This document shows positions 1 through 64,000 of a stretch of DNA of 64,000 nucleotides, piece after piece. A program made the position numbers and the translations under genes. How positions within the stretch are numbered: position 1 is the first letter of the stretch; each line of letters starts with the position of its first letter. Source of the DNA: Pedobacter insulae (GTDB lineage: Bacteria > Bacteroidota > Bacteroidia > Sphingobacteriales > Sphingobacteriaceae); assembly GCF_900113525.1 (NCBI RefSeq), contig NZ_FOPP01000004.1:62001-126000 (forward strand), in the 5' to 3' direction. The notes below the pieces were generated by a model, which saw nothing but the letters and a program-made list of their open reading frames with translations, did no database searches and was not told where the DNA came from.

Positions 1-318
1 CAACAAATCCAAACATTTAATGAGTTTTGATTTCTCAGGTCCAAAGCTTTTACCATAGAATTCTGCAAATAGCGAATCGAAGGATAAAGGAGGTATGGGC
101 CCAAAAGGGACTTGAAAAAAGGAATGTATAGTTGATCCACCTGCATTAATGGCTGCAACTGCTGTTGGGGCAACTACAGCCAAGTTCTTATGCGTATTAG
201 ATCTGATATAGCGTAGGAAGGTTGTCTTTCCAGTTCCCGCTTTCCCAGTTAAAAAAATCGGACGATTAGTATTTTCGATAAAGTCGATAATGAGCTTGTG
301 CAGCGAATCCAGGGTCAT
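1..318 (-). CDS. PIF1/RecD-like helicase, N-terminal part (cut by window edge)
   Basis: The reverse strand reads from an ATG at 318 without a stop to base 1, giving 106 N-terminal residues. Residues 18-30 hold a Walker A P-loop (TGKAGTGKTTF), followed by VVAPTAVAAINAGGSTIHSFF, which is the Ia-type motif typical of PIF1/RecD superfamily 1 helicases. Bacteroidota have long proteins starting this way, with the helicase core followed by an HTH or UvrD-C2-like tail; that tail lies outside the window, so the full architecture is unknown. It would act on DNA in the cytoplasm. It is divergent from the DUF72 gene, with 134 bp between the starts. Confidence 0.75.
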   Translation of the reverse strand, partial: MTLDSLHKLIIDFIENTNRPIFLTGKAGTGKTTFLRYIRSNTHKNLAVVAPTAVAAINAGGSTIHSFFQVPFGPIPPLSFDSLFAEFYGKSFGPEKSKLIKCLDLL

Positions 319-452
319 GAAAAATAGGGGTATTGATTTGGAGTGACTAAGGTAAATGTTTGTTGGGTGTTGCGGAAAGGAATTTATCCACATAGAACTC
401 GTGGTCTAACATCATTTTGACACAATTTTAAGCCTACCGTGTTTATACCTTA

Positions 453-1214
453 ATGGATATTCAATTTAATAACTATTATTCCGGAACAAGTGGACTGTTG
501 TTGCCTGTTCCAAATAAGCTCTACTATCCCGAAGAGTTTAAAGAGAAATCGCGATTGTGCTATTATGCGTCCCTGATGGATACCATCGAAATTAACAGCT
601 CATTTTATAAGATGCCTATGAGCAGTACTGTGCATAGGTGGGCAGCTGATGTTCCTGAAGAGTTTAGGTTCACTTTTAAGCTTTTCAGAGAGATTACTCA
701 CAATAAGAACCTGGCGTTCGATCCAGAGGTCATTTCACGTTTTTTTCACGTAATTAATAACGTTGAGGAGAAGAAGGGCTGTCTTTTGGTGCAATTTCCC
801 CCAAGTATTAAAATAGGGGATTTATCACAACTTAAGTTTCTAATGTCTTTGCTTAGGGAGAATGATGTGCAAATGGAATGGAAAATTGCTTTAGAATTCC
901 GACACCCATCTCTGTATGTCGATGAAATTTATGAACTCTTGGAACATTACCAGTTCGGGATGGTAATCCATGACAAAAGCCCTGCTAATAGTCCGTTGCG
1001 AGAAACCCATCCCGATTTTGTTTATTTGCGCTTTCATGGGCCAGGTGGGAATTATCGGGGTAGTTATAGCGACGATATATTATATGAGTATGCGAGTTAT
1101 ATAACGGCGTGGCTTAGCGAGGATAAAAAGGTGTATGTTTATTTCAATAATACGATGGGCGAAGCGCATGCAAATCTAAATCTGCTGCGTCAAATTGTTC
1201 GAGATACTTATTAG
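453..1214 (+). CDS. DUF72 (YecE-like) family protein
   Basis: 253 residues, the usual length for DUF72 proteins. The sequence shows family hallmarks: an N-terminal YYSGTSGLLLPV start, the segment MDTIEINSSFYKMP near residue 42, KLFREITHNK, LVQFPPS, ALEFRHPSLY and FVYLRFHGP. These fit the TIM-barrel-like fold of the family. The biochemical function of DUF72 is not established. The gene stands alone in its direction and converges with the histidine kinase gene only 5 bp downstream. There is no signal peptide, so it is cytoplasmic. Confidence 0.85.
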   Translation: MDIQFNNYYSGTSGLLLPVPNKLYYPEEFKEKSRLCYYASLMDTIEINSSFYKMPMSSTVHRWAADVPEEFRFTFKLFREITHNKNLAFDPEVISRFFHVINNVEEKKGCLLVQFPPSIKIGDLSQLKFLMSLLRENDVQMEWKIALEFRHPSLYVDEIYELLEHYQFGMVIHDKSPANSPLRETHPDFVYLRFHGPGGNYRGSYSDDILYEYASYITAWLSEDKKVYVYFNNTMGEAHANLNLLRQIVRDTY

Positions 1215-1219
1215 TGGTG

Positions 1220-2677
1220 TTACGGGGTAATAGTGGGGAGGGTAAACCAAAAGATGCTCCCTTTACCAAGCGTACTTTCTGCGCCAATTTTACCTCCATG
1301 GCGTTTAATAATCTCGCTTGATATATAAAGTCCCAGACCTAGCCCCGAGTATTGTCTGCCGTAGTTGTCTGCGCGATAGTAACGGTCAAAAAGATATGGT
1401 AATTTTTCTGCTGTTATACCTTCTCCAGTATCGATCACGGCGATTTTAATTTCGGTCTCTGAAGCTTCGGCCTTTAACTCGATGAACTTGGATTTTGCTG
1501 CATACTTGCTGGCATTGGTAATAAAGTTAAGAATAACCTGTTCAAGTCGCTGCGCATCTGCTCTGAAAAGTATGTCTTTAGGTGCGTTCAGGGTGAGCTG
1601 TTGATCTCGGTTTACCGGAAGATCTACGATCAGCTCCTCGAGGAATTGATGAAGGTCTAAGACAGAATATTTAAGTTCCATTTGACCTTCTTTTATGCGC
1701 TGGGTGTTAAGCAAATCGTCAATTAACACACCTACTCGCTCTACACTACGCGATGCCTTTTCGATTAGGTTTGGCATTCGAGAAGTTTGGTCTAAGGAGC
1801 TTTTCAACCTTTCCATAAGTTGCATTGCCGTTTTTAAAGTAGTTATCGGAGTTTTTAATTCATGGCTGGCAACTGAAATGAATTCGTCCATTCGGTTAAA
1901 TTCGCTTACTTGTTCATCGATATTATTACAAGTACCAACCCATTTACTGATTTGGTTGTCATCATCGCGGTTAGGCAAAGCTTGAATTAGGTACCATTGA
2001 TAATTCCCTAATACATCTCTTAATCTAATTTGTTTTGTAAATCCTGTGCCCGAACGAAGCGATGACGTCCATATTCTCAGGAATGCAATGCGATCATTTT
2101 GGTGAATTTTTGTATACAAGCTTACCAGTTCGGTATCATTACCAAAGAAGCTCGTAAAGCGTTTATTAACATAATTAATATGTCCTGCGCTACTTGCTGT
2201 CCAGATCATTTCCGGAACAAAGTCCGAAAGGAACTCAAAATGATTGCGTTCTTTGTCGGCAGTTCTCTTAGCCTGTAGCAGATCGTGTTCGTATTTTTTT
2301 CGGTCCGTAATATTGAAAATTGTACTATTGATGGCAAGAATTTCACCGTTTTCCGCTTTTACCGTATTAGAGTTCATCAGGCCTGGAAACTTTGAACCAT
2401 CACTACGAATGAAATCAAAACTAATTTCCTGTACCGAATCCTGTAGCTTAAGCAAAGGGAAATAGAACATCTCGTAATATATACCTCCACCGCGACTGAT
2501 TAAATTATTTAAATTCCACTTGTATAGTACGGTTTCACGTTCCAGCTCTAACCAATTAAGTAGAGTTTGATTGATTTTGATAATTTTGCCATCGGCCGTA
2601 CAAGAAAGGTAGCCGCAAGGAGCGTTCTCATAAAGAGCAACCGGGTCTGTAAGTGAATCCAAGAACTTTTTATCCAC
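1220..2677 (-). CDS. PAS-domain sensor histidine kinase
   Basis: 485 residues without membrane segments. Two PAS-like regions (about residues 12-125 and 145-260, the first with FNITDRKKYE and the second with a WYLIQALPNRDD strand) precede a HisKA domain with phospho-acceptor His272 in SVASHELKTPI. The HATPase domain follows (about 370-483) with the N box NFITNASKYA, G1 DTGEGI, F box LFDRYYRAD and G2 GLGLGLYIS. It is therefore probably a cytoplasmic kinase that senses a small molecule or redox state through PAS. It lies 8 bp downstream of the RsbQ-like hydrolase gene on the same strand, so the two are almost certainly one operon. No response regulator is in view, so its partner is unknown. Confidence 0.92.
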   Translation of the reverse strand: MDKKFLDSLTDPVALYENAPCGYLSCTADGKIIKINQTLLNWLELERETVLYKWNLNNLISRGGGIYYEMFYFPLLKLQDSVQEISFDFIRSDGSKFPGLMNSNTVKAENGEILAINSTIFNITDRKKYEHDLLQAKRTADKERNHFEFLSDFVPEMIWTASSAGHINYVNKRFTSFFGNDTELVSLYTKIHQNDRIAFLRIWTSSLRSGTGFTKQIRLRDVLGNYQWYLIQALPNRDDDNQISKWVGTCNNIDEQVSEFNRMDEFISVASHELKTPITTLKTAMQLMERLKSSLDQTSRMPNLIEKASRSVERVGVLIDDLLNTQRIKEGQMELKYSVLDLHQFLEELIVDLPVNRDQQLTLNAPKDILFRADAQRLEQVILNFITNASKYAAKSKFIELKAEASETEIKIAVIDTGEGITAEKLPYLFDRYYRADNYGRQYSGLGLGLYISSEIIKRHGGKIGAESTLGKGSIFWFTLPTITP

Positions 2678-2685
2678 AGGTATCC

Positions 2686-3480
2686 TTAGTTTAAATAGGC
2701 TTTAATCGCATTAATGGTTTCATCGGGAGCACTCATGTGCGGGCAATGTCCGGTAGCCTCCAGAATAACCATCGTATTGTCTTTCAACTGCTCATGCATA
2801 TACTGTCCAACTTCCATCGGCGCTACTATATCCGCCGTACATTGTAATGTGAGTGATGGTGTGATAAGATATTTAAGATCACTTCTATTGTCGGCCAGAA
2901 ATGTTGTTCTTGCAAATTCCCGTGCAATAATAGGGTCTGTTGCACAAAAATTATTGGTTAATCGTTCTCCAAGCTCTGGTTTGTCTGGATTAGCCATAAA
3001 TGCCGGAGCAAGCGCTTTAGACCAGCCTAGGTAGTTGCTATCCATCATTTCAAATAGGTCTTCGAGGTCTGATCTTTCAAAACCTCCGTGATACTCTTCA
3101 TCGTTAAGGTATCGAGGCGAAGGACCGAGGAAAATGAGCTTCTCAAAATACTCGGGGCGTTGGTTTGCAGCTAGTAAGCCGATCATTGACGAAACCGAAT
3201 GACCAACGAATATTGTATCTTTTAGGGAAAGGGCATGATATATTTCTAATATATCCTTGGCATAACCGTCGAGCGTTGAATAGCGTTCGCTATTATAAGC
3301 CGTTAAATCTGAACCTCCAGCTCCTACATAATCGAACGTTACAATACTGTAATCCTTTTCAAAAGCTGCCGAGATATCGTTCCATACCTGTTTATCACAT
3401 CCGTAGCCATGTGCAAGCACCATTGTCTTACTCCCCGAGCCAAAAATGGATACATTATTTCGTTTTACAATATCTGTCAT
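2686..3480 (-). CDS. RsbQ-like alpha/beta hydrolase
   Basis: 264 residues, the length of RsbQ/KAI2-type hydrolases. The catalytic triad is visible: Ser95 in VGHSVSSMIG, Asp217 in CTADIVAP and His245 in ATGHCPHMS. These fall within one or two positions of the Bacillus subtilis RsbQ triad (recalled as Ser96, Asp219, His247). The oxyanion-side motif LAHGYGCDKQVW is also typical of RsbQ. In B. subtilis RsbQ is needed to activate the PAS-domain phosphatase RsbP in energy stress. Here the next gene encodes a PAS histidine kinase, so a hydrolase-to-PAS signalling pair is the natural inference. No signal peptide is present. Confidence 0.88.
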   Translation of the reverse strand: MTDIVKRNNVSIFGSGSKTMVLAHGYGCDKQVWNDISAAFEKDYSIVTFDYVGAGGSDLTAYNSERYSTLDGYAKDILEIYHALSLKDTIFVGHSVSSMIGLLAANQRPEYFEKLIFLGPSPRYLNDEEYHGGFERSDLEDLFEMMDSNYLGWSKALAPAFMANPDKPELGERLTNNFCATDPIIAREFARTTFLADNRSDLKYLITPSLTLQCTADIVAPMEVGQYMHEQLKDNTMVILEATGHCPHMSAPDETINAIKAYLN

Positions 3481-3585
3481 AAGTTCGAATTATAGAAGAG
3501 CTGTTTCAAACTTAGCTAAAAGAACGCCTAACTGCAAATTATAGGAAGCTACCTAACTATTAAGCAAATATTTGTATTTTGGACC

Positions 3586-4704
3586 ATGCAAATCAATGAA
3601 CAAGCATGGTATGAAATAAGTAATGTTGACAAACTCGATTCCCCTGCATTGGTGATCTATGTAGATCGGGTGAAGCGGAATATCCAAACGTTAATTAATA
3701 GTGTTAACTATGTAAATAGGCTGCGGCCTCATGTGAAAACACACAAGAGTATAGCAGTTACTGAACTGATGATTTCAGCTGGGATCAATAAGTTTAAATG
3801 TGCCACCATTGCAGAGGCTGAAATGTTAGGCATGTGCAAAAGTAAAGATGTGTTGCTAGCATACCAATTAAATGGACCAAAGATAGACCGCTTTATTGAA
3901 CTTATCAAAAAGTATCCCGCCACAAAATTCTCCTGTTTAATAGACCATATAGCCGCTGCTGAAGAACTCTCCAACATAGCACAAAACAACTCACTTACCA
4001 TTGCCATTTATTTAGATTTGAATGTGGGCATGAATAGAACGGGAATAGTGCCCGAAAGTGCAGTTCAACTTTATGAGAAGATAACCCGACTACCTGCTTT
4101 AAAACTTATGGGGCTACACGCTTATGATGGGCATATTGATGAGGTAGATATCTTTAAACGCTCGGAGGCGTGCATGCAAATCTATCAGAGGGTTTTGAAA
4201 TTGAAAGAAGCACTGTTGGCAAAGGGTGCCGACAAGATGGAAATGATTATGGGTGGCTCGCCCTCTTTTCCAATTTATGCGCAATTAAATGAGGTAGAAT
4301 GTAGCCCGGGTACTTTTGTTTACTGGGATGGTAATTACCTGAACGGATTGCCGGAACAAAAATTTTTACCCTCGGCCTTGGTAATTGGAAGAATCGTTTC
4401 TATGCCGTCGAATGTACTGCTTACTGTTGATATCGGACATAAATCTGTTTCTTCAGAATACGAACTTACCCGTCGGCTCCGGTTCTTAAATGCTCCAGAG
4501 TTGCAAGCTGTTTCCCATAGTGAAGAGCATATGGTCCTAAAAGCTTCAGAAAATCATACTTATCAAATAGGAGATGTGCTATATGGCTTGCCATATCACG
4601 TCTGTCCAACTTGTGCGCTATATGAATCTGCGGTAAGTATTAAAGACGGTACGCTCGATAAAGTATGGAAAACGGTGGCTAGAAATAGAGTGATAAGTAT
4701 TTAA
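3586..4704 (+). CDS. D-threonine aldolase / D-serine dehydratase-like PLP enzyme
   Basis: 372 residues with the alanine racemase-type N-terminal barrel of the D-threonine aldolase/DSD1 family. LDSPALVIYVDRVKRN opens the barrel. The PLP-lysine motif is RPHVKTHK, with Lys51 the likely Schiff-base residue. MGLHAYDGH and ECSPGTFVYWD follow. Near the C-terminus, PYHVCPT supplies the His-x-Cys metal site seen in D-serine dehydratases. It would cleave or dehydrate a D-beta-hydroxy amino acid in the cytoplasm. Substrate cannot be read from sequence. It is 41 bp upstream of the oxidoreductase/sulfatase run and on the same strand, but a palindrome in the gap suggests a separate promoter for those genes. 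Confidence 0.85.
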   Translation: MQINEQAWYEISNVDKLDSPALVIYVDRVKRNIQTLINSVNYVNRLRPHVKTHKSIAVTELMISAGINKFKCATIAEAEMLGMCKSKDVLLAYQLNGPKIDRFIELIKKYPATKFSCLIDHIAAAEELSNIAQNNSLTIAIYLDLNVGMNRTGIVPESAVQLYEKITRLPALKLMGLHAYDGHIDEVDIFKRSEACMQIYQRVLKLKEALLAKGADKMEMIMGGSPSFPIYAQLNEVECSPGTFVYWDGNYLNGLPEQKFLPSALVIGRIVSMPSNVLLTVDIGHKSVSSEYELTRRLRFLNAPELQAVSHSEEHMVLKASENHTYQIGDVLYGLPYHVCPTCALYESAVSIKDGTLDKVWKTVARNRVISI

Positions 4705-4707
4705 AAT

Positions 4708-4720
4708 AGATATTATATCT
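4708..4720. promoter_or_regulatory. Palindrome overlapping a possible -7 box before the oxidoreductase/sulfatase genes
   Basis: AGATAT-T-ATATCT, a perfect inverted repeat with 6-bp arms, lies 25 bp before the ATG of the oxidoreductase gene. It overlaps TATCTTTA (4716-4723), seven of eight matches to the Bacteroidota TAnnTTTG -7 box. It could be an operator, but such short AT-rich palindromes arise by chance, and no -33 TTG was found at the right distance. Confidence 0.3.
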
Positions 4721-4745
4721 TTAAACGAATCAAATTACACAGGAA

Positions 4746-6053
4746 ATGAACAAAGAACGAGTAAAAGATAACTTCGCTTCGCGGCGGAACTTTATTAAAA
4801 GCGCAGGTATTTTAACGGCGTTTACAATTATTCCCCGGCACGTACTTGGTGGCGTAGGTTATTTGGCACCTAGCGATCAGGTGAGTTTAGGTTTTATTGG
4901 AGTTGGTCGTCAGGGGGTTGGACTAAAGAACTCGTTTATAGGTTTAGAAAAAGCCAGAATTGTTGCTGCTAGTGATGTGTATGGCAGAAAACTGAAATCT
5001 TTTGCGGAGCAAGCAAATGAGTATTATGCTAAAAAGAATAATACCAACGTTCAAAAGTCTTGTCAGGAATATCTTGATTTTAGAGAAATACTTGAGCGTA
5101 AAGATATCGATGCAGTAGTGATTGCCTTGCCAGACCATTGGCATGCTGCTGCGGCGGTGAGGGCGGCAGCAGCAGGGAAAGATATTTATTGTGAAAAGCC
5201 CTTATCACTCAGTATTGCTGAAGGCAGGGCAATGGTAGAGGCAGCGAGAAAATATAATAGAGTTTTTCAAACAGGCTCCATGCAACGGTCGTGGGCAGAG
5301 TTTAGGCAAACAGCCAATATTATGCGTAATGGGCTTTTGGGGGATATTAAATCTATCAAAGTAAGTGTTGGTGCACCTCCAGTTCCCTACGATTTACCTA
5401 AGCAAGATGTACCAGCAGATTTAGACTGGAATAGGTGGCTTGGACCAAATGAATATGTACATTACAATAGTCGTATAGCACCGAATTTTAATGAGCAGCC
5501 TGCGTGGGCAGATTGGCGCTTATATAAGGGGATAGGAGGTGGAATGGTAACCGATTGGGGTGCACATATGTTCGACATTGTACAGTGGGGTTTAGCTATG
5601 GATATGAGCGGTCCTGTAGCTTTTAATCCGCCAAGTACCGACAATAAATACTTAAATTTTACTTATGCTAATGGGATTCAAGTAAGCCATGAAAATTTTG
5701 GTATAAGTAATGCGATACAAATTATTGGGAGTAAGGGCAAGTTGGAAGTTCAGCGTGGTAAATTGGTTACTGATCCTGTTTCTTTAAAAGATTATAAATT
5801 TGGCGAAAGTGATAAGCAAGTGTATTTTAGTCAAAATCATTACCAAGATTTCTTAGATGCTGTTCAAACCAGGGGAAACACTGTTGCTCCGGTTGAAACA
5901 GGGCACCGCACCGCAACAGTTTGTAATTTGGCTAATATTGCCTACGAATTGGGAAGACCATTAAAATGGAATCCTGAAAAAGAGAAATTCATTGACGATA
6001 AAGAGGCTAATAAATTAATAGGCAGACAATTGAAAAAAGAATGGAAGGTTTAA
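4746..6053 (+). CDS. Gfo/Idh/MocA family oxidoreductase with Tat-like signal
   Basis: 435 residues. The N-terminus has a twin-arginine signal-like stretch (SRRNFIKSAG, residues 12-21) and a hydrophobic segment to about residue 36, so export to the periplasm is likely. The Rossmann motif GFIGVGRQG is at 49-57, VVIALPDHWH follows near 125, and the EKPLS motif is near 150. The C-terminal alpha/beta domain includes GGGMVTDWGAHMFDI. The family oxidises or epimerises sugars with bound NAD(P); some exported members are GH109 N-acetylgalactosaminidases, which would suit a mucin locus, but GH109 membership cannot be asserted here. It overlaps the first sulfatase gene by 13 bp, implying translational coupling. 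Confidence 0.88.
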   Translation: MNKERVKDNFASRRNFIKSAGILTAFTIIPRHVLGGVGYLAPSDQVSLGFIGVGRQGVGLKNSFIGLEKARIVAASDVYGRKLKSFAEQANEYYAKKNNTNVQKSCQEYLDFREILERKDIDAVVIALPDHWHAAAAVRAAAAGKDIYCEKPLSLSIAEGRAMVEAARKYNRVFQTGSMQRSWAEFRQTANIMRNGLLGDIKSIKVSVGAPPVPYDLPKQDVPADLDWNRWLGPNEYVHYNSRIAPNFNEQPAWADWRLYKGIGGGMVTDWGAHMFDIVQWGLAMDMSGPVAFNPPSTDNKYLNFTYANGIQVSHENFGISNAIQIIGSKGKLEVQRGKLVTDPVSLKDYKFGESDKQVYFSQNHYQDFLDAVQTRGNTVAPVETGHRTATVCNLANIAYELGRPLKWNPEKEKFIDDKEANKLIGRQLKKEWKV

Positions 6054-7504
6054 CCAATCAAATAAAATTAAAAGAAATCATCTTTACGATTTGTATGACG
6101 TTTGCCAGTGTTCTCGTTTTTGCTCAGGCAAATAATAAGCATCCTAATGTGATTATTATTAATATGGACGATATGGGTTATGCAGATATCGAACCCTATG
6201 GTATGACTGGTATTGCTACCCCTAATTTTAATAAAGCGGCCGAACAAGGAATGCGTTTTACACATTTCAACGCCGTGCAAGCTGTTTGTAGCCCATCAAG
6301 GGCAGGGCTTTTAACCGGCTGTTACCCTAATAGGTTAGGTCTAGCTCATGCATTTTCACCAACCACCAAGATAGCATTAAATCCTTCGGAAGAAACAATT
6401 GCCTCTCTTTTAAAAAATGCAGGTTATAAAACTGCCATGCTCGGTAAATGGCATTTGGGAGCGCAACCACCATTTTTACCCCTAAACTATGGTTTTGACA
6501 GCTTTTATGGAATCCCTTATTCACATGATTATTGGCCCGTTAATTACGATGGCAAGCCCGTTGAAGAAGGTAATCCTAAGGCTAAACATCCACCTCTACC
6601 TATTTACGAAGGCGATAAAATCGTTGCTACCAATACGACACTCGACGATCAAGCAGCATTGACGGGAGTATTAACCCGCAAGGCCGTTGATTTTATAGAG
6701 AATAATAAAAAGCAACCTTTCTTTTTATATTTAGCTCACCCCATGCCCCATGTGCCACTAGCGGCCTCAAAGAAATTTAAGGGAAAAAGTGATATAGGAC
6801 TCTTTGGGGATGTGATTATGGAGCTAGATTGGTCTATAGGAGAGATCATGAATACCTTAGATAAGCACAATTTGTCTGAGCATACCATTCTAATTATCAC
6901 CAGCGATAACGGTCCATGGATTCGTTTCGGTAACCATGCTGGTTCCACTGGTGGTTTACGCGAGGGTAAAGGAACCGCTTGGGATGGCGGAACACGTGTG
7001 CCTTTTATAGTGAGATGGCCTGGTAAGATTAAGGCAGGTTCGGTAAATAGTAGGTTAATGACTAATTTAGATATACTACCTACTGTTGCGTCGTTCACAC
7101 ATAGTAAGTTGCCAAAAAATAGAATAGACGGATTGAATTTTGCCGATTTACTCTTGGGAAATTCAACAGCTGCGGTACGTGAGGTTTTTTATTACTATTA
7201 TGACGCCAATAATTTGAAAGCGGTAAGATATAAGAATTGGAAACTTGTGTTGCCAAGCAACTCGCAAACTTATGCCGGAACCCTAGGTAAAGATGGGGTG
7301 CCCGGTAGCTCGCAGTTCTTACCCGTAAAGATGGCACTTTATAATTTAGCTCACGATCCTGGTGAAATTTATGATGTCCAGACCTTGTATCCAGAAATGG
7401 TGGAAAAAATTATGCAGTATGTCGAAGAAGCACGAGCCGACCTAGGTGATGAATTAACCAAAAGGAAAGGCGCAAACGTGAGAGAAGCCGCCCAAATAAA
7501 TTAA
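6041..7504 (+). CDS. Secreted S1-family sulfatase (arylsulfatase/GalNAc-sulfatase-like)
   Basis: 487 residues with a signal peptide ending near FAQA (about residue 30). Metal-binding Asp43-Asp44 lie in IINMDDMGYAD, and Cys83 in AVCSPSRAGLLTG matches the C-x-P/S-x-R signature in which the Cys is converted to formylglycine. GKWHLG and TSDNGPW, with its metal-binding Asp/Asn, are also present. It resembles arylsulfatase A and N-acetylgalactosamine-6-sulfatase-like enzymes; exact S1 subfamily and substrate are not determinable by eye. The next gene is a second sulfatase 20 bp downstream. Activity needs a maturase (anSME) that is not in the window. The likely role is removal of sulfate from host-type glycans. 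Confidence 0.9.
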   Translation: MEGLTNQIKLKEIIFTICMTFASVLVFAQANNKHPNVIIINMDDMGYADIEPYGMTGIATPNFNKAAEQGMRFTHFNAVQAVCSPSRAGLLTGCYPNRLGLAHAFSPTTKIALNPSEETIASLLKNAGYKTAMLGKWHLGAQPPFLPLNYGFDSFYGIPYSHDYWPVNYDGKPVEEGNPKAKHPPLPIYEGDKIVATNTTLDDQAALTGVLTRKAVDFIENNKKQPFFLYLAHPMPHVPLAASKKFKGKSDIGLFGDVIMELDWSIGEIMNTLDKHNLSEHTILIITSDNGPWIRFGNHAGSTGGLREGKGTAWDGGTRVPFIVRWPGKIKAGSVNSRLMTNLDILPTVASFTHSKLPKNRIDGLNFADLLLGNSTAAVREVFYYYYDANNLKAVRYKNWKLVLPSNSQTYAGTLGKDGVPGSSQFLPVKMALYNLAHDPGEIYDVQTLYPEMVEKIMQYVEEARADLGDELTKRKGANVREAAQIN

Positions 7505-7524
7505 AATACAAATTCAATTATTTA

Positions 7525-9054
7525 ATGAAGAAAATTATAATTACCTCCCTCTTATTTACAATTTTTACTAATAATGTTAGTTTGGCCCAACAAAAACCAA
7601 ATATTGTCATCATTGTATCCGATGATCATGCTTATCAGGCAATTGGTGCATATGGAAGTAAAATTGCAAAAACACCGAACATAGACAGGATAGCCAAGGA
7701 AGGCGTTACGTTTAACAAAGGCTATGTTACTAATTCTATTTGCGGACCAAGTAGAGCGGTCATATTAACCGGTAAATACAGTCATAAAAATGGCTTTAAA
7801 GACAATATTAGTTATCAGTTTGATGGAAGTCAAGACCACTTTGTAAAACAATTGCAAAAAGTTGGCTATCAAACTGCATGGATAGGGAAGTGGCACTTAG
7901 AAAGTACCCCACAGGGATTTAATTATCATAAAATCTTAAAGGGACAGGGGCACTATTATAATCCGGAATTTTTGAACATGGACGGGAAACTGGAGCGCAT
8001 TAATGGCTATGTAAGTAATGTAATAGAAGATGAAGTGGAAAAGTACTTAGATTCAAGGGATAAAAGCCAGCCGTTTTGTGTTGTCATAGGGCATAAGGCT
8101 ACCCACCGAACTTGGTTACCCGATACCAGGGATATGGGGCTGTATGACAATGTTAGTTTTCCACTGCCCAAGCACTTTTATGATCATTATATGAATCGTG
8201 AAGCTGCTAAGGTACAGGATATGAGTATTGACAAAACAATGTTGATGGGTTATGATTTGAAAATGCTTTCCTACAGTAAAAATGGAGAACCATCGGTAAA
8301 TAGGATGACTCCTGAACAGAGAGGTAAATTTGACGCTTATTATCAGCCCATTGAGGCCGATTTAAAAGCTCGGAATTTGAGTGGTAAAAAATTAATCGAG
8401 TGGAAGTATCAGCGCTATATGCGGGATTATCTTAGTACAGCTGCATCCTTGGATCGAAACATTGGGCGCACATTGGATTACCTTGAGAAAAACAACCTGT
8501 CAAAAAATACCATCGTAATTTACCTATCGGATCAGGGCTTTTATTTGGGTGAACATGGTTGGTTTGACAAACGTTTTATGTATGAAGAATCTTTCAGAAC
8601 TCCACTGGTTATGCGCTATCCAGGCGTAATTAAACCAGGTACCAAATCAGATGATTTGGTGTTGAACATGGATATTGCGCCGACGGTGCTTGATGCCGCA
8701 GGTGTGGATATTCCCAAAGACATACAAGGGGAATCATTTTTGCCTTTAGTAACGGGACAGAAGGCTCAGGGGCGTAGTGCTATCTATTATCACTACTATG
8801 AGAATAGCGAGCATTCAGTTTCTCCTCATTTTGGGGTTAAAAATAAGCGTTATAAGCTCATTCGTTTTTATACGAGGGTAAACTCATGGGAGCTATATGA
8901 TTTGCAAAAGGACCCACATGAGGTAGATAATGTTTTCGGCAAGAAGGGATATGAAAAAGTTACGGCAAGTTTAATGAATGAGCTAAAAAATCAAATGGAG
9001 AAATATGATGACGCAGATGCTATAAAGATATTCTCGACGCAGCTAGGAAAGTAG
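7525..9054 (+). CDS. Secreted S1-family sulfatase (GlcNAc-6-sulfatase-like)
   Basis: 509 residues with a cleavable signal peptide (to about SLAQQ, residue 22). Asp33-Asp34 in VSDDHAYQ and Cys73 in ICGPSRAVILTGK supply the metal site and the formylglycine residue. IGKWHLES, LSDQGFYLGEHGWFDKRFMYE and RTPLVMRYPG are characteristic of the branch that includes N-acetylglucosamine-6-sulfatases and related exo-sulfatases. The substrate call is tentative. Sequence around the active Cys differs from its upstream neighbour (CGPSR against CSPSR), so the two are not recent duplicates. It converges with the FadR-type regulator gene, with 12 bp between the stops. Confidence 0.9.
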   Translation: MKKIIITSLLFTIFTNNVSLAQQKPNIVIIVSDDHAYQAIGAYGSKIAKTPNIDRIAKEGVTFNKGYVTNSICGPSRAVILTGKYSHKNGFKDNISYQFDGSQDHFVKQLQKVGYQTAWIGKWHLESTPQGFNYHKILKGQGHYYNPEFLNMDGKLERINGYVSNVIEDEVEKYLDSRDKSQPFCVVIGHKATHRTWLPDTRDMGLYDNVSFPLPKHFYDHYMNREAAKVQDMSIDKTMLMGYDLKMLSYSKNGEPSVNRMTPEQRGKFDAYYQPIEADLKARNLSGKKLIEWKYQRYMRDYLSTAASLDRNIGRTLDYLEKNNLSKNTIVIYLSDQGFYLGEHGWFDKRFMYEESFRTPLVMRYPGVIKPGTKSDDLVLNMDIAPTVLDAAGVDIPKDIQGESFLPLVTGQKAQGRSAIYYHYYENSEHSVSPHFGVKNKRYKLIRFYTRVNSWELYDLQKDPHEVDNVFGKKGYEKVTASLMNELKNQMEKYDDADAIKIFSTQLGK

Positions 9055-9066
9055 TTAAATTGCAAA

Positions 9067-9771
9067 TTACATCTCCGAAAAAAGTCGGTTAAAATGATTT
9101 TCAAGATGGTTTCTCATGGCATTACGGAAAAGTTCGGGAGAGCCATTTTCTAAGATATCCACTAACCCTTTATGTGATACATATTTGTCAAATTGGATTT
9201 GCTTTTTTAACAAACCACTGTTGTGTACATAATCGAAAATAGGTAATAACATACTCTGGAATTTTTTGAGGGTCGGATTTCCGGTGATGTCATATAATTT
9301 TCCATGAAAGGCAATTTCATGATCGATATTAAAGAGATGATTTTGTGTGGCATTAGGTTCATTACCTACTATTGCTTTCAACTCTTCGATATCGGGCTGG
9401 GTAATGTGCTGAAATATGAAGTCGGCCATGCCAATTTCTAATACCATTCTTATTTCAAATATATCCTTCAGCGTACCCTGATCTAAAATATGAGGATTCA
9501 TACTTTTGCTCAACACCCCAAATATATCTGGTGAGGTAATTACAGAACCTTTTTTCTTCTTTGATTCTATCAACCCCATCATTCTCAATCGTAACAATGC
9601 TTCTCTAACAACAGTTCTACTTACACCTAAATTACTGCAAAGTTCTAATTCTGTAGGAATGCTATCGCCAACTTTAAGTTTTTTTTCTTGAAGCAATTGC
9701 ACGATGTTGTCTTCTACCCGATCTACTAAAGAACTAGTATCTACCTGCTTAAAATTGGCCAAAAAATCCAT
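9067..9771 (-). CDS. FadR/GntR-family regulator, proposed sialic acid locus repressor
   Basis: 234 residues. An N-terminal winged HTH (about 12-75) includes GDSIPTELELCSNLGVSRTVVREALLRLRMMGLI, the GntR signature. A C-terminal FCD domain (about 100-225) has metal/ligand residues in IDHEIAFHGKL, SHKGLVDIL and AMRNHLEN. FadR-type regulators bind palindromes with a GT-N3-AC core and sense acids or sugar acids; E. coli NanR belongs to this group. It is divergent from susC, and both promoters share the same 12-base motif, which lies immediately before this gene's ATG. It is therefore proposed as a NanR-like autoregulated repressor of the sialoglycan locus. The ligand is an inference. Confidence 0.9.
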   Translation of the reverse strand: MDFLANFKQVDTSSLVDRVEDNIVQLLQEKKLKVGDSIPTELELCSNLGVSRTVVREALLRLRMMGLIESKKKKGSVITSPDIFGVLSKSMNPHILDQGTLKDIFEIRMVLEIGMADFIFQHITQPDIEELKAIVGNEPNATQNHLFNIDHEIAFHGKLYDITGNPTLKKFQSMLLPIFDYVHNSGLLKKQIQFDKYVSHKGLVDILENGSPELFRNAMRNHLENHFNRLFSEM

Positions 9772-9783
9772 TATTATGTATAA
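9772..9783. promoter_or_regulatory. Operator half-site at the FadR-type regulator promoter
   Basis: TATTATGTATAA lies directly upstream of the regulator's ATG (9769-9771, minus strand). It is identical over 12 bases to the left arm and spacer of the full palindrome before susC. The second arm here is degenerate. The position next to the start codon fits autorepression. Confidence 0.55.
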
Positions 9784-9908
9784 TTTATTGATAGGAAAAA
9801 TACGCTATACTTCCCTGGGAGCAAATATATAACATTACTGAGAAAAAAACTTCAATTAAAATGAACAAAATATTTGGAACAAATAAAAATAATTCCGTAC
9901 TTCGAAAG

Positions 9909-9927
9909 TATTATGTATAACATAATA
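9909..9927. promoter_or_regulatory. Palindromic operator before susC
   Basis: TATTATGT-ATA-ACATAATA is a perfect inverted repeat with 8-bp arms and a 3-bp spacer, 20 bp before the susC ATG. It holds the GT-N3-AC core expected for FadR-subfamily GntR regulators. The site lies close to the start codon, so a bound repressor would block the promoter or early elongation. A matching half-site sits at the divergent regulator promoter. Confidence 0.65.
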
Positions 9928-9947
9928 ATCAAATAAAACCATGATGT

Positions 9948-12900
9948 ATGAGAAAAAATTACCAATCAAACGTTAGCAAATTAGTGCTAACACTAGTGAT
10001 GAGCTTCATGATGCTAATCGCTAATGCCCAAAATAGAAATATAACTGGGCGTGTAACCGATGCTTCCGGTGTTGGAATTCCAAGCGCAGGTGTGCTGATA
10101 AAAGGGACCAAGATAACAACTTTAACAGATGGAACAGGGAATTTTAGCATTCCGGCAAAAAATGGAGATATATTAGTCTTCTCTTTTATCGGCCTCATTG
10201 CTAAGGAAGTTGTTATTGGCAACCAATCATCCATTGCTGTAACCTTGGAAGAAGATAATCAAGCGTTAAACGAAGTCGTTGTAGTTGGTTATGGTACCAT
10301 AAAGAAGTCAAAATTAACAGGCTCGGTATCAAAATTAGATCCAAAGGTTTTGGAAACAGGTATGCGATCTAATCCTGCTCAAGCCTTGGCTGGTACAATA
10401 CCTGGTTTAAGAGTTTCTACAACAACAGGAAGACCAGGCTCAGTTGCAAGTATTACTTTAAGAGGAGGAACGAATTTTGACGGTAGTGGTAGTCCGCTAA
10501 TTTTGATGGACGGTCAAGTGAGAAACTCTCTAAGTGATATCAATTCTGAAGAAATAGAGAGTATGGAAATTTTGAAAGATGCTTCTGCAACTGCTATTTA
10601 TGGAGCTAGAGCCAGTAATGGGGTAATCTTGATTACTTCAAAAAGAGGGAAAACAGGATCATCGTCTATTTCCTTGAAATCAAGAACAGGTGTAAGTTAT
10701 TTGAATACCCCGTACGATTTTCTCAGTGCCGAAGATTATATCAAATGGACGCGTTTAGGCGTGGTTGAAGCTATCAAAAACGGTACGTTAGGAACAGTTG
10801 CGTCAAATAGTGCGCTGGCCGCAGTTGGTCCTAGAGGTACAGGAAATGTTTATAAAGATGGAGCGGGCAATATTTTAGATGGTAATTATAGTAGCAATGC
10901 TATTTGGAGTACAATGCGTTTAACTGCTGTTAACCAAGAGTTGCTTTCAAAAAATACAGGCTGGAAAACAATGAAAGATGCCGTTCCCACCAATGCTCAG
11001 GGTAATTACGATCCCAATGGAACATACGCAGACCTAATTTATAAGGATTTTAATTACGGGGATTATGGGCTTCATAAAACTGCTCTTTCGCAAGATTATA
11101 ATATCAGTATGAATGGTGGAAACGACAAAGGTAGCTATTTTGCGAACATAGGATATTATAATGAAGGCGGTCTCTCGTTAAAAACATTTTACCGTCGTTT
11201 AAATTTTAGCGTCAATGGAGATTATAATGTAAAAGAATGGTTGAAATCTGAAAGCGGAGTTCAGTTTATCAAAGCCAATTGGAGAGATCAATCTCTTTTT
11301 AACGGCGAGGCGAACTATTGGGGACGTATGCTTTCTGCACCACCAACTATGCGTGGAACAAACGAAAAAGGTGATTTGTTATTGGGACGTGATGCAAGTG
11401 ACGGTAATCCTATAATTAATATCGATAAATATAAGGTGGACAACCAATCGGATAAATTTACCCTGAGTCAGGCCTTCAAAGTAGATTTTACAAAAGATTT
11501 ATTCTTCAAAGTAAAAGGTACCTTGTTTTATGAGGAGGGATTTTATGAGAGTTTTAATAGGGACTTTAGAACAGGGATTATGAGTCTTACCAACCCCAAT
11601 ACAGGTTGGAATAGAGATAGGACATCTGCTGCATCCTTCAACCGCACTACTAGACAAACCTATAATGCGATTTTGAATTACAAGAAGTTAATTCATAAAA
11701 ACAGTTTTGATGCGATGGTAGGTGCCGAATATTTTGACGCCTACAGCAAGGGATTTTCTGCAGATGGAAAGTTAGCACCTACAGATGATTTTCAAGATTT
11801 AAACCTTACTGCTAAAGATGTTGCAGGAATAGGCGCTAGAAATATCGTTTCAAGTCACAGTAGAGAACGGATATTATCGCAATTTGCTAGAGCTAATTAT
11901 GATTATGATGAAAAATATCTACTTTCTTTTACAGTAAGAAGAGATGGCTTTTCTAGACTAATTGGAGACAACCAATTCGGGATATTTCCAGCAGGTTCTG
12001 CCGGATGGGTAATTTCTAAGGAGAACTTTATGCAGTCAACTCAAAACTGGTTATCGTTTTTAAAACTAAGAGCGAGTTATGGTAAGAATGGAAACATTGG
12101 TATCGGAACTTCCAATGCCATTGGTTTATATGAATTACAGGGTGCTTATGGACCGCAGAATGCCTATAATGGGGTAATAGGTTTCTTAAATACCCCTGCA
12201 AATCCAAATTTAAGATGGGAAAAAAGTACCACCTTAGAAGGGGGATTGGATATGGCCTTTTTGAAAAATAGAATCACTGCAGGCGTTGGTGTTTACAATA
12301 GAATTACATCCGATAAATTAGCAAATGTACAGCTGCCAACTTCTTCTGGTGTTTCCTCTGTTCGCACCAACAATGGAAGCATGCAAAATACAGGCGTAGA
12401 ATTAGAAGCAAACTACAAGATCATTCAGAAAAGTGCAGTACGATGGGAGATAGGTGCTAATGCAGCTTGGAATAAAAACAGGATACTTAAACTACCTTTT
12501 AATGGAAATGAAAATAACAGGCAAGGCGGTCAGCAGATTTATGATCCAGCAACAAATAGATTGGTTTGGGTTGCCGGCCTTCAAGAAGGACAAGAGCCAG
12601 GTGAGATATATGGTTTTGTTAAAGAGGGAATCATAAGAAATGCGGATGATTTAGCGAAATATAACAAAATAGATTTAGCCGCCGGGCAAGTATGGTATGG
12701 TGGTTCTGCCGGTAAAAAAGTAGCTAGCCAGTCGTTAATTGCTAGCAAAAATCTAAATCCCAACGCAAATTCACCTACGTTTATCGCTACTCGATTAGGT
12801 GATGTTAAATGGAAAGATATCGATTTGAATGATACCATCGATACCAGAGATATGGTGAAGTTAGGTCGCACATTGCCTCGTTGGACAGGGGGCTTTAATA

Positions 12901-13361
12901 CTTCCATCTCCTGGAAAGGTTTAAGTCTATTTGCTCGTATTGATTTTGCACTTGGTTATAAACAAATGGACTTTATGCAACTTTGGGCATTAGGAAGTTT
13001 TCAGGGAGAATTCAATGCAACAGAAGTTGTTAAAGATACCTGGACACCAGAAAACCCGAACGCAGCTTATCCGAGATATACTTGGGCAGATCAGTTAAAC
13101 TCAAAGAATTTCGACAGACCAAGTGATATGTTTTGGGTAAATTCGAATTATTTAAATTTTAGAGAGGTCTCATTAAGTTACAGTCTGCCGACAAAACTAC
13201 TTCAGAAGGCTAAAATAGGCGGCTTAACGATTACCGCTACTGGACAAAATCTAGGGTACCTAACAAATAAACAACTTAATTTGCCTGAACGTACAGGTTC
13301 TCAGAATAGTGCCTATATAATCCCTACCCAAGTAATTTTTGGCGCTAACCTAACCTTTTAA
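9948..13361 (+). CDS. SusC/RagA-family TonB-linked outer membrane transporter
   Basis: 1137 residues. A signal peptide ends near ANAQN (about residue 28). A carboxypeptidase-regulatory-like domain (about 30-110, NITGRVTDASGVGIPSAGVLIKG) and then the TonB box and plug follow, with NEVVVVGYGTIKKSKLTGSV, LRGG, EIESMEILKDASATAIYGARASNGVILITSK. The rest is the 22-strand barrel, ending in an aromatic residue (GANLTF). It lacks an N-terminal STN domain, so it is not itself expected to signal to FecR. It pairs with the SusD gene 10 bp downstream and heads the sialic acid genes, like the NanO component of NanOU in Bacteroides and Tannerella. Likely cargo is sialic acid or a sialylated glycan. Confidence 0.95.
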   Translation: MRKNYQSNVSKLVLTLVMSFMMLIANAQNRNITGRVTDASGVGIPSAGVLIKGTKITTLTDGTGNFSIPAKNGDILVFSFIGLIAKEVVIGNQSSIAVTLEEDNQALNEVVVVGYGTIKKSKLTGSVSKLDPKVLETGMRSNPAQALAGTIPGLRVSTTTGRPGSVASITLRGGTNFDGSGSPLILMDGQVRNSLSDINSEEIESMEILKDASATAIYGARASNGVILITSKRGKTGSSSISLKSRTGVSYLNTPYDFLSAEDYIKWTRLGVVEAIKNGTLGTVASNSALAAVGPRGTGNVYKDGAGNILDGNYSSNAIWSTMRLTAVNQELLSKNTGWKTMKDAVPTNAQGNYDPNGTYADLIYKDFNYGDYGLHKTALSQDYNISMNGGNDKGSYFANIGYYNEGGLSLKTFYRRLNFSVNGDYNVKEWLKSESGVQFIKANWRDQSLFNGEANYWGRMLSAPPTMRGTNEKGDLLLGRDASDGNPIINIDKYKVDNQSDKFTLSQAFKVDFTKDLFFKVKGTLFYEEGFYESFNRDFRTGIMSLTNPNTGWNRDRTSAASFNRTTRQTYNAILNYKKLIHKNSFDAMVGAEYFDAYSKGFSADGKLAPTDDFQDLNLTAKDVAGIGARNIVSSHSRERILSQFARANYDYDEKYLLSFTVRRDGFSRLIGDNQFGIFPAGSAGWVISKENFMQSTQNWLSFLKLRASYGKNGNIGIGTSNAIGLYELQGAYGPQNAYNGVIGFLNTPANPNLRWEKSTTLEGGLDMAFLKNRITAGVGVYNRITSDKLANVQLPTSSGVSSVRTNNGSMQNTGVELEANYKIIQKSAVRWEIGANAAWNKNRILKLPFNGNENNRQGGQQIYDPATNRLVWVAGLQEGQEPGEIYGFVKEGIIRNADDLAKYNKIDLAAGQVWYGGSAGKKVASQSLIASKNLNPNANSPTFIATRLGDVKWKDIDLNDTIDTRDMVKLGRTLPRWTGGFNTSISWKGLSLFARIDFALGYKQMDFMQLWALGSFQGEFNATEVVKDTWTPENPNAAYPRYTWADQLNSKNFDRPSDMFWVNSNYLNFREVSLSYSLPTKLLQKAKIGGLTITATGQNLGYLTNKQLNLPERTGSQNSAYIIPTQVIFGANLTF

Positions 13362-13371
13362 ATAAAATATT

Positions 13372-14961
13372 ATGAATAAGTTAAAATATATAGCATTAGC
13401 ATTTACGCTCGTAATCAGCACGATGTCTTGCCGTAAAACACTAGATTTGGCGCCGGAAGATTACTTTGGAGATGGTAATTTTTGGCAAAACGAAGCACAA
13501 GTAAACAACTTCATGGCTGGTATGCATGGCCAGTTTAGAGGCAGTATGTTTCAGTTCGAACGCCTTGGCGAGTTAAGAGGTGGAAGCTTTAGCAATGTGG
13601 ACAGACAAAACACCTCTTTGAATGAACTACCTATCATACAACAAGATCTATCAGAGAACTCAACTGGTATTGGTAGTTGGGCCGGTTTTTATGAGCCAAT
13701 ATTGCAAATCAACTTGTTTATTCAAAAAGTTGAAGCAATAACATTTTTATCTCCTGCCAGAAAAAATGCTTTCTTAGGGCAAGCTTATGGATTGAGGGCT
13801 TATTATTATTTTCACCTATTGCGTACCTATGGAGGAGTTCCTATTCGCTTGGAACCCGAAGTTTCAAACGGTAAAATTGATCCCATAGAATTACGTAAAG
13901 CCAGAGCAACAGAAGCAGAGGTATTAACAGTAATCAAAGGCGACGTTAATAAATCGATTGAACTATTCAACGGTGTAGCTACTACTTCAGATAAAAGCCA
14001 ATGGTCGCCAAATGCATCACTGATGCTAAAAGGTGAAGTGTATTTATGGTCGGCCAAGGTATATAACACAACTGCCGATTTAGCCGATGCAAAAGCAGCT
14101 TTAAACGCCGTAACCGGAACGAGCTTACTAACTGGCACTGCCAGCAGCTTTGCAAACGTATTTAAAACTAAAAACAATAGTGAAATTATTTTTGCCATAA
14201 GATACGCTGTTGGAGAAGCCGAAATGCCTAGTGTAGCTCAATTTACTTACTCAACTTTTAATTTCGATGGTCAGCACTATAAAGACTCTGTTGCAAGTGC
14301 AGGAGTGGGTAATTTCTTGGTCGACCCACTAAAGTTGGCGCAAACAAACTCTCAACAGGTAATCCAACGCTATGCCTATACTTTTGAACTTTTCCAAACT
14401 TACAATGTGGCAGACAATAGGAGGAACGCCACTTTTTATGACTATTATAAAGTAAATACGGGCGTTAATCCAAGGGTTCCAACAATAAGAAATACTGCCT
14501 TAGTTAAATTCATTGGCCCAGACCCAGCTACAACAACCAATAAGAAATATTTTACAGACGATTGGCCGGTTTATAGGGAAGCAGACAGGCAATTAATGCT
14601 TGCAGAAATTGTGAACGCGGAAGGTGGAGATCCCTCGACTTATATTAAAGTTGTGAGAGACAGGGCTTTTGCGCCTCTATCAGATCCTACACCTTTTATA
14701 ACTAGTGGCAAGGATGCAAATGAACTGGCTATTTTCGCAGAACGAAGTAAGGAGTTTGTTTTTGAAGGTAAGCGATGGTATGATTTACGAAGAATGAAAT
14801 TTGCTAACGAGCCATTAGTATTTAAATCTCCAAACCATAAATATGGCGTGCTTGATAAAGCAACAGAGGGTTACGAAATTCTTTGGCCAATTGAAAAAGC
14901 GATATGGACCAATGATCCTTTAGTTAATCAAACACCTGGTTATCCTACTACCAAACCCTAA
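13372..14961 (+). CDS. SusD/RagB-family surface glycan-binding lipoprotein
   Basis: 529 residues with a lipoprotein signal peptide ending at Cys20 (STMSCRKTLDLAP). TPR-like helices and the SusD signature GQAYGLRAYYYFHLLRTYGGVPI are present near residue 140, and the C-terminal RagB segment has FAERSKEFVFEGKRWYDLRRM, as in the family. It caps the SusC transporter on the cell surface and binds the glycan. It is 10 bp downstream of susC. The neighbouring lyase, mutarotase and sialidase suggest a NanU-like sialic acid binder; binding residues cannot be assigned from sequence alone. Confidence 0.94.
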   Translation: MNKLKYIALAFTLVISTMSCRKTLDLAPEDYFGDGNFWQNEAQVNNFMAGMHGQFRGSMFQFERLGELRGGSFSNVDRQNTSLNELPIIQQDLSENSTGIGSWAGFYEPILQINLFIQKVEAITFLSPARKNAFLGQAYGLRAYYYFHLLRTYGGVPIRLEPEVSNGKIDPIELRKARATEAEVLTVIKGDVNKSIELFNGVATTSDKSQWSPNASLMLKGEVYLWSAKVYNTTADLADAKAALNAVTGTSLLTGTASSFANVFKTKNNSEIIFAIRYAVGEAEMPSVAQFTYSTFNFDGQHYKDSVASAGVGNFLVDPLKLAQTNSQQVIQRYAYTFELFQTYNVADNRRNATFYDYYKVNTGVNPRVPTIRNTALVKFIGPDPATTTNKKYFTDDWPVYREADRQLMLAEIVNAEGGDPSTYIKVVRDRAFAPLSDPTPFITSGKDANELAIFAERSKEFVFEGKRWYDLRRMKFANEPLVFKSPNHKYGVLDKATEGYEILWPIEKAIWTNDPLVNQTPGYPTTKP

Positions 14962-14983
14962 CAGGTTTAGCTAAATAAATAAC

Positions 14984-15022
14984 GATTACAGACTATAACT
15001 ACGAATATTATAGTCTGTAATC
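14984..15022 (+). promoter_or_regulatory. Strong hairpin between susD and nanA, without a T-tract
   Basis: GATTACAGACTATAA (14984-14998) pairs perfectly with TTATAGTCTGTAATC (15008-15022), a 15-bp stem with a 9-nt loop. The bases after it (ttcctatcctg) are not a T-run, so it is a poor intrinsic terminator. It may stabilise or process the susCD end of the message, giving different levels of transporter and catabolic transcripts, or attenuate transcription. Confidence 0.7.
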
Positions 15023-15065
15023 TTCCTATCCTGTCATCATGATTTTAAAAACTACTACATTTCCC

Positions 15066-15989
15066 ATGAATTTCAAACCACTAAAAGGTTTAATTGCAGC
15101 CCCATTTACACCGATGCATGCAAATGGAGACATAAATCCTTCCTTAATTCCCGCATATTATCAATTTTTAAAACGTAACAAAGTTACAGGAGCCTTCATT
15201 TGTGGGTCAACTGGAGAAGGTGTATCGCTCACCATGCAAGAAAAGATGCACATAGCAGAAGCCTGGGCAGATGCAACAAAAGATGATGAACATTTTAAAG
15301 TGATGACTTTGTTGGGTGGAACGTGTATTGCGGATTGCAAAGTATTGGCCAAACATGCCGAATCAATTGGGTTATATGCGGTTTCATTTACTGCACCTTC
15401 GTATTTTAAACCAGCAAATGCAGCTATTTTAGCCGAAATTTGTAAGGAAATAGCGATAGAAGTTCCCAATATGCCTTTTTATTATTACCACATTCCAGTG
15501 TTAACAGGAGCTAATATTGCCATGATCGATCTATTGAAAGAAGTAGATGGGAACATTCCAAATTTCGCTGGCATTAAATATACGCACGAAGATTTTATGG
15601 ACTTTCTTTCCTGTATGAACTTTAGCAGTGGTAAGTTCGATATGCTATGGGGTAGAGATGAAAATATGCTCTCCGCATTGGTATTGGGAACAAAGGCTTC
15701 TGTGGGTAGTACTTTTAATTACATAGCTCCTTTATACAATCAACTAATGGAAGCTTTCGAAGAAAATGATCTCCAAAAAGCAACAGCACTACAACAAAAA
15801 TCAATCGACTTTATTCGTTTACTGGGAAAGTACGGTGGTATCGCTACCGGAAAAGCATATATGAAGTTGGTTGATTTTGATTTTGGCGGATTTAGACTTC
15901 CTGTTAAGAATATGAGTGCTACTGCATTTGAGGATTTCAGCGCTGAGGTTGCAAACCTAGATTTTAAATCTTTTAGGTCGGTAAACTAA
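15066..15989 (+). CDS. nanA: N-acetylneuraminate lyase (DHDPS/NAL family)
   Basis: 307 residues from the ATG at 15066. The same frame opens at an ATG at 15039, nine codons earlier; the later one fits the family start (MNFKPLKGLIAAPFTPM). The TIM-barrel aldolase shows the GSTGEG phosphate/carboxylate loop, FYYYHIPV with the catalytic Tyr, and the Schiff-base Lys171 in FAGIKYTHEDF, close to Lys165 of E. coli NanA. The enzyme cleaves N-acetylneuraminate to N-acetylmannosamine and pyruvate in the cytoplasm. NAL rather than dihydrodipicolinate synthase is supported by the motifs and by its neighbours: mutarotase, sialidase and ManNAc epimerase. Confidence 0.9.
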   Translation: MNFKPLKGLIAAPFTPMHANGDINPSLIPAYYQFLKRNKVTGAFICGSTGEGVSLTMQEKMHIAEAWADATKDDEHFKVMTLLGGTCIADCKVLAKHAESIGLYAVSFTAPSYFKPANAAILAEICKEIAIEVPNMPFYYYHIPVLTGANIAMIDLLKEVDGNIPNFAGIKYTHEDFMDFLSCMNFSSGKFDMLWGRDENMLSALVLGTKASVGSTFNYIAPLYNQLMEAFEENDLQKATALQQKSIDFIRLLGKYGGIATGKAYMKLVDFDFGGFRLPVKNMSATAFEDFSAEVANLDFKSFRSVN

Positions 15990-16052
15990 AAAAGCGAACA
16001 TTTTGAGCGCCTAACTGCATTGGCAATGGTATCTTTACCTAAGCCTTTTTTT

Positions 16053-17204
16053 ATGAAAAACACTACTTTTTATCTTACTTTATTGATTACTACAATATTA
16101 ACTCCGAATTTATTGGCGCAAAAGGCAAACATCCACGACATTGCCTGGATTATGGCAGGCAACATTCCTCCTGCCCATCAACAAAATGTATCTGTCGGTC
16201 TGGCAGGTGCCGCGATTGGTGTTTTAGCCAATAAGCTTGTGCTTGCTGGGGGCAACAATTTTCCTGATCAAATGCCTTGGGAAGGAGGAAAGAAGCGTTA
16301 TTATGATGATATCTTTGTATACGCAAAGTCCACAACAGGTTTAACCTTAGCGGATACCAACTGTAAATGGAAACTCCCATTTAACTTAGCATACAGTGCT
16401 GTGTGCAGTACCCCTAAAGGAATGGTTATTGCGGGCGGAGAAAATGAGAATGGATTGGTTAATAAGGTTTTATTGCTAACATGGAATGCCGGAGCATTAA
16501 CGACCAGCTATCTGCCAGACTTACCGAATGGCTTAACTAATGCTGCCTTAACCTATAAAGGAGATAAACTTTATGTGGCTGGCGGAGAAAATGCGGATGG
16601 AGCCAGCAATCAGTTTTTATCTTTAAATTTAAACGCGTTAAACGATGGATGGAAAGCATTGGAAGATCTTCCCCATCCTGTTTCCCATACGGTATTAGTA
16701 AGCGCTGGTGATGAAATCTACCTTATTAGCGGTAGAATGAAGAACGTTGGCGATACCAGTACAATTTACAATCAGGTTTATGCTTTTAAGCTGAGTGAGC
16801 ATACCTGGACAACCAAAAATGCCATGCCTTATCCGGTGTCGGCTGCGACTGGAATAGTTAAAGGAAATGACATTTTAATCTTCAGTGGCGATGAGGGAAA
16901 GACTTTTCATGAAACCGAGAAGTTGATTGCTACGATAGACCGCGAAAAAGATACATTAAAGAAAGAAACGTTAAACCGGCAGAAGGCCAAACTTCAAGAA
17001 GGCCACCCAGGTTTTGCCAAAACGGTTTTAAAATACAGTCTTTTGAAGGGCAATTGGACAGTACTGAAAAGCACCATGCCGTATGGAACAGTAACTACAA
17101 CTGCGGTAATATTTGATGAGGAGATCGTCGTCGCTGGGGGCGAAATTAGAGCAGGCGTACGAACGCCTCATATTTTGGTAGGTAAAATAAAATATACAAA
17201 ATGA
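16053..17204 (+). CDS. nanM: Kelch-type N-acetylneuraminate mutarotase (epimerase)
   Basis: 383 residues from the ATG at 16053; an in-frame ATG at 16020 would add 11 residues ahead of a clear signal peptide, which is less plausible. Kelch-like repeats with paired glycines are visible: LVLAGGNNFPD, MVIAGGENENG, LYVAGGENADG, IYLISGR, ILIFSGDEG and IVVAGGE, consistent with a six-bladed propeller. WIMAGNIPP near the start is typical of the cyclically permuted mutarotase family that includes NanM. NanM speeds conversion of alpha- to beta-sialic acid in the periplasm. The stop codon overlaps the next start (ATGA), indicating coupling to the transporter. Confidence 0.88.
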   Translation: MKNTTFYLTLLITTILTPNLLAQKANIHDIAWIMAGNIPPAHQQNVSVGLAGAAIGVLANKLVLAGGNNFPDQMPWEGGKKRYYDDIFVYAKSTTGLTLADTNCKWKLPFNLAYSAVCSTPKGMVIAGGENENGLVNKVLLLTWNAGALTTSYLPDLPNGLTNAALTYKGDKLYVAGGENADGASNQFLSLNLNALNDGWKALEDLPHPVSHTVLVSAGDEIYLISGRMKNVGDTSTIYNQVYAFKLSEHTWTTKNAMPYPVSAATGIVKGNDILIFSGDEGKTFHETEKLIATIDREKDTLKKETLNRQKAKLQEGHPGFAKTVLKYSLLKGNWTVLKSTMPYGTVTTTAVIFDEEIVVAGGEIRAGVRTPHILVGKIKYTK

Positions 17205-18448
17205 TGGAAACCAAAAGATATGCTTGGACAGTAGTGGGCCTTCTATGGGTGGTTGCCCTGTTAAATTATATGGACCGGCAAATGCTCTCTACCATGAAAC
17301 CTTCCATGCAAATTGATATTGCAGATCTCCAATCGGCCACAAACTTCGGTTACTTAATGGCTATCTTCTTATGGATATACGGTTTTATGAGCCCGGTGTC
17401 GGGCATTATTGCCGATAAGTTTAATAGAAAATGGTTAATTGTAGGTAGCTTATTCGTGTGGAGTGCCGTTACCTTTGCAATGGGCTATGCCACAACATTT
17501 AATCAGCTCTATCTTTTAAGGGCTATTATGGGCGTAAGCGAAGCTTTATATATTCCTGCTGGCTTATCGCTCATTGCCGATTTTCATAGCTCTAAAACCA
17601 GATCCCTTGCTATTGGTATTCATATGACTGGTTTATACATGGGGCAGGCACTAGGCGGCTTTGGGGCCACAGTTGCTAAAAATTATACCTGGCAAGCTAC
17701 GTTCCACTTTTTTGGAATGATAGGCATTGTATATGCACTAATTTTAGTCTTCTTCCTGCGTGAGAAAAAGGTTGCTAAAGCAACCGCAACAGATCAGCTT
17801 ACCGCTGGCCCAAAAGTACCTATCCTTAAAGGCTTAGCATTATTGCTCAGTAATATTTCGTTCTGGATTATCTTAATGTATTTCGCTATTCCAAGTTTAC
17901 CCGGTTGGGGCGTTAAAAACTGGCTCCCAACTTTATTTGCGCAGAACTTAAACCTGCCTATGGAACAAGCCGGACCTTTGTCTACCATTACCATTGCCGC
18001 TTCTTCGTTTATCGGTGTAATTTTTGGCGGTATCTTATCAGATAGGTGGGTGCAGAAAAACTTGAAGGGCCGCATTTATACGAGTGCAATAGGTTTGGGC
18101 CTAACCATTCCTTCGCTATTATTGATAGGCTTTGGTCATTCTTTGTTTCATGTAGTAGGTGCAGCACTTTGCTTCGGAGTGGGTTTCGGAATGTTCGATG
18201 CAAATAATATGCCTATATTGTGTCAATTTGTTTCCTCGAAATACCGTGCAACAGCTTATGGAATAATGAATATGACAGGCGTATTCGCAGGTGCCTATAT
18301 TACAGATTTACTGGGAAAATCAACTGATTCTGGAAACTTAGGTCATGATTTTGCCATGTTATCCATCATCGTCTTTGCAGCCTTAATGATCCAACTTTAT
18401 TTCTTACGTCCAAAATTTAACGACTTTACAGATGCTCAAACCAATTAA
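17201..18448 (+). CDS. nanT: MFS transporter, probable sialic acid importer
   Basis: 415 residues with about 12 predicted membrane helices. The N-terminus YAWTVVGLLWVVALLNYMDRQ and the loop motif GIIADKFNRKW are typical of the anion:cation symporter (ACS/ExuT-like) branch that carries sugar acids. LYLLRAIMGVSEALYIPAG is the family's helix-4 region. Bacteroides and Tannerella nan clusters carry an MFS transporter of this kind (NanT) in the same place. It would move free sialic acid from periplasm to cytoplasm, after SusCD uptake and mutarotation. It overlaps nanM by 4 bp, and the sialidase gene starts 3 bp after its stop. Confidence 0.85.
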   Translation: MMETKRYAWTVVGLLWVVALLNYMDRQMLSTMKPSMQIDIADLQSATNFGYLMAIFLWIYGFMSPVSGIIADKFNRKWLIVGSLFVWSAVTFAMGYATTFNQLYLLRAIMGVSEALYIPAGLSLIADFHSSKTRSLAIGIHMTGLYMGQALGGFGATVAKNYTWQATFHFFGMIGIVYALILVFFLREKKVAKATATDQLTAGPKVPILKGLALLLSNISFWIILMYFAIPSLPGWGVKNWLPTLFAQNLNLPMEQAGPLSTITIAASSFIGVIFGGILSDRWVQKNLKGRIYTSAIGLGLTIPSLLLIGFGHSLFHVVGAALCFGVGFGMFDANNMPILCQFVSSKYRATAYGIMNMTGVFAGAYITDLLGKSTDSGNLGHDFAMLSIIVFAALMIQLYFLRPKFNDFTDAQTN

Positions 18449-18451
18449 CAT

Positions 18452-20002
18452 ATGAAAGCTATGAGATTAAAATTAAGCCTAGGTTTATTGTTGATATTCA
18501 ACCTGTTTGCTTTTCAGGCTTTTTCAACTACAGGAATTACAATTACGGCTTCAGCACCAGTGTCGCCAATATTTAAAGGAATAGAGTCTAATCCTTTATT
18601 GTATTTACGAATATATGTTCCTGCGGGAGAAAAACTATCATTACGGAAGTTAACGCTAAAAGCAAACTCCGCCGCATTACAAGCCGTTGAAAGCGTAGAT
18701 GTATATTTTACCGGTAGAGAAGCCTCCTTTAATGAAAAAGAACATTTGGCAAAGCTTAACCCTACCAGAATCAGTGAAAGCTTGGCAATTAGCCTACACT
18801 TAAAACCCGGTGTAAATTATATTTGGTTCAGTGCCAAACTTAAAAAAGACGCAGATATCGATTCAAAGATCGAGTTTCATGTTGTCCAACTGGAGGATGT
18901 AAATTCAAAGAAACATCAAGTTAGGGAGGTAGGGAAAGGATTTGTAAAACGATTGGGTATTGCAGTAGTTAAAGGTGGCCAAAACGACATCCATACCTTT
19001 AGAATTCCGGGAATAGCTACAACAGATAAAGGTACATTAATTGCGGTATACGATATACGATATAAAAATTCGAGAGATCTGCCAGCAAATATTGATGTAG
19101 GTATGAACAGAAGTACAGACGGTGGTAGAACATGGGAGCCGATGAAAGTGATGATGGATATGGGCGAACCACACGACAACAACGGGGTGGGAGATCCCGC
19201 GGTGCTTTTCGATCCCATTACCAAAAAGATTTGGGTAATCGCATTGTGGAGTAAAGGAAATCGCTCTATCGCAGGGTCAAAACCTGGTCTCTCAGAAGAT
19301 GTTACCGGACAGTTGGTGGTAGTAAGTAGTGATGATGATGGCCTTACCTGGTCGAAACCCAAAAGCATCACCGCTGGGGTGAAAGATCCAGAATGGAATT
19401 TGTTTTTTAACGGCCCCGGTAGCGGAATAGCGATGGCTGATGGTAAAATTGTTTTCGCTGCACAATATTGGGACGAGCATGCTATGCCGCACTCAACATT
19501 AGTGTATAGTGTAGATCATGGTACAACCTGGAAAACTGAAGACGGACCGATCCCAAATACAACAGAAGCACAGCTTATAGAAACCTCACCTGGAACATTA
19601 ATGTTAAATATGAGAGATAACCGGGGAAGTTTTAGAAGTATTGCCACCACGGCTGATTTGGGTAAAACCTGGACCGAACACCATACTTCTTACCAAGCAC
19701 TGCAAGATCCAGTTTGTATGGCCAGCTTTATCAAAGCTAATGTTCTAGTTAAAGGCAAACAACAGCAAGTAGTCTTCTTCGGAAATGATAATACGCAAAA
19801 TGGCAGGTTTAATTTAACTATCAAAGCTAGTACGGATTTAGGCGAAAGCTGGGACAGCAAAAATGAGCTATTGGTTGATGATCGAAAGTTATTCGGCTAC
19901 TCATCCCTAACAAAGATCGATGATGGCATGATTGGTTTCTTTTATGAAGGTGTGAGAGATATGTATTTTGTACGTATCCCGGTAACCGAAATCTTAAAAT
20001 AA
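18452..20002 (+). CDS. nanH: Exo-alpha-sialidase (GH33) with N-terminal BNR-associated domain
   Basis: 516 residues with a signal peptide (to about residue 25). An N-terminal beta domain (about 27-160) matches the BNR-associated domain of Bacteroidota sialidases. The catalytic propeller opens with the F/YRIP motif FRIPGIA (Arg184) and carries Asp boxes STDGGRTW, SSDDDGLTW, SVDHGTTW, TADLGKTW and STDLGESW. TEAQLIE supplies the catalytic Glu, NMRDNRG an active-site Arg, and FGYSSLTKIDDG the nucleophilic Tyr. It releases terminal sialic acid from glycoconjugates in the periplasm or at the surface. It is tightly packed in the nan operon, with 3-4 bp gaps on both sides. Confidence 0.95.
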   Translation: MKAMRLKLSLGLLLIFNLFAFQAFSTTGITITASAPVSPIFKGIESNPLLYLRIYVPAGEKLSLRKLTLKANSAALQAVESVDVYFTGREASFNEKEHLAKLNPTRISESLAISLHLKPGVNYIWFSAKLKKDADIDSKIEFHVVQLEDVNSKKHQVREVGKGFVKRLGIAVVKGGQNDIHTFRIPGIATTDKGTLIAVYDIRYKNSRDLPANIDVGMNRSTDGGRTWEPMKVMMDMGEPHDNNGVGDPAVLFDPITKKIWVIALWSKGNRSIAGSKPGLSEDVTGQLVVVSSDDDGLTWSKPKSITAGVKDPEWNLFFNGPGSGIAMADGKIVFAAQYWDEHAMPHSTLVYSVDHGTTWKTEDGPIPNTTEAQLIETSPGTLMLNMRDNRGSFRSIATTADLGKTWTEHHTSYQALQDPVCMASFIKANVLVKGKQQQVVFFGNDNTQNGRFNLTIKASTDLGESWDSKNELLVDDRKLFGYSSLTKIDDGMIGFFYEGVRDMYFVRIPVTEILK

Positions 20003-20006
20003 ATCA

Positions 20007-22079
20007 ATGAAGACTGTTGCCAGGGTAATTATTGCGCTCACATTTTTGTGCAGTAACAATGTATACGGACAAAAAATTAAAGTTGCTTGCGTTGGAAATT
20101 CTGTAACAGCTGGATATTTATTACCTAATCCCTTACAGAATTCGTATCCCGCTCAACTGCAACAATTGTTAGGTAATAACTATGAAGTGGGCAATTTTGG
20201 CTTAAGTGGAGCAACGCTTTTAAAGAAAGGGCACAGGCCTTACAATAAAACTAAGGAATTCATTAACCTGTTAAACTTTAAAGCTGATATTGCCATAATT
20301 CATTTAGGGTTAAATGACACAGACCCCAGAAATTGGCCAAATTTTAAAGATGAGTTTCAAAGTGATTATCAATGGTTAATAGATACCTTGAAACAAGGAA
20401 ATCCTCATATGAAGATTTATATCTGCAGTCTCAGTCCTATTTTTAGCGGACATTCAAGATTCAAATCAGGAACTCGTGATTGGTATTGGCAAATTCAGGA
20501 AAAAATAGAATCCATTGCCAAGGTTAACCACCTCCCGCTGATAGATCTATATGCAGCCTTACATAATCGCCCTGAGCTTTTTGCCGATAATCTTCATCCT
20601 GACAAAAGGGGGGCAGGAATTATCGCCAAAGCAGTTTATCAAAATATAACCGGCGATTTTGGAGGCTTTAAGTTGGATCCTTTATTTGCTGATCATATGG
20701 TATTACAGCGCGACCAATTAATTGGTGTATATGGAACAGCTAATGCGAACGACCAGATAGAAGTTAACTTTAATAATATGATTAGGCGTGTAGTAACAGA
20801 TCGTACAGGAAAGTGGAAAGTTCAATTCCCTGCTATGAAGTTTGGAGGGCCTTACAATTTAACAATCGTTTCTGGTACTCAAACACGGCGTTTGAAAGAT
20901 ATCCTTATTGGAGATGTTTGGTTATGCTCCGGTCAATCTAATATGGCTTTTCCTTTAAAATCAGCCGCAAACGGTATTAACACAATTGCTAATCTGAACA
21001 AAAATTTACCCATAAGATTGTTAAAGTTTAATGCAATCGCTGAAACGGATAATATATCTTGGGATCAACAGACATTAAATGCGCTGAATGAACTTGCGTA
21101 TTTCTCTGCAACATGGACAAATTTGGAACCTAATACCGTTGCTGATTTTTCAGCAGTTGCTTATTATTTTGGCGAAAAGTTAGCAAAGCAAGTAAATGTA
21201 CCAATAGGGTTAATTCAAATGGCAGTAGGTGGCTCAACACTCGAGTCGTGGATCGATAGAAAGACATTAGAACATGACGATCTTTTAGTCGATTTAACGA
21301 ATAACTGGCGGAAATCTGACTTTATGCAAGAGTGGGCAAGGGGCAGGGCGGATATGAACCTGAAAAATGCAGGTAATCCAAAGCAAAGACATCCTTATGA
21401 ACCTGCCTATAATTACGAAGCTGGGATTTCAAAGCTGATCAAATTCCCTATCAAAGGGATAATTTGGTATCAAGGAGAAAGTAATGCGCATAATGTAGAA
21501 CTTTTTAACCACGAAATGCCCGTGTTAGTGAAAAGCTGGCGAAAACATTGGAATGCTGATTTTCCTTTTTATTATGTACAACTGTCGGCCATAGATCGCC
21601 CATCATGGCCATACTTCCGCAATGCACAGCGAAAACTCCAATCCCTTATCCCAAACGCCGCAATGGCAGTGAGTTCAGATCTTGGAGACTCATTAAATGT
21701 GCACCCAGTACATAAAAGGGAAGTGGGTGAAAGATTAGCACGCTTAGCGCTGAAAAACACTTATCACCAAAATATCAAAGCCAGCGGACCAGATGCAGTG
21801 AAAGCGATTAGAAAGGGCAATTTGATCGTAATTACTTTTAACCATGCGCAGAAATTACAGCCTAGCAATGGATCCATTTTAAAGGGCTTTGAAATAGAAG
21901 ATGATAAAGGAAATCGTCTGCTAGTTAAAGCAAATATTTATAAAAATGAGGTCCATTTAACCATACCGCCTAATCGGATTGTCGTTAAGGTGCTTTATGC
22001 TTGGCAGCCATTTACAAGAGCAAATCTGGTGAACGAAGTTAAACTGCCAGCCTCAACATTTTCTATTACCGTAAAATAA
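20007..22079 (+). CDS. nanS: Two-domain sialate O-acetylesterase (GDSL + SASA)
   Basis: 690 residues with a signal peptide (to about YGQK, residue 22). The first esterase domain (about 24-212) is SGNH/GDSL-like: VACVGNSVTAGY gives the nucleophile block, IIHLGLNDTD the N block, and DNLHPDKRGAG the Asp-x-x-His block. The second domain (about 220-670) is the SASA sialate O-acetylesterase type with Ser311 in LCSGQSNMAF, AVGGSTLESW, and GIIWYQGESN. Removing O-acetyl groups lets sialidase and lyase act on O-acetylated sialic acids. Two-domain enzymes of this kind are known from Tannerella and Bacteroides. It sits 4 bp after the sialidase gene. Confidence 0.9.
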   Translation: MKTVARVIIALTFLCSNNVYGQKIKVACVGNSVTAGYLLPNPLQNSYPAQLQQLLGNNYEVGNFGLSGATLLKKGHRPYNKTKEFINLLNFKADIAIIHLGLNDTDPRNWPNFKDEFQSDYQWLIDTLKQGNPHMKIYICSLSPIFSGHSRFKSGTRDWYWQIQEKIESIAKVNHLPLIDLYAALHNRPELFADNLHPDKRGAGIIAKAVYQNITGDFGGFKLDPLFADHMVLQRDQLIGVYGTANANDQIEVNFNNMIRRVVTDRTGKWKVQFPAMKFGGPYNLTIVSGTQTRRLKDILIGDVWLCSGQSNMAFPLKSAANGINTIANLNKNLPIRLLKFNAIAETDNISWDQQTLNALNELAYFSATWTNLEPNTVADFSAVAYYFGEKLAKQVNVPIGLIQMAVGGSTLESWIDRKTLEHDDLLVDLTNNWRKSDFMQEWARGRADMNLKNAGNPKQRHPYEPAYNYEAGISKLIKFPIKGIIWYQGESNAHNVELFNHEMPVLVKSWRKHWNADFPFYYVQLSAIDRPSWPYFRNAQRKLQSLIPNAAMAVSSDLGDSLNVHPVHKREVGERLARLALKNTYHQNIKASGPDAVKAIRKGNLIVITFNHAQKLQPSNGSILKGFEIEDDKGNRLLVKANIYKNEVHLTIPPNRIVVKVLYAWQPFTRANLVNEVKLPASTFSITVK

Positions 22080-22085
22080 ATCTTT

Positions 22086-23267
22086 ATGAGCTATACAAAG
22101 GAAGAGCTGAAGAATCTCTCAGTATTTTATAAAAATCAGTTATTGAATAATACAGTGCCTTTTTGGTTTCCTAAATCCATTGATGAAGAATATGGTGGTT
22201 ATTTGTTAATGCGTGATCAGGACGGGAGTTTAATTGACGACGATAAAGCGGTTTGGATCCAAGGGCGTGCTGCCTGGTTATTATCCACACTTTATAATAC
22301 CATAGAATCTAAAAAGGCCTGGCTGGATGGTGCAAAATCAGGGATAGATTTTTTGAATAAATACTGTTTTGATACAGATGGCCAAATGTTTTTCCACGTT
22401 ACACGAGAGGGAAACCCAATTCGTAAAAGAAGATATTACTTTTCCGAAACCTTTGCGGTTATTGCCAACGCCGCCTATGCAAAAGCGAGTGGCGATGAAG
22501 AGGCTGCTGAAAAGGCCAGATATCTTTTTGGGAAATGTATTGAATACGCAACCAAACCTGATCTTTTGCCTGCGAAATTTACAGGTACACGCCCTGCAAA
22601 GGGTATTGGTGTACCCATGATTATGATGAACACCGCACAGCAATTAAGAGAAACCATCGGCGACCCACGTTGTGATGAATGGATCATGAAATGGATTGAT
22701 GAAATCAACAACAACTTCGTAAAAGACGACATCAAATGTGTAATGGAGCAAGTTGCGCCAGATGGGGCTATTATTGATCATGTAGACGGAAGAACCTTAA
22801 ACCCTGGTCACGCTATAGAAGGAGCATGGTTTATTTTGCATGAGGCAAAATACCGGAACAACGACCCCGAATTGATTGCATTAGGTTGTAAAATGCTCGA
22901 CTATATGTGGGAGCGTGGATGGGACAAGGAGCACGGCGGGATCTTATATTTTAGAGACGTATATGATAAACCTGTACAAGAGTATTGGCAGGATATGAAA
23001 TTCTGGTGGCCGCACAACGAAACAATCATTGCCACATTGCTCGCCTATACATTAACTGGAGATGAAAAATATGCCCGCTGGCATAAAATGGTTCATGATT
23101 ATGCCTATCAAAAATTTCACGATCGTGAACATGGTGAATGGTTTGGTTATTTACATAGAGATGGCTCATTAGCACAAACTGCAAAAGGTAATCTTTTTAA
23201 AGGACCCTTTCATTTACCCAGACAAGAGTGGTATTGTTCACAACTATTACAAGAACTAGGATATTAA
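22086..23267 (+). CDS. nanE: AGE-family N-acylglucosamine 2-epimerase
   Basis: 393 residues, the usual length. The (alpha/alpha)6 barrel family signatures are visible: KAVWIQGRAAWLLSTLYN near residue 55, RRYYFSETFAVIANA near 118, LNPGHAIEGAWFILHEA near 238, the active-site-type KFWWPHNETIIATL, and GEWFGYLHRDGS at the end. This type of epimerase interconverts N-acetylmannosamine and N-acetylglucosamine without phosphate. In Bacteroides fragilis such a NanE acts between NanL and a GlcNAc kinase. No signal peptide is present, so it is cytoplasmic. The kinase is not in this window. The gap to the previous gene is 6 bp. Confidence 0.92.
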   Translation: MSYTKEELKNLSVFYKNQLLNNTVPFWFPKSIDEEYGGYLLMRDQDGSLIDDDKAVWIQGRAAWLLSTLYNTIESKKAWLDGAKSGIDFLNKYCFDTDGQMFFHVTREGNPIRKRRYYFSETFAVIANAAYAKASGDEEAAEKARYLFGKCIEYATKPDLLPAKFTGTRPAKGIGVPMIMMNTAQQLRETIGDPRCDEWIMKWIDEINNNFVKDDIKCVMEQVAPDGAIIDHVDGRTLNPGHAIEGAWFILHEAKYRNNDPELIALGCKMLDYMWERGWDKEHGGILYFRDVYDKPVQEYWQDMKFWWPHNETIIATLLAYTLTGDEKYARWHKMVHDYAYQKFHDREHGEWFGYLHRDGSLAQTAKGNLFKGPFHLPRQEWYCSQLLQELGY

Positions 23268-23279
23268 GCAAACACGTAT

Positions 23280-25973
23280 ATGTTTCTAACAAAAAAAAAA
23301 ATATTAACGGTTTCCTTTCTTTTATGGTGTATGGGTGTAATCGCACAGGCACCGTTAACCCTTATTCCAAAACCACAATCACTTGTCCTATCGAAAGACC
23401 AGTTCCCTATTCATCAAGTAAAATATATTTTCTATTCAGTAGATTCATTAAAAAATGAAGCTTTATTAGTTCAGAAAATATTAGCTGCTGAAAACATTAC
23501 TGCAAAAATTGTAAAGGGAAATAAAGCTATTGGCAACCCGTTTATTAAGCTCGAAATAGGATCGCCCGCTCTTGGCGAGCAGCAAAAAGAAGCTTATCGG
23601 CTAAAAGTTGAGGCAACAAAAATTGTGATAACAGCTTACACCCGAACGGGAATATATTATGGTGCCCAAACGTTAAAACAGTTGAGCGGCAGTCGTTTTG
23701 TAAAGGCAATCGACATCCAAGATGCTCCCGCTTTTGCTTGGAGGGGATATATGGTTGATGTAGGGCGTAATTACCAATCGATGGCAATGCTGAAACAACA
23801 AATTGATGTCATGGCCCAATATAAATTAAATGTGTTTCATATGCATTTAACAGAAGATATTGCTTGGCGCTTAGCTATTAAACGGTATCCGGAGCTAACA
23901 AACGCACAGTACATGGAACGAAATAAAGGCAAGTATTATTCGACCGCAGAAATTAAAGAACTTATCCGTTATTGCCGAGAAAGACACATACAGTTTGTTC
24001 CAGAAATTGATATGCCTGGGCATAGCGCTGCTTTTAAACGAGCAATGAAAGTAGATATGCAGAGTGATTCAGGTTTAGCCATTGTAAAAAATATCTTAAA
24101 AGAATTTTGCGAAACTTACGATTTACCCTATATCCATATAGGAGCTGATGAAGTAAAGATTACCAATAAGAATTTTTTGCCTGAGATTTTGGCCCTGCTT
24201 AAATCGCTAAATAAAAAGGTAGTTGGCTGGGAACCAGGGGGTAATTTCGATGAATCTACCATTAGGCAATTATGGATGGATGATGCGGGACTAACTAGCG
24301 GGAAAACTAAGATCCAATACATTGATTCGAGACATTTATATGTTAATCATATGGATCCCCTGGAAAGTGTGGTTACCATTTTTAACAGACAATTAGCGGA
24401 TGTAGATACCGGAAATGAGACTGCTTTGGGCGCAACTTTATGTGTTTGGCCAGATCGTGCCGTTGCGCATGAAAGTGATATACTGCGAATGAATGGCGTT
24501 TATCCTGCAATGTTGGCCTTTGCTGAACGTAGTTGGTTAGGAAAGGGTTATAGCGGTTGGGTAGCAAATATGGATCTAAATGGGGCACAGGCGCTAACCG
24601 AATTTAAGGACTTTGAGAGACGTTTGTTAGTTCATCAACAACAAAATTTTACTGGAATGCCGTTCCCTTATCAAGCGCAATCAACCATAAGTTGGCAACT
24701 ATATGGGCCCTACCCTAATGGGGGCGACTTATCAAAAGCTTTCGAACCTGAGAAACCTATTTTTAAACAGGAAGAGGCATCGGCAAAACAAACTGCATTA
24801 GGGGCAACAATTATTCTCAGGCATTGGTGGGCGCCAAAAATTAAAGGTGTGATACAAAATCCTAGCCCAAATACTACCTGGTATGCATTCAGAAAAATAT
24901 GGGCAGAGAAAGATACAATTAAAAACTTTTGGATTGGTTTTGGTAACCCATCAAGATCACAAGCAACAGATACCCCGCCGTTAAATCAATGGGATACACA
25001 CCAATCAGCAGTCTGGCTCAATGGTGAATTGATTTCACCACCTGTATGGCTTCGTGCCGGTCAGAAGGGTAATTTAGAAATTCCATATGTAGACGAAAGC
25101 TATGAGTATCGACCGCCCGTATCCTTGAAATTAAGGAAAGGCTGGAATATCATCCGTATTAAAGCACCCATTGGTAGTTTTAATGGAAAGAACTGGAATA
25201 ATCCCGAAAAATGGATGTTCACCTTTGTTGCGGTACCAGATGCTGTACCAAAGCAATCCAAGTATAAACTCGTTTGGTCTGATGAGTTTAAAGGAAAAGG
25301 GGGCTTCGACTCAACAAAATGGCAATATAGTGTACGTGGAAAAGTAGCATGGAACAAGTACATGACGGCACTGCCAGCTTATGCCTCTTTAAATAAGGGC
25401 AATCTCCTATTGAGAATGGATAGTGCAGTGATTCCTAATGATCCTTTGCCATATCATGCTGGTGGCGTACAATCATCGGGTAAATTTAGTATTACCTATG
25501 GTAAAATAGAAGTTCGGGCTAAATTTACCCAAGGTAAGGGTTCATGGCCGGCAATATGGATGATGCCTGAACCAAAAACCGCTCATGGTAATGGTTGGCC
25601 AGCTGGTGGTGAAATTGATATAATGGAGCACGTAAATAATGATAGTGTTATTTACCAAACAATCCATAACAGTGTAGTAACTGATGCCAGTGGCGGAAGT
25701 AAAGCCTCTAATTCAACATCATACCGTCAAAACAATTATAATATTTATACTATTGAATGGACTCCTTCAAGCATCAAATTCTTTGTTAATAACGTTTTAA
25801 CATACACTTACCTTAAAGCTGCCAATGGCGACCTTAAACAGTGGCCCTTCGATGTTCCGTTTTACCTAATTCTTAATCAGGCAGGTGGTGCTGGATGGCC
25901 TGGTCCAATCAATAAGGCACATCTTCCTTTTTCCATGCAGGTTGATTATGTACGCATTTATAAATTAACTTAA
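23280..25973 (+). CDS. GH20 beta-hexosaminidase fused to a C-terminal GH16 domain
   Basis: 897 residues with a signal peptide (to about residue 24). Residues 25-150 form the GH20b-like N-domain; the GH20 barrel runs from about 151 to 430 with FAWRGYMVDVGR, FHMHLTED, PEIDMPGHSAA and the catalytic Asp290-Glu291 pair in YIHIGADEV. Residues 460-655 form a beta-rich linker domain (WKxxNxFWIGFGNPSRS and LKLRKGWNIIRIKAP). From about 660 to the end is a GH16 jelly roll, starting KLVWSDEFKG, with catalytic Glu778, Asp780 and Glu783 in GGEIDIMEHVNN. A GH20 exo-enzyme and a GH16 endo-type enzyme in one chain suggests coordinated attack on an N-acetyllactosamine-containing glycan. Confidence 0.9.
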   Translation: MFLTKKKILTVSFLLWCMGVIAQAPLTLIPKPQSLVLSKDQFPIHQVKYIFYSVDSLKNEALLVQKILAAENITAKIVKGNKAIGNPFIKLEIGSPALGEQQKEAYRLKVEATKIVITAYTRTGIYYGAQTLKQLSGSRFVKAIDIQDAPAFAWRGYMVDVGRNYQSMAMLKQQIDVMAQYKLNVFHMHLTEDIAWRLAIKRYPELTNAQYMERNKGKYYSTAEIKELIRYCRERHIQFVPEIDMPGHSAAFKRAMKVDMQSDSGLAIVKNILKEFCETYDLPYIHIGADEVKITNKNFLPEILALLKSLNKKVVGWEPGGNFDESTIRQLWMDDAGLTSGKTKIQYIDSRHLYVNHMDPLESVVTIFNRQLADVDTGNETALGATLCVWPDRAVAHESDILRMNGVYPAMLAFAERSWLGKGYSGWVANMDLNGAQALTEFKDFERRLLVHQQQNFTGMPFPYQAQSTISWQLYGPYPNGGDLSKAFEPEKPIFKQEEASAKQTALGATIILRHWWAPKIKGVIQNPSPNTTWYAFRKIWAEKDTIKNFWIGFGNPSRSQATDTPPLNQWDTHQSAVWLNGELISPPVWLRAGQKGNLEIPYVDESYEYRPPVSLKLRKGWNIIRIKAPIGSFNGKNWNNPEKWMFTFVAVPDAVPKQSKYKLVWSDEFKGKGGFDSTKWQYSVRGKVAWNKYMTALPAYASLNKGNLLLRMDSAVIPNDPLPYHAGGVQSSGKFSITYGKIEVRAKFTQGKGSWPAIWMMPEPKTAHGNGWPAGGEIDIMEHVNNDSVIYQTIHNSVVTDASGGSKASNSTSYRQNNYNIYTIEWTPSSIKFFVNNVLTYTYLKAANGDLKQWPFDVPFYLILNQAGGAGWPGPINKAHLPFSMQVDYVRIYKLT

Positions 25974-25995
25974 TTCTGACTATCTTAGCCACCCT

Positions 25996-28029
25996 ATGAA
26001 ATTAAAACTTGCTTTTGCCCTTCTTTCAGTGCTGTTCACGTATCATGTTAATGCACAAAATAGTGCACCCTTCGTTATTCCAAAATTACAGGAATGGACA
26101 GGTAACACAGGCTTCTATACCTTAAAATCAACTATAAACTTGGTTGTAGATGACAAGCTTAACGACTTGTTAACCACTTATGTCCAAACGTTTGCCAATG
26201 ATTTAAAAGCTGTTTATCCAAAGAGAAATATTCGGATTAAAACCGGTAAACCTCAAAAAGGAGATATTTATTTTCATGTCGATAACAATAGTCAATCAAT
26301 CGCAAGCGAGGGATATGAACTGCAAATAGCCGACTATCTAACTATCCATGCAAAAACACCTCTCGGAGCGTTTTGGGCCACCAGAACTATTCTTCAAATT
26401 TTAGCACAAGATCCAACCCAGCTCAAAATTCCGAAAGGGATAGCAAAAGACTTCCCTAAATATGAAGTAAGGAGCTTTGTGCTAGATGTTGGCCGTAAAT
26501 TTTTTACGATAGATTTTCTAAGAAACTATGTGAAGTTATTGTCTTATTATAAAATGAACGACTTTCAAATTCACTTAAACGATAACGGATTTAAGCAGTT
26601 TTTTAACAACGATTGGAGTAAAACCTATTCGGCATTTAGACTGGAGAATGCAACTTACCCTGGCCTTACTGCCAAAGATGGAAGTTATAGCAAGAAAGAG
26701 TTTATCGACTTACAGAAATTGGGTAATACTTATGGTGTAACCATTGTACCTGAAATTGATGCACCTGCCCATGCATTATCAATAACCAAAGCAGTACCCG
26801 AAATCGCCAGTGATAAATATGGTGCGGACCACCTGGATATCACTAAGCCCAAAACTTACGAAGTGGTTCACAATATATTTAAAGAATATTTACAAGGACC
26901 AAACCCCGTATTCATTAATGAAGAAGTGCATATTGGTACAGATGAATATGCTAAAGCTGAGGCAGAAAACTTCAGAAAGTTTACCGATAGCACCATAAAA
27001 TACGTAGAAAGCTTTGGTAAGAGGGTTAGACTTTGGGGTGCGCTTACCCACGCAAAGGGACAAACACCCGTGAAATCGACCAACGTAACCATGAACCTTT
27101 GGTATAACGGCTATGCAGAACCGGCCGAGATGTTTAAATTGGGTTATAAGGGTATCAGTACACCAGATGGGTGGCTATATATTGTTCCAAAAGCAGGTTA
27201 CTATTATGATTACCTCAATCTAAAAAATATTTATCAAAAATGGGCACCCAATGTGATTGGAAAAGAAGTGTTTTCAGAAGATAATAAGCAAATAAGAGGT
27301 GGAGCCTTTGCCGTTTGGAATGATCATGTAGGCAATGGAATTACTCAAGAAGATGTAACAGATCGTGTTTTTCCAGCACTTCAGGTATTGTCGCAAAAAA
27401 TGTGGATAGGAAATACGGCCGATAGTTTAATGAAGTTTGAAGTTTTTAATGGATTAAGTAAACAAATAGGTGAAGGACCAGGCTTAAATCTTCGTGGAAA
27501 GGTAAACGGGAAGGATAGTTTGGTATTGCAATACGATTTTACCAGTTCAAAATCGGGGAGATTTACGGGTAAGAAGAAACCGTTCCAAACCACTTTAAAC
27601 GAAATTGGTTATGATTACACAGTTTCATTCACCATAAACCCGAGCGCCGGAAATCCTGCAAACGCAGTCATTTTTTCATCGCCAAAAGCTATTGTTAAAC
27701 TTAAACAGTTGAATACTTCGATGTTAGGCTTCTCAAGAGAAGGTTATGATTATAATTTTAATTATACCGTGCCAGAAAATGTATGGACTAAAATTACTAT
27801 CACAGGCAATAACAAGGGTACTTCTTTGTATGTGAATGGTGTGTTCGTGGAACGTTTAGAAGGTGCTATGCAATCATTCGCAAATACAAAAGACAAGATA
27901 GCTAAGGTGCAAACATTATTTTTTCCTTTAAAATATATAGGCGATACACAAAATAGTTTTAAAGGTGCAATTGGTAGTCTAAAAGTTTTTAATAAAGTAT
28001 TAACTGATAAGCTAATTAGTAAATTATAG
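25996..28029 (+). CDS. GH20 beta-N-acetylhexosaminidase with C-terminal LamG-like domain
   Basis: 677 residues with a signal peptide (to VNAQN, about residue 22). A GH20b-like N-domain (about 25-150) precedes the catalytic barrel, with VRSFVLDVGRKFF, MNDFQIHLNDNG, VPEIDAPAHALS and the catalytic Asp316-Glu317 in VHIGTDEYAK. A further active-site-region motif is GGAFAVWNDHVG. Residues about 500-677 look like a concanavalin/LamG fold, with VWTKITITGNNKGTSLYVNG and FKGAIGSLKVFNKVLT. It should remove terminal GlcNAc or GalNAc. It is quite different in sequence from the GH20 part of its upstream neighbour, so the two likely have different linkages or substrates. It starts 22 bp downstream. Confidence 0.93.
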   Translation: MKLKLAFALLSVLFTYHVNAQNSAPFVIPKLQEWTGNTGFYTLKSTINLVVDDKLNDLLTTYVQTFANDLKAVYPKRNIRIKTGKPQKGDIYFHVDNNSQSIASEGYELQIADYLTIHAKTPLGAFWATRTILQILAQDPTQLKIPKGIAKDFPKYEVRSFVLDVGRKFFTIDFLRNYVKLLSYYKMNDFQIHLNDNGFKQFFNNDWSKTYSAFRLENATYPGLTAKDGSYSKKEFIDLQKLGNTYGVTIVPEIDAPAHALSITKAVPEIASDKYGADHLDITKPKTYEVVHNIFKEYLQGPNPVFINEEVHIGTDEYAKAEAENFRKFTDSTIKYVESFGKRVRLWGALTHAKGQTPVKSTNVTMNLWYNGYAEPAEMFKLGYKGISTPDGWLYIVPKAGYYYDYLNLKNIYQKWAPNVIGKEVFSEDNKQIRGGAFAVWNDHVGNGITQEDVTDRVFPALQVLSQKMWIGNTADSLMKFEVFNGLSKQIGEGPGLNLRGKVNGKDSLVLQYDFTSSKSGRFTGKKKPFQTTLNEIGYDYTVSFTINPSAGNPANAVIFSSPKAIVKLKQLNTSMLGFSREGYDYNFNYTVPENVWTKITITGNNKGTSLYVNGVFVERLEGAMQSFANTKDKIAKVQTLFFPLKYIGDTQNSFKGAIGSLKVFNKVLTDKLISKL

Positions 28030-28030
28030 A

Positions 28031-29800
28031 ATGAAAAGGATATCTGTCAACCTCTTATGGTCTTTTCTACTGTTTGTTTCAATGGCAAAAATAGGATATG
28101 GGCAAGCTAACCCTGCTATATTTTTGTTTAATAACCAAGCGAAAATTATCCCGCTTAAGGGACTTGCCGAAAGAAGAATTGCCAGTATCAATTTTGGTTC
28201 GGTACACGCCTCAGTATTCGATAGTCTCTTGAGTAAATATGCTTCAATCAACAATTTTGATGCGACTTCTTATCGAACAGATTCACTTCATCTAGCTAAT
28301 TTAATGGGCGACTATCTGAAGTTTTATAATACCTTGATTATCCAGGTAACAGCCCAGTCACTAAATGACCCCGAGATTATCAGTTTTATTGCTGAAAACC
28401 AACAAAGGAAAAAACTCGTTATTGCTGGTTTTGGAGAGCTCAAAGCACTTAAGAAGCTCGACTTCATTACAGGACCTGTAATATGGAGCACAACGCTTAG
28501 TGCTGAAGCGGCTGATCATACAGCACAAATAATTTTTGGCGGTTTGGCAGCAAAAGGTACATTAAAGCAAAATATCAGTGCTAAATACAAAGCAGGATCG
28601 GGGTATTCGACTACAAAAACCCGATTACGATATGCCATGCCAGAAAGTGTGGGCATTAAATCCGCGGATTTAGATAGTATTGATTTAATTGCTGCAGAAG
28701 CAATTCGCGAAAAGGCAACGCCAAGCGCCGTAGTACTCGTTATAAAGGATGGTACGGTAATCTTTAATAAGGCTTATGGGTCACATACCTATGATGGAAC
28801 CGAGCCAACTAAACTAACAGATATTTATGATTTAGCTTCAGTTACCAAAGTATCGGCTACTACCGTTTCGGCGATGAAGCTATATGAGCAGCACAAAATT
28901 AGTCTCGATAAAACAATAGGCGATTATATACCCAATGCAAGAAACACAAATAAGGAAGATTTAAAGGTTAGGGAGCTATTAACGCACCAATCTGGTGTAA
29001 CCCCAGTTTCATTTTATCTCAAACTTAGACCGGAAGAATATAGCGCTGATTCTTCCAGATTATACCCTGTAAAAGTAACCGATGGCTATTACTTTAAACC
29101 AGGGTATTTTAGGGAAATGTTTTGGCCAGCTTTTTTGAAAGCACCCCTCAAGAACCGCGGTACTTATCTCTATACAGATATGAACCTATACGTAATGAAA
29201 GAGATCGTGGAGTGGCAATCGGGTGTGCCTATCGAGAAATATGTACAAGATCAGTTTTATAGACCACTTGGTATGTATACGGCTGGGTTTTTACCAAGAA
29301 ACCGTTTCGAAAAAAGCCAGATTGTACCCACCGAAGAGGAGGGTAACTTTCGCAAATCATTACTTCATGGATACGTACATGATCCTGGTGCATCATTAAT
29401 GGGTGGAGTTTCTGGTCATGCAGGTCTGTTTTCGAGTGCGAATGACCTAGGTATACTTTACCAAATGTTACTTAATAAAGGTACCTATGGAGGCGAAAGC
29501 TACTTTAAGCCCGAAACAGTTAAGTTGTTTACTGCTAAACAGTCTGCTGTAAGTAGGAGAGCGCTAGGCTTTGATATGTACGATCCGGATACAACTAAAA
29601 ACTACCCCGCTAAACTTGCTTCTCCTGGCACATTTGGGCACACCGGATTTACTGGAATTTGTGTTTGGGTTGATCCGAAGTACAATTTGATTTATGTATT
29701 TCTCTCAAACCGTGTTCATCCAAAAATTACCGATAAGCTTTATCAATTAAATATTAGAAGCAGGATTCAAGATGTTGTTTACCGCGCCTTAAAAAAGTGA
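28031..29800 (+). CDS. Class C beta-lactamase-like serine hydrolase with an orphan GH3 C-terminal-like domain
   Basis: 589 residues with a signal peptide (to about YGQAN, residue 27). Residues 30-195 resemble the alpha/beta-sandwich (C-terminal) domain of GH3 enzymes, with LFNNQAKIIPLKGL, RIASINFG, KLVIAGFGE and a GGLAAKGTLKQNIS stretch matching the GH3 FGxxxxxGxLP element. From about 200 the serine hydrolase domain has Ser270-x-x-Lys273 in LASVTKVSA, Tyr381 in YTDMN, and HTGFTG as the KTG-like box. GH3-beta-lactamase fusions of about 1000 residues are common in Bacteroidota; here the GH3 catalytic barrel is absent. It starts 1 bp after the GH20 gene, so it closes the operon. Confidence 0.88.
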   Translation: MKRISVNLLWSFLLFVSMAKIGYGQANPAIFLFNNQAKIIPLKGLAERRIASINFGSVHASVFDSLLSKYASINNFDATSYRTDSLHLANLMGDYLKFYNTLIIQVTAQSLNDPEIISFIAENQQRKKLVIAGFGELKALKKLDFITGPVIWSTTLSAEAADHTAQIIFGGLAAKGTLKQNISAKYKAGSGYSTTKTRLRYAMPESVGIKSADLDSIDLIAAEAIREKATPSAVVLVIKDGTVIFNKAYGSHTYDGTEPTKLTDIYDLASVTKVSATTVSAMKLYEQHKISLDKTIGDYIPNARNTNKEDLKVRELLTHQSGVTPVSFYLKLRPEEYSADSSRLYPVKVTDGYYFKPGYFREMFWPAFLKAPLKNRGTYLYTDMNLYVMKEIVEWQSGVPIEKYVQDQFYRPLGMYTAGFLPRNRFEKSQIVPTEEEGNFRKSLLHGYVHDPGASLMGGVSGHAGLFSSANDLGILYQMLLNKGTYGGESYFKPETVKLFTAKQSAVSRRALGFDMYDPDTTKNYPAKLASPGTFGHTGFTGICVWVDPKYNLIYVFLSNRVHPKITDKLYQLNIRSRIQDVVYRALKK

Positions 29801-29824
29801 TAACTTAATTTTAGTGATTATCGC

Positions 29825-29832
29825 TACATTTG
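29825..29832 (+). promoter_or_regulatory. -7 box before the M61 peptidase gene
   Basis: TACATTTG is a perfect match to TAnnTTTG, 30 bp before the ATG at 29863. No TTG was found 17-23 bp upstream, so the -33 element is weak or absent. It marks a likely break from the preceding sialic acid operon, supported by the longer 62-bp gap. Confidence 0.4.
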
Positions 29833-29862
29833 TGTTGCAAAAACCTATAAATTTCTAAAGAG

Positions 29863-31719
29863 ATGATTTTAATATTAAGAAGAATAAGCCTCTGCTCGAT
29901 AATATTTGTCGCAAGTAGTCTTGCGGCATTGGCACAGAAAAGCTATAACTATAGTGTAAACTTAAATGAAGTTAAAGACGATCGTTTAACAATTACGCTT
30001 CACACTCCAAAAGTTAAAACAGCTACAACTACTTTTTATCTACCTAAGATTGTACCAGGAACTTATATGTATAGCGATTATGGCCGTTTTGTACACAATC
30101 TTAAGGCACTCAATAAAGCCGGCGATACACTTCAGGTGAAAAGAACGAGTGATAATAGCTGGGAAATTACTAATGCGAAAAAGTTATTTAAAATTGTATA
30201 TGATGTAGAAGATACTTGGGATACCAAAATCAAAGGCTTTGTATATCCTATGGCTGGCACTAATTTTGAACAAGGTAAAAACTTTGTGTTCAATACCTGC
30301 GGTGTTTTTGGCTATCTCGATAAACTGAAAGACCTTCCCTTTGAGTTAAACATTATTAAACCTACAGGTTTTTATGGCTCAACTGGTTTAGTACCTGTAA
30401 AAACTTCTGCCACTGCCGATATTTATAAATGTAACAATGCAGACCACTTATATGATTCGCCGATTATGTTCAGTTTGCCTGATACAACTTCTGTAAAAGT
30501 CGGGAATACGGATGTGCTGGTATCTGTATATTCTCCAAATAAGCTGGCGAAATCTGCTTTTATTGCCGAACACCTGAAAGAGATTTTATTAGCTACAAAT
30601 CAATACCTGGGCGGTAAGTTGCCAGTAAATAAATATGCGTTTATTTATTATTTTAATGGAGAACAAACACCTTTCAATATTTCTGGTGCTTGGGAACATT
30701 CTTATTCTTCATTTTATAGCTTAAATGAGCAACCACAGGAAGAAGCCATTGGCAGTTGGGTCGATATGTCTGCGCATGAATTTTTCCATATTGTAACCCC
30801 ATTAACCATCAGTTCTAAAGAAGTAAAGAAATTTGATTTTAATAATCCTGTTCTTTCTAAGCATTTATGGTTATATGAGGGTAGTACAGAGTATGATGCA
30901 CACCATGTACAGGTGCAATATGGAATTAACACTGTTGAAGAGTTTTTGAAGAAATTAAGTACAAAGATTACCAATTCTAGACAGCAACTAAATGACACTT
31001 TGAGTTTTACCGAATTAAGTAAAGAAAGTGCTGGGAAATGGAAAAATGAATATGGCAATGTCTACGAAAAAGGAGCTTTAATATCCGCTTCGCTAGATTT
31101 GTATTTATTGAAATTATCTAATGGAAAATATGGCTTAGCTAACCTTAAGCAGGAGCTTAGTGCTAAATATGGGAAGGATAAATATTTTGATGACGATGAG
31201 CTTTTTGATGTGATTGAGAAAATGACCTATCCGGAGATCCGTACTTTTTTTAGCAAGTATGTAGAAGGTGGTACCCCGATCCCGTACGATCAGTTTTTTG
31301 GCTATGCAGGTGTTAAGCATATACCAGAAACAGAAATTAAGGCGGTGACACTAGGCGGTTTCGCACCTGGCTTAAATGCCGAAGGTGTCATTTTTATTGC
31401 TAATGCAAATCGTTTAAATGATTTTGGTAAAGCAATGGGTTATAAATTGGGTGATGAAATTATTAGTTTAAACAACATTAAATTAACTCCAGCAAATTTC
31501 GGAACCGTTACAGGAAACTTTAGTGCAAATGCCAAAGAAGGTGATAAATTAACAATCGTCGTCAATCGAAAAAATGCCAGTGGCGTTAAGGAAGAGGTTG
31601 TTTTGTCGCAACCCGTTCAGTTTGTAAAAAAGATAGACTATAACAGACTTGAACTTATGACTGATGCTACGCCGGAGCAATTAGCCATTCGAAAAATATG
31701 GTTGGGAGAAGGTAAATAA
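29863..31719 (+). CDS. M61-family glycyl aminopeptidase
   Basis: 618 residues with a signal peptide (to about LAALAQK, residue 26). The zinc motif H-E-x-x-H is His305-Glu306-His309 in SAHEFFHIV, and the third ligand Glu is in LWLYEGSTEYDA. A PDZ-like domain occupies the C-terminus (about 480-590: LNAEGVIFIANANRL, MGYKLGDEIISLNN). Members are periplasmic aminopeptidases preferring N-terminal Gly or Ala. It is 62 bp after the serine hydrolase gene and has its own likely -7 box, so it is probably not part of the glycan operon, although read-through is possible. Confidence 0.92.
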   Translation: MILILRRISLCSIIFVASSLAALAQKSYNYSVNLNEVKDDRLTITLHTPKVKTATTTFYLPKIVPGTYMYSDYGRFVHNLKALNKAGDTLQVKRTSDNSWEITNAKKLFKIVYDVEDTWDTKIKGFVYPMAGTNFEQGKNFVFNTCGVFGYLDKLKDLPFELNIIKPTGFYGSTGLVPVKTSATADIYKCNNADHLYDSPIMFSLPDTTSVKVGNTDVLVSVYSPNKLAKSAFIAEHLKEILLATNQYLGGKLPVNKYAFIYYFNGEQTPFNISGAWEHSYSSFYSLNEQPQEEAIGSWVDMSAHEFFHIVTPLTISSKEVKKFDFNNPVLSKHLWLYEGSTEYDAHHVQVQYGINTVEEFLKKLSTKITNSRQQLNDTLSFTELSKESAGKWKNEYGNVYEKGALISASLDLYLLKLSNGKYGLANLKQELSAKYGKDKYFDDDELFDVIEKMTYPEIRTFFSKYVEGGTPIPYDQFFGYAGVKHIPETEIKAVTLGGFAPGLNAEGVIFIANANRLNDFGKAMGYKLGDEIISLNNIKLTPANFGTVTGNFSANAKEGDKLTIVVNRKNASGVKEEVVLSQPVQFVKKIDYNRLELMTDATPEQLAIRKIWLGEGK

Positions 31720-31758
31720 CATAGTGGTAGCTACACTGCTAAATTTGTTAGCATTAAG

Positions 31759-31790
31759 TTGAAATATTTAACTGTTATTTCCTAGCTTTG
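31759..31790 (+). promoter_or_regulatory. Bacteroidota-type promoter before the CoiA-like gene
   Basis: TTG at 31759-31761 and TAGCTTTG at 31783-31790 are separated by 21 bp. Both elements match the Bacteroidota primary sigma consensus (TTG, N17-23, TAnnTTTG). The -7 box ends 33 bp before the ATG at 31824. Confidence 0.6.
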
Positions 31791-31823
31791 AGTTGTTAAG
31801 CAATTATAACAACCCAATAGCAA

Positions 31824-32492
31824 ATGGCAGGTCTTGAGGTAGTAGCAGCAGAAACTTCTGAGAAGATATTACGATTATATCCGAATGAAACGGCCTGGCA
31901 TAGCGATTGGAAAAAGGCTTTTCCAGAAGCTTACCGTGAGAAAACATTCTTAAACCGTAAAGAAGGCTATTACCATCGGGCAGATATATTTACCCCATGC
32001 GGCACTGCCATTGAGTTTCAGAATTCGCCCCTCTGTTTGGAGGAACTTCGAAGTAGAGAAGCATTCTATCCAAATTTAATATGGGTAGTAAACGGCGCAA
32101 AGTTTAAAGGATTTAAAGTATTAAAACACCTTCCAGACGTAGCAGACTCCAGACTTTCAGCCTTTGAGTTTTCCCACACTTCCAATTTAACCATGGTACG
32201 CAAGAGCGATATCATTTTAGGTGTTGAAAAGCCTAAAGTAATGACCTTTCATCATCCCGAACTTCGAAACGTGCCGCTAACTTCTTATTATTATTCTTTT
32301 CGCTGGTCGCATCCACATCGAGTATGGTATGAAGCAAAATGTCCAATCATTATCGATTTGGGAGGCTATTTTTTATACCAGTTAAAACAAAGAAGTCAGC
32401 TAAACGGAAATTATGCGTACTTGCAGATGATTCCGAGAAAAAATTTTATCACACAATACTGTGGCAATTTACCCTACACACAAATTTTATAA
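31824..32492 (+). CDS. CoiA-like competence/nuclease-domain protein
   Basis: 222 residues, no signal peptide. The segment YYHRADIFTPCGTAIEFQNSPLCLEELRSREAFYPNLIWVVNG (about residues 50-93; key residues His-Arg-Ala-Asp, Glu-Phe-Gln and Arg) resembles the PD-(D/E)xK-like nuclease core of CoiA, a competence-associated protein of Gram-positive bacteria. The D...ExQ arrangement fits a PD-(D/E)xK fold. The remainder (FRWSHPHRVWYEAKCPIIIDL) is not recognised. No competence or conjugation gene is nearby. The function in Bacteroidota is not established; a role in DNA processing is only an inference. Confidence 0.6.
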   Translation: MAGLEVVAAETSEKILRLYPNETAWHSDWKKAFPEAYREKTFLNRKEGYYHRADIFTPCGTAIEFQNSPLCLEELRSREAFYPNLIWVVNGAKFKGFKVLKHLPDVADSRLSAFEFSHTSNLTMVRKSDIILGVEKPKVMTFHHPELRNVPLTSYYYSFRWSHPHRVWYEAKCPIIIDLGGYFLYQLKQRSQLNGNYAYLQMIPRKNFITQYCGNLPYTQIL

Positions 32493-32521
32493 TACAAAGG
32501 AGTTACTCAATTAAACCAAAT

Positions 32522-32950
32522 ATGAAAACAATTAAAATTCTATTATTAGGCTGTATGCTGCTCTTTACAGTTCAGGCCAATGCACAGGATGCAAGTGCTA
32601 AGCTTATTAAACTAATGGACGAGGCCGCAACTGCCTGGAACAAGGGCGACCTAGATGGTTATATGGCACTATATTCCCCTAAAGCAACCATGATGATGAC
32701 TACCGGCAGATCGGGACTGGCCAGCATTAGAGACTTGTATGTTAAATATTACTTTGAAGACGGTAAAAATAAGCAAGATCTAAATTATACCAACTATGAA
32801 GTGACCATGCTCGGAAAAGATAATGCATTATTAACCGGTGTATTTATCCTCAAAGCAAATGATAAGTTAAAGGAAAGAAAGGGAACTTTTTCAGTGATAT
32901 TTACCCGCGAAAAAGATGGTTGGAAAATCCTTCATGATCATTCAGGGTAG
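32522..32950 (+). CDS. Secreted SnoaL/DUF4440-like (NTF2-fold) protein
   Basis: 142 residues from the ATG at 32522. The same frame remains open upstream to 32339 within the CoiA-like gene, but the chosen start gives a clear signal peptide ending at ANAQ (about residue 22). The body has the NTF2-fold pattern: LMDEAATAWNKGDLDGYMALYSPKATMMMT, then DLYVKYYF and a C-terminal FSVIFTREKDGWKILHDHSG, matching DUF4440/SnoaL-like proteins. Such proteins bind small ligands or act as isomerases; no specific role can be given. It is likely periplasmic. It lies 29 bp downstream of the CoiA-like gene. Confidence 0.8.
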   Translation: MKTIKILLLGCMLLFTVQANAQDASAKLIKLMDEAATAWNKGDLDGYMALYSPKATMMMTTGRSGLASIRDLYVKYYFEDGKNKQDLNYTNYEVTMLGKDNALLTGVFILKANDKLKERKGTFSVIFTREKDGWKILHDHSG

Positions 32951-33062
32951 CAAAATGCCAATTTGCACCAACCTAATGCAGATGGGGCAGAGGCAGAAAA
33001 AGGGAGAGTACGAAACTAATATTTATTACAATCTCATGTGAATAGGAATGGTTGCTAAACTT

Positions 33063-33070
33063 TACCTTTG
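33063..33070 (+). promoter_or_regulatory. -7 box before the Bcr/CflA transporter gene
   Basis: TACCTTTG matches TAnnTTTG perfectly and ends 17 bp before the ATG at 33088. A correctly spaced TTG was not seen. Confidence 0.45.
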
Positions 33071-33087
33071 CGCGTAAATAACGTGCG

Positions 33088-34293
33088 ATGTTTACTACTC
33101 CATTGAAGCCAAAAAATCAGCAAATAGCTACTTTATTGGCTTTTTCCTTAATACCTATGTCGGGCTTTGCGACCGATATCTACATCCCTTCGTTACCCAC
33201 TATGGCACAAAATTTAGGGGTAAGTCAGTTAGCCGTGCAGCTAACCTTGGGTATGTTTTTAATTAGCTATGGGGTTTCGCAGCTATTTGTGGGTAGTTTA
33301 TTAGATAGTTTCGGAAGATACCGCATCAACTTGATCAGCCTGCTAATTTTTGCTGTTGCCAGTATTGTCATTGCCAATACCGCAAATATATATATTATCT
33401 ATGCCATGCGCATTGTACATGGTATAACAGTTGGTGCGATTGTAGTTTCAAAGAGAGCTTATTTTGTAGACGTTTATAAGGGTGATCAATTAAAGAACTA
33501 TCTCAGTATGTTCTCTATTATCTGGGCAACGGCACCAATTGTTGCTCCTTTTGTAGGAGGGTATTTGCAAAACTATTTTGGCTGGCAGGCAAACTTTTAC
33601 TTTTTGGCTTTGTTCGCAGTTACCATTCTTATTTTAGAACTGATTTTTAGTGGCGAAACGATTAAACAACCTATGGTCTTCAGTTTAAAAAAGATCGCTA
33701 GTGTGTATAGCTCAATGATCGGTACAGCAAGTTTCACCTTAGGGATTGTTATGCTAGGGTTATCTTACTCGATGGTGATGGTTTACAACATGACAGGCCC
33801 GTTTATCATTGAGCACGAACTGGGATTAAGTCCGATTACTGCCGGTTATTGCTCACTCTTATTGGGTGGTGCAGTAATGCTCGGCGGCTTTTTGGGTAAA
33901 GCCACTATTAACAAACCTTTTGTAAAAAAGCTATCTGTTAACCTCCTACTACAATGTTTGTTTTGTTTAACAATGTTTGGTAGCGTTTTCTTTGTAGAAA
34001 ACCTTTATTCAATGGTGTTTTTTGCCTTTATAATTCATGCTTCTTCAGGCTATACATTTAATACGTTTTTTACCTTTTGCTTAAGTCGCTTTCCAAAAAA
34101 TGCAGGGATTGCAAGCGGCCTCACAGGCGGTATCAATTACGTAATCGTCTCCTTTTTAAGTTACGGCATTATCGCAGCGATCCCAGCAAAAGATCAGCTC
34201 AATTTAACTTATAGTTATGCTGTGCTGATCATTTTATCACTGGCTACGATGTTTATAATCTTCAAGCAATATAATAAGGCGGTAAAGGGTTAA
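33088..34293 (+). CDS. Bcr/CflA-family MFS drug efflux transporter
   Basis: 401 residues with about 12 membrane helices. LIPMSGFATDIYIPSLPTMAQNLGVS at the N-terminus is the hallmark of the Bcr/CflA subfamily (GlyPhe-x-x-AspIleTyrxProSerLeuPro), and QLFVGSLLDSFGRYRINL is MFS motif A. Members export bicyclomycin, chloramphenicol or similar compounds by proton antiport across the inner membrane. The specific substrate is unknown. It converges with the ClC transporter gene, with 31 bp between stops. Confidence 0.92.
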   Translation: MFTTPLKPKNQQIATLLAFSLIPMSGFATDIYIPSLPTMAQNLGVSQLAVQLTLGMFLISYGVSQLFVGSLLDSFGRYRINLISLLIFAVASIVIANTANIYIIYAMRIVHGITVGAIVVSKRAYFVDVYKGDQLKNYLSMFSIIWATAPIVAPFVGGYLQNYFGWQANFYFLALFAVTILILELIFSGETIKQPMVFSLKKIASVYSSMIGTASFTLGIVMLGLSYSMVMVYNMTGPFIIEHELGLSPITAGYCSLLLGGAVMLGGFLGKATINKPFVKKLSVNLLLQCLFCLTMFGSVFFVENLYSMVFFAFIIHASSGYTFNTFFTFCLSRFPKNAGIASGLTGGINYVIVSFLSYGIIAAIPAKDQLNLTYSYAVLIILSLATMFIIFKQYNKAVKG

Positions 34294-34324
34294 AAGTGCA
34301 CTATGTATGATGAGGTAAACACAT

Positions 34325-36211
34325 CTAAGACTCTTCTTTTTTGTTATCTTTCCCCAACAGCTGTTTTCCATAGACTACCAATTTATAACCGCTACGTTTA
34401 ATAGAGATAGCCCGTTGATAACGTTGGTCGGTACCCTTATGCTTACTATATGCCGCAAAAATCATCGGAGCAGTTAAAATACCTATAGCCTTATTTTTCT
34501 GGGTCCTGTCTACTACTGGAATAAAATCAGTCTGGTATCGGTCCATAAGTTGTATAGCTAGGGCAATGCGACTATCTGGATAAACGTAAAGTTGTTGTTT
34601 ATTCAATATATCTGCGATCACACGATTTTTGTCGGCATTAGGGTTATTAAGGCTACTAATACTTATCCTTCCCAGCATATTACCTTCTTTATCGCAGGCA
34701 ATAAAACCCTTAAGCTTATTATCTTTATGATGTTGAACACTTTTCTTTACCTGTTCTATGAAGCTTTGAGGAGAAACTACAGGAATTTTCGTATGCATAA
34801 GCTCACCCACATTGATACCTTGAAGTGCGTCTGGCTCATAGGCGCTTGGTGTAGCAATTCCTCTGCGCTGTATCTTCTCGGTCATGATTGTTCCTTTCAT
34901 TATTAAAAATGAAACGAAATAAGCGGCTGTACAAGCACCCATTAAAGGTAATAGCCCATTGGGCTGCATAGTAGTTTCGAAGGCGAATATAATCGAAGTA
35001 AGTAAAGCCCTTGATGCGCCGGCAAACATAGCAGCCATGCCAATTAATGCACAAGTTGGGAGGTTTACATTACTCGATGGATAGATGTACATTACTAACA
35101 TGCCAATACCCAAACCTGTTGCGCCGCCTATGGTTAATAGAGGGGCCAACGTTCCACCTGATGTTCCGCTGCCCAGCGACACAGCCCATGAAATAAATTT
35201 AAGCAAACACAAACCCAAAACCATCTGAACCGTCATAGAGCCGCTAAGCAATGCGGAGATATTGGAATATCCCACACCTAGCGTATAAGGCGCAAAATAA
35301 CCCACCACACCAACTGCAATGGCACCTATCGCGGGCCAAAACATCCAGTGAATGGGAAGATGTTCAAAAAGATCTTCAATCAAATAAACACTTTTCGATA
35401 CGCCAGTGGCAATCACACCGATTACCGCACCCATTAAGGTATAAGCAATCATATTTTGGTAACTCGGAGTGGGTAATGGTGCCATTTCAAATACCGGTGC
35501 GCTCCCAAAAAGTAAATGGTGCATGGCCGTGCCCGTTACACAGGCAAGCGCTACAGGAATAATTGATCGAGGAGAAAACTCAAACAATAACAGTTCTATG
35601 GCCAATAAAACTGCAGCCATCGGCGTTCCGAATATTGCAGCCATACCAGCTGTTGCCCCGGCAGTCAGCATTATTTTTCGCTCATTTGGTGTAATATGCA
35701 TCAGTTGCCCAGCAAACGATCCTAATGCACCCCCAGTAGAAATAATCGGGCCTTCAGCCCCAAAAGGCCCACCCGTTCCTATTGAAATAGCGGCAGATAT
35801 TGGCTTTAACAACGTAATAATTGGTTTAATCTTGCTTTCATTCGTAAGTACCTGTTCCATAGCTTCTGGAATACCGTGACCTCTAATAGCTTGAGAGCCA
35901 TATCTAGCCATCATACCTACAACAAGTGCCCCGATAACTGGAACCACTATCACCAGAATTCCTAATTGATGTCCAGCCGGAGAACGTTCTTCAACAGATA
36001 CGATCCCATAAAAGGAAAGATTGGTAATCAGATCGATTAACAACACTAATAATTTAGCAATCCCGCCAATGATGATCGCATTCATTATCACCTGCAAGCT
36101 AATTAATAATAACCTTTTCGTTACCAAGCTCCCTGATGGCTCTAAATAGGCCTCCAGATCTGCAAGTGCTGGTGCAATGGGAATTTTCCCCCTAGAAGAT
36201 TTTCTGAACAT
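34325..36211 (-). CDS. ClC-family chloride/anion transporter with CBS domains
   Basis: 628 residues from the ATG at 36211; a TTG start at 36235 is also open but overlaps a putative operator. The ClC core (about 30-440) has RGHGIPEAMEQ as the first filter segment, GTGGPFGAEGPIISTGGALG with the gating-type Glu153 conserved, and GSGTSGGTLAPLLTIGG as the third. Two CBS domains follow (about 465-595), VGELMHTKIPVVSP being the first. Gly-His-Gly-Ile-Pro replaces the usual Gly-Ser-Gly-Ile-Pro, so the anion-coordinating Ser is His112. The conserved Glu suggests a proton-coupled antiporter. It is divergent from a Crp/Fnr regulator. Confidence 0.92.
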   Translation of the reverse strand: MFRKSSRGKIPIAPALADLEAYLEPSGSLVTKRLLLISLQVIMNAIIIGGIAKLLVLLIDLITNLSFYGIVSVEERSPAGHQLGILVIVVPVIGALVVGMMARYGSQAIRGHGIPEAMEQVLTNESKIKPIITLLKPISAAISIGTGGPFGAEGPIISTGGALGSFAGQLMHITPNERKIMLTAGATAGMAAIFGTPMAAVLLAIELLLFEFSPRSIIPVALACVTGTAMHHLLFGSAPVFEMAPLPTPSYQNMIAYTLMGAVIGVIATGVSKSVYLIEDLFEHLPIHWMFWPAIGAIAVGVVGYFAPYTLGVGYSNISALLSGSMTVQMVLGLCLLKFISWAVSLGSGTSGGTLAPLLTIGGATGLGIGMLVMYIYPSSNVNLPTCALIGMAAMFAGASRALLTSIIFAFETTMQPNGLLPLMGACTAAYFVSFLIMKGTIMTEKIQRRGIATPSAYEPDALQGINVGELMHTKIPVVSPQSFIEQVKKSVQHHKDNKLKGFIACDKEGNMLGRISISSLNNPNADKNRVIADILNKQQLYVYPDSRIALAIQLMDRYQTDFIPVVDRTQKNKAIGILTAPMIFAAYSKHKGTDQRYQRAISIKRSGYKLVVYGKQLLGKDNKKEES

Positions 36212-36222
36212 TTTGCAAAAGT

Positions 36223-36236
36223 ATTGTTTTAACAAT
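36223..36236. promoter_or_regulatory. Crp/Fnr-type palindrome before the ClC gene
   Basis: ATTGTT-TT-AACAAT is a perfect inverted repeat, 11 bp upstream of the ClC ATG (36211, minus strand). The TTGxx-N-xxCAA style resembles Crp/Fnr-type sites. A near-identical copy lies in front of the divergent Crp/Fnr gene. Confidence 0.55.
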
Positions 36237-36275
36237 ATTAATTTGAATCTATTTTAAAATAAATCCTATATTTAT

Positions 36276-36289
36276 ATTGTATTAACAAT
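36276..36289. promoter_or_regulatory. Crp/Fnr-type palindrome before the Crp/Fnr gene
   Basis: ATTGTA-TT-AACAAT differs by one base from the palindrome at 36223-36236. It ends 5 bp before the regulator ATG at 36295. The centres are 53 bp apart, about five helical turns, so dimers would be on one face of the DNA. This fits autoregulation and control of the ClC gene. Confidence 0.55.
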
Positions 36290-36294
36290 AATTA

Positions 36295-36975
36295 ATGGAT
36301 ACTAAAGAACCGAAACACCTCAATTGTTTTCTTTGTAAACACAGTTTGTCAGAATGGCAAGATATGATCACAAACCGCGCAACTATCCACCAATTTAAAA
36401 AAGGACAACAGATTTTTTCGGAAGGTGAGCAGGCTCAAGGTTTTTATTTTTTGCACAATGGTAAAGTTAAAGTGCATAAACAATGGGGGCCAGATAAAGA
36501 CTTAATCATAAAAATTGCTAAAGAAGGTGAGGTACTGGGACACAGGGGCATCGGAACCAATGAAGAATATCCCGTGTCGGCTACTGCACTAGAGAATACA
36601 GAAGTGTGTTTAATAAGCGCATCGTTTTTAAAAACCACGTTAAAAGTGAATCCCCAATTAACTTATGAACTAATGCTATATTATGCCAATGAGTTGCGAG
36701 AGGCTGAATTAAATATGAGGGACCTTGTACACATGGACGTTAGAGGACGCATTGCCAAAGTATTGAGCAAACTTGAAGAGATTTTTGGGGTTGATGAAAA
36801 GGGTTATATCGAATCGACTATGAGCAGACAAGACATTTCTTCTTTTGCCGGTACAACATACGAAACGGTTTTTAAAGTTTTAAATGAGTTTAATCATAAA
36901 CAGTTTATTGTGCTCGCTGACAAAAAGATTATGATAAAAAACCGACGGGCGTTGATTGGTAACTCAATAAAATAG
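36295..36975 (+). CDS. Crp/Fnr-family transcriptional regulator
   Basis: 226 residues. A cyclic-nucleotide-binding-type beta roll (about 28-140: KGQQIFSEGEQAQGFYFLHNGKVKV) precedes the dimer helix and a winged HTH (about 160-220), with SRQDISSFAGTTYETVFKVLNEF as the recognition region. Two N-terminal cysteines (CFLCKH, near residues 11-14) are too few for an FNR-type 4Fe-4S cluster by themselves, so the signal is uncertain. The recognition helix has Thr-Tyr-Glu-Thr where many relatives have Ser-Arg-Glu-Thr. It is divergent from the ClC gene, and its stop overlaps the convergent DUF4180 gene by 12 bp. Confidence 0.92.
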   Translation: MDTKEPKHLNCFLCKHSLSEWQDMITNRATIHQFKKGQQIFSEGEQAQGFYFLHNGKVKVHKQWGPDKDLIIKIAKEGEVLGHRGIGTNEEYPVSATALENTEVCLISASFLKTTLKVNPQLTYELMLYYANELREAELNMRDLVHMDVRGRIAKVLSKLEEIFGVDEKGYIESTMSRQDISSFAGTTYETVFKVLNEFNHKQFIVLADKKIMIKNRRALIGNSIK

Positions 36976-37323
36976 TTTCGCTTTCGCCTCCTTAATAGTA
37001 GGTAAAAAGTTAACCTGACGACCTTTATTGCTCTCTGAGATGAATTGCTGTAGACTTTTGCTTGGATACAGATCAAAGTTGCCAACTATGGCAAGTTGAA
37101 CCCTAAAGTTGGAAAACTTTTGCAGTATCCCGCCTGCTAAGCCATTTTGCAGATCGAAAAAAGCTGGTGTAATATTCGTTTCGTAAATAATAATTTTATC
37201 AAAACCCTGGTAATATAAATCTACAAGTAATTGCAGGCCGTCTTCTGCATCGTTTATTAAGAAGCGATCTGCTGTAATTTCGGCTATTTTTATCTCACCT
37301 TGCTGGTGTATTTCGGTATTCAT
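36964..37323 (-). CDS. DUF4180 domain protein
   Basis: 119 residues from the ATG at 37323; an in-frame ATG at 37368 would add 15 residues with no family match. The sequence reads IKIAEITADRFLINDAEDGLQLLVDLYYQGFDKIIIYETNITPAFFDLQNGLAGGILQKFSNF, the pattern of DUF4180 (key elements: AEDGLQLL, the segment Glu-x-Asn-Ile-Thr-Pro, and FFDL-x-x-GLAG). KGRQVNFLPT closes the domain. The function is unknown. There is no signal peptide. The 3' end overlaps the Crp/Fnr gene by 12 bp on the opposite strand, and its start is 67 bp from the divergent M28 peptidase gene. Confidence 0.75.
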   Translation of the reverse strand: MNTEIHQQGEIKIAEITADRFLINDAEDGLQLLVDLYYQGFDKIIIYETNITPAFFDLQNGLAGGILQKFSNFRVQLAIVGNFDLYPSKSLQQFISESNKGRQVNFLPTIKEAKAKLFY

Positions 37324-37390
37324 AAGCGCACCTAATGTAGCATTTTTATTGCGATATTTTAAAACCACCTAATTTTTTGTTAATTGCAAC

Positions 37391-39016
37391 ATGAAGACAA
37401 AAATTTTAACGCTTGTTTGTTTCTTAAGCATAATTAACAACGTATATAGTCAGGAACGCATCAATGCAGATGTAACTACTGCTATGCAACATGCCAGTGC
37501 AGATATTATGAAAGCCGATATCACTTATCTTGCTGATGATAAGCTGTTAGGTAGACAGCCTGGAAAACCTGGTTATCAAATGGCGGTAGATTATGTAGTA
37601 AGTGAACTACAAAAAAATGGTGTAAAGCCTGCAGGTGAAAAAGGTACCTGGGTGCAAACAATCTTGATGCGTAAAGCAACCGTTATACCAGGATTTAGTG
37701 CTTCCTTAAATGCCGAAGGTATCGAAACCCTGTTGGTTGGAGGTAAAGACATTGCCCTTACACCTAATCCCATTGCAGCACAAAGTAGTGTAGATGCAGG
37801 CTTGGTTTTTGTTGGTTATGGCATTACTGCGCCCGGCTTAAATTACGATGATTATAAAGATCTCAACGTAAAAGGAAAGGTGGTTTTAGTTATCCGTGGT
37901 ACACCCGAAACTTTCCCCTCATCTGATGCTGCTCATCACCAGAACCTAGTTACCATACAAAGTAATGCGTTAGCCCATGGCGCAGTTGGGGTTATATTAT
38001 GCACTGCAACCAGCAACAGTCGTGGCTTCATGAACCCCAGACCAAGTACTAGTATGCTCGATAGTAAAGGAAAGTTGGTTTCATCATCTTCTTATCCTTT
38101 TCCTAAAATAAAGATCGTAGGTATGTTGAGCAACCCTATTTGTCAGACTATTTTTAGCAAAGCAGGTAAGCAGCTAGCAGAAACCGTAACGCTTTTAAAA
38201 AGTGGAAAGCCACAATCTTTTGTGACTGATTTTAAACTTAAAGCATCTTATCAGAGCACCTATACTGACTTTAATACATTCAATGTAGCGGGAAAAATAG
38301 CAGGAACAGATCCAAAATTAAAGAAAGAGTTTGTGGTACACAGTGCTCACTTAGATCATGTTGGTGTTGGCGCCGTGGTTGCTGGCGATTCAATCTATAA
38401 TGGAGCACATGATAATGCATCAGGAGTTGCAAGTTTACTGCAGATTACCAAGATTTACCAAAATTTGAAAGTTAAGCCCAAACGTTCTGTGCTTATCTTA
38501 ATGGTTACAGGTGAGGAAATGGGTCTATTAGGTTCAAGCTATTTTGCGACAAAGCCCACTGTTCCTGTAAAAAACATAGTTGCAAATGTAAATACCGATA
38601 TGCCGGCAATTATTGCTCCATTACTTTCTGTAGCTCCCTTAGGCGCTGAACATTCTACCCTTATTAATCCTGTTTCTGAAGCCGCGAGCCACCTGGGTTT
38701 AACAGTTGAAGCGGACCCGGAACCAAAGGAAAATAGATTTGTAAGAAGCGATCAATATAGTTTTATCAAACAGGGTATTCCAGCTCTGCACATTAAATAT
38801 GGTAATAAGACTGCCGATGGTAAAAATGACCTGAACTTATTTGTGGAAAAATGGCGCGCTAAATATTACCATAAACCTCAGGATGATATCAATGGCATAT
38901 TTGATTTTGAGGCAGGACGTAAATATGCCCAACTTAACTTTTTGATTGGTTATTTAGTGGCTAACGACGAGCAGAGACCAAGTTGGAACCCAGGAGATAT
39001 TTTCGAAAAGAAGTAA
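37391..39016 (+). CDS. M28-family zinc aminopeptidase with PA domain
   Basis: 541 residues with a signal peptide (to about VYSQE, residue 21). A protease-associated insert (about 130-270: GLVFVGYGITAPGLNYDDYK) precedes the M28 catalytic part. Zinc ligands and catalytic residues are visible: His320 and Asp322 in SAHLDHVG, Asp341 in GAHDNASG, and Glu375-Glu376 in TGEEMGLLG. The likely location is periplasm or exterior, where it removes N-terminal amino acids. A strong intrinsic terminator follows 27 bp after the stop, so it is a single-gene unit. Confidence 0.92.
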   Translation: MKTKILTLVCFLSIINNVYSQERINADVTTAMQHASADIMKADITYLADDKLLGRQPGKPGYQMAVDYVVSELQKNGVKPAGEKGTWVQTILMRKATVIPGFSASLNAEGIETLLVGGKDIALTPNPIAAQSSVDAGLVFVGYGITAPGLNYDDYKDLNVKGKVVLVIRGTPETFPSSDAAHHQNLVTIQSNALAHGAVGVILCTATSNSRGFMNPRPSTSMLDSKGKLVSSSSYPFPKIKIVGMLSNPICQTIFSKAGKQLAETVTLLKSGKPQSFVTDFKLKASYQSTYTDFNTFNVAGKIAGTDPKLKKEFVVHSAHLDHVGVGAVVAGDSIYNGAHDNASGVASLLQITKIYQNLKVKPKRSVLILMVTGEEMGLLGSSYFATKPTVPVKNIVANVNTDMPAIIAPLLSVAPLGAEHSTLINPVSEAASHLGLTVEADPEPKENRFVRSDQYSFIKQGIPALHIKYGNKTADGKNDLNLFVEKWRAKYYHKPQDDINGIFDFEAGRKYAQLNFLIGYLVANDEQRPSWNPGDIFEKK

Positions 39017-39043
39017 TTGATGTAAACTTCAATGAAACAATAG

Positions 39044-39075
39044 ATACCCGCAAGCAAAACTTGCGGGTATTTTTA
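39044..39075 (+). terminator. Intrinsic terminator after the M28 peptidase gene
   Basis: ATACCCGCAAG (39044-39054) pairs perfectly with CTTGCGGGTAT (39060-39070), an 11-bp GC-containing stem with a 5-nt loop, followed by TTTTATTTA. This is a textbook rho-independent terminator on the plus strand, 27 bp after the stop. Confidence 0.92.
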
Positions 39076-39149
39076 TTTATGAAGAATTCACATATTTATC
39101 ATAACCAAACAAACAACTTTAGTTTTACTTAATTTATTGACAAACTTCT

Positions 39150-39217
39150 TCATTGCGAGGTACGAAGCAATCTTAAAGCGCCATATACCATGGAGATTGC
39201 TTCGTGCCTCGCAATGA
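39150..39217. repeat. Palindromic intergenic repeat, copy 1
   Basis: Left arm TCATTGCGAGGTACGAAGCA... (39150-39173) and right arm AGATTGCTTCGTGCCTCGCA... (39194-39217) are near-perfect inverted repeats around a 20-nt centre. It lies between the convergent M28 and S9 peptidase genes. Related copies are at 49187, 54422 and 57997. Confidence 0.85.
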
Positions 39218-39254
39218 CGCATCATTTTAGTCGAAATCTACAATACAGGTATTC

Positions 39255-41591
39255 CTAATTCCTTGCGCCTTTTATTTGATAATCTTTAGGAGGTATAGCA
39301 TTTAGCAGGTGCGTTACAAAGTAATCCCACCTTCGTCGCATCATGTAGGGACCAAAAGCTCCAAAACCATGCGCACTATTAGGGAACAATAGTAAATCGA
39401 ATGTTTTGTTCGCCTTAATCAAAGCATCAACTACTAACATGGTGTTAGACGGAGGTACATTATTATCCATCATTCCATGTGCTAACATCAATTTACCCTT
39501 TAAATTCTTAGCATAATTTTGGTTTGCCTGTGCTTCATAGTTAGAATTTTCAACCAAACCATTATAACGCTCGCCCCAATCATCCTCGTAGTTACGATTA
39601 TCGTGGTTTCCCGATTCTGCGATACCTACCTTAAAGAAGTCAGGATAACGTAATAAAGCTGCTGCGGTTGCAAAACCACCACCTGAATGTCCCCAAATAC
39701 CAACTTTATTCGTATCGATCGGATACTTTGCAGCAAGTTGTCTAATGGCCGTAATCTGATCTGGTAAGGTGTTCTCAGCCATATTGCCGTAGCTCATGTC
39801 ATGAAAGCTTTTAGAACGGAAAGGGTTGCTCGTGCCTTCAATCATTACTACGATAAAGCCTAATTCTGCTAAAGCTTGATGATCGCCTCTAGATGCCGAG
39901 AATGACCAACTCCCAACGCTACCGCCTTGTGGACCAGGATAAATATAGTCTATCACAGGATATTTTTTCTGAGGATCCATATTGGTTGGTGTAAATACCA
40001 AACCATAAATATCGGTTTTGCCGTCATTTGCTTTTACCGAAACAGGTGTTGGAGCTTTCCATCCTGTAGCTTGCAAACGTGATACGTCAGTTTTCTCTAA
40101 GTCTGTAATCAATTTGCCAGTCATGCTGCGATAAGTCATTACAGGTGGCACATTAGGTTGAGAATAAGTATCGATAAAATAATTCTCAGATGGTGAGAAT
40201 GTAATTTGATGGTTTCCTTCTTCTGGTGTTAGCGAAACTAAGTTTTTACCATCAAAACCGATTTTATAAAGATGTGCAAAGTATGGATTGCCTGGTTCAC
40301 GACCAACTGCCATAAACACCAACTGACGATTCTTTTCATCAACCTTTAATAAACGAGTTACTACCCATTCACCTTTGGTAATTTGATTTTTAAGCTTTCC
40401 AGTAGTGGCATCATATAAATACATATGACCCCAGTTATCGCGTTCCGAATACCAAAGTATTTCTTTAGAGTTTGGTAAATAACGCCAGTTGATAGCGCCG
40501 CGACCTGATTCGAATTGTGTTTTTACGACTTCTTCGAAAACCTCTCTTACTTCACCAGTAGTGGCATTTGCAATCCGGAATTTTTCTTCTTTGTGATCTC
40601 TAGAAGTCGATAGAAATGCCATCTCTGAGCCATCAGCCTTCCAGTCAATATCATCTAAAGTACCGCTGCTTGCAATATCATCGCTCATGGTGGCGCGGTG
40701 TGGATCTGCAGGAATTTTTAAGCTCACTACGGTTCCAGCCTCTACGTCGATAATCACTCTTCTAATAGTTGGGATTTCTTTGTCGCCTGGAAGTGGATAT
40801 TTCCAAGCTTTTAACACAGGAGCTCCAACATTGGTGGTAACAAGGTACATATCGCTCGACATCCTTTGGTCTTGCTGAAAAGTTGCTACTTTTTTTGAAT
40901 CTGGCGACCATCTTACAATTGCCCTTTCACTCGATTTCCAGCCAGCGTTATCTGTAGCATACCCATAATCCTTAATTCCATCTTTTGTGAGCTGTTTTTT
41001 CTCGTTTGTCACTAAGTCGCGTACCCATAGGTTATAATCTTTAATAAATACCGCTTTTTTGCCGTCTGGCGATAGCGTTTCAGGTACGCCACCTGCCATG
41101 CCAGCACCTCTGCCTCTACCTTGCGGGGCACTAGCGATGGGTTTAACTGGGCTTGAATTGTCGACGCTAATTTTATAGCTTGGTAACTCAACTTTCCATC
41201 GCTTTCCATCAGCTGTAACACCAATTGATTTTCCATCGGCGGCATAGTAAAGCGCTGTAATTGGCAATTTGTTAGCTTGATAACTTGACCCAGCTGCAGT
41301 AGAAAGTGTAGCGGCCATTTTCTGGTGATCAAATGCAGGTAGCTTACCCTTTTTAGCTGGATCTACTAAAACAAAATTCGTTCCTTGGGCTGTTGCAATC
41401 GAATACCAAAATCGATCTCCTGCCAACCAGTTGGGCCTTAAATTAGCCTTATCTATCAAAGATTCGGTATTGTAAGCCATAAATTTCTCAGCACGTTCAT
41501 AGTCCTTATCAGTTAATGACCTGCTTTGCTGAGCCGTGGCGCTTAAACTTAGCGCACAACCCGTTACAAATAGTAAATATCTATTCATCAT
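39255..41591 (-). CDS. S9-family dipeptidyl peptidase (DPP IV-like)
   Basis: 778 residues with a signal peptide (to about ATAQQ, residue 21). An N-terminal beta-propeller (about 100-500) has repeats such as LSPDGKKAVFIKDYNLWV and VRWSPDSKKVATFQQD. The C-terminal alpha/beta hydrolase has nucleophile Ser in IWGHSGGGFATA, the acid in HGMMDNNVPPSNT and His in NSAHGFGAFG. This is the DPP IV/prolyl tripeptidyl peptidase type, which removes dipeptides with penultimate Pro or Ala in the periplasm. It faces the M28 peptidase gene convergently. A palindrome lies 28 bp upstream of its start. Confidence 0.94.
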   Translation of the reverse strand: MMNRYLLFVTGCALSLSATAQQSRSLTDKDYERAEKFMAYNTESLIDKANLRPNWLAGDRFWYSIATAQGTNFVLVDPAKKGKLPAFDHQKMAATLSTAAGSSYQANKLPITALYYAADGKSIGVTADGKRWKVELPSYKISVDNSSPVKPIASAPQGRGRGAGMAGGVPETLSPDGKKAVFIKDYNLWVRDLVTNEKKQLTKDGIKDYGYATDNAGWKSSERAIVRWSPDSKKVATFQQDQRMSSDMYLVTTNVGAPVLKAWKYPLPGDKEIPTIRRVIIDVEAGTVVSLKIPADPHRATMSDDIASSGTLDDIDWKADGSEMAFLSTSRDHKEEKFRIANATTGEVREVFEEVVKTQFESGRGAINWRYLPNSKEILWYSERDNWGHMYLYDATTGKLKNQITKGEWVVTRLLKVDEKNRQLVFMAVGREPGNPYFAHLYKIGFDGKNLVSLTPEEGNHQITFSPSENYFIDTYSQPNVPPVMTYRSMTGKLITDLEKTDVSRLQATGWKAPTPVSVKANDGKTDIYGLVFTPTNMDPQKKYPVIDYIYPGPQGGSVGSWSFSASRGDHQALAELGFIVVMIEGTSNPFRSKSFHDMSYGNMAENTLPDQITAIRQLAAKYPIDTNKVGIWGHSGGGFATAAALLRYPDFFKVGIAESGNHDNRNYEDDWGERYNGLVENSNYEAQANQNYAKNLKGKLMLAHGMMDNNVPPSNTMLVVDALIKANKTFDLLLFPNSAHGFGAFGPYMMRRRWDYFVTHLLNAIPPKDYQIKGARN

Positions 41592-41619
41592 ATTAATTAA
41601 TCTAAAAGCATTTAAATTC

Positions 41620-41643
41620 GATGTAAATTAAAATTTTTACATC
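41620..41643. promoter_or_regulatory. Palindrome upstream of the S9 peptidase gene
   Basis: GATGTAAA (41620-41627) and TTTACATC (41636-41643) form an inverted repeat with 8-nt spacing in the 115-bp gap before the S9 gene. It could be an operator. It is AT-rich and found once, so support is weak. Confidence 0.25.
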
Positions 41644-41706
41644 TGCTTTTACGAATTGGGATAGAAATGTTACCTAATTAATAGGTGCTAGCCTATACAA
41701 CGATTG

Positions 41707-42996
41707 TTATTTACCGATTTTCCTTTCCTTTAACCAAGTTTCCATGGTGTTCCAAAAACCGTCGGCATATTTCCAACTTAATGGCTCGTTGGAATAGCCA
41801 CTTTTAACTACCATTCCGGTATGTCCCATAGTGGGGATAATTTTAACAGTATAATCTTTATTACTTGCTATTGTTAAAGCTTGCTTAACTAGTGGGTAGC
41901 TTTTTTGCGAATTTACATTCCAATCCTTCTCTGCCATTAGCCATAATGTTGGCGCTTGAACTTTCTTTAAATAATCATAAGAATCGTAAGCCAGGTTTGC
42001 CTTTAGCCAGATCCACCATTTTGCTGAACTTGGAGATTTTACCCTTTCTTCTGGGAAGAGTTTTTTGTACCAGTTTTTGCTGTTGTGGCTCTTCAATACC
42101 TCATTGCCTTCTTCCCATGTTTTACCGGCTGCAGCAGCAAGCCAATGTCTGCGGTACATACCGATTATCTCTTCAACTTCAACAATGTTGAAGCCATCAG
42201 CCAACAAAGAACCCCTATATTCATGGCTGATCGTTTCTAAAACACTTTCGCCAGAGCCTACGCGCATTAGCAGAAATGCTAAATCTTTTGTCTTTGCAGC
42301 TGCCATTGAACCAACCCAGCCTCCCTGGCTATTACCCAATATGCCAATTTGTTGATGATTTACAATTGGTATGGTTTTCAGAAAGCTGATGCCAGCACAG
42401 ATGTCATCCGCTAAGGTTTCTAAACTAGCCGTCTCCCAGTCGCCGCTCGATAAACCTGCACCTCTTTTATCAAACGTTAATACGCCAATTCCCAATTGTA
42501 AAAAGTAAGTCGTGAAGAAACCTACGCCACGAGTACTTGCACCAGAACCATGCGCAAATACTACAACAGGGTGAGGGCCTTTGGAGTCTGGAAGATATAA
42601 ATCGCCTTTAAGCAAAGTAGTATCGCTTTTGAAAGAAACTTCTTTGCGAATATGACTACTTATTTTCTTGCCAATAAGCTGTTTATCTCCTGTTTGAAGC
42701 TTTAATTGTTCAATTACTGCTCCTTTATATTTAAACGAAAATATTTTAGTACTGTCGTTGTTGTCTCTAAATTGATGTTTATCGATCGTTATTAAGGCAC
42801 CTAGCTGTAAGGTTTTAAGGTCTAAATAAACAAGGCTCTTGTTAATTTCATCAAAAATACCAAGGGTGATTTTATGTTGATTTCCAAAATCATAAGTGCC
42901 TTCAAAAGGATATAGGGCTGATTTATTTGTTGTTTGCTGCTGGGCTATAAGCTCAAGCGAACTAGAAAGTAAAATGAGGAAAACAAAAATGCGCAT
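41707..42996 (-). CDS. Secreted alpha/beta hydrolase
   Basis: 429 residues with a signal peptide (to about LIAQQQ, residue 20). A beta-rich N-domain (about 25-130) precedes the hydrolase. PVVVFAHGSGASTRGVG supplies the oxyanion region, the nucleophile Ser is in ILGNSQGGWVG, the acid is in MAEKDWNVN and the His in MGHTGMV. The fold matches dienelactone hydrolase/S9-like esterases of Bacteroidota; the substrate is not evident. It is on the same strand as the S9 gene, 115 bp upstream of it. It is divergent from the rhamnose operon. Confidence 0.85.
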   Translation of the reverse strand: MRIFVFLILLSSSLELIAQQQTTNKSALYPFEGTYDFGNQHKITLGIFDEINKSLVYLDLKTLQLGALITIDKHQFRDNNDSTKIFSFKYKGAVIEQLKLQTGDKQLIGKKISSHIRKEVSFKSDTTLLKGDLYLPDSKGPHPVVVFAHGSGASTRGVGFFTTYFLQLGIGVLTFDKRGAGLSSGDWETASLETLADDICAGISFLKTIPIVNHQQIGILGNSQGGWVGSMAAAKTKDLAFLLMRVGSGESVLETISHEYRGSLLADGFNIVEVEEIIGMYRRHWLAAAAGKTWEEGNEVLKSHNSKNWYKKLFPEERVKSPSSAKWWIWLKANLAYDSYDYLKKVQAPTLWLMAEKDWNVNSQKSYPLVKQALTIASNKDYTVKIIPTMGHTGMVVKSGYSNEPLSWKYADGFWNTMETWLKERKIGK

Positions 42997-43072
42997 GTTA
43001 AATTGATTTTGTAGTATGACGCTAGTTCAAAATTGTAGGTTACACGTTACATACATCTTAAATTTATTTTTC

Positions 43073-43092
43073 CATAACAGTTCATAACAGTT
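43073..43092 (+). promoter_or_regulatory. Tandem 10-bp repeats before the rhamnose operon
   Basis: CATAACAGTT occurs twice in direct tandem with a period of exactly one helical turn. A -7-like TACATTCG (43110-43117, seven of eight matches to TAnnTTTG) follows 17 bp downstream. Direct repeats abutting the -33 region are typical of AraC-type activator sites, so this is a candidate operator for a rhamnose regulator that is not in the window. Confidence 0.45.
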
Positions 43093-43138
43093 AAATTTTT
43101 AGCAATTTATACATTCGGCTAACCAAACATAAATAACC

Positions 43139-44230
43139 ATGCAAGCAATTTTAGGGGTATTTTTTCATTTTATCGGAGGTTTTGCCTCTGGTAGCTTTTA
43201 CATTCCATATAAAAAAGTAAAGGGTTGGGCTTGGGAAAGCTATTGGATAGTAGGTGGTATTTTTTCATGGCTTATTGTTCCACCGTTAGCTGCTTATTTA
43301 ACTATTCCAGACTTTGCGGGAATTATTTCGACCACTGGCGGACAAATTTTAGCGCTTACTTACTTTTTTGGCGTATTGTGGGGAATCGGCGGATTAACAT
43401 ATGGTTTAGGCGTTCGTTACTTAGGTGTTTCGCTAGGAAGTAGCATTATTTTAGGGCTATGTATGGTTTTAGGTTCTATCCTTCCATCCATTTATTTCGA
43501 CGTTTTTCCGCAAGAAGGCAAGGATACATTCACTATGTTTTTAACTACAGAATGGGGTCGCATGGTATTATTGGGCTTATTAGTTTGTGTAATTGGTATT
43601 GTGATTTGCGGCAAAGCAGGGATGATGAAAGAAAAGGAATTAAAAGCATCAACAACTGATCCGCATGGCATGGAAGTTAAAACAGAATATAAATTTGGCT
43701 TAGGTTTGTTTGTAGGAATTGTTTCCGGTGTTTTAAGCGCGTGCTTTAATTTTGGGATCGAAGCAGGAAAGCCTATGGCCGATGCTGCAAATGCACTTTG
43801 GAAAGCTGCTAATCCAAGCGAAACAGGGAATTTCTTATTTCAAAACAATGTGACCTATATCGTTGTGCTTTGGGGTGGCTTAACAACTAATTTTATTTGG
43901 TGTATGATTTTAAATGCCCGTAATAAAACTTTCGGTGATTATACAAAACCTACCGTTCCATTATTGAAAAATTACATTTTCTCTGCCCTTGCAGGTACAA
44001 CATGGTTTTTGCAGTTCTTTTTCTACGGTATGGGCGAAAGCAAAATGGGCAATGGAGCAAGTTCGTGGATTTTACACATGGCATTTATCATTTTGATTGC
44101 CAATATGTGGGGAATAATCTTAAAAGAATGGAAAGGCGTGTCGAGGAAAACCTTTATTACCGTAGTAGTCGGAATTATTACCATTATAGCTTCTGTACTG
44201 ATTGTAGGCTACGGAAATTCTATTAAATAA
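43139..44230 (+). CDS. rhaT: L-rhamnose/H+ symporter
   Basis: 363 residues with about ten membrane helices. FHFIGGFASGSFYIPYKKVKGWAWESYW at the N-terminus and the segments GILWGIGGLTYGLGVRYLG-like (here GVLWGIGGLTYGLG) and GASSWILHMAFIILIANMWG are characteristic of the RhaT family. It imports L-rhamnose across the inner membrane. It is the first gene of the rhamnose operon, 45 bp ahead of the aldolase/dehydrogenase gene. Confidence 0.93.
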   Translation: MQAILGVFFHFIGGFASGSFYIPYKKVKGWAWESYWIVGGIFSWLIVPPLAAYLTIPDFAGIISTTGGQILALTYFFGVLWGIGGLTYGLGVRYLGVSLGSSIILGLCMVLGSILPSIYFDVFPQEGKDTFTMFLTTEWGRMVLLGLLVCVIGIVICGKAGMMKEKELKASTTDPHGMEVKTEYKFGLGLFVGIVSGVLSACFNFGIEAGKPMADAANALWKAANPSETGNFLFQNNVTYIVVLWGGLTTNFIWCMILNARNKTFGDYTKPTVPLLKNYIFSALAGTTWFLQFFFYGMGESKMGNGASSWILHMAFIILIANMWGIILKEWKGVSRKTFITVVVGIITIIASVLIVGYGNSIK

Positions 44231-44275
44231 GCAGTTTTCAACAACGAATAAACCAATAAATAAAAAATCTAATAT

Positions 44276-46390
44276 ATGTCGGTTAAAGAATACAAGTACG
44301 TAAGTTACCTATGGGATGAGGAAGAAGCTAGCAAATTGGCTGGAGATGAAGTAGCGCTTTTAATTTATCGCTCCAACTTATTAGGTGCCGATTTGCGTTT
44401 AACCAACTATGGTGGTGGCAATACCTCTTGTAAGTTGATGGAAAAAGATCCGCTAACAGGTTCCGAAACTGAAGTGATGTGGGTAAAGGGTTCCGGTGGC
44501 GATTTAGGTACCTTAAAAAAGAGTGGCTTAGCTGCGCTGTACATTGATCGCTTAAGGAGCTTGAAAAATATTTACAGGGGTGTGGAACATGAAGATGAGA
44601 TGGTAGAGCTATTTAACCATTGTATTTTTGATCTAAGCTCGAAAGCGCCTTCAATTGATACACCATTACACGGCTTTTTGCCTTTTAAACACATAGATCA
44701 CTTGCACCCTGATGCAGCTATCGCAATTGCGGCTGCTAAAGATGGAAAAAAGATTACAGAGGAACTTTTTAATGGTACTATTGGTTGGGTGGAATGGAAG
44801 AAACCAGGTTTCGAGTTAGGCTTGCAACTGAAACAATGCTTAGCTGAAAATCCGGGTATCAGAGGAATTATGTTAGGCTCTCATGGCTTATTTACTTGGG
44901 GAGATACTGCTTATGAAAGTTATATCAATACTTTAAATGTAATTGAGATTTGCTCTGATTATCTGCAAAATAACTATGGTAAAAAAGGACCTATATTTGG
45001 TGGACAACAAATAGAAAGTGCCGATGCGGCGCAACGTAAAAGACAAGCAGCTGCATTAGCGCCAGTTTTACGTGGATTGTGCTCATCAAAACAACACATG
45101 ATAGGTCACTTTACCGATGACGCGCGAGTTTTGGAATTTATCAATTCAAATGATTTAGCACGCTTAGCGCCAATGGGAACTAGCTGTCCAGATCATTTTT
45201 TGAGGACTAAAATAAGTCCGCTGGTATTGAATTTATCAAGTAATGCAGATCTGACTGATGCAACCGCTGTTAAAGCTACGCTAGTACCTGCTTTCGAAGC
45301 TTACAGGGAAATGTACACGGAGTATTACGAAAAGTGTAAGCATGCTAATAGTCCAGCCATACGTGATACTAATCCTGTCGTAATTTTATATCCAGGTGTT
45401 GGAATGTTTACTTTTTCGAAAGATAAACAAACGGCAAGGGTAGCGGCCGAGTTTTATATCAATGCGATTAATGTAATGAAGGGGGCAGAAGCGATTTCTG
45501 AATATACTTCACTACCACACCAAGAAGCTTTTAATATTGAATATTGGTTATTAGAAGAAGCGAAATTGCAGCGCATGCCAAAACCGAAGCCCCTTACTGG
45601 TAAAATTGCTTTAATAACAGGAAGTGCCGGAGGGATTGGTAAAGCTATTGCCAAGAAATTTGTTTCGGAAGGTGCAGTAGTTATCTTAAACGATATGAAT
45701 GCCGAGCGTTTAGCTGAGGCAGGAGAAGAATTTAAAGCTATGTATGGAAAAGACGCTTACAGTACTGTTTCATTAAATGTAACCAGTGCAGAAGATATTA
45801 ATGCCGCCTTTGATGCTGCCGCATTAGCTTTTGGTGGCATTGATATCGTGGTGAACAATGCTGGATTATCAATCTCGAAAACAATCGGCGACCATACCGA
45901 AAAGGACTGGGATTTATTATATGATGTTTTGGTAAAGGGCCAGTTTTTTATCACGCAAGCTGCAACAAATACTATGCAAAAGCAAGATATTGGTGGCGAT
46001 ATTATTAATATTGTAAGTAAGAATGCTTTGGTTAGTGGGCCTAATAATGCAGGTTATGGTAGTGCAAAAGCTGCTCAATTGCATCTGAGTAGATTAAATG
46101 CGGCAGAACTAGGAGCAAATAATATCCGTGTAAATGTGGTTAATCCCGATGCTGTAATTAGTGACAGCAATATTTGGGCAGGTGGTTGGGCCGAGGGTAG
46201 AGCCAAAGCATATGGTGTAACTGTGGCCGAATTGCCTGCTTATTATGCAAAACGCACCCTGTTGAACCAAATCATTTTACCTGATGACATTGCCAATGCA
46301 TGCTTTGCTTTTGTAGGAGGCTTGCTGAATAAATCTACCGGAAATGTATTGAATGTGGACGGGGGAGTTGCCATAGCATTTGTGAGATAG
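44276..46390 (+). CDS. Bifunctional rhamnulose-1-phosphate aldolase / short-chain dehydrogenase
   Basis: 704 residues in two domains. Residues about 1-400 form a class II aldolase: TNYGGGNTSCKL, VMWVKGSGGDLGT, the metal-type histidines in HIDHLHPDA, and GSHGLFTWGD. Residues about 430-704 form an SDR: the NAD motif ITGSAGGIGKAIA, NNAGLS and the active-site YGSAKAAQ. This is the RhaEW type, which splits rhamnulose-1-phosphate to dihydroxyacetone phosphate and lactaldehyde, then oxidises the lactaldehyde. Placement between rhaT and the isomerase supports rhamnose as substrate. A GAAA-capped hairpin follows directly after the stop. Confidence 0.92.
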   Translation: MSVKEYKYVSYLWDEEEASKLAGDEVALLIYRSNLLGADLRLTNYGGGNTSCKLMEKDPLTGSETEVMWVKGSGGDLGTLKKSGLAALYIDRLRSLKNIYRGVEHEDEMVELFNHCIFDLSSKAPSIDTPLHGFLPFKHIDHLHPDAAIAIAAAKDGKKITEELFNGTIGWVEWKKPGFELGLQLKQCLAENPGIRGIMLGSHGLFTWGDTAYESYINTLNVIEICSDYLQNNYGKKGPIFGGQQIESADAAQRKRQAAALAPVLRGLCSSKQHMIGHFTDDARVLEFINSNDLARLAPMGTSCPDHFLRTKISPLVLNLSSNADLTDATAVKATLVPAFEAYREMYTEYYEKCKHANSPAIRDTNPVVILYPGVGMFTFSKDKQTARVAAEFYINAINVMKGAEAISEYTSLPHQEAFNIEYWLLEEAKLQRMPKPKPLTGKIALITGSAGGIGKAIAKKFVSEGAVVILNDMNAERLAEAGEEFKAMYGKDAYSTVSLNVTSAEDINAAFDAAALAFGGIDIVVNNAGLSISKTIGDHTEKDWDLLYDVLVKGQFFITQAATNTMQKQDIGGDIINIVSKNALVSGPNNAGYGSAKAAQLHLSRLNAAELGANNIRVNVVNPDAVISDSNIWAGGWAEGRAKAYGVTVAELPAYYAKRTLLNQIILPDDIANACFAFVGGLLNKSTGNVLNVDGGVAIAFVR

Positions 46391-46391
46391 G

Positions 46392-46421
46392 CACTTTGAC
46401 AACCGAAAGGTTGTCAAAGTG
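46392..46421 (+). promoter_or_regulatory. GAAA-capped hairpin inside the rhamnose operon
   Basis: CACTTTGACAACC (46392-46404) pairs perfectly with GGTTGTCAAAGTG (46409-46421) across a GAAA tetraloop, immediately after the aldolase/dehydrogenase stop. Only TTTAGG follows, so termination would be weak. It may be an mRNA stabiliser, a processing point or a partial attenuator that lowers isomerase and kinase expression. Confidence 0.75.
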
Positions 46422-46470
46422 TTTAGGTAAAGGGTGAGAAAAGTGTGGAAAAAAAAATAAAATACTTAAC

Positions 46471-47754
46471 ATGAACATCGAGAAAAATCAAATAGCACAG
46501 CATAACGATACGCTTTTAGGTAAGCATCAAAAACAACTTTCTCATTTAAAAAATGAATGGGAATCTGTGGATATAGAGAAAGTGATTCAAAAACTGGTAG
46601 ACTTTCAAATTGCTATCCCAAGCTGGGCTTTAGGCACTGGCGGCACCCGCTTTGGCCGTTTCGCTATCAATGGCGGTGAACCGCGTAACATCGAAGAGAA
46701 AATCGAAGATGTCGGTTTATTACATGCACTAAATGCTTCAAGCGGAGCGATATCATTGCATATTCCCTGGGATATTCCTCAAAATCCCGAGCAGATTAAA
46801 AGCCTAGCTGCTAGCTACGGACTTAAGTTCGATGCTGTAAACTCTAACACTTTCCAAGATCAGCCCGGACAGGCTTTAAGCTATAAATTCGGATCTTTGC
46901 AACATGTTGACAAAGCAGTTAGAAAGTTGGCCATTGAGCACAATGTTGAAGTAATTAAACAAGGTATAGCCTTGGGTTCTGAATCCTTAACTGTTTGGTT
47001 AGCCGATGGATCTTGCTTCCCAGGACAGCTTAACTTTAGGAAGGCTTTCGAAAATACTTTAAACAGCTTACAAGAGATTTATGCTGCATTACCTGCTAAC
47101 TGGAAGATGTTTGTAGAATATAAGGCTTATGAGCCTAACTTTTACTCGACTACGGTTGGCGATTGGGGACAGTCGTTATTATATGCTAACAAACTGGGTG
47201 AGCAAGCCTATACTCTGGTCGATTTAGGACACCATTTGCCAAATGCTAATATCGAACAAATTGTTGCGTTGCTGTTAATGGAAGGTAAACTAGGCGGTTT
47301 CCATTTTAATGACTCCAAATACGGGGATGATGATTTGACAACCGGAAGCATTAAGCCATATCAACTTTTCTTGATCTTTAACGAATTGGTTGAAGGGATG
47401 GACGCACGAGGCATGGATCATGCCACTAGCTTAGGCTGGATGATTGATGCGTCACACAACGTTAAAGACCCATTAGAGGATTTATTACAATCAATTGAAG
47501 CGATCATGATTGCCTATGCTCAAGCGCTGTTGGTAGATCGAAAAGCGTTAACTGAAGCGCAACAAAATAATGACGTGGTTGCTTGTCAGGAAATTTTACA
47601 ACATACGTTTAGAAGTGATTTAAGATCCATTGTAGCCGAGGCCCGACTAAGGGCGGGTGCAGCTCTGTCGCCATTAAATTTATATCGTAATTTAGGGTGT
47701 AGAAAAAGCTTAATAGGTGAACGCGGTCAAAACACGGTGGCTACCGGTTTATAA
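46471..47754 (+). CDS. rhaI: L-rhamnose isomerase (RhaI type)
   Basis: 427 residues. The xylose-isomerase-like TIM barrel shows IPSWALGTGGTRFGRF near the start, LHIPWDIPQN, MFVEYKAYEPNFYST with the metal-binding Glu, VDLGHHLPNANIEQIVA, and GGFHFNDSKYGDDDLTTGS. These fit the Pseudomonas stutzeri-type L-rhamnose isomerase/sugar isomerase family rather than E. coli RhaA. It converts L-rhamnose to L-rhamnulose in the cytoplasm. It is 80 bp after the aldolase/dehydrogenase gene, with the hairpin in the gap, and 12 bp before the kinase gene. Confidence 0.92.
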   Translation: MNIEKNQIAQHNDTLLGKHQKQLSHLKNEWESVDIEKVIQKLVDFQIAIPSWALGTGGTRFGRFAINGGEPRNIEEKIEDVGLLHALNASSGAISLHIPWDIPQNPEQIKSLAASYGLKFDAVNSNTFQDQPGQALSYKFGSLQHVDKAVRKLAIEHNVEVIKQGIALGSESLTVWLADGSCFPGQLNFRKAFENTLNSLQEIYAALPANWKMFVEYKAYEPNFYSTTVGDWGQSLLYANKLGEQAYTLVDLGHHLPNANIEQIVALLLMEGKLGGFHFNDSKYGDDDLTTGSIKPYQLFLIFNELVEGMDARGMDHATSLGWMIDASHNVKDPLEDLLQSIEAIMIAYAQALLVDRKALTEAQQNNDVVACQEILQHTFRSDLRSIVAEARLRAGAALSPLNLYRNLGCRKSLIGERGQNTVATGL

Positions 47755-47766
47755 TCAACAGTTAAG

Positions 47767-49146
47767 ATGCCTATACCAGTTATTGCAATATTTGATGTTG
47801 GGAAAACCAACAAGAAGCTCTTCTTGATCGACGAGAACTATCAAATTGTGTACGAACGCTCAGCCCGTTTCGTCGAAACGGTTGATGAAGATGGAGAACC
47901 CTGCGAAAACTTAGAGAGCTTGCGTTCATCAGTATACGATTCATTACATCAGGTATCAAAAATGGCCGAGTATGAGATCAAAGCGATCAACTTTTCTACC
48001 TATGGTGCCAGTTTTGTATACCTGGATGAAAACGGTGAGCCCTTAACGCCTTTGTATAATTATCTGAAGGCTTATCCCGAAGCACTAAAAAATGAGTTTT
48101 ATACAAAGTACGGTGGAGAAGAGCAGCTCTCCCTCCAAACAGCTTCACCAGTATTGGGAAGTTTAAATTCTGGCCTCCAGTTTTATCGCCTGAAAAAGGA
48201 AAGACCTGAACTTTTTGCTAAAATTAAATATGCGCTGCATTTACCTCAATATTTAAGTTATTTAATTACCGGTAAAGCAGTTGCCGATATCACCAGTATT
48301 GGTTGCCACACCCATCTGTGGGATTTTAATAAGAATCAATACCATCAATGGGTAATTGAGGAGGGGTTAGTTGCCAAGTTTGGAACTTTTACGCCAGCTG
48401 ATTCAAGTTCAGCATGCCAATTTGAAGGCAAGAGTTATCAAGTTGGCGTGGGGCTGCACGATAGTTCTGCTGCATTGATTCCTTATCTGGCTAATTTCTC
48501 TGTTCCATTTGTACTTTTATCAACAGGGACATGGTGCATTAGCTTAAATCCGTTTAATCAAGATCCCTTAACGGCTGAGGAGCTAAAACAAGACTGCCTT
48601 TGTTACATGCATTTTAAAGGTAAAGCCGTTAAAGCTTCCAGGATTTTTGCCGGGAATGAGCACGACCAGCAATTGAAACGCATTGCTGAGCATTATGACC
48701 GTGCAGCGTATCTTTTCAAGCATTTAAAGTTTAACCCAGGATTGTTCTTAAAGCTCGGAACGAAAGTTCCAGAAAACCAGTTTCCGCAACAGGAGTTCTC
48801 TACTACTTCAGCCTTTGGAAAAAGGGATCTTAGTTTATTCAAAACCGCTGAGGAAGCCTATCATCAATTGATTTTCGATTTAGTTAAACAGCAGGTCTAT
48901 TCGTTGCGGTTAATTTTAAATCCTGGTGTAAAAAGAGTTTTTGTGGATGGAGGTTTTGGTAAAAATGCAATCTATATGCACTTGCTTGCAATATCTATCC
49001 CCGATATTGAAGTATATGCTTCTTCCGTTTCACAAGCAACGGCAATAGGTACAGCCTTGTCAATTAATGATGTTTGGAACGATAATCCAATTCCGAATGA
49101 TATTATCGAGTTAAAGTACTATTCGTTTATACAACGAACTTTATAG
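47767..49146 (+). CDS. rhaB: FGGY-family carbohydrate kinase, rhamnulokinase
   Basis: 459 residues. The ATPase-fold start IFDVGKTNKKLFLIDE and the C-terminal domain glycine-rich motif FVDGGFGKNAIYMHLLA are FGGY hallmarks, as is LLSTGTWCISLNPF in the middle. It would phosphorylate L-rhamnulose at position 1. Its place after the isomerase and the symporter and aldolase genes upstream make rhamnulokinase more likely than another FGGY activity. Together the four genes supply uptake, isomerisation, phosphorylation and cleavage of rhamnose. Palindromic repeat copy 2 follows 40 bp after the stop. Confidence 0.9.
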   Translation: MPIPVIAIFDVGKTNKKLFLIDENYQIVYERSARFVETVDEDGEPCENLESLRSSVYDSLHQVSKMAEYEIKAINFSTYGASFVYLDENGEPLTPLYNYLKAYPEALKNEFYTKYGGEEQLSLQTASPVLGSLNSGLQFYRLKKERPELFAKIKYALHLPQYLSYLITGKAVADITSIGCHTHLWDFNKNQYHQWVIEEGLVAKFGTFTPADSSSACQFEGKSYQVGVGLHDSSAALIPYLANFSVPFVLLSTGTWCISLNPFNQDPLTAEELKQDCLCYMHFKGKAVKASRIFAGNEHDQQLKRIAEHYDRAAYLFKHLKFNPGLFLKLGTKVPENQFPQQEFSTTSAFGKRDLSLFKTAEEAYHQLIFDLVKQQVYSLRLILNPGVKRVFVDGGFGKNAIYMHLLAISIPDIEVYASSVSQATAIGTALSINDVWNDNPIPNDIIELKYYSFIQRTL

Positions 49147-49186
49147 TGCTGTTTTTGCGTGGCACGGCCGTCATGCGAGGTAGGGC

Positions 49187-49243
49187 CGTCATTGCGAGGT
49201 ACGAAGCAATCTCAATTAGATTGCTTCGTACCTCGCAATGACG
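49187..49243. repeat. Palindromic intergenic repeat, copy 2 (perfect)
   Basis: Arms of 26 bp (49187-49212, beginning CGTCATTGCGAGGTACGAAG; and 49218-49243) are perfect inverted repeats around a 5-nt loop. Upstream, GGCCGTCATGCGAGG and GGCCGTCATTGCGAGG form a tandem partial duplication of the left end. It lies between convergent rhaB and ctlX-like genes and could act as a bidirectional terminator. Confidence 0.9.
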
Positions 49244-49316
49244 GAATAGGATGCCCCCAATGACGGAAATAGCATGCCTTAAACGAAGTAGCATACCTTA
49301 AAACAATGACTAACAC

Positions 49317-50228
49317 CTAAACCTTTGGTAAATGTACCTCTGCTAACATACACCTGGCACTGCCACCTCCATTTTTCTCAATCGTGTACAAAGGCGCATG
49401 CACAAGTTTGCAATATTTCGTTAATGAAGCAAGTTGATTGCTCTCTAACGATAGGTATGCTTGCTCCGACATTACCAATAAGTCATCTCCAGTATTGCTT
49501 TTAATTTCCAGCATATTGCCGGCAAATTGGTTCATCTGCGCAAAGCTGATCTCAATTATTTCTTTACCTGTGTCGATCAAACTTCTTCTTAATGTGTTTT
49601 TTTCTGTTTCATCAGGTATTGAATCAAAACAAACTACAGCGAATCGACTGCCAATACACATCATCACGTTAGTATGGTAAATGGGAAAACCTTGATCATC
49701 CAGCGCGCTGAAAACTACTGATTTATAGCCTGCTTTGCTGCAAAATTCAGCTAAAACCTTTTCATCTGTTCTTAATGATAAACAGGCATAGGCAATTCTA
49801 TTTACCCTATCTAAAACCAGACTTCCGGTTCCTTCTAAGAATACATTGTTAGCCTCATTTGCACTCAAATCTATTATCCTCGTAATAACAAAATTTTCAT
49901 GGATACGGTCTATGATTTCCTTTCTGCGTTCCGCCCTTCTGTTCTCAGAGAACATCGGATACAGGATTACTTCTCCATTATCGTGAAACGAAACCCAGTT
50001 ATTGGGAAAAATAGAATCGGGCGTTTCTGGAGTTAACGTGTCATCAATTACTGTAACTTCAACGCCATTGTTCCTTAACATCGCTACAAAGCCATCGAAC
50101 TCTTTCAGTGCCAAGCTTTGTACATTTTCGTCTGACGACTCTTGTTGAAATTTATTATTGCCAGCCGTTTGCGCATTGAATTTAAAATCAACTGGCCTAA
50201 TCATTAAAATATGGTTGGTAGTCTGCAC
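49317..50228 (-). CDS. ctlX: CtlX-like citrulline/arginine-modifying hydrolase
   Basis: 303 residues of the pentein (guanidino-group-modifying) fold. TPDSIFPNNWVSFHDNGEVILYPM carries the Asp and the P-N-N-W hallmark, FLEGTGSLVLDR the second acidic site, PIYHTNVMMCIG the catalytic His, and GGGSARCMLAEVHLP the catalytic Cys293. These features match the citrulline-utilisation hydrolase family called CtlX and related amidinotransferase-like proteins. It is next to an arginine deiminase gene, 37 bp downstream of it on the same strand, so both probably serve arginine or citrulline breakdown. The exact substrate is not certain. Confidence 0.82.
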   Translation of the reverse strand: MQTTNHILMIRPVDFKFNAQTAGNNKFQQESSDENVQSLALKEFDGFVAMLRNNGVEVTVIDDTLTPETPDSIFPNNWVSFHDNGEVILYPMFSENRRAERRKEIIDRIHENFVITRIIDLSANEANNVFLEGTGSLVLDRVNRIAYACLSLRTDEKVLAEFCSKAGYKSVVFSALDDQGFPIYHTNVMMCIGSRFAVVCFDSIPDETEKNTLRRSLIDTGKEIIEISFAQMNQFAGNMLEIKSNTGDDLLVMSEQAYLSLESNQLASLTKYCKLVHAPLYTIEKNGGGSARCMLAEVHLPKV

Positions 50229-50265
50229 GATGGTTAGTTGGTTACTGTTTAAATTGGTTAATTGT

Positions 50266-51711
50266 TTAGCTTAGGTCATCTCTTAATAAAGGAAGACTCA
50301 TACAGTGAAAACCGCCACGGGCTCTCGATAACTCTGCTGAAGGCATTAAAATTAACGTATCTACTAGCGTATCGGCATTAGCTTTACCGCTTTCTAAATC
50401 ATTAATCAAATCCTTTACCTTAACGATGTTAAACCCTTTTGCTTTAAATGCTTCAACCGTTTTGTCATTTCTATCGTAACCTAATACTACACCTTCTTTA
50501 ATGGCCAAAAGGTTACAAGAATCTGTCCATTGTTCACGAGCATCAAAAGGAAAAACACCATTGCCACTGTAAATAAATTCAACAGGTTCGGTGCTCTTAA
50601 GGTCGTTTGTGCTAATATCTTCAAAAAGCTGTTCCATGCTCACAAAATGCTTAGGTTTACTTTTATCCTTGTAAAACTGGATAATTTCAGTCTGCTCTTT
50701 AGGTTCAGGTTGCACTAAGAAATCAATTGGGGTTTTATATTTATTTTCATCAACACTGGCTATTGAATGCAATAGTACCCACACATTACGTTTTACCTGC
50801 GTAAATACCGTGTCTAAATGCATAAAATCCCGTTTATTTGGAATTCTAACAACCGTAACTTTCTCAACCACGTTATTTTCGAATAACAACTTCATCGCTT
50901 CGTTGGCGCCATAGGGCGAAGTACGCTCACTACAACCTATAAGTACATGATTAGGGCTAATCATCATTACATCGCCTCCTTCTAAAGTAGTTCTGTTCTC
51001 TAACTCTTCACCCGGGCGCAGGAAATGATGCTCTGAATCTGGAATCTCTAATACGTGGTCATGATAATTAGCAAACATGGGGTGATTAAAAAAAATGTAA
51101 CGCATCAATAAACTTTCGCGTACTCTTGCCTTTTTAGCGGGCTTGTTGAGTAAGATATAGTTGTTGATGGTAGTACCCACATCCCGGGTAAAGATCAGGT
51201 TTGGGATAGGAGAAAAGATCATTCTTCCATCTGGCAATGAGCCAGATATCAAAGTTTTAGCCAGCTCCGTAGGTTCAGTTTCAATTAGTTGTAATTGAAG
51301 CTTATAAGTACAGCCCTCAATGGCGCAAACCGAAGCACTTAATTTCTTTTTAATAGCAGTATTTTCTAAGACATCTCCCAACAACTGTTGTAATTCGATT
51401 ACATTTTCTGAAGCGTGAAAATCTTTACTATCAGGTTTAAAAAATGATCTATCAGCTTCATCTGAGTCAATAGTTGCTAACTTTCCTTTAATCTTAGCAG
51501 GGTCCAAGAAATACATCAATAACTTCACGTAATAATCGTATTCGTCTTTACGGATCGTATCTAAATGTACAATGTCTTCGAAGAGCCAATCTTGAGCTTT
51601 GGAGGGTACAACCTTACCCAGTCCACTATCGGGACTATGGATTAACAATTTTCGTAATCGACCTATTTCAGTATTTACCTGTATTTTGAAATTATCTTTC
51701 TGCTCGTTCAT
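50266..51711 (-). CDS. arcA: Arginine deiminase-family protein
   Basis: 481 residues from the ATG at 51711 (MNEQKDNFKIQVNTEIGRLRKLLIHSP); the frame is open upstream to 51813 but the extra 34 residues have no family character. The pentein fold shows PNLIFTRDVGTTI, TTLEGGDVMMIS with the acidic ligands, RDFMHLDTVFTQV with the catalytic His-x-Asp, and RGGFHCMSLPL with the catalytic Cys470. It would hydrolyse arginine to citrulline and ammonia. A carbamoyltransferase and carbamate kinase, which complete the classical pathway, are not in the window. It is divergent from argS. Confidence 0.88.
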   Translation of the reverse strand: MNEQKDNFKIQVNTEIGRLRKLLIHSPDSGLGKVVPSKAQDWLFEDIVHLDTIRKDEYDYYVKLLMYFLDPAKIKGKLATIDSDEADRSFFKPDSKDFHASENVIELQQLLGDVLENTAIKKKLSASVCAIEGCTYKLQLQLIETEPTELAKTLISGSLPDGRMIFSPIPNLIFTRDVGTTINNYILLNKPAKKARVRESLLMRYIFFNHPMFANYHDHVLEIPDSEHHFLRPGEELENRTTLEGGDVMMISPNHVLIGCSERTSPYGANEAMKLLFENNVVEKVTVVRIPNKRDFMHLDTVFTQVKRNVWVLLHSIASVDENKYKTPIDFLVQPEPKEQTEIIQFYKDKSKPKHFVSMEQLFEDISTNDLKSTEPVEFIYSGNGVFPFDAREQWTDSCNLLAIKEGVVLGYDRNDKTVEAFKAKGFNIVKVKDLINDLESGKANADTLVDTLILMPSAELSRARGGFHCMSLPLLRDDLS

Positions 51712-51853
51712 ATATTTGGTGTAGTGGTGCAAAGCTAGCAGATTTTTTCTGAAAGTGAAGTTTGTTTCCTGAATAGGGATACCCTGAAGGCCGCTCCATG
51801 CCAAACCTCTCATTAATCTTTGACTTACGGACTTCTTTAGTTATTTTCGCCTC

Positions 51854-53623
51854 ATGAATTTTATCATCACCGAAACACTCAATGCTATTAAACATCTTTA
51901 TCAGGAAGATGTAGCGGAAAGTGTCATCAATATACAAGAAACAAGAAAGGAATTTGAAGGGCAAATTACCCTTGTAGTATTTCCTATTGTTCGTTTTTCG
52001 AAAAAATCACCCGAAGAAACTGCCAATGCTATTGGCGAATATCTGCTTGCCAATGTAGCAGAAATCACAGCTTTTAATGTAGTTAAAGGATTTTTAAACC
52101 TAAGTATCGCTGATTCATATTGGTTAAATCTTTTCAACAATGAGCTTTTAAAAGATGATTTCTTAACTGTAAAGCCAAATGGTAAAAAGGTAATGGTAGA
52201 GTACTCTTCACCAAATACCAATAAACCCCTGCATTTAGGCCATGTACGAAATAACTTATTAGGTTATTCAGTTGCCGAGTTGCTTAAGGCTGATGGATTT
52301 GAGGTGTTTAAAGTGAATTTGGTTAACGATAGAGGTATTCATATCTGCAAATCAATGTTAGCTTGGGAAAAGTGGGGGGATGGCGAAACTCCTGAAAGTT
52401 CTGGCTTAAAAGGCGACCATTTAGTTGGGAAATACTATGTGATCTTCGATAAAGAGTATAAAAAAGAAATCGATACACTAAAATTAGACGGTCAGACCGA
52501 AGAAGAAGCTAAAAAGAATGCACCGTTAATGAAAGAAGCCCAACAAATGTTGTTGAAATGGGAAGCGGGTGATGAAGGGGTTATTGCGCTCTGGAGAAAG
52601 ATGAATGGCTGGGTTTACGAAGGTTTTGAGATTAGCTACAAAAACCTGGGTGTTGATTTCGATAAATATTATTACGAAAGCAATACTTACTTATTAGGTA
52701 AGGATACCGTTGATGAGGGATTGGCCAAAGGTGTGTTCTTTAAAAAAGAAGATGGCTCTGTTTGGATCGATTTAACAGCCGATGGTTTAGACCAGAAATT
52801 GGTGCTAAGAGCTGATGGAACTTCAGTTTATATTACGCAAGATCTCGGTACCGCACAAATGAAATATGATGATTTCCATATGGATCAATCCATTTATGTG
52901 GTTGGTAACGAGCAGGACTATCATTTTAAGGTATTGTTTTTAATTCTGGAGAAACTAGGTAAAAGTTGGGCCAAGGGATTATACCATTTATCTTATGGGA
53001 TGGTTGATTTGCCAAGCGGTAAAATGAAGAGTAGAGAAGGAACTGTGGTAGACGCTGATGATTTGGTGGCTGAAATGGTTGAAACTGCTAAGCAAAAAAC
53101 TGAAACCCTAGGTAAAATTAATGATTTCTCTGAGGCAGAAAAAGCTGAATTATATACCAATATTGGCTTAGGTGCCCTTAAATATTTTCTATTAAAAGTA
53201 GAACCTAAAAAGCGACTGTTATTTGATCCTTCTGAATCGATTGATTTTCAAGGTAACACGGGACCTTTTATCCAATATACCCATGCGAGGATTAAATCTT
53301 TGCTGAGTAAGGCGCAATATCAAGCGGCAAAGAGTATGGAGCAAGGCGCTTTAACAGCAACAGAGTTAGACATGATCATGTTGTTGTCGAAATATCCAGC
53401 AGAGTTGAGCAACGCGGCTAAATCATATAGTCCAGCATTTTTAGCTAACTATTTATATGAATTGGCTAAGTTGTTCAATAAGTTTTACCATGAGGTACCG
53501 CCAATTGTAAAAGAAGAAAATGCTAACGTAAAACAGCATCGTTTAAATATTTGTAGCCTAACAGCTGATGTATTGAAAGCAGGGACGAAGATCTTGGGTA
53601 TCAATGTGCCCGAAAGGATGTAA
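51854..53623 (+). CDS. argS: Arginine--tRNA ligase
   Basis: 589 residues, the expected length. An N-terminal Add1-like domain (to about 110) precedes the class I Rossmann core with the HIGH motif in SSPNTNKPLHLGHVRNNLLG (His-Leu-Gly-His). KMKSREGTVVDADDL is the KMSKS-region form typical of ArgRS, and the C-terminal DALR anticodon-binding domain has GPFIQYTHARIKSLL. It charges tRNA-Arg and is essential. Its neighbour on the other strand is arginine deiminase; the divergent pairing may be coincidental. The TSUP gene follows 12 bp downstream. Confidence 0.97.
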   Translation: MNFIITETLNAIKHLYQEDVAESVINIQETRKEFEGQITLVVFPIVRFSKKSPEETANAIGEYLLANVAEITAFNVVKGFLNLSIADSYWLNLFNNELLKDDFLTVKPNGKKVMVEYSSPNTNKPLHLGHVRNNLLGYSVAELLKADGFEVFKVNLVNDRGIHICKSMLAWEKWGDGETPESSGLKGDHLVGKYYVIFDKEYKKEIDTLKLDGQTEEEAKKNAPLMKEAQQMLLKWEAGDEGVIALWRKMNGWVYEGFEISYKNLGVDFDKYYYESNTYLLGKDTVDEGLAKGVFFKKEDGSVWIDLTADGLDQKLVLRADGTSVYITQDLGTAQMKYDDFHMDQSIYVVGNEQDYHFKVLFLILEKLGKSWAKGLYHLSYGMVDLPSGKMKSREGTVVDADDLVAEMVETAKQKTETLGKINDFSEAEKAELYTNIGLGALKYFLLKVEPKKRLLFDPSESIDFQGNTGPFIQYTHARIKSLLSKAQYQAAKSMEQGALTATELDMIMLLSKYPAELSNAAKSYSPAFLANYLYELAKLFNKFYHEVPPIVKEENANVKQHRLNICSLTADVLKAGTKILGINVPERM

Positions 53624-53635
53624 GATGTTACGTTA

Positions 53636-54406
53636 ATGACGCCTCTCTTTCAAGAACTAATCCTCCTTTGCCTTGCCGCATTTGCAGCTGGTTTTATCGA
53701 TGCCATTGTGGGCGGCGGTGGATTGCTTCAAACACCGGCAACCTTGCTTATTTTACCGCATTATCCTGTCGCTACCATTTTTGGTACGGTTAAAATACCA
53801 TCATTAGCCGGAACTAGTATTGCAGCTTTTAAATACGCAAAGCAAATTAGGCTAAACTATAAAGTTTTAATTGCTTGCGTTATTGCGGCCTTTTGCGCCT
53901 CCTTAATGGGTGCTTATTCTGTGAGTAAACTAAACAACGATTTAATTAAGCCAATTATTTTGGTGGTATTAATCCTCGTTGCTGCTTATACCTATTTTAA
54001 CAAGCAATTTGGTATTCACCAACAAAAGGAGCATTCGCCTGCCAAGCAAGTTTTTTTAGCAGGCCTCTTTGGTTTAATCATTGGGTTTTACGATGGGCTG
54101 ATTGGTCCGGGCACAGGCTCGTTTTTGATTTTAGTTTTTATTGCCGTACTAGGCTTCGATTTTGTTGGAGCCAGTGCGCATGCAAAAATCGTAAACATGG
54201 CTACTAATTTAGCGGCTTTGATTTATTTTACTTCTACTGGGCATGTGTTATTTCAATACGCCATACCTATGGCGATTTTTAACATCATCGGCTCGTATTT
54301 TGGGGCTAAGCTTGCCTTACTGAAAGGAAATAAGTTTGTAAGGATTTTCTTTCTGATTGTCATTTTCGGTACGATACTGCGGTTTGCTTACGACGTGTTA
54401 AAGTAA
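53636..54406 (+). CDS. TSUP (TauE/SafE) family permease
   Basis: 256 residues with about eight membrane helices. The paired family motifs are visible: AGFIDAIVGGGGLLQTPATLL at the N-terminus and GLIIGFYDGLIGPGTGSFLILVFI in the second half. Members export sulfite, sulfoacetate or other organosulfur anions, but many have unknown cargo. It is 12 bp downstream of argS and is probably read from the same promoter. No sulfur metabolism gene lies next to it. Confidence 0.9.
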   Translation: MTPLFQELILLCLAAFAAGFIDAIVGGGGLLQTPATLLILPHYPVATIFGTVKIPSLAGTSIAAFKYAKQIRLNYKVLIACVIAAFCASLMGAYSVSKLNNDLIKPIILVVLILVAAYTYFNKQFGIHQQKEHSPAKQVFLAGLFGLIIGFYDGLIGPGTGSFLILVFIAVLGFDFVGASAHAKIVNMATNLAALIYFTSTGHVLFQYAIPMAIFNIIGSYFGAKLALLKGNKFVRIFFLIVIFGTILRFAYDVLK

Positions 54407-54421
54407 CGTCATTGCTAGATA

Positions 54422-54508
54422 ATTCGTCATTGCGAGGCACGAAGCAACCTTAAAGCGCTATGCCGGCCCGCCCACAGTGAGATTGCTTCGTGCCTCGCAA
54501 TGACGAAT
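54422..54508. repeat. Palindromic intergenic repeat, copy 3
   Basis: ATTCGTCATTGCGAGGCACG begins the left arm at 54422 and the reverse complement ends at 54508. The centre begins CTTAAAGCGC, as in copy 1, and adds a GC-rich stretch (gccggcccgccc). It lies between the TSUP and repeat-protein genes, which are both on the plus strand. Confidence 0.85.
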
Positions 54509-54602
54509 CCAACGAATAGCCTCCCAAAAAAATAATAATATTTTTTTATCCGACGTAGGGGTAGACCTTCATCTTGTTGTCTCATTTTAAAATTAGACAC
54601 AA

Positions 54603-55703
54603 ATGAAACTTTTGATACAAAAAATCACTCTTCTAAAAGCAATCTTTTTTGCGTTACTTTTATTAACCAGCCTTAACCTTTTTGCACAAGTTCCTGGCAA
54701 AATTCATGTTGGTTTTATTTATCCATTAAGTTCTAACGGAACCCACGCACCTTTAGATACTAACAACTTCTCTATTCACTTAATTGCAGGTGTTTCTGCT
54801 GCCGAGCGAGGATTAACTTTTGCCGGCCTAAGTAACTTCGTTCGCCACGATGCTGTGGGAAGTCAATTTGCAGGTTTCTCTAACCATATTGGTGGCAAAG
54901 CCGATGGTACCCAGTTTGCGGGGTTTGCCAATACTTATCGTGGTGGAAAAGGGGCAGCCTTTGCAGGCTTTACCAATATTGCAAATGGTAATGTAAAAGG
55001 TGCCCAATTCTCGGGTTTCGCTAATATTGCGCATCATATCAAAGGTGCCCAATTTGCTGGATTTATCAATCTTGCCCATAGCATTAAAGGTGCCCAATTT
55101 GCAGGTTTTGCAAATATTACCAGTCAAAATGTAAGCGAATCTCAGCTTGCAGGCTTTATCAATATTGCGAAAAAAGTAAAAGGTGCGCAAATTGCAGGCT
55201 TTATCAATATCGCCGACTCTTCAGATTACCCTATAGGCATTATCAACATCGTTAAGAATGGCGAAAAAAGCATCGGCGTAACTATAGATGAAACACAAAC
55301 CACCATGCTCAGCTTCCGGTCAGGCGGAAAAGCTTTATATGGCATTATTGGAGTAGGCTATAACCATCAAAATGAAGACGAAGTGTATGCCGCTGAAGTT
55401 GGCTTAGGCGCTCATTTCTTTTCATCAAATGCCTTTAGTTTAAACACCGAGCTTGTTGCCACTACTTTAGAAAGTTTTAAAGCAGGCGAATATTTTAAAA
55501 CCTCTTTCAGAGTTATGCCGAATGTCAAGCTGTTTAAAACACTAGGTGTTTTCGGCGGACCGTCAATTAACTACGTAACCACCAATACTGATGAAGGGAA
55601 GCAACTTTATACTAAAAACTTAAAGACTTGGAACAACAAATGGGGCAATGACTACAATGCACTATATGTTGGTTATACGGCTGGTTTACAGATCCTTTTT
55701 TAG
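54603..55703 (+). CDS. Outer-membrane-like protein with GxQFAGFxNIx repeats
   Basis: 366 residues with a signal peptide (to about LFAQVP, residue 30). Between about 70 and 220 there are about ten repeats of 14-16 residues, for example GSQFAGFSN, GTQFAGFAN, GAAFAGFTNIA, GAQFSGFANIA, GAQFAGFINLA, ESQLAGFINIA and GAQIAGFINIA. The regular spacing suggests a beta-solenoid or stacked strands. A C-terminal part of about 140 residues has alternating strands, FKTLGVFGGPSINYVT, and ends in Phe, like an outer membrane barrel. The repeat and C-terminal parts match those of the protein at 59700, so they are paralogous. The pattern recalls surface repeat proteins known from Leptospira. The function is unknown. 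Confidence 0.75.
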   Translation: MKLLIQKITLLKAIFFALLLLTSLNLFAQVPGKIHVGFIYPLSSNGTHAPLDTNNFSIHLIAGVSAAERGLTFAGLSNFVRHDAVGSQFAGFSNHIGGKADGTQFAGFANTYRGGKGAAFAGFTNIANGNVKGAQFSGFANIAHHIKGAQFAGFINLAHSIKGAQFAGFANITSQNVSESQLAGFINIAKKVKGAQIAGFINIADSSDYPIGIINIVKNGEKSIGVTIDETQTTMLSFRSGGKALYGIIGVGYNHQNEDEVYAAEVGLGAHFFSSNAFSLNTELVATTLESFKAGEYFKTSFRVMPNVKLFKTLGVFGGPSINYVTTNTDEGKQLYTKNLKTWNNKWGNDYNALYVGYTAGLQILF

Positions 55704-55786
55704 GGATTCTTTGATTAGCTATGCAACCATCTAGTTGATTTAACAATCAATTCTCTTTAAATATTTACTTTATAAAACACACACAA

Positions 55787-56437
55787 ATGAAACATTTATT
55801 ATTATTTATGCTCGGCATTTTGATGTTCAGCTCATGCCAAAAAGATCGGTTAACTGCCAATGGCGATCAAATTACAGATACCAGAACCTTAAACGAATTC
55901 ACTAGTCTGCATGTTAGCGGGGCTAGCCCAGTTCACGTAACCTATGGCAACGAATACAAAGTTGTTCTAAAAGGATCGAGCAATCTTATTCCATACTTTA
56001 AAACCACTTTAGATGGTAAACGTTTAAACTTGAGCTATAAAAATGCCAATGTTAGACAAGATGATATCGAGATTTTTGTTACCATGCCGCTTGTTAAAGG
56101 CACTTCGTTAAGCGGAAGCGGCAGCGTTAACATTGATGGTAATTTTCCATCTATTGCAGATTTTGATTTGAGCATTAGTGGTTCTGGAGATATCTCAGTA
56201 AACCAAACATTAAATATAGATCGTTTGGATGCGACTATCTCAGGCTCTGGAAAAGCATTCTTCCAAAAGGCAAATGTAAAAGAGGCTGATATCGATATCT
56301 CGGGAAGTGGCGACATACATGTACAAGTTGCCGATTATTTAAAGGCTAGAATTAGCGGCAGCGGAGAGGTTTACTATAGAGGAAATCCACAATTAGATAC
56401 CAAAGTCTCTGGTTCAGGCAAAGTACTTAAGTTTTAA
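55787..56437 (+). CDS. Head GIN domain (DUF2807) lipoprotein
   Basis: 216 residues. The N-terminus is a lipoprotein signal with Cys near residue 17 (MFSSCQKDR). The body consists of parallel-beta turns with GSGSV/SGSGDI-type repeats: LSGSGSVNIDG, ISGSGDISVNQ, ISGSGKAF, ISGSGDIHV, ISGSGEVYYRG and VSGSGKVLKF. This is the head GIN/DUF2807 beta-helix pattern, found in many Bacteroidota surface lipoproteins of unknown function. The opening TLNEFTSLHVSGASPVHVTYG is also typical. It lies 83 bp after the repeat-protein gene and 4 bp before the desaturase fusion gene. Confidence 0.88.
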   Translation: MKHLLLFMLGILMFSSCQKDRLTANGDQITDTRTLNEFTSLHVSGASPVHVTYGNEYKVVLKGSSNLIPYFKTTLDGKRLNLSYKNANVRQDDIEIFVTMPLVKGTSLSGSGSVNIDGNFPSIADFDLSISGSGDISVNQTLNIDRLDATISGSGKAFFQKANVKEADIDISGSGDIHVQVADYLKARISGSGEVYYRGNPQLDTKVSGSGKVLKF

Positions 56438-56441
56438 GACC

Positions 56442-57917
56442 ATGTTAGCCATCCCCGAATTATTTGGCGCTGCCGAAATTAATTTAGCCGATGTAAATTT
56501 GCTGCAGGCGAAAGCTCCAGACTTAATGCTGTATGCATTACCTGGCGTGTTCTTCTTTACTATTGTTGAGCTCTTAGTATCTCATTTTGGTGAACATAAA
56601 ACTTATGAAAACAAAGAGACCTTAGGTTCATTACTTATCGGTTTAGGCAATTTAACTGTAAATCTGCTAATGAAGGTAGTGTTGGTTTATGCTGCAATTT
56701 GCTTGTACAATCTTTTGCCTTGGCGCATGTTGCTGAATTGGTACACGTTAATTCCTGCCTTCATTCTATATGATTTTTGCAGTTACTGGTCGCACAGAAT
56801 TTCGCATTACAACCGTTTCTTTTGGGCAACTCATGTTGTGCACCATTCGGCAGAGCATTATAATTTAACCGTGGCATTCAGACAAAGCTGGGTACAGCAT
56901 TTCAAAGTAATCTTCTTTATACCTGTAGTGTTAGTTGGTTTTCATCCTGTTGTATTTATGGTAGTTAGTCAGTTAAGCACTTTATATCAATTTTGGGTTC
57001 ATACAGAGGCCATTGGAAAACTGCATCCTTTTATGGAGCGGTATTTTGGTACCCCTTCCAACCACAGAGTTCATCATGGGAGTCAGGAAAAGTATTTAGA
57101 TAAGAACTTTGGGGCTACCTTTATGATTTGGGATCATCTATTTAATTCATTTCAATACGAGGAAGAGAAGCCGATATACGGGCTAACTAAGCCGGTAACT
57201 CATAAAATTAATCCCTTTCTCCTCAATTTTCAAGAGTACATTGATATGTTTAATGATGTTAAAGCAAGCAGGGGTTTAAAGGAAGCCCTATTTTTTATCT
57301 TCGCTAGTCCTGGTAAAATTCATCACCGAAAATTAATGCCTTTATCTATGGCGACGTATAGATCCAATGAGTATAAGCATTTTAAAGTAATTGTTATGAT
57401 AACGGTATTTATTTTGCTGTTAACAAGTTTGGTAAGTGCTCAAAACACTGCAGAAGCACTCCCTACACCTGTGGGGAAAAACCTGCTTTTTTTCTTACAG
57501 CGTACACCTGATGCCAACACCATTATTTATGAAATTAACTTTAGGAGAGATGGTACAATTGATCCGCAGAAACCAGTTATTGGTTCCTGGATTAGGTATG
57601 AAGAAGAACAGAAGTATAAACCTTTAACTGGAATTGAACAGCGATTTGCTTATGGCGTAAAATGTAGATCTCTTGGTAAGGATGAGTTTGAAATCCGTTT
57701 AGCTGCTTATAAAAAAATGCCACTTTATTTATTAAAATCAACAGCAGACAATACTTATAAGATGTATATAAAAAACGGAGACGATAATTTGTTGCTTAAG
57801 AGAGTATTCGTAAAAGTAGACGGTGGCTCGTTTTGGTTCCCGAAAGTGCAGTATATTGATTTGATAACAGCACATAGTGAAACAGGCAAAGAGATTATTA
57901 AAAGGATAGCGATTTAG
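56442..57917 (+). CDS. Sterol desaturase/fatty acid hydroxylase fused to DUF4833
   Basis: 491 residues. Residues about 1-305 are a membrane di-iron hydroxylase with histidine boxes HRISH, HVVHHSAEH and HRVHH, separated by transmembrane helices. Residues about 313-332 form a hydrophobic stretch ending LVSAQN, which looks like a signal peptide. Residues about 335-485 read NLLFFLQRTPDANTIIYEINF..., ITGIEQRFAYGVK-like, and IRLAAYKKMPLYL, matching DUF4833. The joint suggests two ancestral genes, with Met319 (57396) a possible internal start for a secreted DUF4833 product. Substrate is probably a lipid. It starts 4 bp after the GIN gene. Confidence 0.85.
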   Translation: MLAIPELFGAAEINLADVNLLQAKAPDLMLYALPGVFFFTIVELLVSHFGEHKTYENKETLGSLLIGLGNLTVNLLMKVVLVYAAICLYNLLPWRMLLNWYTLIPAFILYDFCSYWSHRISHYNRFFWATHVVHHSAEHYNLTVAFRQSWVQHFKVIFFIPVVLVGFHPVVFMVVSQLSTLYQFWVHTEAIGKLHPFMERYFGTPSNHRVHHGSQEKYLDKNFGATFMIWDHLFNSFQYEEEKPIYGLTKPVTHKINPFLLNFQEYIDMFNDVKASRGLKEALFFIFASPGKIHHRKLMPLSMATYRSNEYKHFKVIVMITVFILLLTSLVSAQNTAEALPTPVGKNLLFFLQRTPDANTIIYEINFRRDGTIDPQKPVIGSWIRYEEEQKYKPLTGIEQRFAYGVKCRSLGKDEFEIRLAAYKKMPLYLLKSTADNTYKMYIKNGDDNLLLKRVFVKVDGGSFWFPKVQYIDLITAHSETGKEIIKRIAI

Positions 57918-57996
57918 GGATTAGAAGTTGTACGTTATAAGTAATACGTTGTATGTTCTACGTCTGGATGCGGAAAAAGGTTCTTGAACAAGATCT

Positions 57997-58087
57997 CGTC
58001 ATTGCTAGGTACGAAGCAATCTACCCCTTAAGGTATTTGTGCTTTAGGATTGCGTTGCTTCGTTCTGTGCAACACTTCGTAATGATG
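57997..58087. repeat. Palindromic intergenic repeat, copy 4 (degenerate)
   Basis: CGTCATTGCTAGGTACGAAG opens a left arm close to copy 2, with a changed base in the GCGAGG block. The right arm (gattgcgttgcttcgttctg... to about 58087) is disrupted by small insertions. It is the most diverged copy, located between the desaturase and sigma factor genes. Confidence 0.7.
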
Positions 58088-58138
58088 GGAAAACATTGAC
58101 GATTTGGCAAGCAACTCAAAACCAACAACGAAAAATAA

Positions 58139-58146
58139 TATATTTG
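58139..58146 (+). promoter_or_regulatory. -7 box just before the ECF sigma gene
   Basis: TATATTTG matches TAnnTTTG exactly and ends 4 bp before the proposed TTG start of the sigma gene. Transcription would begin close to the start codon, giving little or no leader. No well-spaced -33 TTG was seen. Confidence 0.4.
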
Positions 58147-58150
58147 AACC

Positions 58151-58729
58151 TTGAAAACAATTAGCGCTTCTTCAGATCATTACCTAGATGATGCAGACTT
58201 TGAATCCTTATTCAGACTGCATTATAAGGCGCTGCTTGCTTATGCCACGGTGATTGTAAAGGACGAAGATGATGCTGAAGAAATTGTTCAACAACTTTTT
58301 TTAAAGTTTTGGGAAAGAAGAGCGCAACTTAGTGTACAGACCTCGTTAAAAGCATACTTGTATAAATGCGTTTATCACGATAGTTTAAATTACTTGAAAC
58401 ATCAAAAAGTTAAAACAAAATATCAGGATTTTACCCATCATGGTATGGATTCGGCTTATCATACGGCGGCTGATCGGTTAGAGCTTACAGAATTGCAGCA
58501 GCAAATTAATTTAGCATTAAACGATTTGCCAGAGCAGTGCAGGACTATCTTTCAAATGAGCAGATTTGAAGAACTAAAATATAGAGAAATAGCTGAGGAG
58601 CTGGGTTTATCTACTAAAACTATAGAAAACCAAATGGGGAAGGCTTTGAGGATTATGCGTATAAAATTGGCGGATTTCCTCATTTTATTGCTTTCTTGTT
58701 TAATGTATTACAAAGATTTTTTAAAATAG
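58151..58729 (+). CDS. ECF sigma-70 factor, FecI-like
   Basis: 192 residues. The region-2 sequence FESLFRLHYKALLAYATVIVKDEDDAEEIVQQLFLKFWERR and the region-4 sequence INLALNDLPEQCRTIFQMSRFEELKYREIAEELGLSTKTIENQMGKAL define a Bacteroidota FecI-like ECF sigma factor. There is no in-frame ATG before region 2; an upstream stop at 58145-58147 forces initiation at TTG 58151 or a nearby non-ATG codon. It is followed 12 bp later by a FecR-type anti-sigma gene. It probably directs transcription of the downstream repeat protein gene or of other targets in response to a surface signal. Confidence 0.93.
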   Translation: MKTISASSDHYLDDADFESLFRLHYKALLAYATVIVKDEDDAEEIVQQLFLKFWERRAQLSVQTSLKAYLYKCVYHDSLNYLKHQKVKTKYQDFTHHGMDSAYHTAADRLELTELQQQINLALNDLPEQCRTIFQMSRFEELKYREIAEELGLSTKTIENQMGKALRIMRIKLADFLILLLSCLMYYKDFLK

Positions 58730-58741
58730 GAGAGATAAGAG

Positions 58742-59695
58742 ATGGAAGATGAATTATTAATTAAATTTTTACTAAGGGAAACTAACGCTGAGGAAAATTC
58801 AGCGGTAAATGAATGGCTGCAGTCAACTGCAGAGAACCCTGTTTACTTAGCTTCTTTAGAAAGGATTTGGGCCGAAAGCAGGAACTTATTGAGTAAGCGT
58901 GAGGTAGATATCGATGCCGCTTGGCTAAAATTTAAAAATAAAGCCAATACAGTAAAGCCCAATGCGACGATAAGGTTAAAACCAATCAACTCATTGGCGC
59001 GCATTGCCGCGGTATTTGTGCTCGCTATAGGTTCATGGGCACTTTACACGATTTTTAAAACCCAAGGTTACACTGATGTGAAAACGAATCTCCAAGTGAG
59101 GTCACAACTGCTTCCAGATGGTTCTGAAATTACATTGAATAAATTTTCACATATTGAATATGCAAACAACTTTAAAAATAAAAGGAACATTAAACTGGAA
59201 AGTGGGGATGTATTTTTTGAAGTTGCCAAAGATAAGGCTAAACCTTTTATAATTGAAATAGATAAGGTTACTGTAGAGGTGGTTGGAACTTCTTTTAATA
59301 TCAAGCATTTAAAAGGATTAACTGAAGTAGTAGTTGAAACAGGAATTGTTAAGGTGAGCTTGGGTAACGCTACTGTCTTATTGCATAAAGGAGAGAAATT
59401 GGTTTTAGAAAAAGGAGTAAATAAATTAGCCAAACTACCGGTTAACGATGAATTGTATAACTATTATAGAAGTAAATTATTTATCGCCGATCAAACACCT
59501 TTACCAATTTTAGTCGCCATTTTAAATGAAGCTTATGGTGGTAATGTAGTCGTAACAGGTGCGGCAAAAGAGTTAACAATAACTACAACTTTACCTTATG
59601 AAAAATCATTGGATGAAAATCTGAGAACGATTATTAAAACTTTTGATAATTTAAAACTTAAGCGTAACCAAAACGAAATTATATTGTCTTACTAA
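58742..59695 (+). CDS. FecR-family anti-sigma factor
   Basis: 317 residues. A cytoplasmic N-domain (1-80) is followed by one membrane helix (about 86-105, IAAVFVLAIGSWALYTIF). The FecR domain (about 112-215) reads RSQLLPDGSEITLNKFSHIEY, RNIKLESGDVFFEVAKDKAKPFIIE and VEVVGTSFNIK, and the C-terminal DUF4974 (about 245-317) has FIADQTPLPILVAILNEAYG. It should hold the ECF sigma factor at the inner membrane until an STN-containing outer membrane partner signals. It lies 12 bp after the sigma gene and 4 bp before the STN-repeat gene. Confidence 0.94.
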   Translation: MEDELLIKFLLRETNAEENSAVNEWLQSTAENPVYLASLERIWAESRNLLSKREVDIDAAWLKFKNKANTVKPNATIRLKPINSLARIAAVFVLAIGSWALYTIFKTQGYTDVKTNLQVRSQLLPDGSEITLNKFSHIEYANNFKNKRNIKLESGDVFFEVAKDKAKPFIIEIDKVTVEVVGTSFNIKHLKGLTEVVVETGIVKVSLGNATVLLHKGEKLVLEKGVNKLAKLPVNDELYNYYRSKLFIADQTPLPILVAILNEAYGGNVVVTGAAKELTITTTLPYEKSLDENLRTIIKTFDNLKLKRNQNEIILSY

Positions 59696-59699
59696 GCGA

Positions 59700-61382
59700 A
59701 TGAAGCATAAAATTATTCTTTTCCTACTATTGCTTTCTAATTTTGCTTGGGCACAGGGCTATAGAAACAATTTATCTAAATTGGTTACTTTCAACATTAA
59801 GCAACAACGTGTTCGAGATGCTTTGCAGCACATCAGTACAGCAGGTAACTTCTATTTTTCTTATAACGGGAAATTAATTAACCAAGATAGTGTAATCGAT
59901 TTAAATGTACAGCGTATGCCTGTACGAGATGTGCTTGACCGGATGTTTGCTGGCAAGGTTGCCTATAAGGAAAGCGAAGAATATGTAATACTAAGGTATG
60001 CAGTAAATCATTTAACCATTGAGCCTGAAAATATTACCACTGCCGAAAATTTATATCTCATCAGTGGTTACATTGTTGATACCAAAACGGGGAAAAAAGT
60101 AAAACAAGCCAGTGTTTACGAAAAACGCCTATTGCAAAGTACGCTAACGGATGATGAAGGCTATTTTACCTTGCGGTTTAAAGGAGAACATAAAGAAGTT
60201 ATATTAACTGCTAGTAAAGAAACCTATAGAGATACTGCTTTGGTTTTTCTTGCTGATATAAAAATTGAGCCGCAAGGATATAATGATCCCGATAAAGAGA
60301 GGGGTACTATTTTCTCGAATACCATTGAAGATCTAGGAATTAGTAAATTTCTTTTATCTTCTAAGCAACGAATTCAAAATCTTAACATTCCTAACTTCTT
60401 TGCAAATACGCCATTTCAAGCCTCGCTATTGCCTGGTTTAAGTTCGCACGGCATGATGAGTAGCCGGGTGGTCAATAAGGCTTCCCTGAATGTGCTGGGT
60501 GGCTATACAGCAGGTGTTGATGGAGTAGAGGTAGCGGGGTTATTTAATTTAACTATAGGTAAAGTAAATTCTTTTCAAGCCGCAGGTTTATTTAATGCGG
60601 TAGGTGGTGATGTTCAGGGAACGCAGTTCGCCGGTTTAATTAATTACGATAGACAAAACGTAGGAGGTTTTCAGGCTGCAGGTATTGCAAATTCAGTAAG
60701 TGGGAATTTAAATGGAGTGCAAATTGGTGGGATAGGAAACCTTGTGCGTAAAGACGTAAAAGGAGTACAGATTGCGGGTATTGGAAATATGACCACAAGC
60801 AAGTTTACGGGTACACAGATTGCCGGAGTGTTTAATTATGCCAAAAAGCATGAAGGACTGCAGATTGGCCTAATTAATTTGGCGGATAGCAGCTCTGGTA
60901 CGTCAATTGGCTTGCTTAACCTCTCCAAAAATGGGTATAAAAAACTAAGTTTCTTTAGCAATGATTTAGTAAATGCCAATGTTGCGCTTAAAACCGGCAA
61001 TGCCAAATTGTATACGCTTTTAATTGCTGGTAAAAATTTTTCCGATACAGCAAACATAGAAACCATTGGAATTGGTTTTGGTCATGATTTCTTATTAGGT
61101 AATCGGTTAGCAATCGAAACAGAAATGATTACCCAGTATTTGCATTTGGGTAATTGGGATTATGCGAACATATTAATGCGTTTTCAAGCTAATTTAGAAA
61201 TCAAGCTATTTAAAGGTTTTGCTGTATTCGGCGGACCATCTTATGCTTATTATAACAGTGACGCTCCCACAGGCTCAAGTGCAAAAGGCTATAAACAAAA
61301 TATTGTTCCAGCAAAACACCACAAGTTTAGTGGAAATAACCAGGGTTGGTGGGGCTGGAATGTCGGGGTGACGTTGTTTTAG
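59700..61382 (+). CDS. STN and carboxypeptidase-regulatory domain protein with AGxxN repeats and a barrel-like end
   Basis: 560 residues with a signal peptide (to about AWAQG, residue 20). Residues 27-100 form an STN (secretin/TonB short N-terminal) domain, LVTFNIKQQRVRDALQHIS... VAYKESEEYVILRY. Residues 115-190 form a carboxypeptidase-regulatory-like domain (ISGYIVDTKTGKKVKQASVYE). No TonB plug follows. Instead there are repeats from about 275 to 420: GVEVAGLFN, SFQAAGLFN, GTQFAGLIN, GFQAAGIAN, GVQIGGIGN, GVQIAGIGN and GTQIAGVFN. A C-terminal barrel-like part (KGFAVFGGPSYAYYN, ending TLF) matches the protein at 54603. Position after FecI and FecR makes it the likely signal receptor. Confidence 0.85.
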   Translation: MKHKIILFLLLLSNFAWAQGYRNNLSKLVTFNIKQQRVRDALQHISTAGNFYFSYNGKLINQDSVIDLNVQRMPVRDVLDRMFAGKVAYKESEEYVILRYAVNHLTIEPENITTAENLYLISGYIVDTKTGKKVKQASVYEKRLLQSTLTDDEGYFTLRFKGEHKEVILTASKETYRDTALVFLADIKIEPQGYNDPDKERGTIFSNTIEDLGISKFLLSSKQRIQNLNIPNFFANTPFQASLLPGLSSHGMMSSRVVNKASLNVLGGYTAGVDGVEVAGLFNLTIGKVNSFQAAGLFNAVGGDVQGTQFAGLINYDRQNVGGFQAAGIANSVSGNLNGVQIGGIGNLVRKDVKGVQIAGIGNMTTSKFTGTQIAGVFNYAKKHEGLQIGLINLADSSSGTSIGLLNLSKNGYKKLSFFSNDLVNANVALKTGNAKLYTLLIAGKNFSDTANIETIGIGFGHDFLLGNRLAIETEMITQYLHLGNWDYANILMRFQANLEIKLFKGFAVFGGPSYAYYNSDAPTGSSAKGYKQNIVPAKHHKFSGNNQGWWGWNVGVTLF

Positions 61383-61404
61383 AAAACTACCTCCCAGCAG
61401 CATT

Positions 61405-63615
61405 TCATATTCTTGTAGAGATTATCTCCCTCAACTCGTTATTTGCACGAACCTTAACTTTTTGTGATACTACGGAACTGATTTTATAGGAAATTACTTT
61501 GCCGTTTTGCCAGGTGCAACTAACTGTGAAACCGCCGCGTGCTTTTAAGCCAGTGAACGATCCCCTTATTCCCCACGCTTTTGGAATTGCGGGTAATAAA
61601 TGAATTTCACCAGCATGGCTCTGCATCAGCATTTCGGGAACAGCACCTATAATTCCCAAGTTACCATCTATTTGGAAGGGAGGATGGGTAGTTAAAAGAT
61701 TAGGGGAAGTATTATAGGTGAGTAATCCGCGAATCATTATCGCTGCTTTTTCTCCTTCACCCAATCGAGCCCACAAAGCACCGCGCCACGGCCACGACCA
61801 AGAACGGCGACTATCGCCTACCGTTGATGCAACAGTGAAGGGTTTATCCCTGTTTACGCCATAATTCCCGCTTCGGCTGCGCAATGAGATAATAGCAGCG
61901 TGGGCCAATGCGGGGGTTTGGCTAAGGGTGATCTGCCTGCCGGGATAAACACCAAATAAATGAGAAGTATGCCTGTGTTGATCATCTGGCCTATCTCGAT
62001 CGGTTTGCCACTCTTGTAGCTGACCCCAACTTCCAATTTTATTAGGCGCTAAATGCTGTTGCATGTTGGCTACTGTTGCTTGATAATCGACATCAATTCC
62101 TAAGACTTTCGCTGCATCCAGGTAGTTTTGAAATAAATCCCATACCAATTGCTGGTCGTGCATTACCCCGTCTTCTCTTGGTCCATGCTCGGGCGACCAG
62201 CCCATAGGGACCACCAAGGTCCCGCCGGAAGTTTGCTTTAAACGATCTTCCCAATACTGACAAATTTCTTTCAAAATAGGATATGCTGTTTTTGCTAAGT
62301 AAGCTTTATCCATAGTAAAGGCCCAATGCTCAAATACATGCTGAGCATACCATGCACTCGCGGGGATATTCCATTCCCAACCATGCCCGCCGAATATACT
62401 TTGACTGGTTCTGGCAGTCCAGCCCCGGGTTCTTTCCCCAAAGGCTTTTCGGGTAGCCATGCGACTTGGTTCTTCAGCAGCAACTATAAAATCTATTAAT
62501 GGTACATGGCATTCGGTTAGACCTGTAGTTTCCGCACCCCAATAGTTCATCTGGATGTTAATGTTGCTATGATAATCGCTCGCCCAAGCTGGGGTATTGC
62601 TGTCGTTCCATAGTCCTTGAAGGTTAGCCGGTAATCCGCCTTTACGTGAAGAGCTTACCAGTAAATAACGCCCATACTGAAATAACGTTTCTTCCAAATC
62701 GGGATCTGCAGCACCGGCAATGTATTTTTTTAATCGTATATCGGTAGCTAGTGCCAATATACTGTCGGCACTCGTGCCAATGTTGATGGTTGCAGCTTTA
62801 GTAAGTCTAGTAATATCAGCAATATGACGCTTTATCAATTTTTGATAGCTTAATTTTTGCGCTGCTGTCTGTTCTTGTTGGATAAGGGGCATTGGATCTG
62901 CACCACGCCAATTTAACACATAGTCTGGCTTGTAATTAGTACGGGCATTTACGTAAATCGTTAAGGTATTGCAATTCTCAAATACTAAACTATTCCCTTC
63001 TGTGCGAACTGTGCCGCCCCTCTGTAACAAGCGCAGGCTTGCAGCATATTTTAATTGATTGGGTAGGATGCCAGCAAAACTCAGTTCATTATTTTGAGCA
63101 GTGCTGATGGCGCCCTGTGCCGATGCTAAAGAGATTTTTCCAGAAAAGGCTGCCTTTTTATTAGCCGTGTATTTAAAAACAAGTACTTGGTCTGGGTGGC
63201 TAGCAAAAGCATCTCGTTTTACAGTAATTCCATTAGCAGTAAAGGTAGTGTTATGGATTCCGGTTGTGATGGCTAAAGAACGACTGTAGGAATTAACTTG
63301 GCCAATTTTATCAAAGTTGATGGTAATATCTCCAAAATTGCGATACGAGCCGAAACCGTGATCTCCGGTGGTGTATGCGCCATCCCAATTATTATCGCCC
63401 GACCAAAGACTCTGTTCATTAAATTGAATATGTTCGGTATTGATATCACCAAATAGCATGGCCCCTAATCTACCATTTCCTATCGGCAGCGCTTCGGTTT
63501 CCCACTTTTTCGCGGGTTGATTGTACCATAGCTTGGGCTTGGTTCCGTCATTGGCGTTAACCGCTAAAGCGGACATAAGCAATACCGTAGCATAAAAGAA
63601 ATTGACTGATTTCAT
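61405..63615 (-). CDS. GH95 alpha-L-fucosidase-type glycoside hydrolase
   Basis: 736 residues from the ATG at 63615, which begins a signal peptide (MKSVNFFYATVLLMSALAV); the frame is open upstream to 63714 but the extra 33 residues are not signal-like. GH95 hallmarks are present: KKWETEALPIGNGRLGAMLFG, HIQFNEQSLWSG, NINIQMNYWGAETTGLTECH with catalytic-region Asn residues, GWSPEHGPREDG, and FQIDGNLGIIGAVPEMLMQS with a conserved Asp. GH95 enzymes remove alpha-1,2-linked L-fucose, and some act on L-galactose. Fucose caps many mucin glycans, so it may complement the sialoglycan locus, although it is 32 kb away. It converges with the STN-repeat gene. Confidence 0.92.
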   Translation of the reverse strand: MKSVNFFYATVLLMSALAVNANDGTKPKLWYNQPAKKWETEALPIGNGRLGAMLFGDINTEHIQFNEQSLWSGDNNWDGAYTTGDHGFGSYRNFGDITINFDKIGQVNSYSRSLAITTGIHNTTFTANGITVKRDAFASHPDQVLVFKYTANKKAAFSGKISLASAQGAISTAQNNELSFAGILPNQLKYAASLRLLQRGGTVRTEGNSLVFENCNTLTIYVNARTNYKPDYVLNWRGADPMPLIQQEQTAAQKLSYQKLIKRHIADITRLTKAATINIGTSADSILALATDIRLKKYIAGAADPDLEETLFQYGRYLLVSSSRKGGLPANLQGLWNDSNTPAWASDYHSNINIQMNYWGAETTGLTECHVPLIDFIVAAEEPSRMATRKAFGERTRGWTARTSQSIFGGHGWEWNIPASAWYAQHVFEHWAFTMDKAYLAKTAYPILKEICQYWEDRLKQTSGGTLVVPMGWSPEHGPREDGVMHDQQLVWDLFQNYLDAAKVLGIDVDYQATVANMQQHLAPNKIGSWGQLQEWQTDRDRPDDQHRHTSHLFGVYPGRQITLSQTPALAHAAIISLRSRSGNYGVNRDKPFTVASTVGDSRRSWSWPWRGALWARLGEGEKAAIMIRGLLTYNTSPNLLTTHPPFQIDGNLGIIGAVPEMLMQSHAGEIHLLPAIPKAWGIRGSFTGLKARGGFTVSCTWQNGKVISYKISSVVSQKVKVRANNELREIISTRI

Positions 63616-63760
63616 TTGCGTTTTAATTGGTTCATTGGGGTTTAAGTTGGGAAAGATAAATAATTTTGTGCAGGCACGGAAGCGGATGCTTATATGAGCG
63701 GTATTTTTGCACATTTAGCTTAATTAAAATAAACTGGCAAATTTTATTAACTTTGTACTA

Positions 63761-64000
63761 ATGCTATCAAAAAAGACAAAATACGCCATTAAAGCACTCG
63801 TAATGCTTGGTAAAAATATGGATCAGCCGCCTATGCAAATAGCCCGCATAGCTGAAGATGAACGTATTCCTAAGAAATTTCTTGAGCAGATTTTATTGGA
63901 CCTTCGTAACGCTGGCTACTTATATAGCAAAAAAGGAGCAGGAGGGGGCTATAGCCTTAACAAAGACCCCAAGGATATTTTTTTAGTTGATATCCTTCGT
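63761..64000 (+). CDS. Rrf2-family transcriptional regulator, N-terminal part (cut by window edge)
   Basis: 80 residues of an open frame running off the end. MLSKKTKYAIKALVMLGKN is the standard Rrf2 start. MQIARIAEDERIPKKFLEQILLDLRNAGYLYSKKGAGGGYSLNKDP is the winged HTH with its Gly-rich wing. The effector domain, including any iron-sulfur Cys ligands, lies outside the window, so it cannot be assigned to the IscR, NsrR or CymR type. A -7-like TAACTTTG (63748-63755) ends 5 bp before the ATG. It is divergent from the GH95 gene, with 145 bp between the starts. Confidence 0.9.
   Translation, partial: MLSKKTKYAIKALVMLGKNMDQPPMQIARIAEDERIPKKFLEQILLDLRNAGYLYSKKGAGGGYSLNKDPKDIFLVDILR

Follow-up and report, generated by a model that had tools for sequence, protein, structure and literature searches.

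A GH20-GH16 gene closing a sialic acid operon

The window, by which we mean the whole 64,000-nucleotide stretch analysed, carries a nan operon on the forward strand. Genes for SusC, SusD, NanA, NanM, an MFS transporter, a GH33 sialidase, an acetylesterase and an N-acylglucosamine 2-epimerase (AGE) are followed at its end by a gene in which two glycoside hydrolases are joined (Table 1). The neighbours named in a preliminary description of this DNA, i.e., a GH33 sialidase, a SASA/GDSL acetylesterase, a second GH20 and two sulfatases, are all present. The order SusC/D-NanA-NanM-MFS-(GH33)-acetylesterase-AGE-GH20 is kept in many genomes of the family. A GntR/FCD regulator gene (9067-9771, minus strand) is divergent from susC and, by its position, may encode a NanR-like regulator of the operon. 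Right after the second GH20 gene, on the same strand, lie genes for a beta-lactamase/PBP4B-like protein (28031-29800) and an M61 peptidase (29863-31719). Promoter and terminator scans near the fusion gene gave scores no better than those of shuffled sequences.

Table 1 Features of the fusion gene and of its neighbourhood in the window
Feature	Positions	Strand	Evidence or remark
Sulfatase 1, CSPSR motif	6041-7504	+	intact CxPxR
Sulfatase 2, CGPSR motif	7525-9054	+	intact CxPxR
SusC/RagA TonB-dependent transporter	9948-13361	+	TIGR04056, 2.4e-220
SusD-like lipoprotein	13372-14961	+	profile match; lipobox present
N-acetylneuraminate lyase (NanA-like)	15039-15989	+	profile match
N-acetylneuraminate epimerase (NanM-like)	16020-17204	+	PF24996
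MFS transporter, NanT-like by position	17201-18448	+	PF07690
GH33 sialidase (BNR)	18452-20002	+	profile match
GDSL and sialate O-acetylesterase (SASA)	20007-22079	+	PF13472, PF03629
N-acylglucosamine 2-epimerase (AGE)	22086-23267	+	NF052547, 2.5e-111
GH20-GH16 bifunctional glycoside hydrolase, 897 aa	23280-25973	+	closing position in nan operon
Signal peptide, type I, without lipobox (cleaved between MFLTKKKILTVSFLLWCMGVIA and QA; Trp immediately ahead of Cys17)	23280-23345	+	sequence, homolog comparison; cleavage site estimated
GH20 domain 2 (aa 27-149)	23358-23726	+	PF02838, 1.3e-15
GH20 catalytic domain (aa 152 to about 420; end approximate)	23733-24539	+	PF00728, 6.2e-47
GH20 C-terminal part (aa about 421-652)	24540-25235	+	homolog comparison; kept in stand-alone orthologs, whose ends fall here
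Short linker, fusion joint (aa about 653-660, PDAVPKQS)	25236-25259	+	GH20 orthologs stop at about 652; GH16 orthologs align from about 655-662
GH16 domain, O-glycanase clade (aa 661-897)	25260-25970	+	Pfam, tree, model
Second GH20, different type, with laminin-G domain	25996-28029	+	24% identical to first GH20

The fusion gene is a single frame of 897 residues with no internal stop. GH20 domain 2, the GH20 catalytic domain and the GH16 domain (PF00722, residues 707-871, 6.9e-19) all exceed the curated Pfam cut-offs, which excludes chance domain matches. The GH20 catalytic pair, D290-E291, lies within YIHIGADEV (24147-24152) and the GH16 triad, E778, D780 and E783, within GGEIDIMEH (25611-25628), an ExDxxE motif; the residue numbers first proposed for both sites are exact in the 897-residue chain. 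The two Pfam domains and the Asp-Glu pair identify the N-terminal part as GH20, and its closest sequences in the PDB are beta-hexosaminidases, not lacto-N-biosidases.

GC and GC3 are equal across the joint (0.395/0.328 on one side, 0.397/0.306 on the other). The linker was checked for a leftover signal peptide or lipobox and contains none, so that neither a frameshift artefact nor the mere loss of a stop codon is a likely origin of the joint. A chance reading frame or frame artefact is likewise ruled out by the continuous frame, the Pfam domains and the intact catalytic residues. Judged from its sequence, then, the GH20-GH16 fusion protein is real, and both of its families are known. A full-length AlphaFold model (six rows; pLDDT 48, pTM 0.34) was too poor for mutual placement of the active sites.

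Placement of the GH16 domain

The GH16 domain has the beta-jellyroll fold and the ExDxxE motif of its family, and its model (pLDDT 95.4) matches GH16 structures. The three-tryptophan motif described for finger 3 of GH16 subfamily 3 (PMC7419316) is present ahead of the catalytic strand as W756, W760 and W773 in SWPAIWMMP...GWPAGGEIDIME. In two trees of 71 and 68 domains, neither of which includes Amuc_0724, an O-glycanase of a second origin, the domain falls with 100/100 support in a clade with the mucin O-glycanases BACCAC_03717 (6T2R), BF4060 (6T2S) and BACCAC_02680 (6T2O; PDB-to-locus assignments from PMC10154620). All laminarinase and glucanase references (3iln, 3azx, 5wut, 6xof and 7wwc) lie outside that clade, split off by a 100/100 branch, so that the domain is not placed among the beta-glucanases as a laminarinase-type GH16_3 enzyme would be. 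The affinity with mucin-active GH16_3 enzymes suspected from the outset is thus supported. Several local features are also shared with the O-glycanases: two tryptophan platforms are recognisable in the sequence, one residue is deleted after GEIDIME, and the motif YQTxH occurs where glucanases mostly have xGTxH.

Within the clade, the domain belongs to a sub-branch of 10 rows, all from Sphingobacteriaceae, that is sister to the tested O-glycanases and not nested among them; we therefore infer its function from theirs. The clade, known from gut mucin degraders, thereby comes to include Sphingobacteriaceae that have sialic acid operons. DUF4971, which the characterised O-glycanase BT2824 contains (PMC7419316), is also present in L084 and L087 of the clade.

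Whole-domain comparisons bear on a different reading, in which the GH16 part would be a beta-1,3- or beta-1,3/1,4-glucanase of the laminarinase type, joined to GH20 by accident or for use on fungal walls containing glucan and chitin. The best whole-domain sequence match in the PDB is the laminarinase 3iln (151 bits, against 146 for 6T2R). Foldseek and VIA-align place 6T2R at the top for the domain model but tied with laminarinases (VIA-align Z of 32.9 versus 32.2), and fold ranking therefore does not discriminate between O-glycanases and laminarinases. Moreover, an O-glycanase such as Amuc_0724 can retain laminarinase side activity (PMC7419316). However, a glucanase is unlikely given the 100/100 grouping with O-glycanases, an operon and sulfatase context that points to sialic acid and not to glucan or chitin, and two other GH16s of the same genome that, among the matches listed, fall outside the clade (L002, for example, adjoins 7wwc).

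The composition of the clade raises the further possibility of an endo-beta-galactosidase with another target, either a sulfated galactan from algae or the beta-1,3-galactan of arabinogalactan proteins. Such a target may hold for the members of the clade that come from soil bacteria or from marine Flavobacteriaceae, and galactanase specificity evolved more than once in GH16 (PMC7419316). In the window, however, genes for a sialidase, an acetylesterase, NanA, NanM and GH20s adjoin, and the linkage of GH16 to the nan operon recurs in other species: in Sphingobacterium (L075 and the similarly organised L060-L062), a GH16 gene closes the operon. We regard such a target as quite improbable. Relatives of sulfatase 2 (65-69% identity) lie beside GH16 genes of the O-glycanase clade in other genomes, and the operon and sulfatases together would fit sialylated, sulfated LacNAc glycans.

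The GH20-GH16 pairing in other genomes

Whole-protein searches were run at the level of the family (301 genomes), genus (145), order (400) and class (395), covering about 810 distinct genomes. Homologs of the GH20 part are many, and the closest are 48-67% identical and end at residue ~652. These stand-alone GH20s of Sphingobacteriaceae nan operons share the gene order and the domains of the fusion up to residue 652, but they stop there or bear an SGNH/GDSL esterase domain in place of GH16. Homologs of the GH16 part are separate genes with up to 72% identity. No second full-length GH20-GH16 match was found in the ~810 genomes, this order being confined to one genome. By the counts in the search tables, 25 genomes have strong matches to both genes, and in 7 of them (G232, G208, G292 and G256, which are close kin, and G167, G160 and G203) the two lie within 20 kb of each other; by our estimate, well under one such pairing would be expected by chance. 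In G203, the match runs on to residue 692, past the point where the GH20 ends; this extension was considered as a GH16 remnant and dismissed as noise.

The search for the same architecture thus came back empty for this domain order, but it did reveal a reverse-order fusion in an uncultured rumen Bacteroidales (RUG265). The gene, L093:9923-12448, encodes an 842-residue protein with GH16 at residues 27-266 and GH20 from residue 349, both with their catalytic motifs. It unites the same two enzyme lineages in one chain, but in the opposite order, with no nan operon seen around it and with both domains on different branches of their families. In the tree, its GH16 lies in the BACCAC_03717 group, outside the sub-branch of the window; the identity of this GH16 is 44% with BACCAC_03717 and 36% with the GH16 of the window. 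Its GH20 is 32% identical to that of the window over residues 104-655 and 37% to the L046 type. Since the two GH16s are on different branches, the fusions arose separately.

A corresponding pair of genes occurs in three genomes of the window's own genus (L046, L047 and L049, around 600-3430), where GH16 and GH20 genes adjoin directly or overlap and a GH29 fucosidase gene comes next. The GH16 is a possible lipoprotein, and a sulfatase or GDSL gene lies upstream. The order of the pair is the order within the L093 protein, and the L046 GH20, the one of the three that was compared, is nearest to the L093 GH20. In Pontibacter sp. E15-1 (L076:9875-20700), a GH16 of the O-glycanase clade is followed by four sulfatases, one of them 66% identical to sulfatase 2, and by GH29 and GH20; the stretch looks like a locus for sulfated, fucosylated LacNAc. 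In a Candidatus Cryptobacteroides (L084:10827-12695), a GH18 domain is joined to a GH16 of the O-glycanase clade, and a GH18 gene also lies near GH16 in L101 and L069.

The GH20 lineage of the nan operons has entered other fusions as well. An N-terminal SGNH/GDSL esterase is found by Pfam in L055:8442-11039 and L171:1643-4231 and by sequence likeness in L058:8780-11467, L068:8236-10839 and L074:8843-11452. The esterase is at the C terminus in L166:2217-5288, and a 1539-residue chain (L167:3156-7775, G481:C101) combines GH20, a sialate O-acetylesterase (SASA) and a NanM epimerase. That several partners of this lineage are enzymes of the same pathway favours function over accident. That the fusion arose recently as a selectively neutral accident, or is an assembly error, and has no functional meaning, as the occurrence in 1 of ~810 genomes might suggest, is very improbable in view of these partners, the separate reverse fusion in L093, the unbroken frame with even GC3, two intact catalytic sites and the clean absence of the GH16 signal peptide.

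Two such fusions, formed independently and with the domains in reversed positions, provide strong evidence from nature that consecutive steps are carried out by GH16 O-glycanases and this GH20 lineage; the recurrence of the pairing points to a connection between the two cuts. Our literature search, which covered few subscription journals, found no paper on a GH20-GH16 or GH16-GH20 architecture. The families being known, we regard their combination as a new architecture, one that the literature searched does not describe.

Location and order of the two cuts

The nearest relatives of the GH16 part are separate GH16-CBM_4_9 lipoproteins of Sphingobacteriaceae (59-72% identical), whose genes are sometimes beside or inside a nan operon. 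A lipobox is present in 14 of the 18 listed rows of these relatives, with some genes listed twice, and a CBM_4_9 tail is common, whereas the fusion protein has neither. The GH20 homologs have ordinary signal peptides, and the signal of the fusion protein is of this GH20 type. The fused GH16, having no lipobox, has thus probably exchanged a surface location for a periplasmic one, and the whole protein probably acts in the periplasm on oligosaccharides imported by SusCD.

The known GH16 subfamily 3 O-glycanases (BACCAC_03717, BF4060, BACCAC_02680 and BT2824), with which the GH16 part shares its clade, catalytic motif and tryptophan platforms, are endo-acting enzymes from mucin PULs with SusCD (Crouch et al. 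2020, PMC7419316). They cut Gal-beta-1,4-GlcNAc in poly-LacNAc and require sialic acid to have been removed (PMC7419316). Unlike the protein of the window, they are single GH16 enzymes (BT2824 with DUF4971), 5 of 9 are lipoproteins, and none is joined to GH20 (PMC7419316).

On this basis the fusion probably has two activities directed at LacNAc-containing glycans of host type, with an endo cut by GH16 followed by exo trimming by GH20. We propose the following steps, as predicted from the sequences and gene context: (i) The GH33 sialidase and the acetylesterase would strip sialic acid first. (ii) The GH16 domain, like its characterised clade-mates, would act as an endo-beta-1,4-galactosidase on Gal-beta-1,4-GlcNAc inside poly-LacNAc, each cut yielding a fragment with a non-reducing GlcNAc. 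(iii) The joined GH20, an exo-beta-N-acetylhexosaminidase, would take off that GlcNAc. (iv) GlcNAc, and ManNAc from sialic acid, would feed one catabolic route via AGE. The fusion would keep endo cleavage and exo trimming together at one site, in the periplasm, where SusCD would deliver the oligosaccharides.

Of the earlier proposals, a GH16 of the poly-LacNAc type holds insofar as the domain groups with O-glycanases and the sialic acid and sulfatase context fits, and is tempered by a sub-branch that is only sister to the tested enzymes. The suggestion that terminal HexNAc is trimmed first and the internal cut made afterwards probably has the order reversed: O-glycanases cut Gal-beta-1,4-GlcNAc and thereby expose the terminal GlcNAc on which GH20 depends (PMC7419316), which makes endo first and exo second the natural order. 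Pressed further, and with rather less confidence, the argument would be that an endo-acting GH16 O-glycanase and an exo-acting GH20 hexosaminidase came to be joined on two or more occasions, once in each order, because the cut by the former produces the substrate of the latter, and that the protein of the window may be the first described one-chain, two-step degrader of poly-LacNAc, moved from surface to periplasm. If so, it would be a ready-made two-step enzyme and a candidate for the analysis of mucin and keratan sulfate.

Nan operons of other species hold further enzyme genes. A second, secreted GH33-like sialidase is encoded in or next to the operon in L060:9557-10723 and L035:257-1447, and in L035 a GH2 gene comes after GH20.

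Follow-up and report, generated by a model that had tools for sequence, protein, structure and literature searches.

A FecI-FecR Unit with a Plug-less STN-LA_2272 Protein in Pedobacter insulae: A Probable Variant of Cell-Surface Signalling in Bacteroidia

Organization of the Locus

The window analysed here is a stretch of 64,000 nucleotides from Pedobacter insulae (positions 62,001 to 126,000 of contig NZ_FOPP01000004.1). Its plus strand contains, at 58151-61382, genes for an ECF sigma factor, a FecR protein and an STN-CarboxypepD_reg protein. Gene calls and profile matches bear out the FecI-FecR-STN module, with gaps of 12 and 4 bp, that a preliminary description had read from this DNA. The unit and its upstream region comprise the following features.

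54557..54581, plus strand: ECF-type promoter-like site AGGGGTA-N12-GTTGTC, 46 bp upstream of the STN-less paralogue's start codon
54603..55703, plus strand: STN-less LA_2272-repeat outer-membrane beta protein of 366 aa, paralogue of the sensor and probable target
55787..56437, plus strand: DUF2807 (head-GIN) protein, probable co-regulated gene (PF10988, 106.8 bits)
56442..57917, plus strand: fatty acid hydroxylase and DUF4833 fusion, probable co-regulated gene (PF04116, 93.9 bits; PF16117, 145.3 bits)
58139..58146, plus strand: TATATTTG, presumed housekeeping -7-like element before the sigma gene, from its enrichment upstream of sigma genes
58151..58729, plus strand: FecI-type ECF sigma factor (TIGR02985, 175.4 bits, cut-off 126.4), with an uncertain TTG start
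58742..59695, plus strand: FecR-type anti-sigma factor (PF04773, 67.6 bits, cut-off 24)
59700..61382, plus strand: STN-CarboxypepD_reg-LA_2272 repeat-beta-barrel protein of 560 aa, the proposed plug-less receptor (the sensor)

The TIGR02985 score lies well above its cut-off and supplies the FecI-type sigma factor expected of FecIRA-type signalling. The FecR protein has its hydropathy peak at residues 88-106, consistent with one membrane span. A profile scan at E<=1 found no FecR_C, the STN-like C-terminal domain of such proteins, in the window FecR; this domain scored above cut-off in the FecR proteins of all four relatives scanned.

The octamer TATATTTG, which we take to be a Bacteroidota-type housekeeping -7-like element, occurs upstream of the sigma gene in 32 of 55 regions versus 26 of 1080 pieces taken at random from these loci. 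This enrichment suggests that the sensor operon has a promoter of its own. The first base of the octamer, 58139, is also where the finding in the preliminary description began.

Architecture of the Proposed Sensor Protein

The 560-residue protein begins with a signal-peptide-like stretch, followed by five segments.

59781..59999, plus strand: STN signalling domain, aa 28-100 (fold order in the AF2 model, PF07660 in relatives, Foldseek)
60009..60251, plus strand: CarboxypepD_reg-like beta-sandwich, aa 104-184 (PF13715; PDB profile match)
60255..60473, plus strand: low-confidence linker in the place of the plug, aa 186-258 (pLDDT mostly 27-50; no plug family)
60474..60950, plus strand: LA_2272 repeat region, within aa 259-417 (NF047436; spacing count)
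60960..61379, plus strand: long C-terminal beta strands ending in Phe, barrel-like, aa 421-560 (pLDDT about 85-96 in the AF2 model)

Both N-terminal domains score slightly below threshold in the window copy: STN matches aa 53-85 with 22.9 bits (cut-off 28.4) and CarbopepD_reg_2 matches aa 121-173 with 31.1 bits (cut-off 32.2). Both were matched in all 52 relatives scanned at E<=1. In the AF2 model, residues 28-100 follow the STN-like order beta-alpha-beta-beta-alpha-beta-beta, and Foldseek matched this domain to the N0 domain of PilQ and to a Dot/Icm outer-complex protein. The relatives, the model and the fold search thus identify the STN domain expected of the outer-membrane component, with the window copy itself sub-threshold. 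The carboxypeptidase-regulatory domain that the preliminary description had named alongside the STN domain is likewise matched in these 52 relatives.

The preliminary description had named a plug or SusC homology hidden in residues 190-270 as the finding that would overturn its reading, and neither turned up there. Family scan, AF2 model and PDB profile search found no such element in aa 186-270. At E<=1 the plug family PF07715 is not listed for the window protein; nor is Plug among the 25 most frequent families listed for the 52 relatives, and no TonB-receptor or SusC barrel family is listed for either. The linker of about 74 residues (aa 186-259) is shorter than the 107-position plug model. 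The sole match at E<0.1 in the PDB profile search was an 85-residue fragment of a SusC homologue (E 1.2e-4), which aligns with the CarboxypepD part. Hence, of the hallmarks of a TonB-dependent transducer, both the plug and the 22-strand barrel are missing, and about 300 residues of another family stand in their place. In contrast, a FecR-linked receptor encoded elsewhere in this genome (L005) carries STN, CarbopepD and Plug domains.

The replacing family is LA_2272. Its NCBIfam model NF047436 matches the window protein with 39.2 bits, above the curated cut-off of 25, and matches 51 of the 52 relatives at E<=0.1. The "about seven" repeats noticed earlier are exactly seven, in register and spaced by 16 residues. 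AF2 confidence is low in the linker and high in the beta region from there to the C-terminus. The barrel-like end proposed earlier corresponds to confidently predicted long beta strands with weak Foldseek matches. The last residue is Phe, Met or Leu in 77 of 80 relatives.

Foldseek matches of this C-terminus are NspA/OmpA-like at E 4e-3 or weaker. Since the matches from PDB fold searches with the paralogue and the sensor are only weak (best E 1.6e-3 and 3.2e-3, none at E<=0.001), no particular barrel type is assigned. Across the family, the length of the domain changes in steps of single repeats (about 302, 318 and 334 residues), and many members have 7, 8 or 9 repeats, as given by a counter that misses divergent copies and returns counts that are too low. 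These sequence lengths argue against a closed barrel to which each repeat contributes one membrane strand, and would fit a stacked solenoid or hairpins.

Conservation of the Three-Gene Unit

The preliminary description had proposed a search for STN proteins of the same architecture beside FecI and FecR. A FecR gene lies directly 5' of the STN gene in 46 of 46 same-family loci, in all 80 named genome loci, in all 20 loci of paralogues that fall into other size classes or are more distant copies (500-727 aa) and in all 19 loci taken from across the class Bacteroidia; these loci are related by descent, and the counts do not represent independent events. In nearly all loci the sigma gene comes before FecR, the exceptions reflecting a gene cut by an edge or a start call; among the 80 named loci it is present in 79, and the remaining one (L113) is cut by a contig edge. 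The named set includes Pedobacter, Daejeonella, Hufsiella, Arcticibacter, Albibacterium, Mucilaginibacter, Terrimonas and Segetibacter, among others. Overlaps of -1 or -4 bases between the FecR stop and the STN start are common. The functional unit that the preliminary description had deduced from tight spacing therefore appears as a conserved, closely packed and often overlapping FecI-FecR-STN unit with an outer-membrane domain that is not a TonB receptor.

The alignment of 16 members of the sensor family has, over its whole length, a mean column identity of 58%. Of 395 genomes sampled across the class, 135, representing 83 of 196 genera, gave profile matches, not all of them full-length. By these sequence comparisons, the arrangement recurs class-wide in Bacteroidia.

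An STN-less Paralogue and a Promoter Motif at Probable Targets

The STN-less paralogue lies 3.5 kb upstream of the unit; the preliminary description had connected neither this gene nor its promoter motif with the unit. It shares 34-35% identity with the repeat/barrel region of the sensor. Its AF2 model is almost all beta with a mean pLDDT of 86, and Foldseek returned outer-membrane barrels as weak matches. An STN-less counterpart was found at 57 of the 80 loci; in 56 cases it shares the strand of the unit and lies upstream, and at L110 it lies downstream. The other neighbours recur as well: the DUF2807 cluster at 45 of the 80 loci, in both Sphingobacteriaceae and Chitinophagaceae, and the fatty-acid hydroxylase/DUF4833 cluster at 29. 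Loci of the Chitinophagaceae type have a different order, in which genes for an STN-less TonB receptor and a DUF2807 protein come, in this sequence, after the STN gene, and in Mucilaginibacter loci a DUF6134 gene heads the operon.

The motif AGGGGTA-N12-GTTGTC before the paralogue reads TAGGGGTAGACCTTCATCTTGTTGTC in the window (54556-54581). With up to two mismatches allowed, it occurs 44-49 bp before the STN-less paralogue at 34 loci and at L110, 86-87 bp before the sigma gene at 11 Chitinophagaceae-type loci, 58-68 bp before the following gene, in most cases that of a TonB receptor, at 9 loci of this type, and 55-81 bp before DUF6134 at 9 loci of Mucilaginibacter. At the same stringency, shuffled versions of the 80 loci gave 10 matches in total. 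Therefore, the gene that bears the motif varies with the arrangement of the locus.

The genome of the window strain (4.39 Mb) contains exactly one perfect site, the one at 54557-54581. Sites with up to two mismatches number 53 versus 126 for a reversed-pattern control, and because this count does not exceed the control, we restrict the genome-wide argument to perfect sites. Across the genus, 147 genomes contain 100 perfect sites. The 70 genomes that encode an orthologue of the sensor account for 93 of these and the other 77 genomes for 7, in counts uncorrected for shared descent. Fifty-one of the 93 sites, in 51 genomes, share the strand of the STN gene and lie 2.8-6.5 kb upstream of it. Some of the remaining 42 sites in the genomes with an orthologue may be used by other ECF sigma factors. 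Most of 24 other perfect-site loci have the site before a small outer-membrane barrel protein of ~189 residues (OMP_b-brl_2), and the rest before genes for lipid-A-type acyltransferases, DUF6268 proteins, TonB-receptor-like proteins or another STN-less LA_2272 protein. As far as the annotated families tell, the common theme of the motif-bearing genes is the outer membrane. We infer the link between motif and sigma factor from genetic association; conserved sites tied to the locus suggest sigma-dependent promoters at the predicted target genes.

Proposed Mechanism and Alternatives

Taken together, these observations make it very probable that the unit performs FecI-FecR-type cell-surface signalling in which an LA_2272 repeat/barrel protein replaces the TonB-dependent importer as outer-membrane transducer, and in which the sigma factor drives the STN-less paralogue and envelope genes. 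A housekeeping-like promoter of their own would drive expression of sigma factor, FecR and sensor. The periplasmic STN domain would relay a change at the outer-membrane domain to the C-terminal portion of FecR, and the STN-FecR contact together with proteolysis of FecR would free the sigma factor. Once freed, this protein may recognise AGGGGTA-N12-GTTGTC by direct contact and turn on the operon of the STN-less paralogue, the DUF2807 protein and the fatty-acid hydroxylase/DUF4833 protein. In relatives, further targets would include the small outer-membrane protein, the lipid-A-type acyltransferase, and the DUF6134 gene or the TonB receptor. Since the probable targets comprise lipid and outer-membrane protein genes together with a paralogue of the outer-membrane domain that the sensor itself carries, the most likely signal is an outer-membrane ligand or state.

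A more tentative extension, which we consider possible, is envelope surveillance throughout Bacteroidia. The STN-fused LA_2272 barrel would sample the same ligand or membrane state as the STN-less paralogue and, through FecR and sigma factor, set the levels of this paralogue and of lipid- and outer-membrane-protein-modifying genes, serving homeostasis and not import. The preliminary description had suggested a receptor that senses without importing a nutrient. This idea fits P. insulae, where envelope genes are the probable targets, but not every lineage: in Chitinophagaceae the motif precedes the gene for a TonB-dependent receptor directly after the STN gene, which argues for an import link in some lineages. 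There the TonB receptor is a probable target, and a function without import would not be general, as far as motif positions indicate.

Such loci lead to the alternative that the LA_2272 protein serves a nutrient importer in trans by reporting on an associated TonB receptor. The motif-bearing receptor gene without STN behind the Chitinophagaceae STN gene would suit this idea, as would the Albibacterium locus L110 with its divergent motif-bearing TonB receptor gene. However, most Pedobacter-type loci, including the window, have no linked TonB receptor, and their probable targets are envelope genes, which leaves this explanation unlikely. Somewhat less probable still is a surface protein with a structural or adhesive role, in which the STN domain serves only for anchoring or assembly (in secretins, STN domains also oligomerise), the adjacency of FecI and FecR reflecting regulation by the sigma factor instead of sensing. 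LA_2272 proteins are indeed named surface repeat proteins, and STN domains are found in secretins and interact with each other (PMC11637429). Against this stand the tight coupling of the STN gene to FecR, the same order of FecI-FecR partners kept by the paralogues, and the AGGGGTA motif, which in Pedobacter precedes the STN-less copy and not the STN gene.

The protein might also be the decoy or relic of a SusC-like TonB-dependent transducer that has lost plug and barrel. Signal peptide, STN and CarboxypepD_reg do follow each other as in FecR-linked receptors of the same genome. We nevertheless regard this origin as very improbable: the C-terminal half comes from another family, LA_2272, and because it is well conserved and intact across the class, this is not a decaying gene.

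If the signalling mechanism proposed here is correct, a FecI-FecR module can be joined to an outer-membrane protein other than a TonB importer, in a conserved Bacteroidia design with several paralogue groups. The motif provides a ready list of target genes, so that the function is directly testable. LA_2272 repeat proteins and the families DUF2807, DUF4833, DUF6134 and DUF6268 would gain a regulatory context.

Comparison with Known Systems

FecA, FpvA and FoxA are TonB-dependent transducers of FecI-FecR-FecA-type signalling. For FoxA and its partner FoxR, an STN-STN interface has been modelled (PMC11637429). The unit described here resembles FecIRA in combining a FecI-type sigma factor, a FecR protein with one hydrophobic span and a secreted STN protein in one cluster, and in having a promoter-like motif at its probable targets. 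In contrast to FecIRA, it contains neither a plug nor a 22-strand TonB-receptor barrel, and its probable target is an STN-less paralogue with envelope genes instead of the receptor itself. STN-bearing SusC-type receptors next to FecR share the order of signal peptide, STN and CarboxypepD_reg, but retain the importer C-terminus that is exchanged for an LA_2272 domain here. With the LA_2272 surface repeat proteins the sensor shares the repeat family above the curated cut-off, although NF047436 spans only the 30-position repeat and its definition includes neither an STN domain nor a link to a sigma factor.

The preliminary description had considered this an undescribed type of receptor. We found no paper on an STN-LA_2272 receptor in the open-access literature, and this arrangement seems undescribed. 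A non-importing STN receptor as such is not unprecedented, since VreA is known (PMC2729926). In Pseudomonas aeruginosa the VreA-VreI-VreR system (PUMA3), which does not regulate iron uptake, has a single operon for a sigma factor, an anti-sigma factor and an STN protein that lacks a TonB-receptor barrel (PMC2729926, PMC4971064). VreA is mainly periplasmic and has a TolA/TonB-like C-terminal domain (PMC2729926, PMC4971064), and deletion of vreA left the regulon unaltered in low phosphate (PMC4971064). By analogy, VreA is a partial precedent: in both systems a sigma/anti-sigma operon encodes an STN signalling protein that lacks plug and receptor barrel, but the sensor described here ends in a repeat/outer-membrane barrel domain where VreA has its TolA/TonB-like one.

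In the Mucilaginibacter loci L119-L127, the DUF6134 gene (neighbour cluster 13) that bears the AGGGGTA-N12-GTTGTC motif is the first gene of the sigma operon, and therefore the system may control its own sensor genes in Mucilaginibacter. A perfect site also lies in front of a different FecI-FecR operon (L190, genome and contig G020:C6; site at 1525, minus strand), and its position before this second operon may be a sign that one sigma factor controls another there, as a sigma cascade. At another locus (L189, G018:C10), a perfect site is flanked by a gene for a lipid-A-type acyltransferase and a divergent gene for an STN-less LA_2272 protein; downstream of the LA_2272 gene comes the small OMP gene that also occurs at other sites. 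The genome of P. insulae itself contains an alpha/beta-hydrolase lipoprotein-like gene with a one-mismatch site 46 bp before it (L136, G000:C9:441524). This gene is possibly a second target in this organism, or the site may have arisen by chance.

Within 58139-58151, the predicted TTG start of the sigma gene in the window is located just 4 bases 3' of TATATTTG, whereas in several relatives this gene starts with GTG approximately 19 bases past this -7-like element. Which start codon this gene truly uses in the window is uncertain.

Contig C8 of the same genome encodes another FecR-linked STN protein (L004), which carries an OMP_b-brl_3 barrel and in which no plug was detected within the portion read. 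Given this protein, unusual STN receptors of at least two types may be present in P. insulae.
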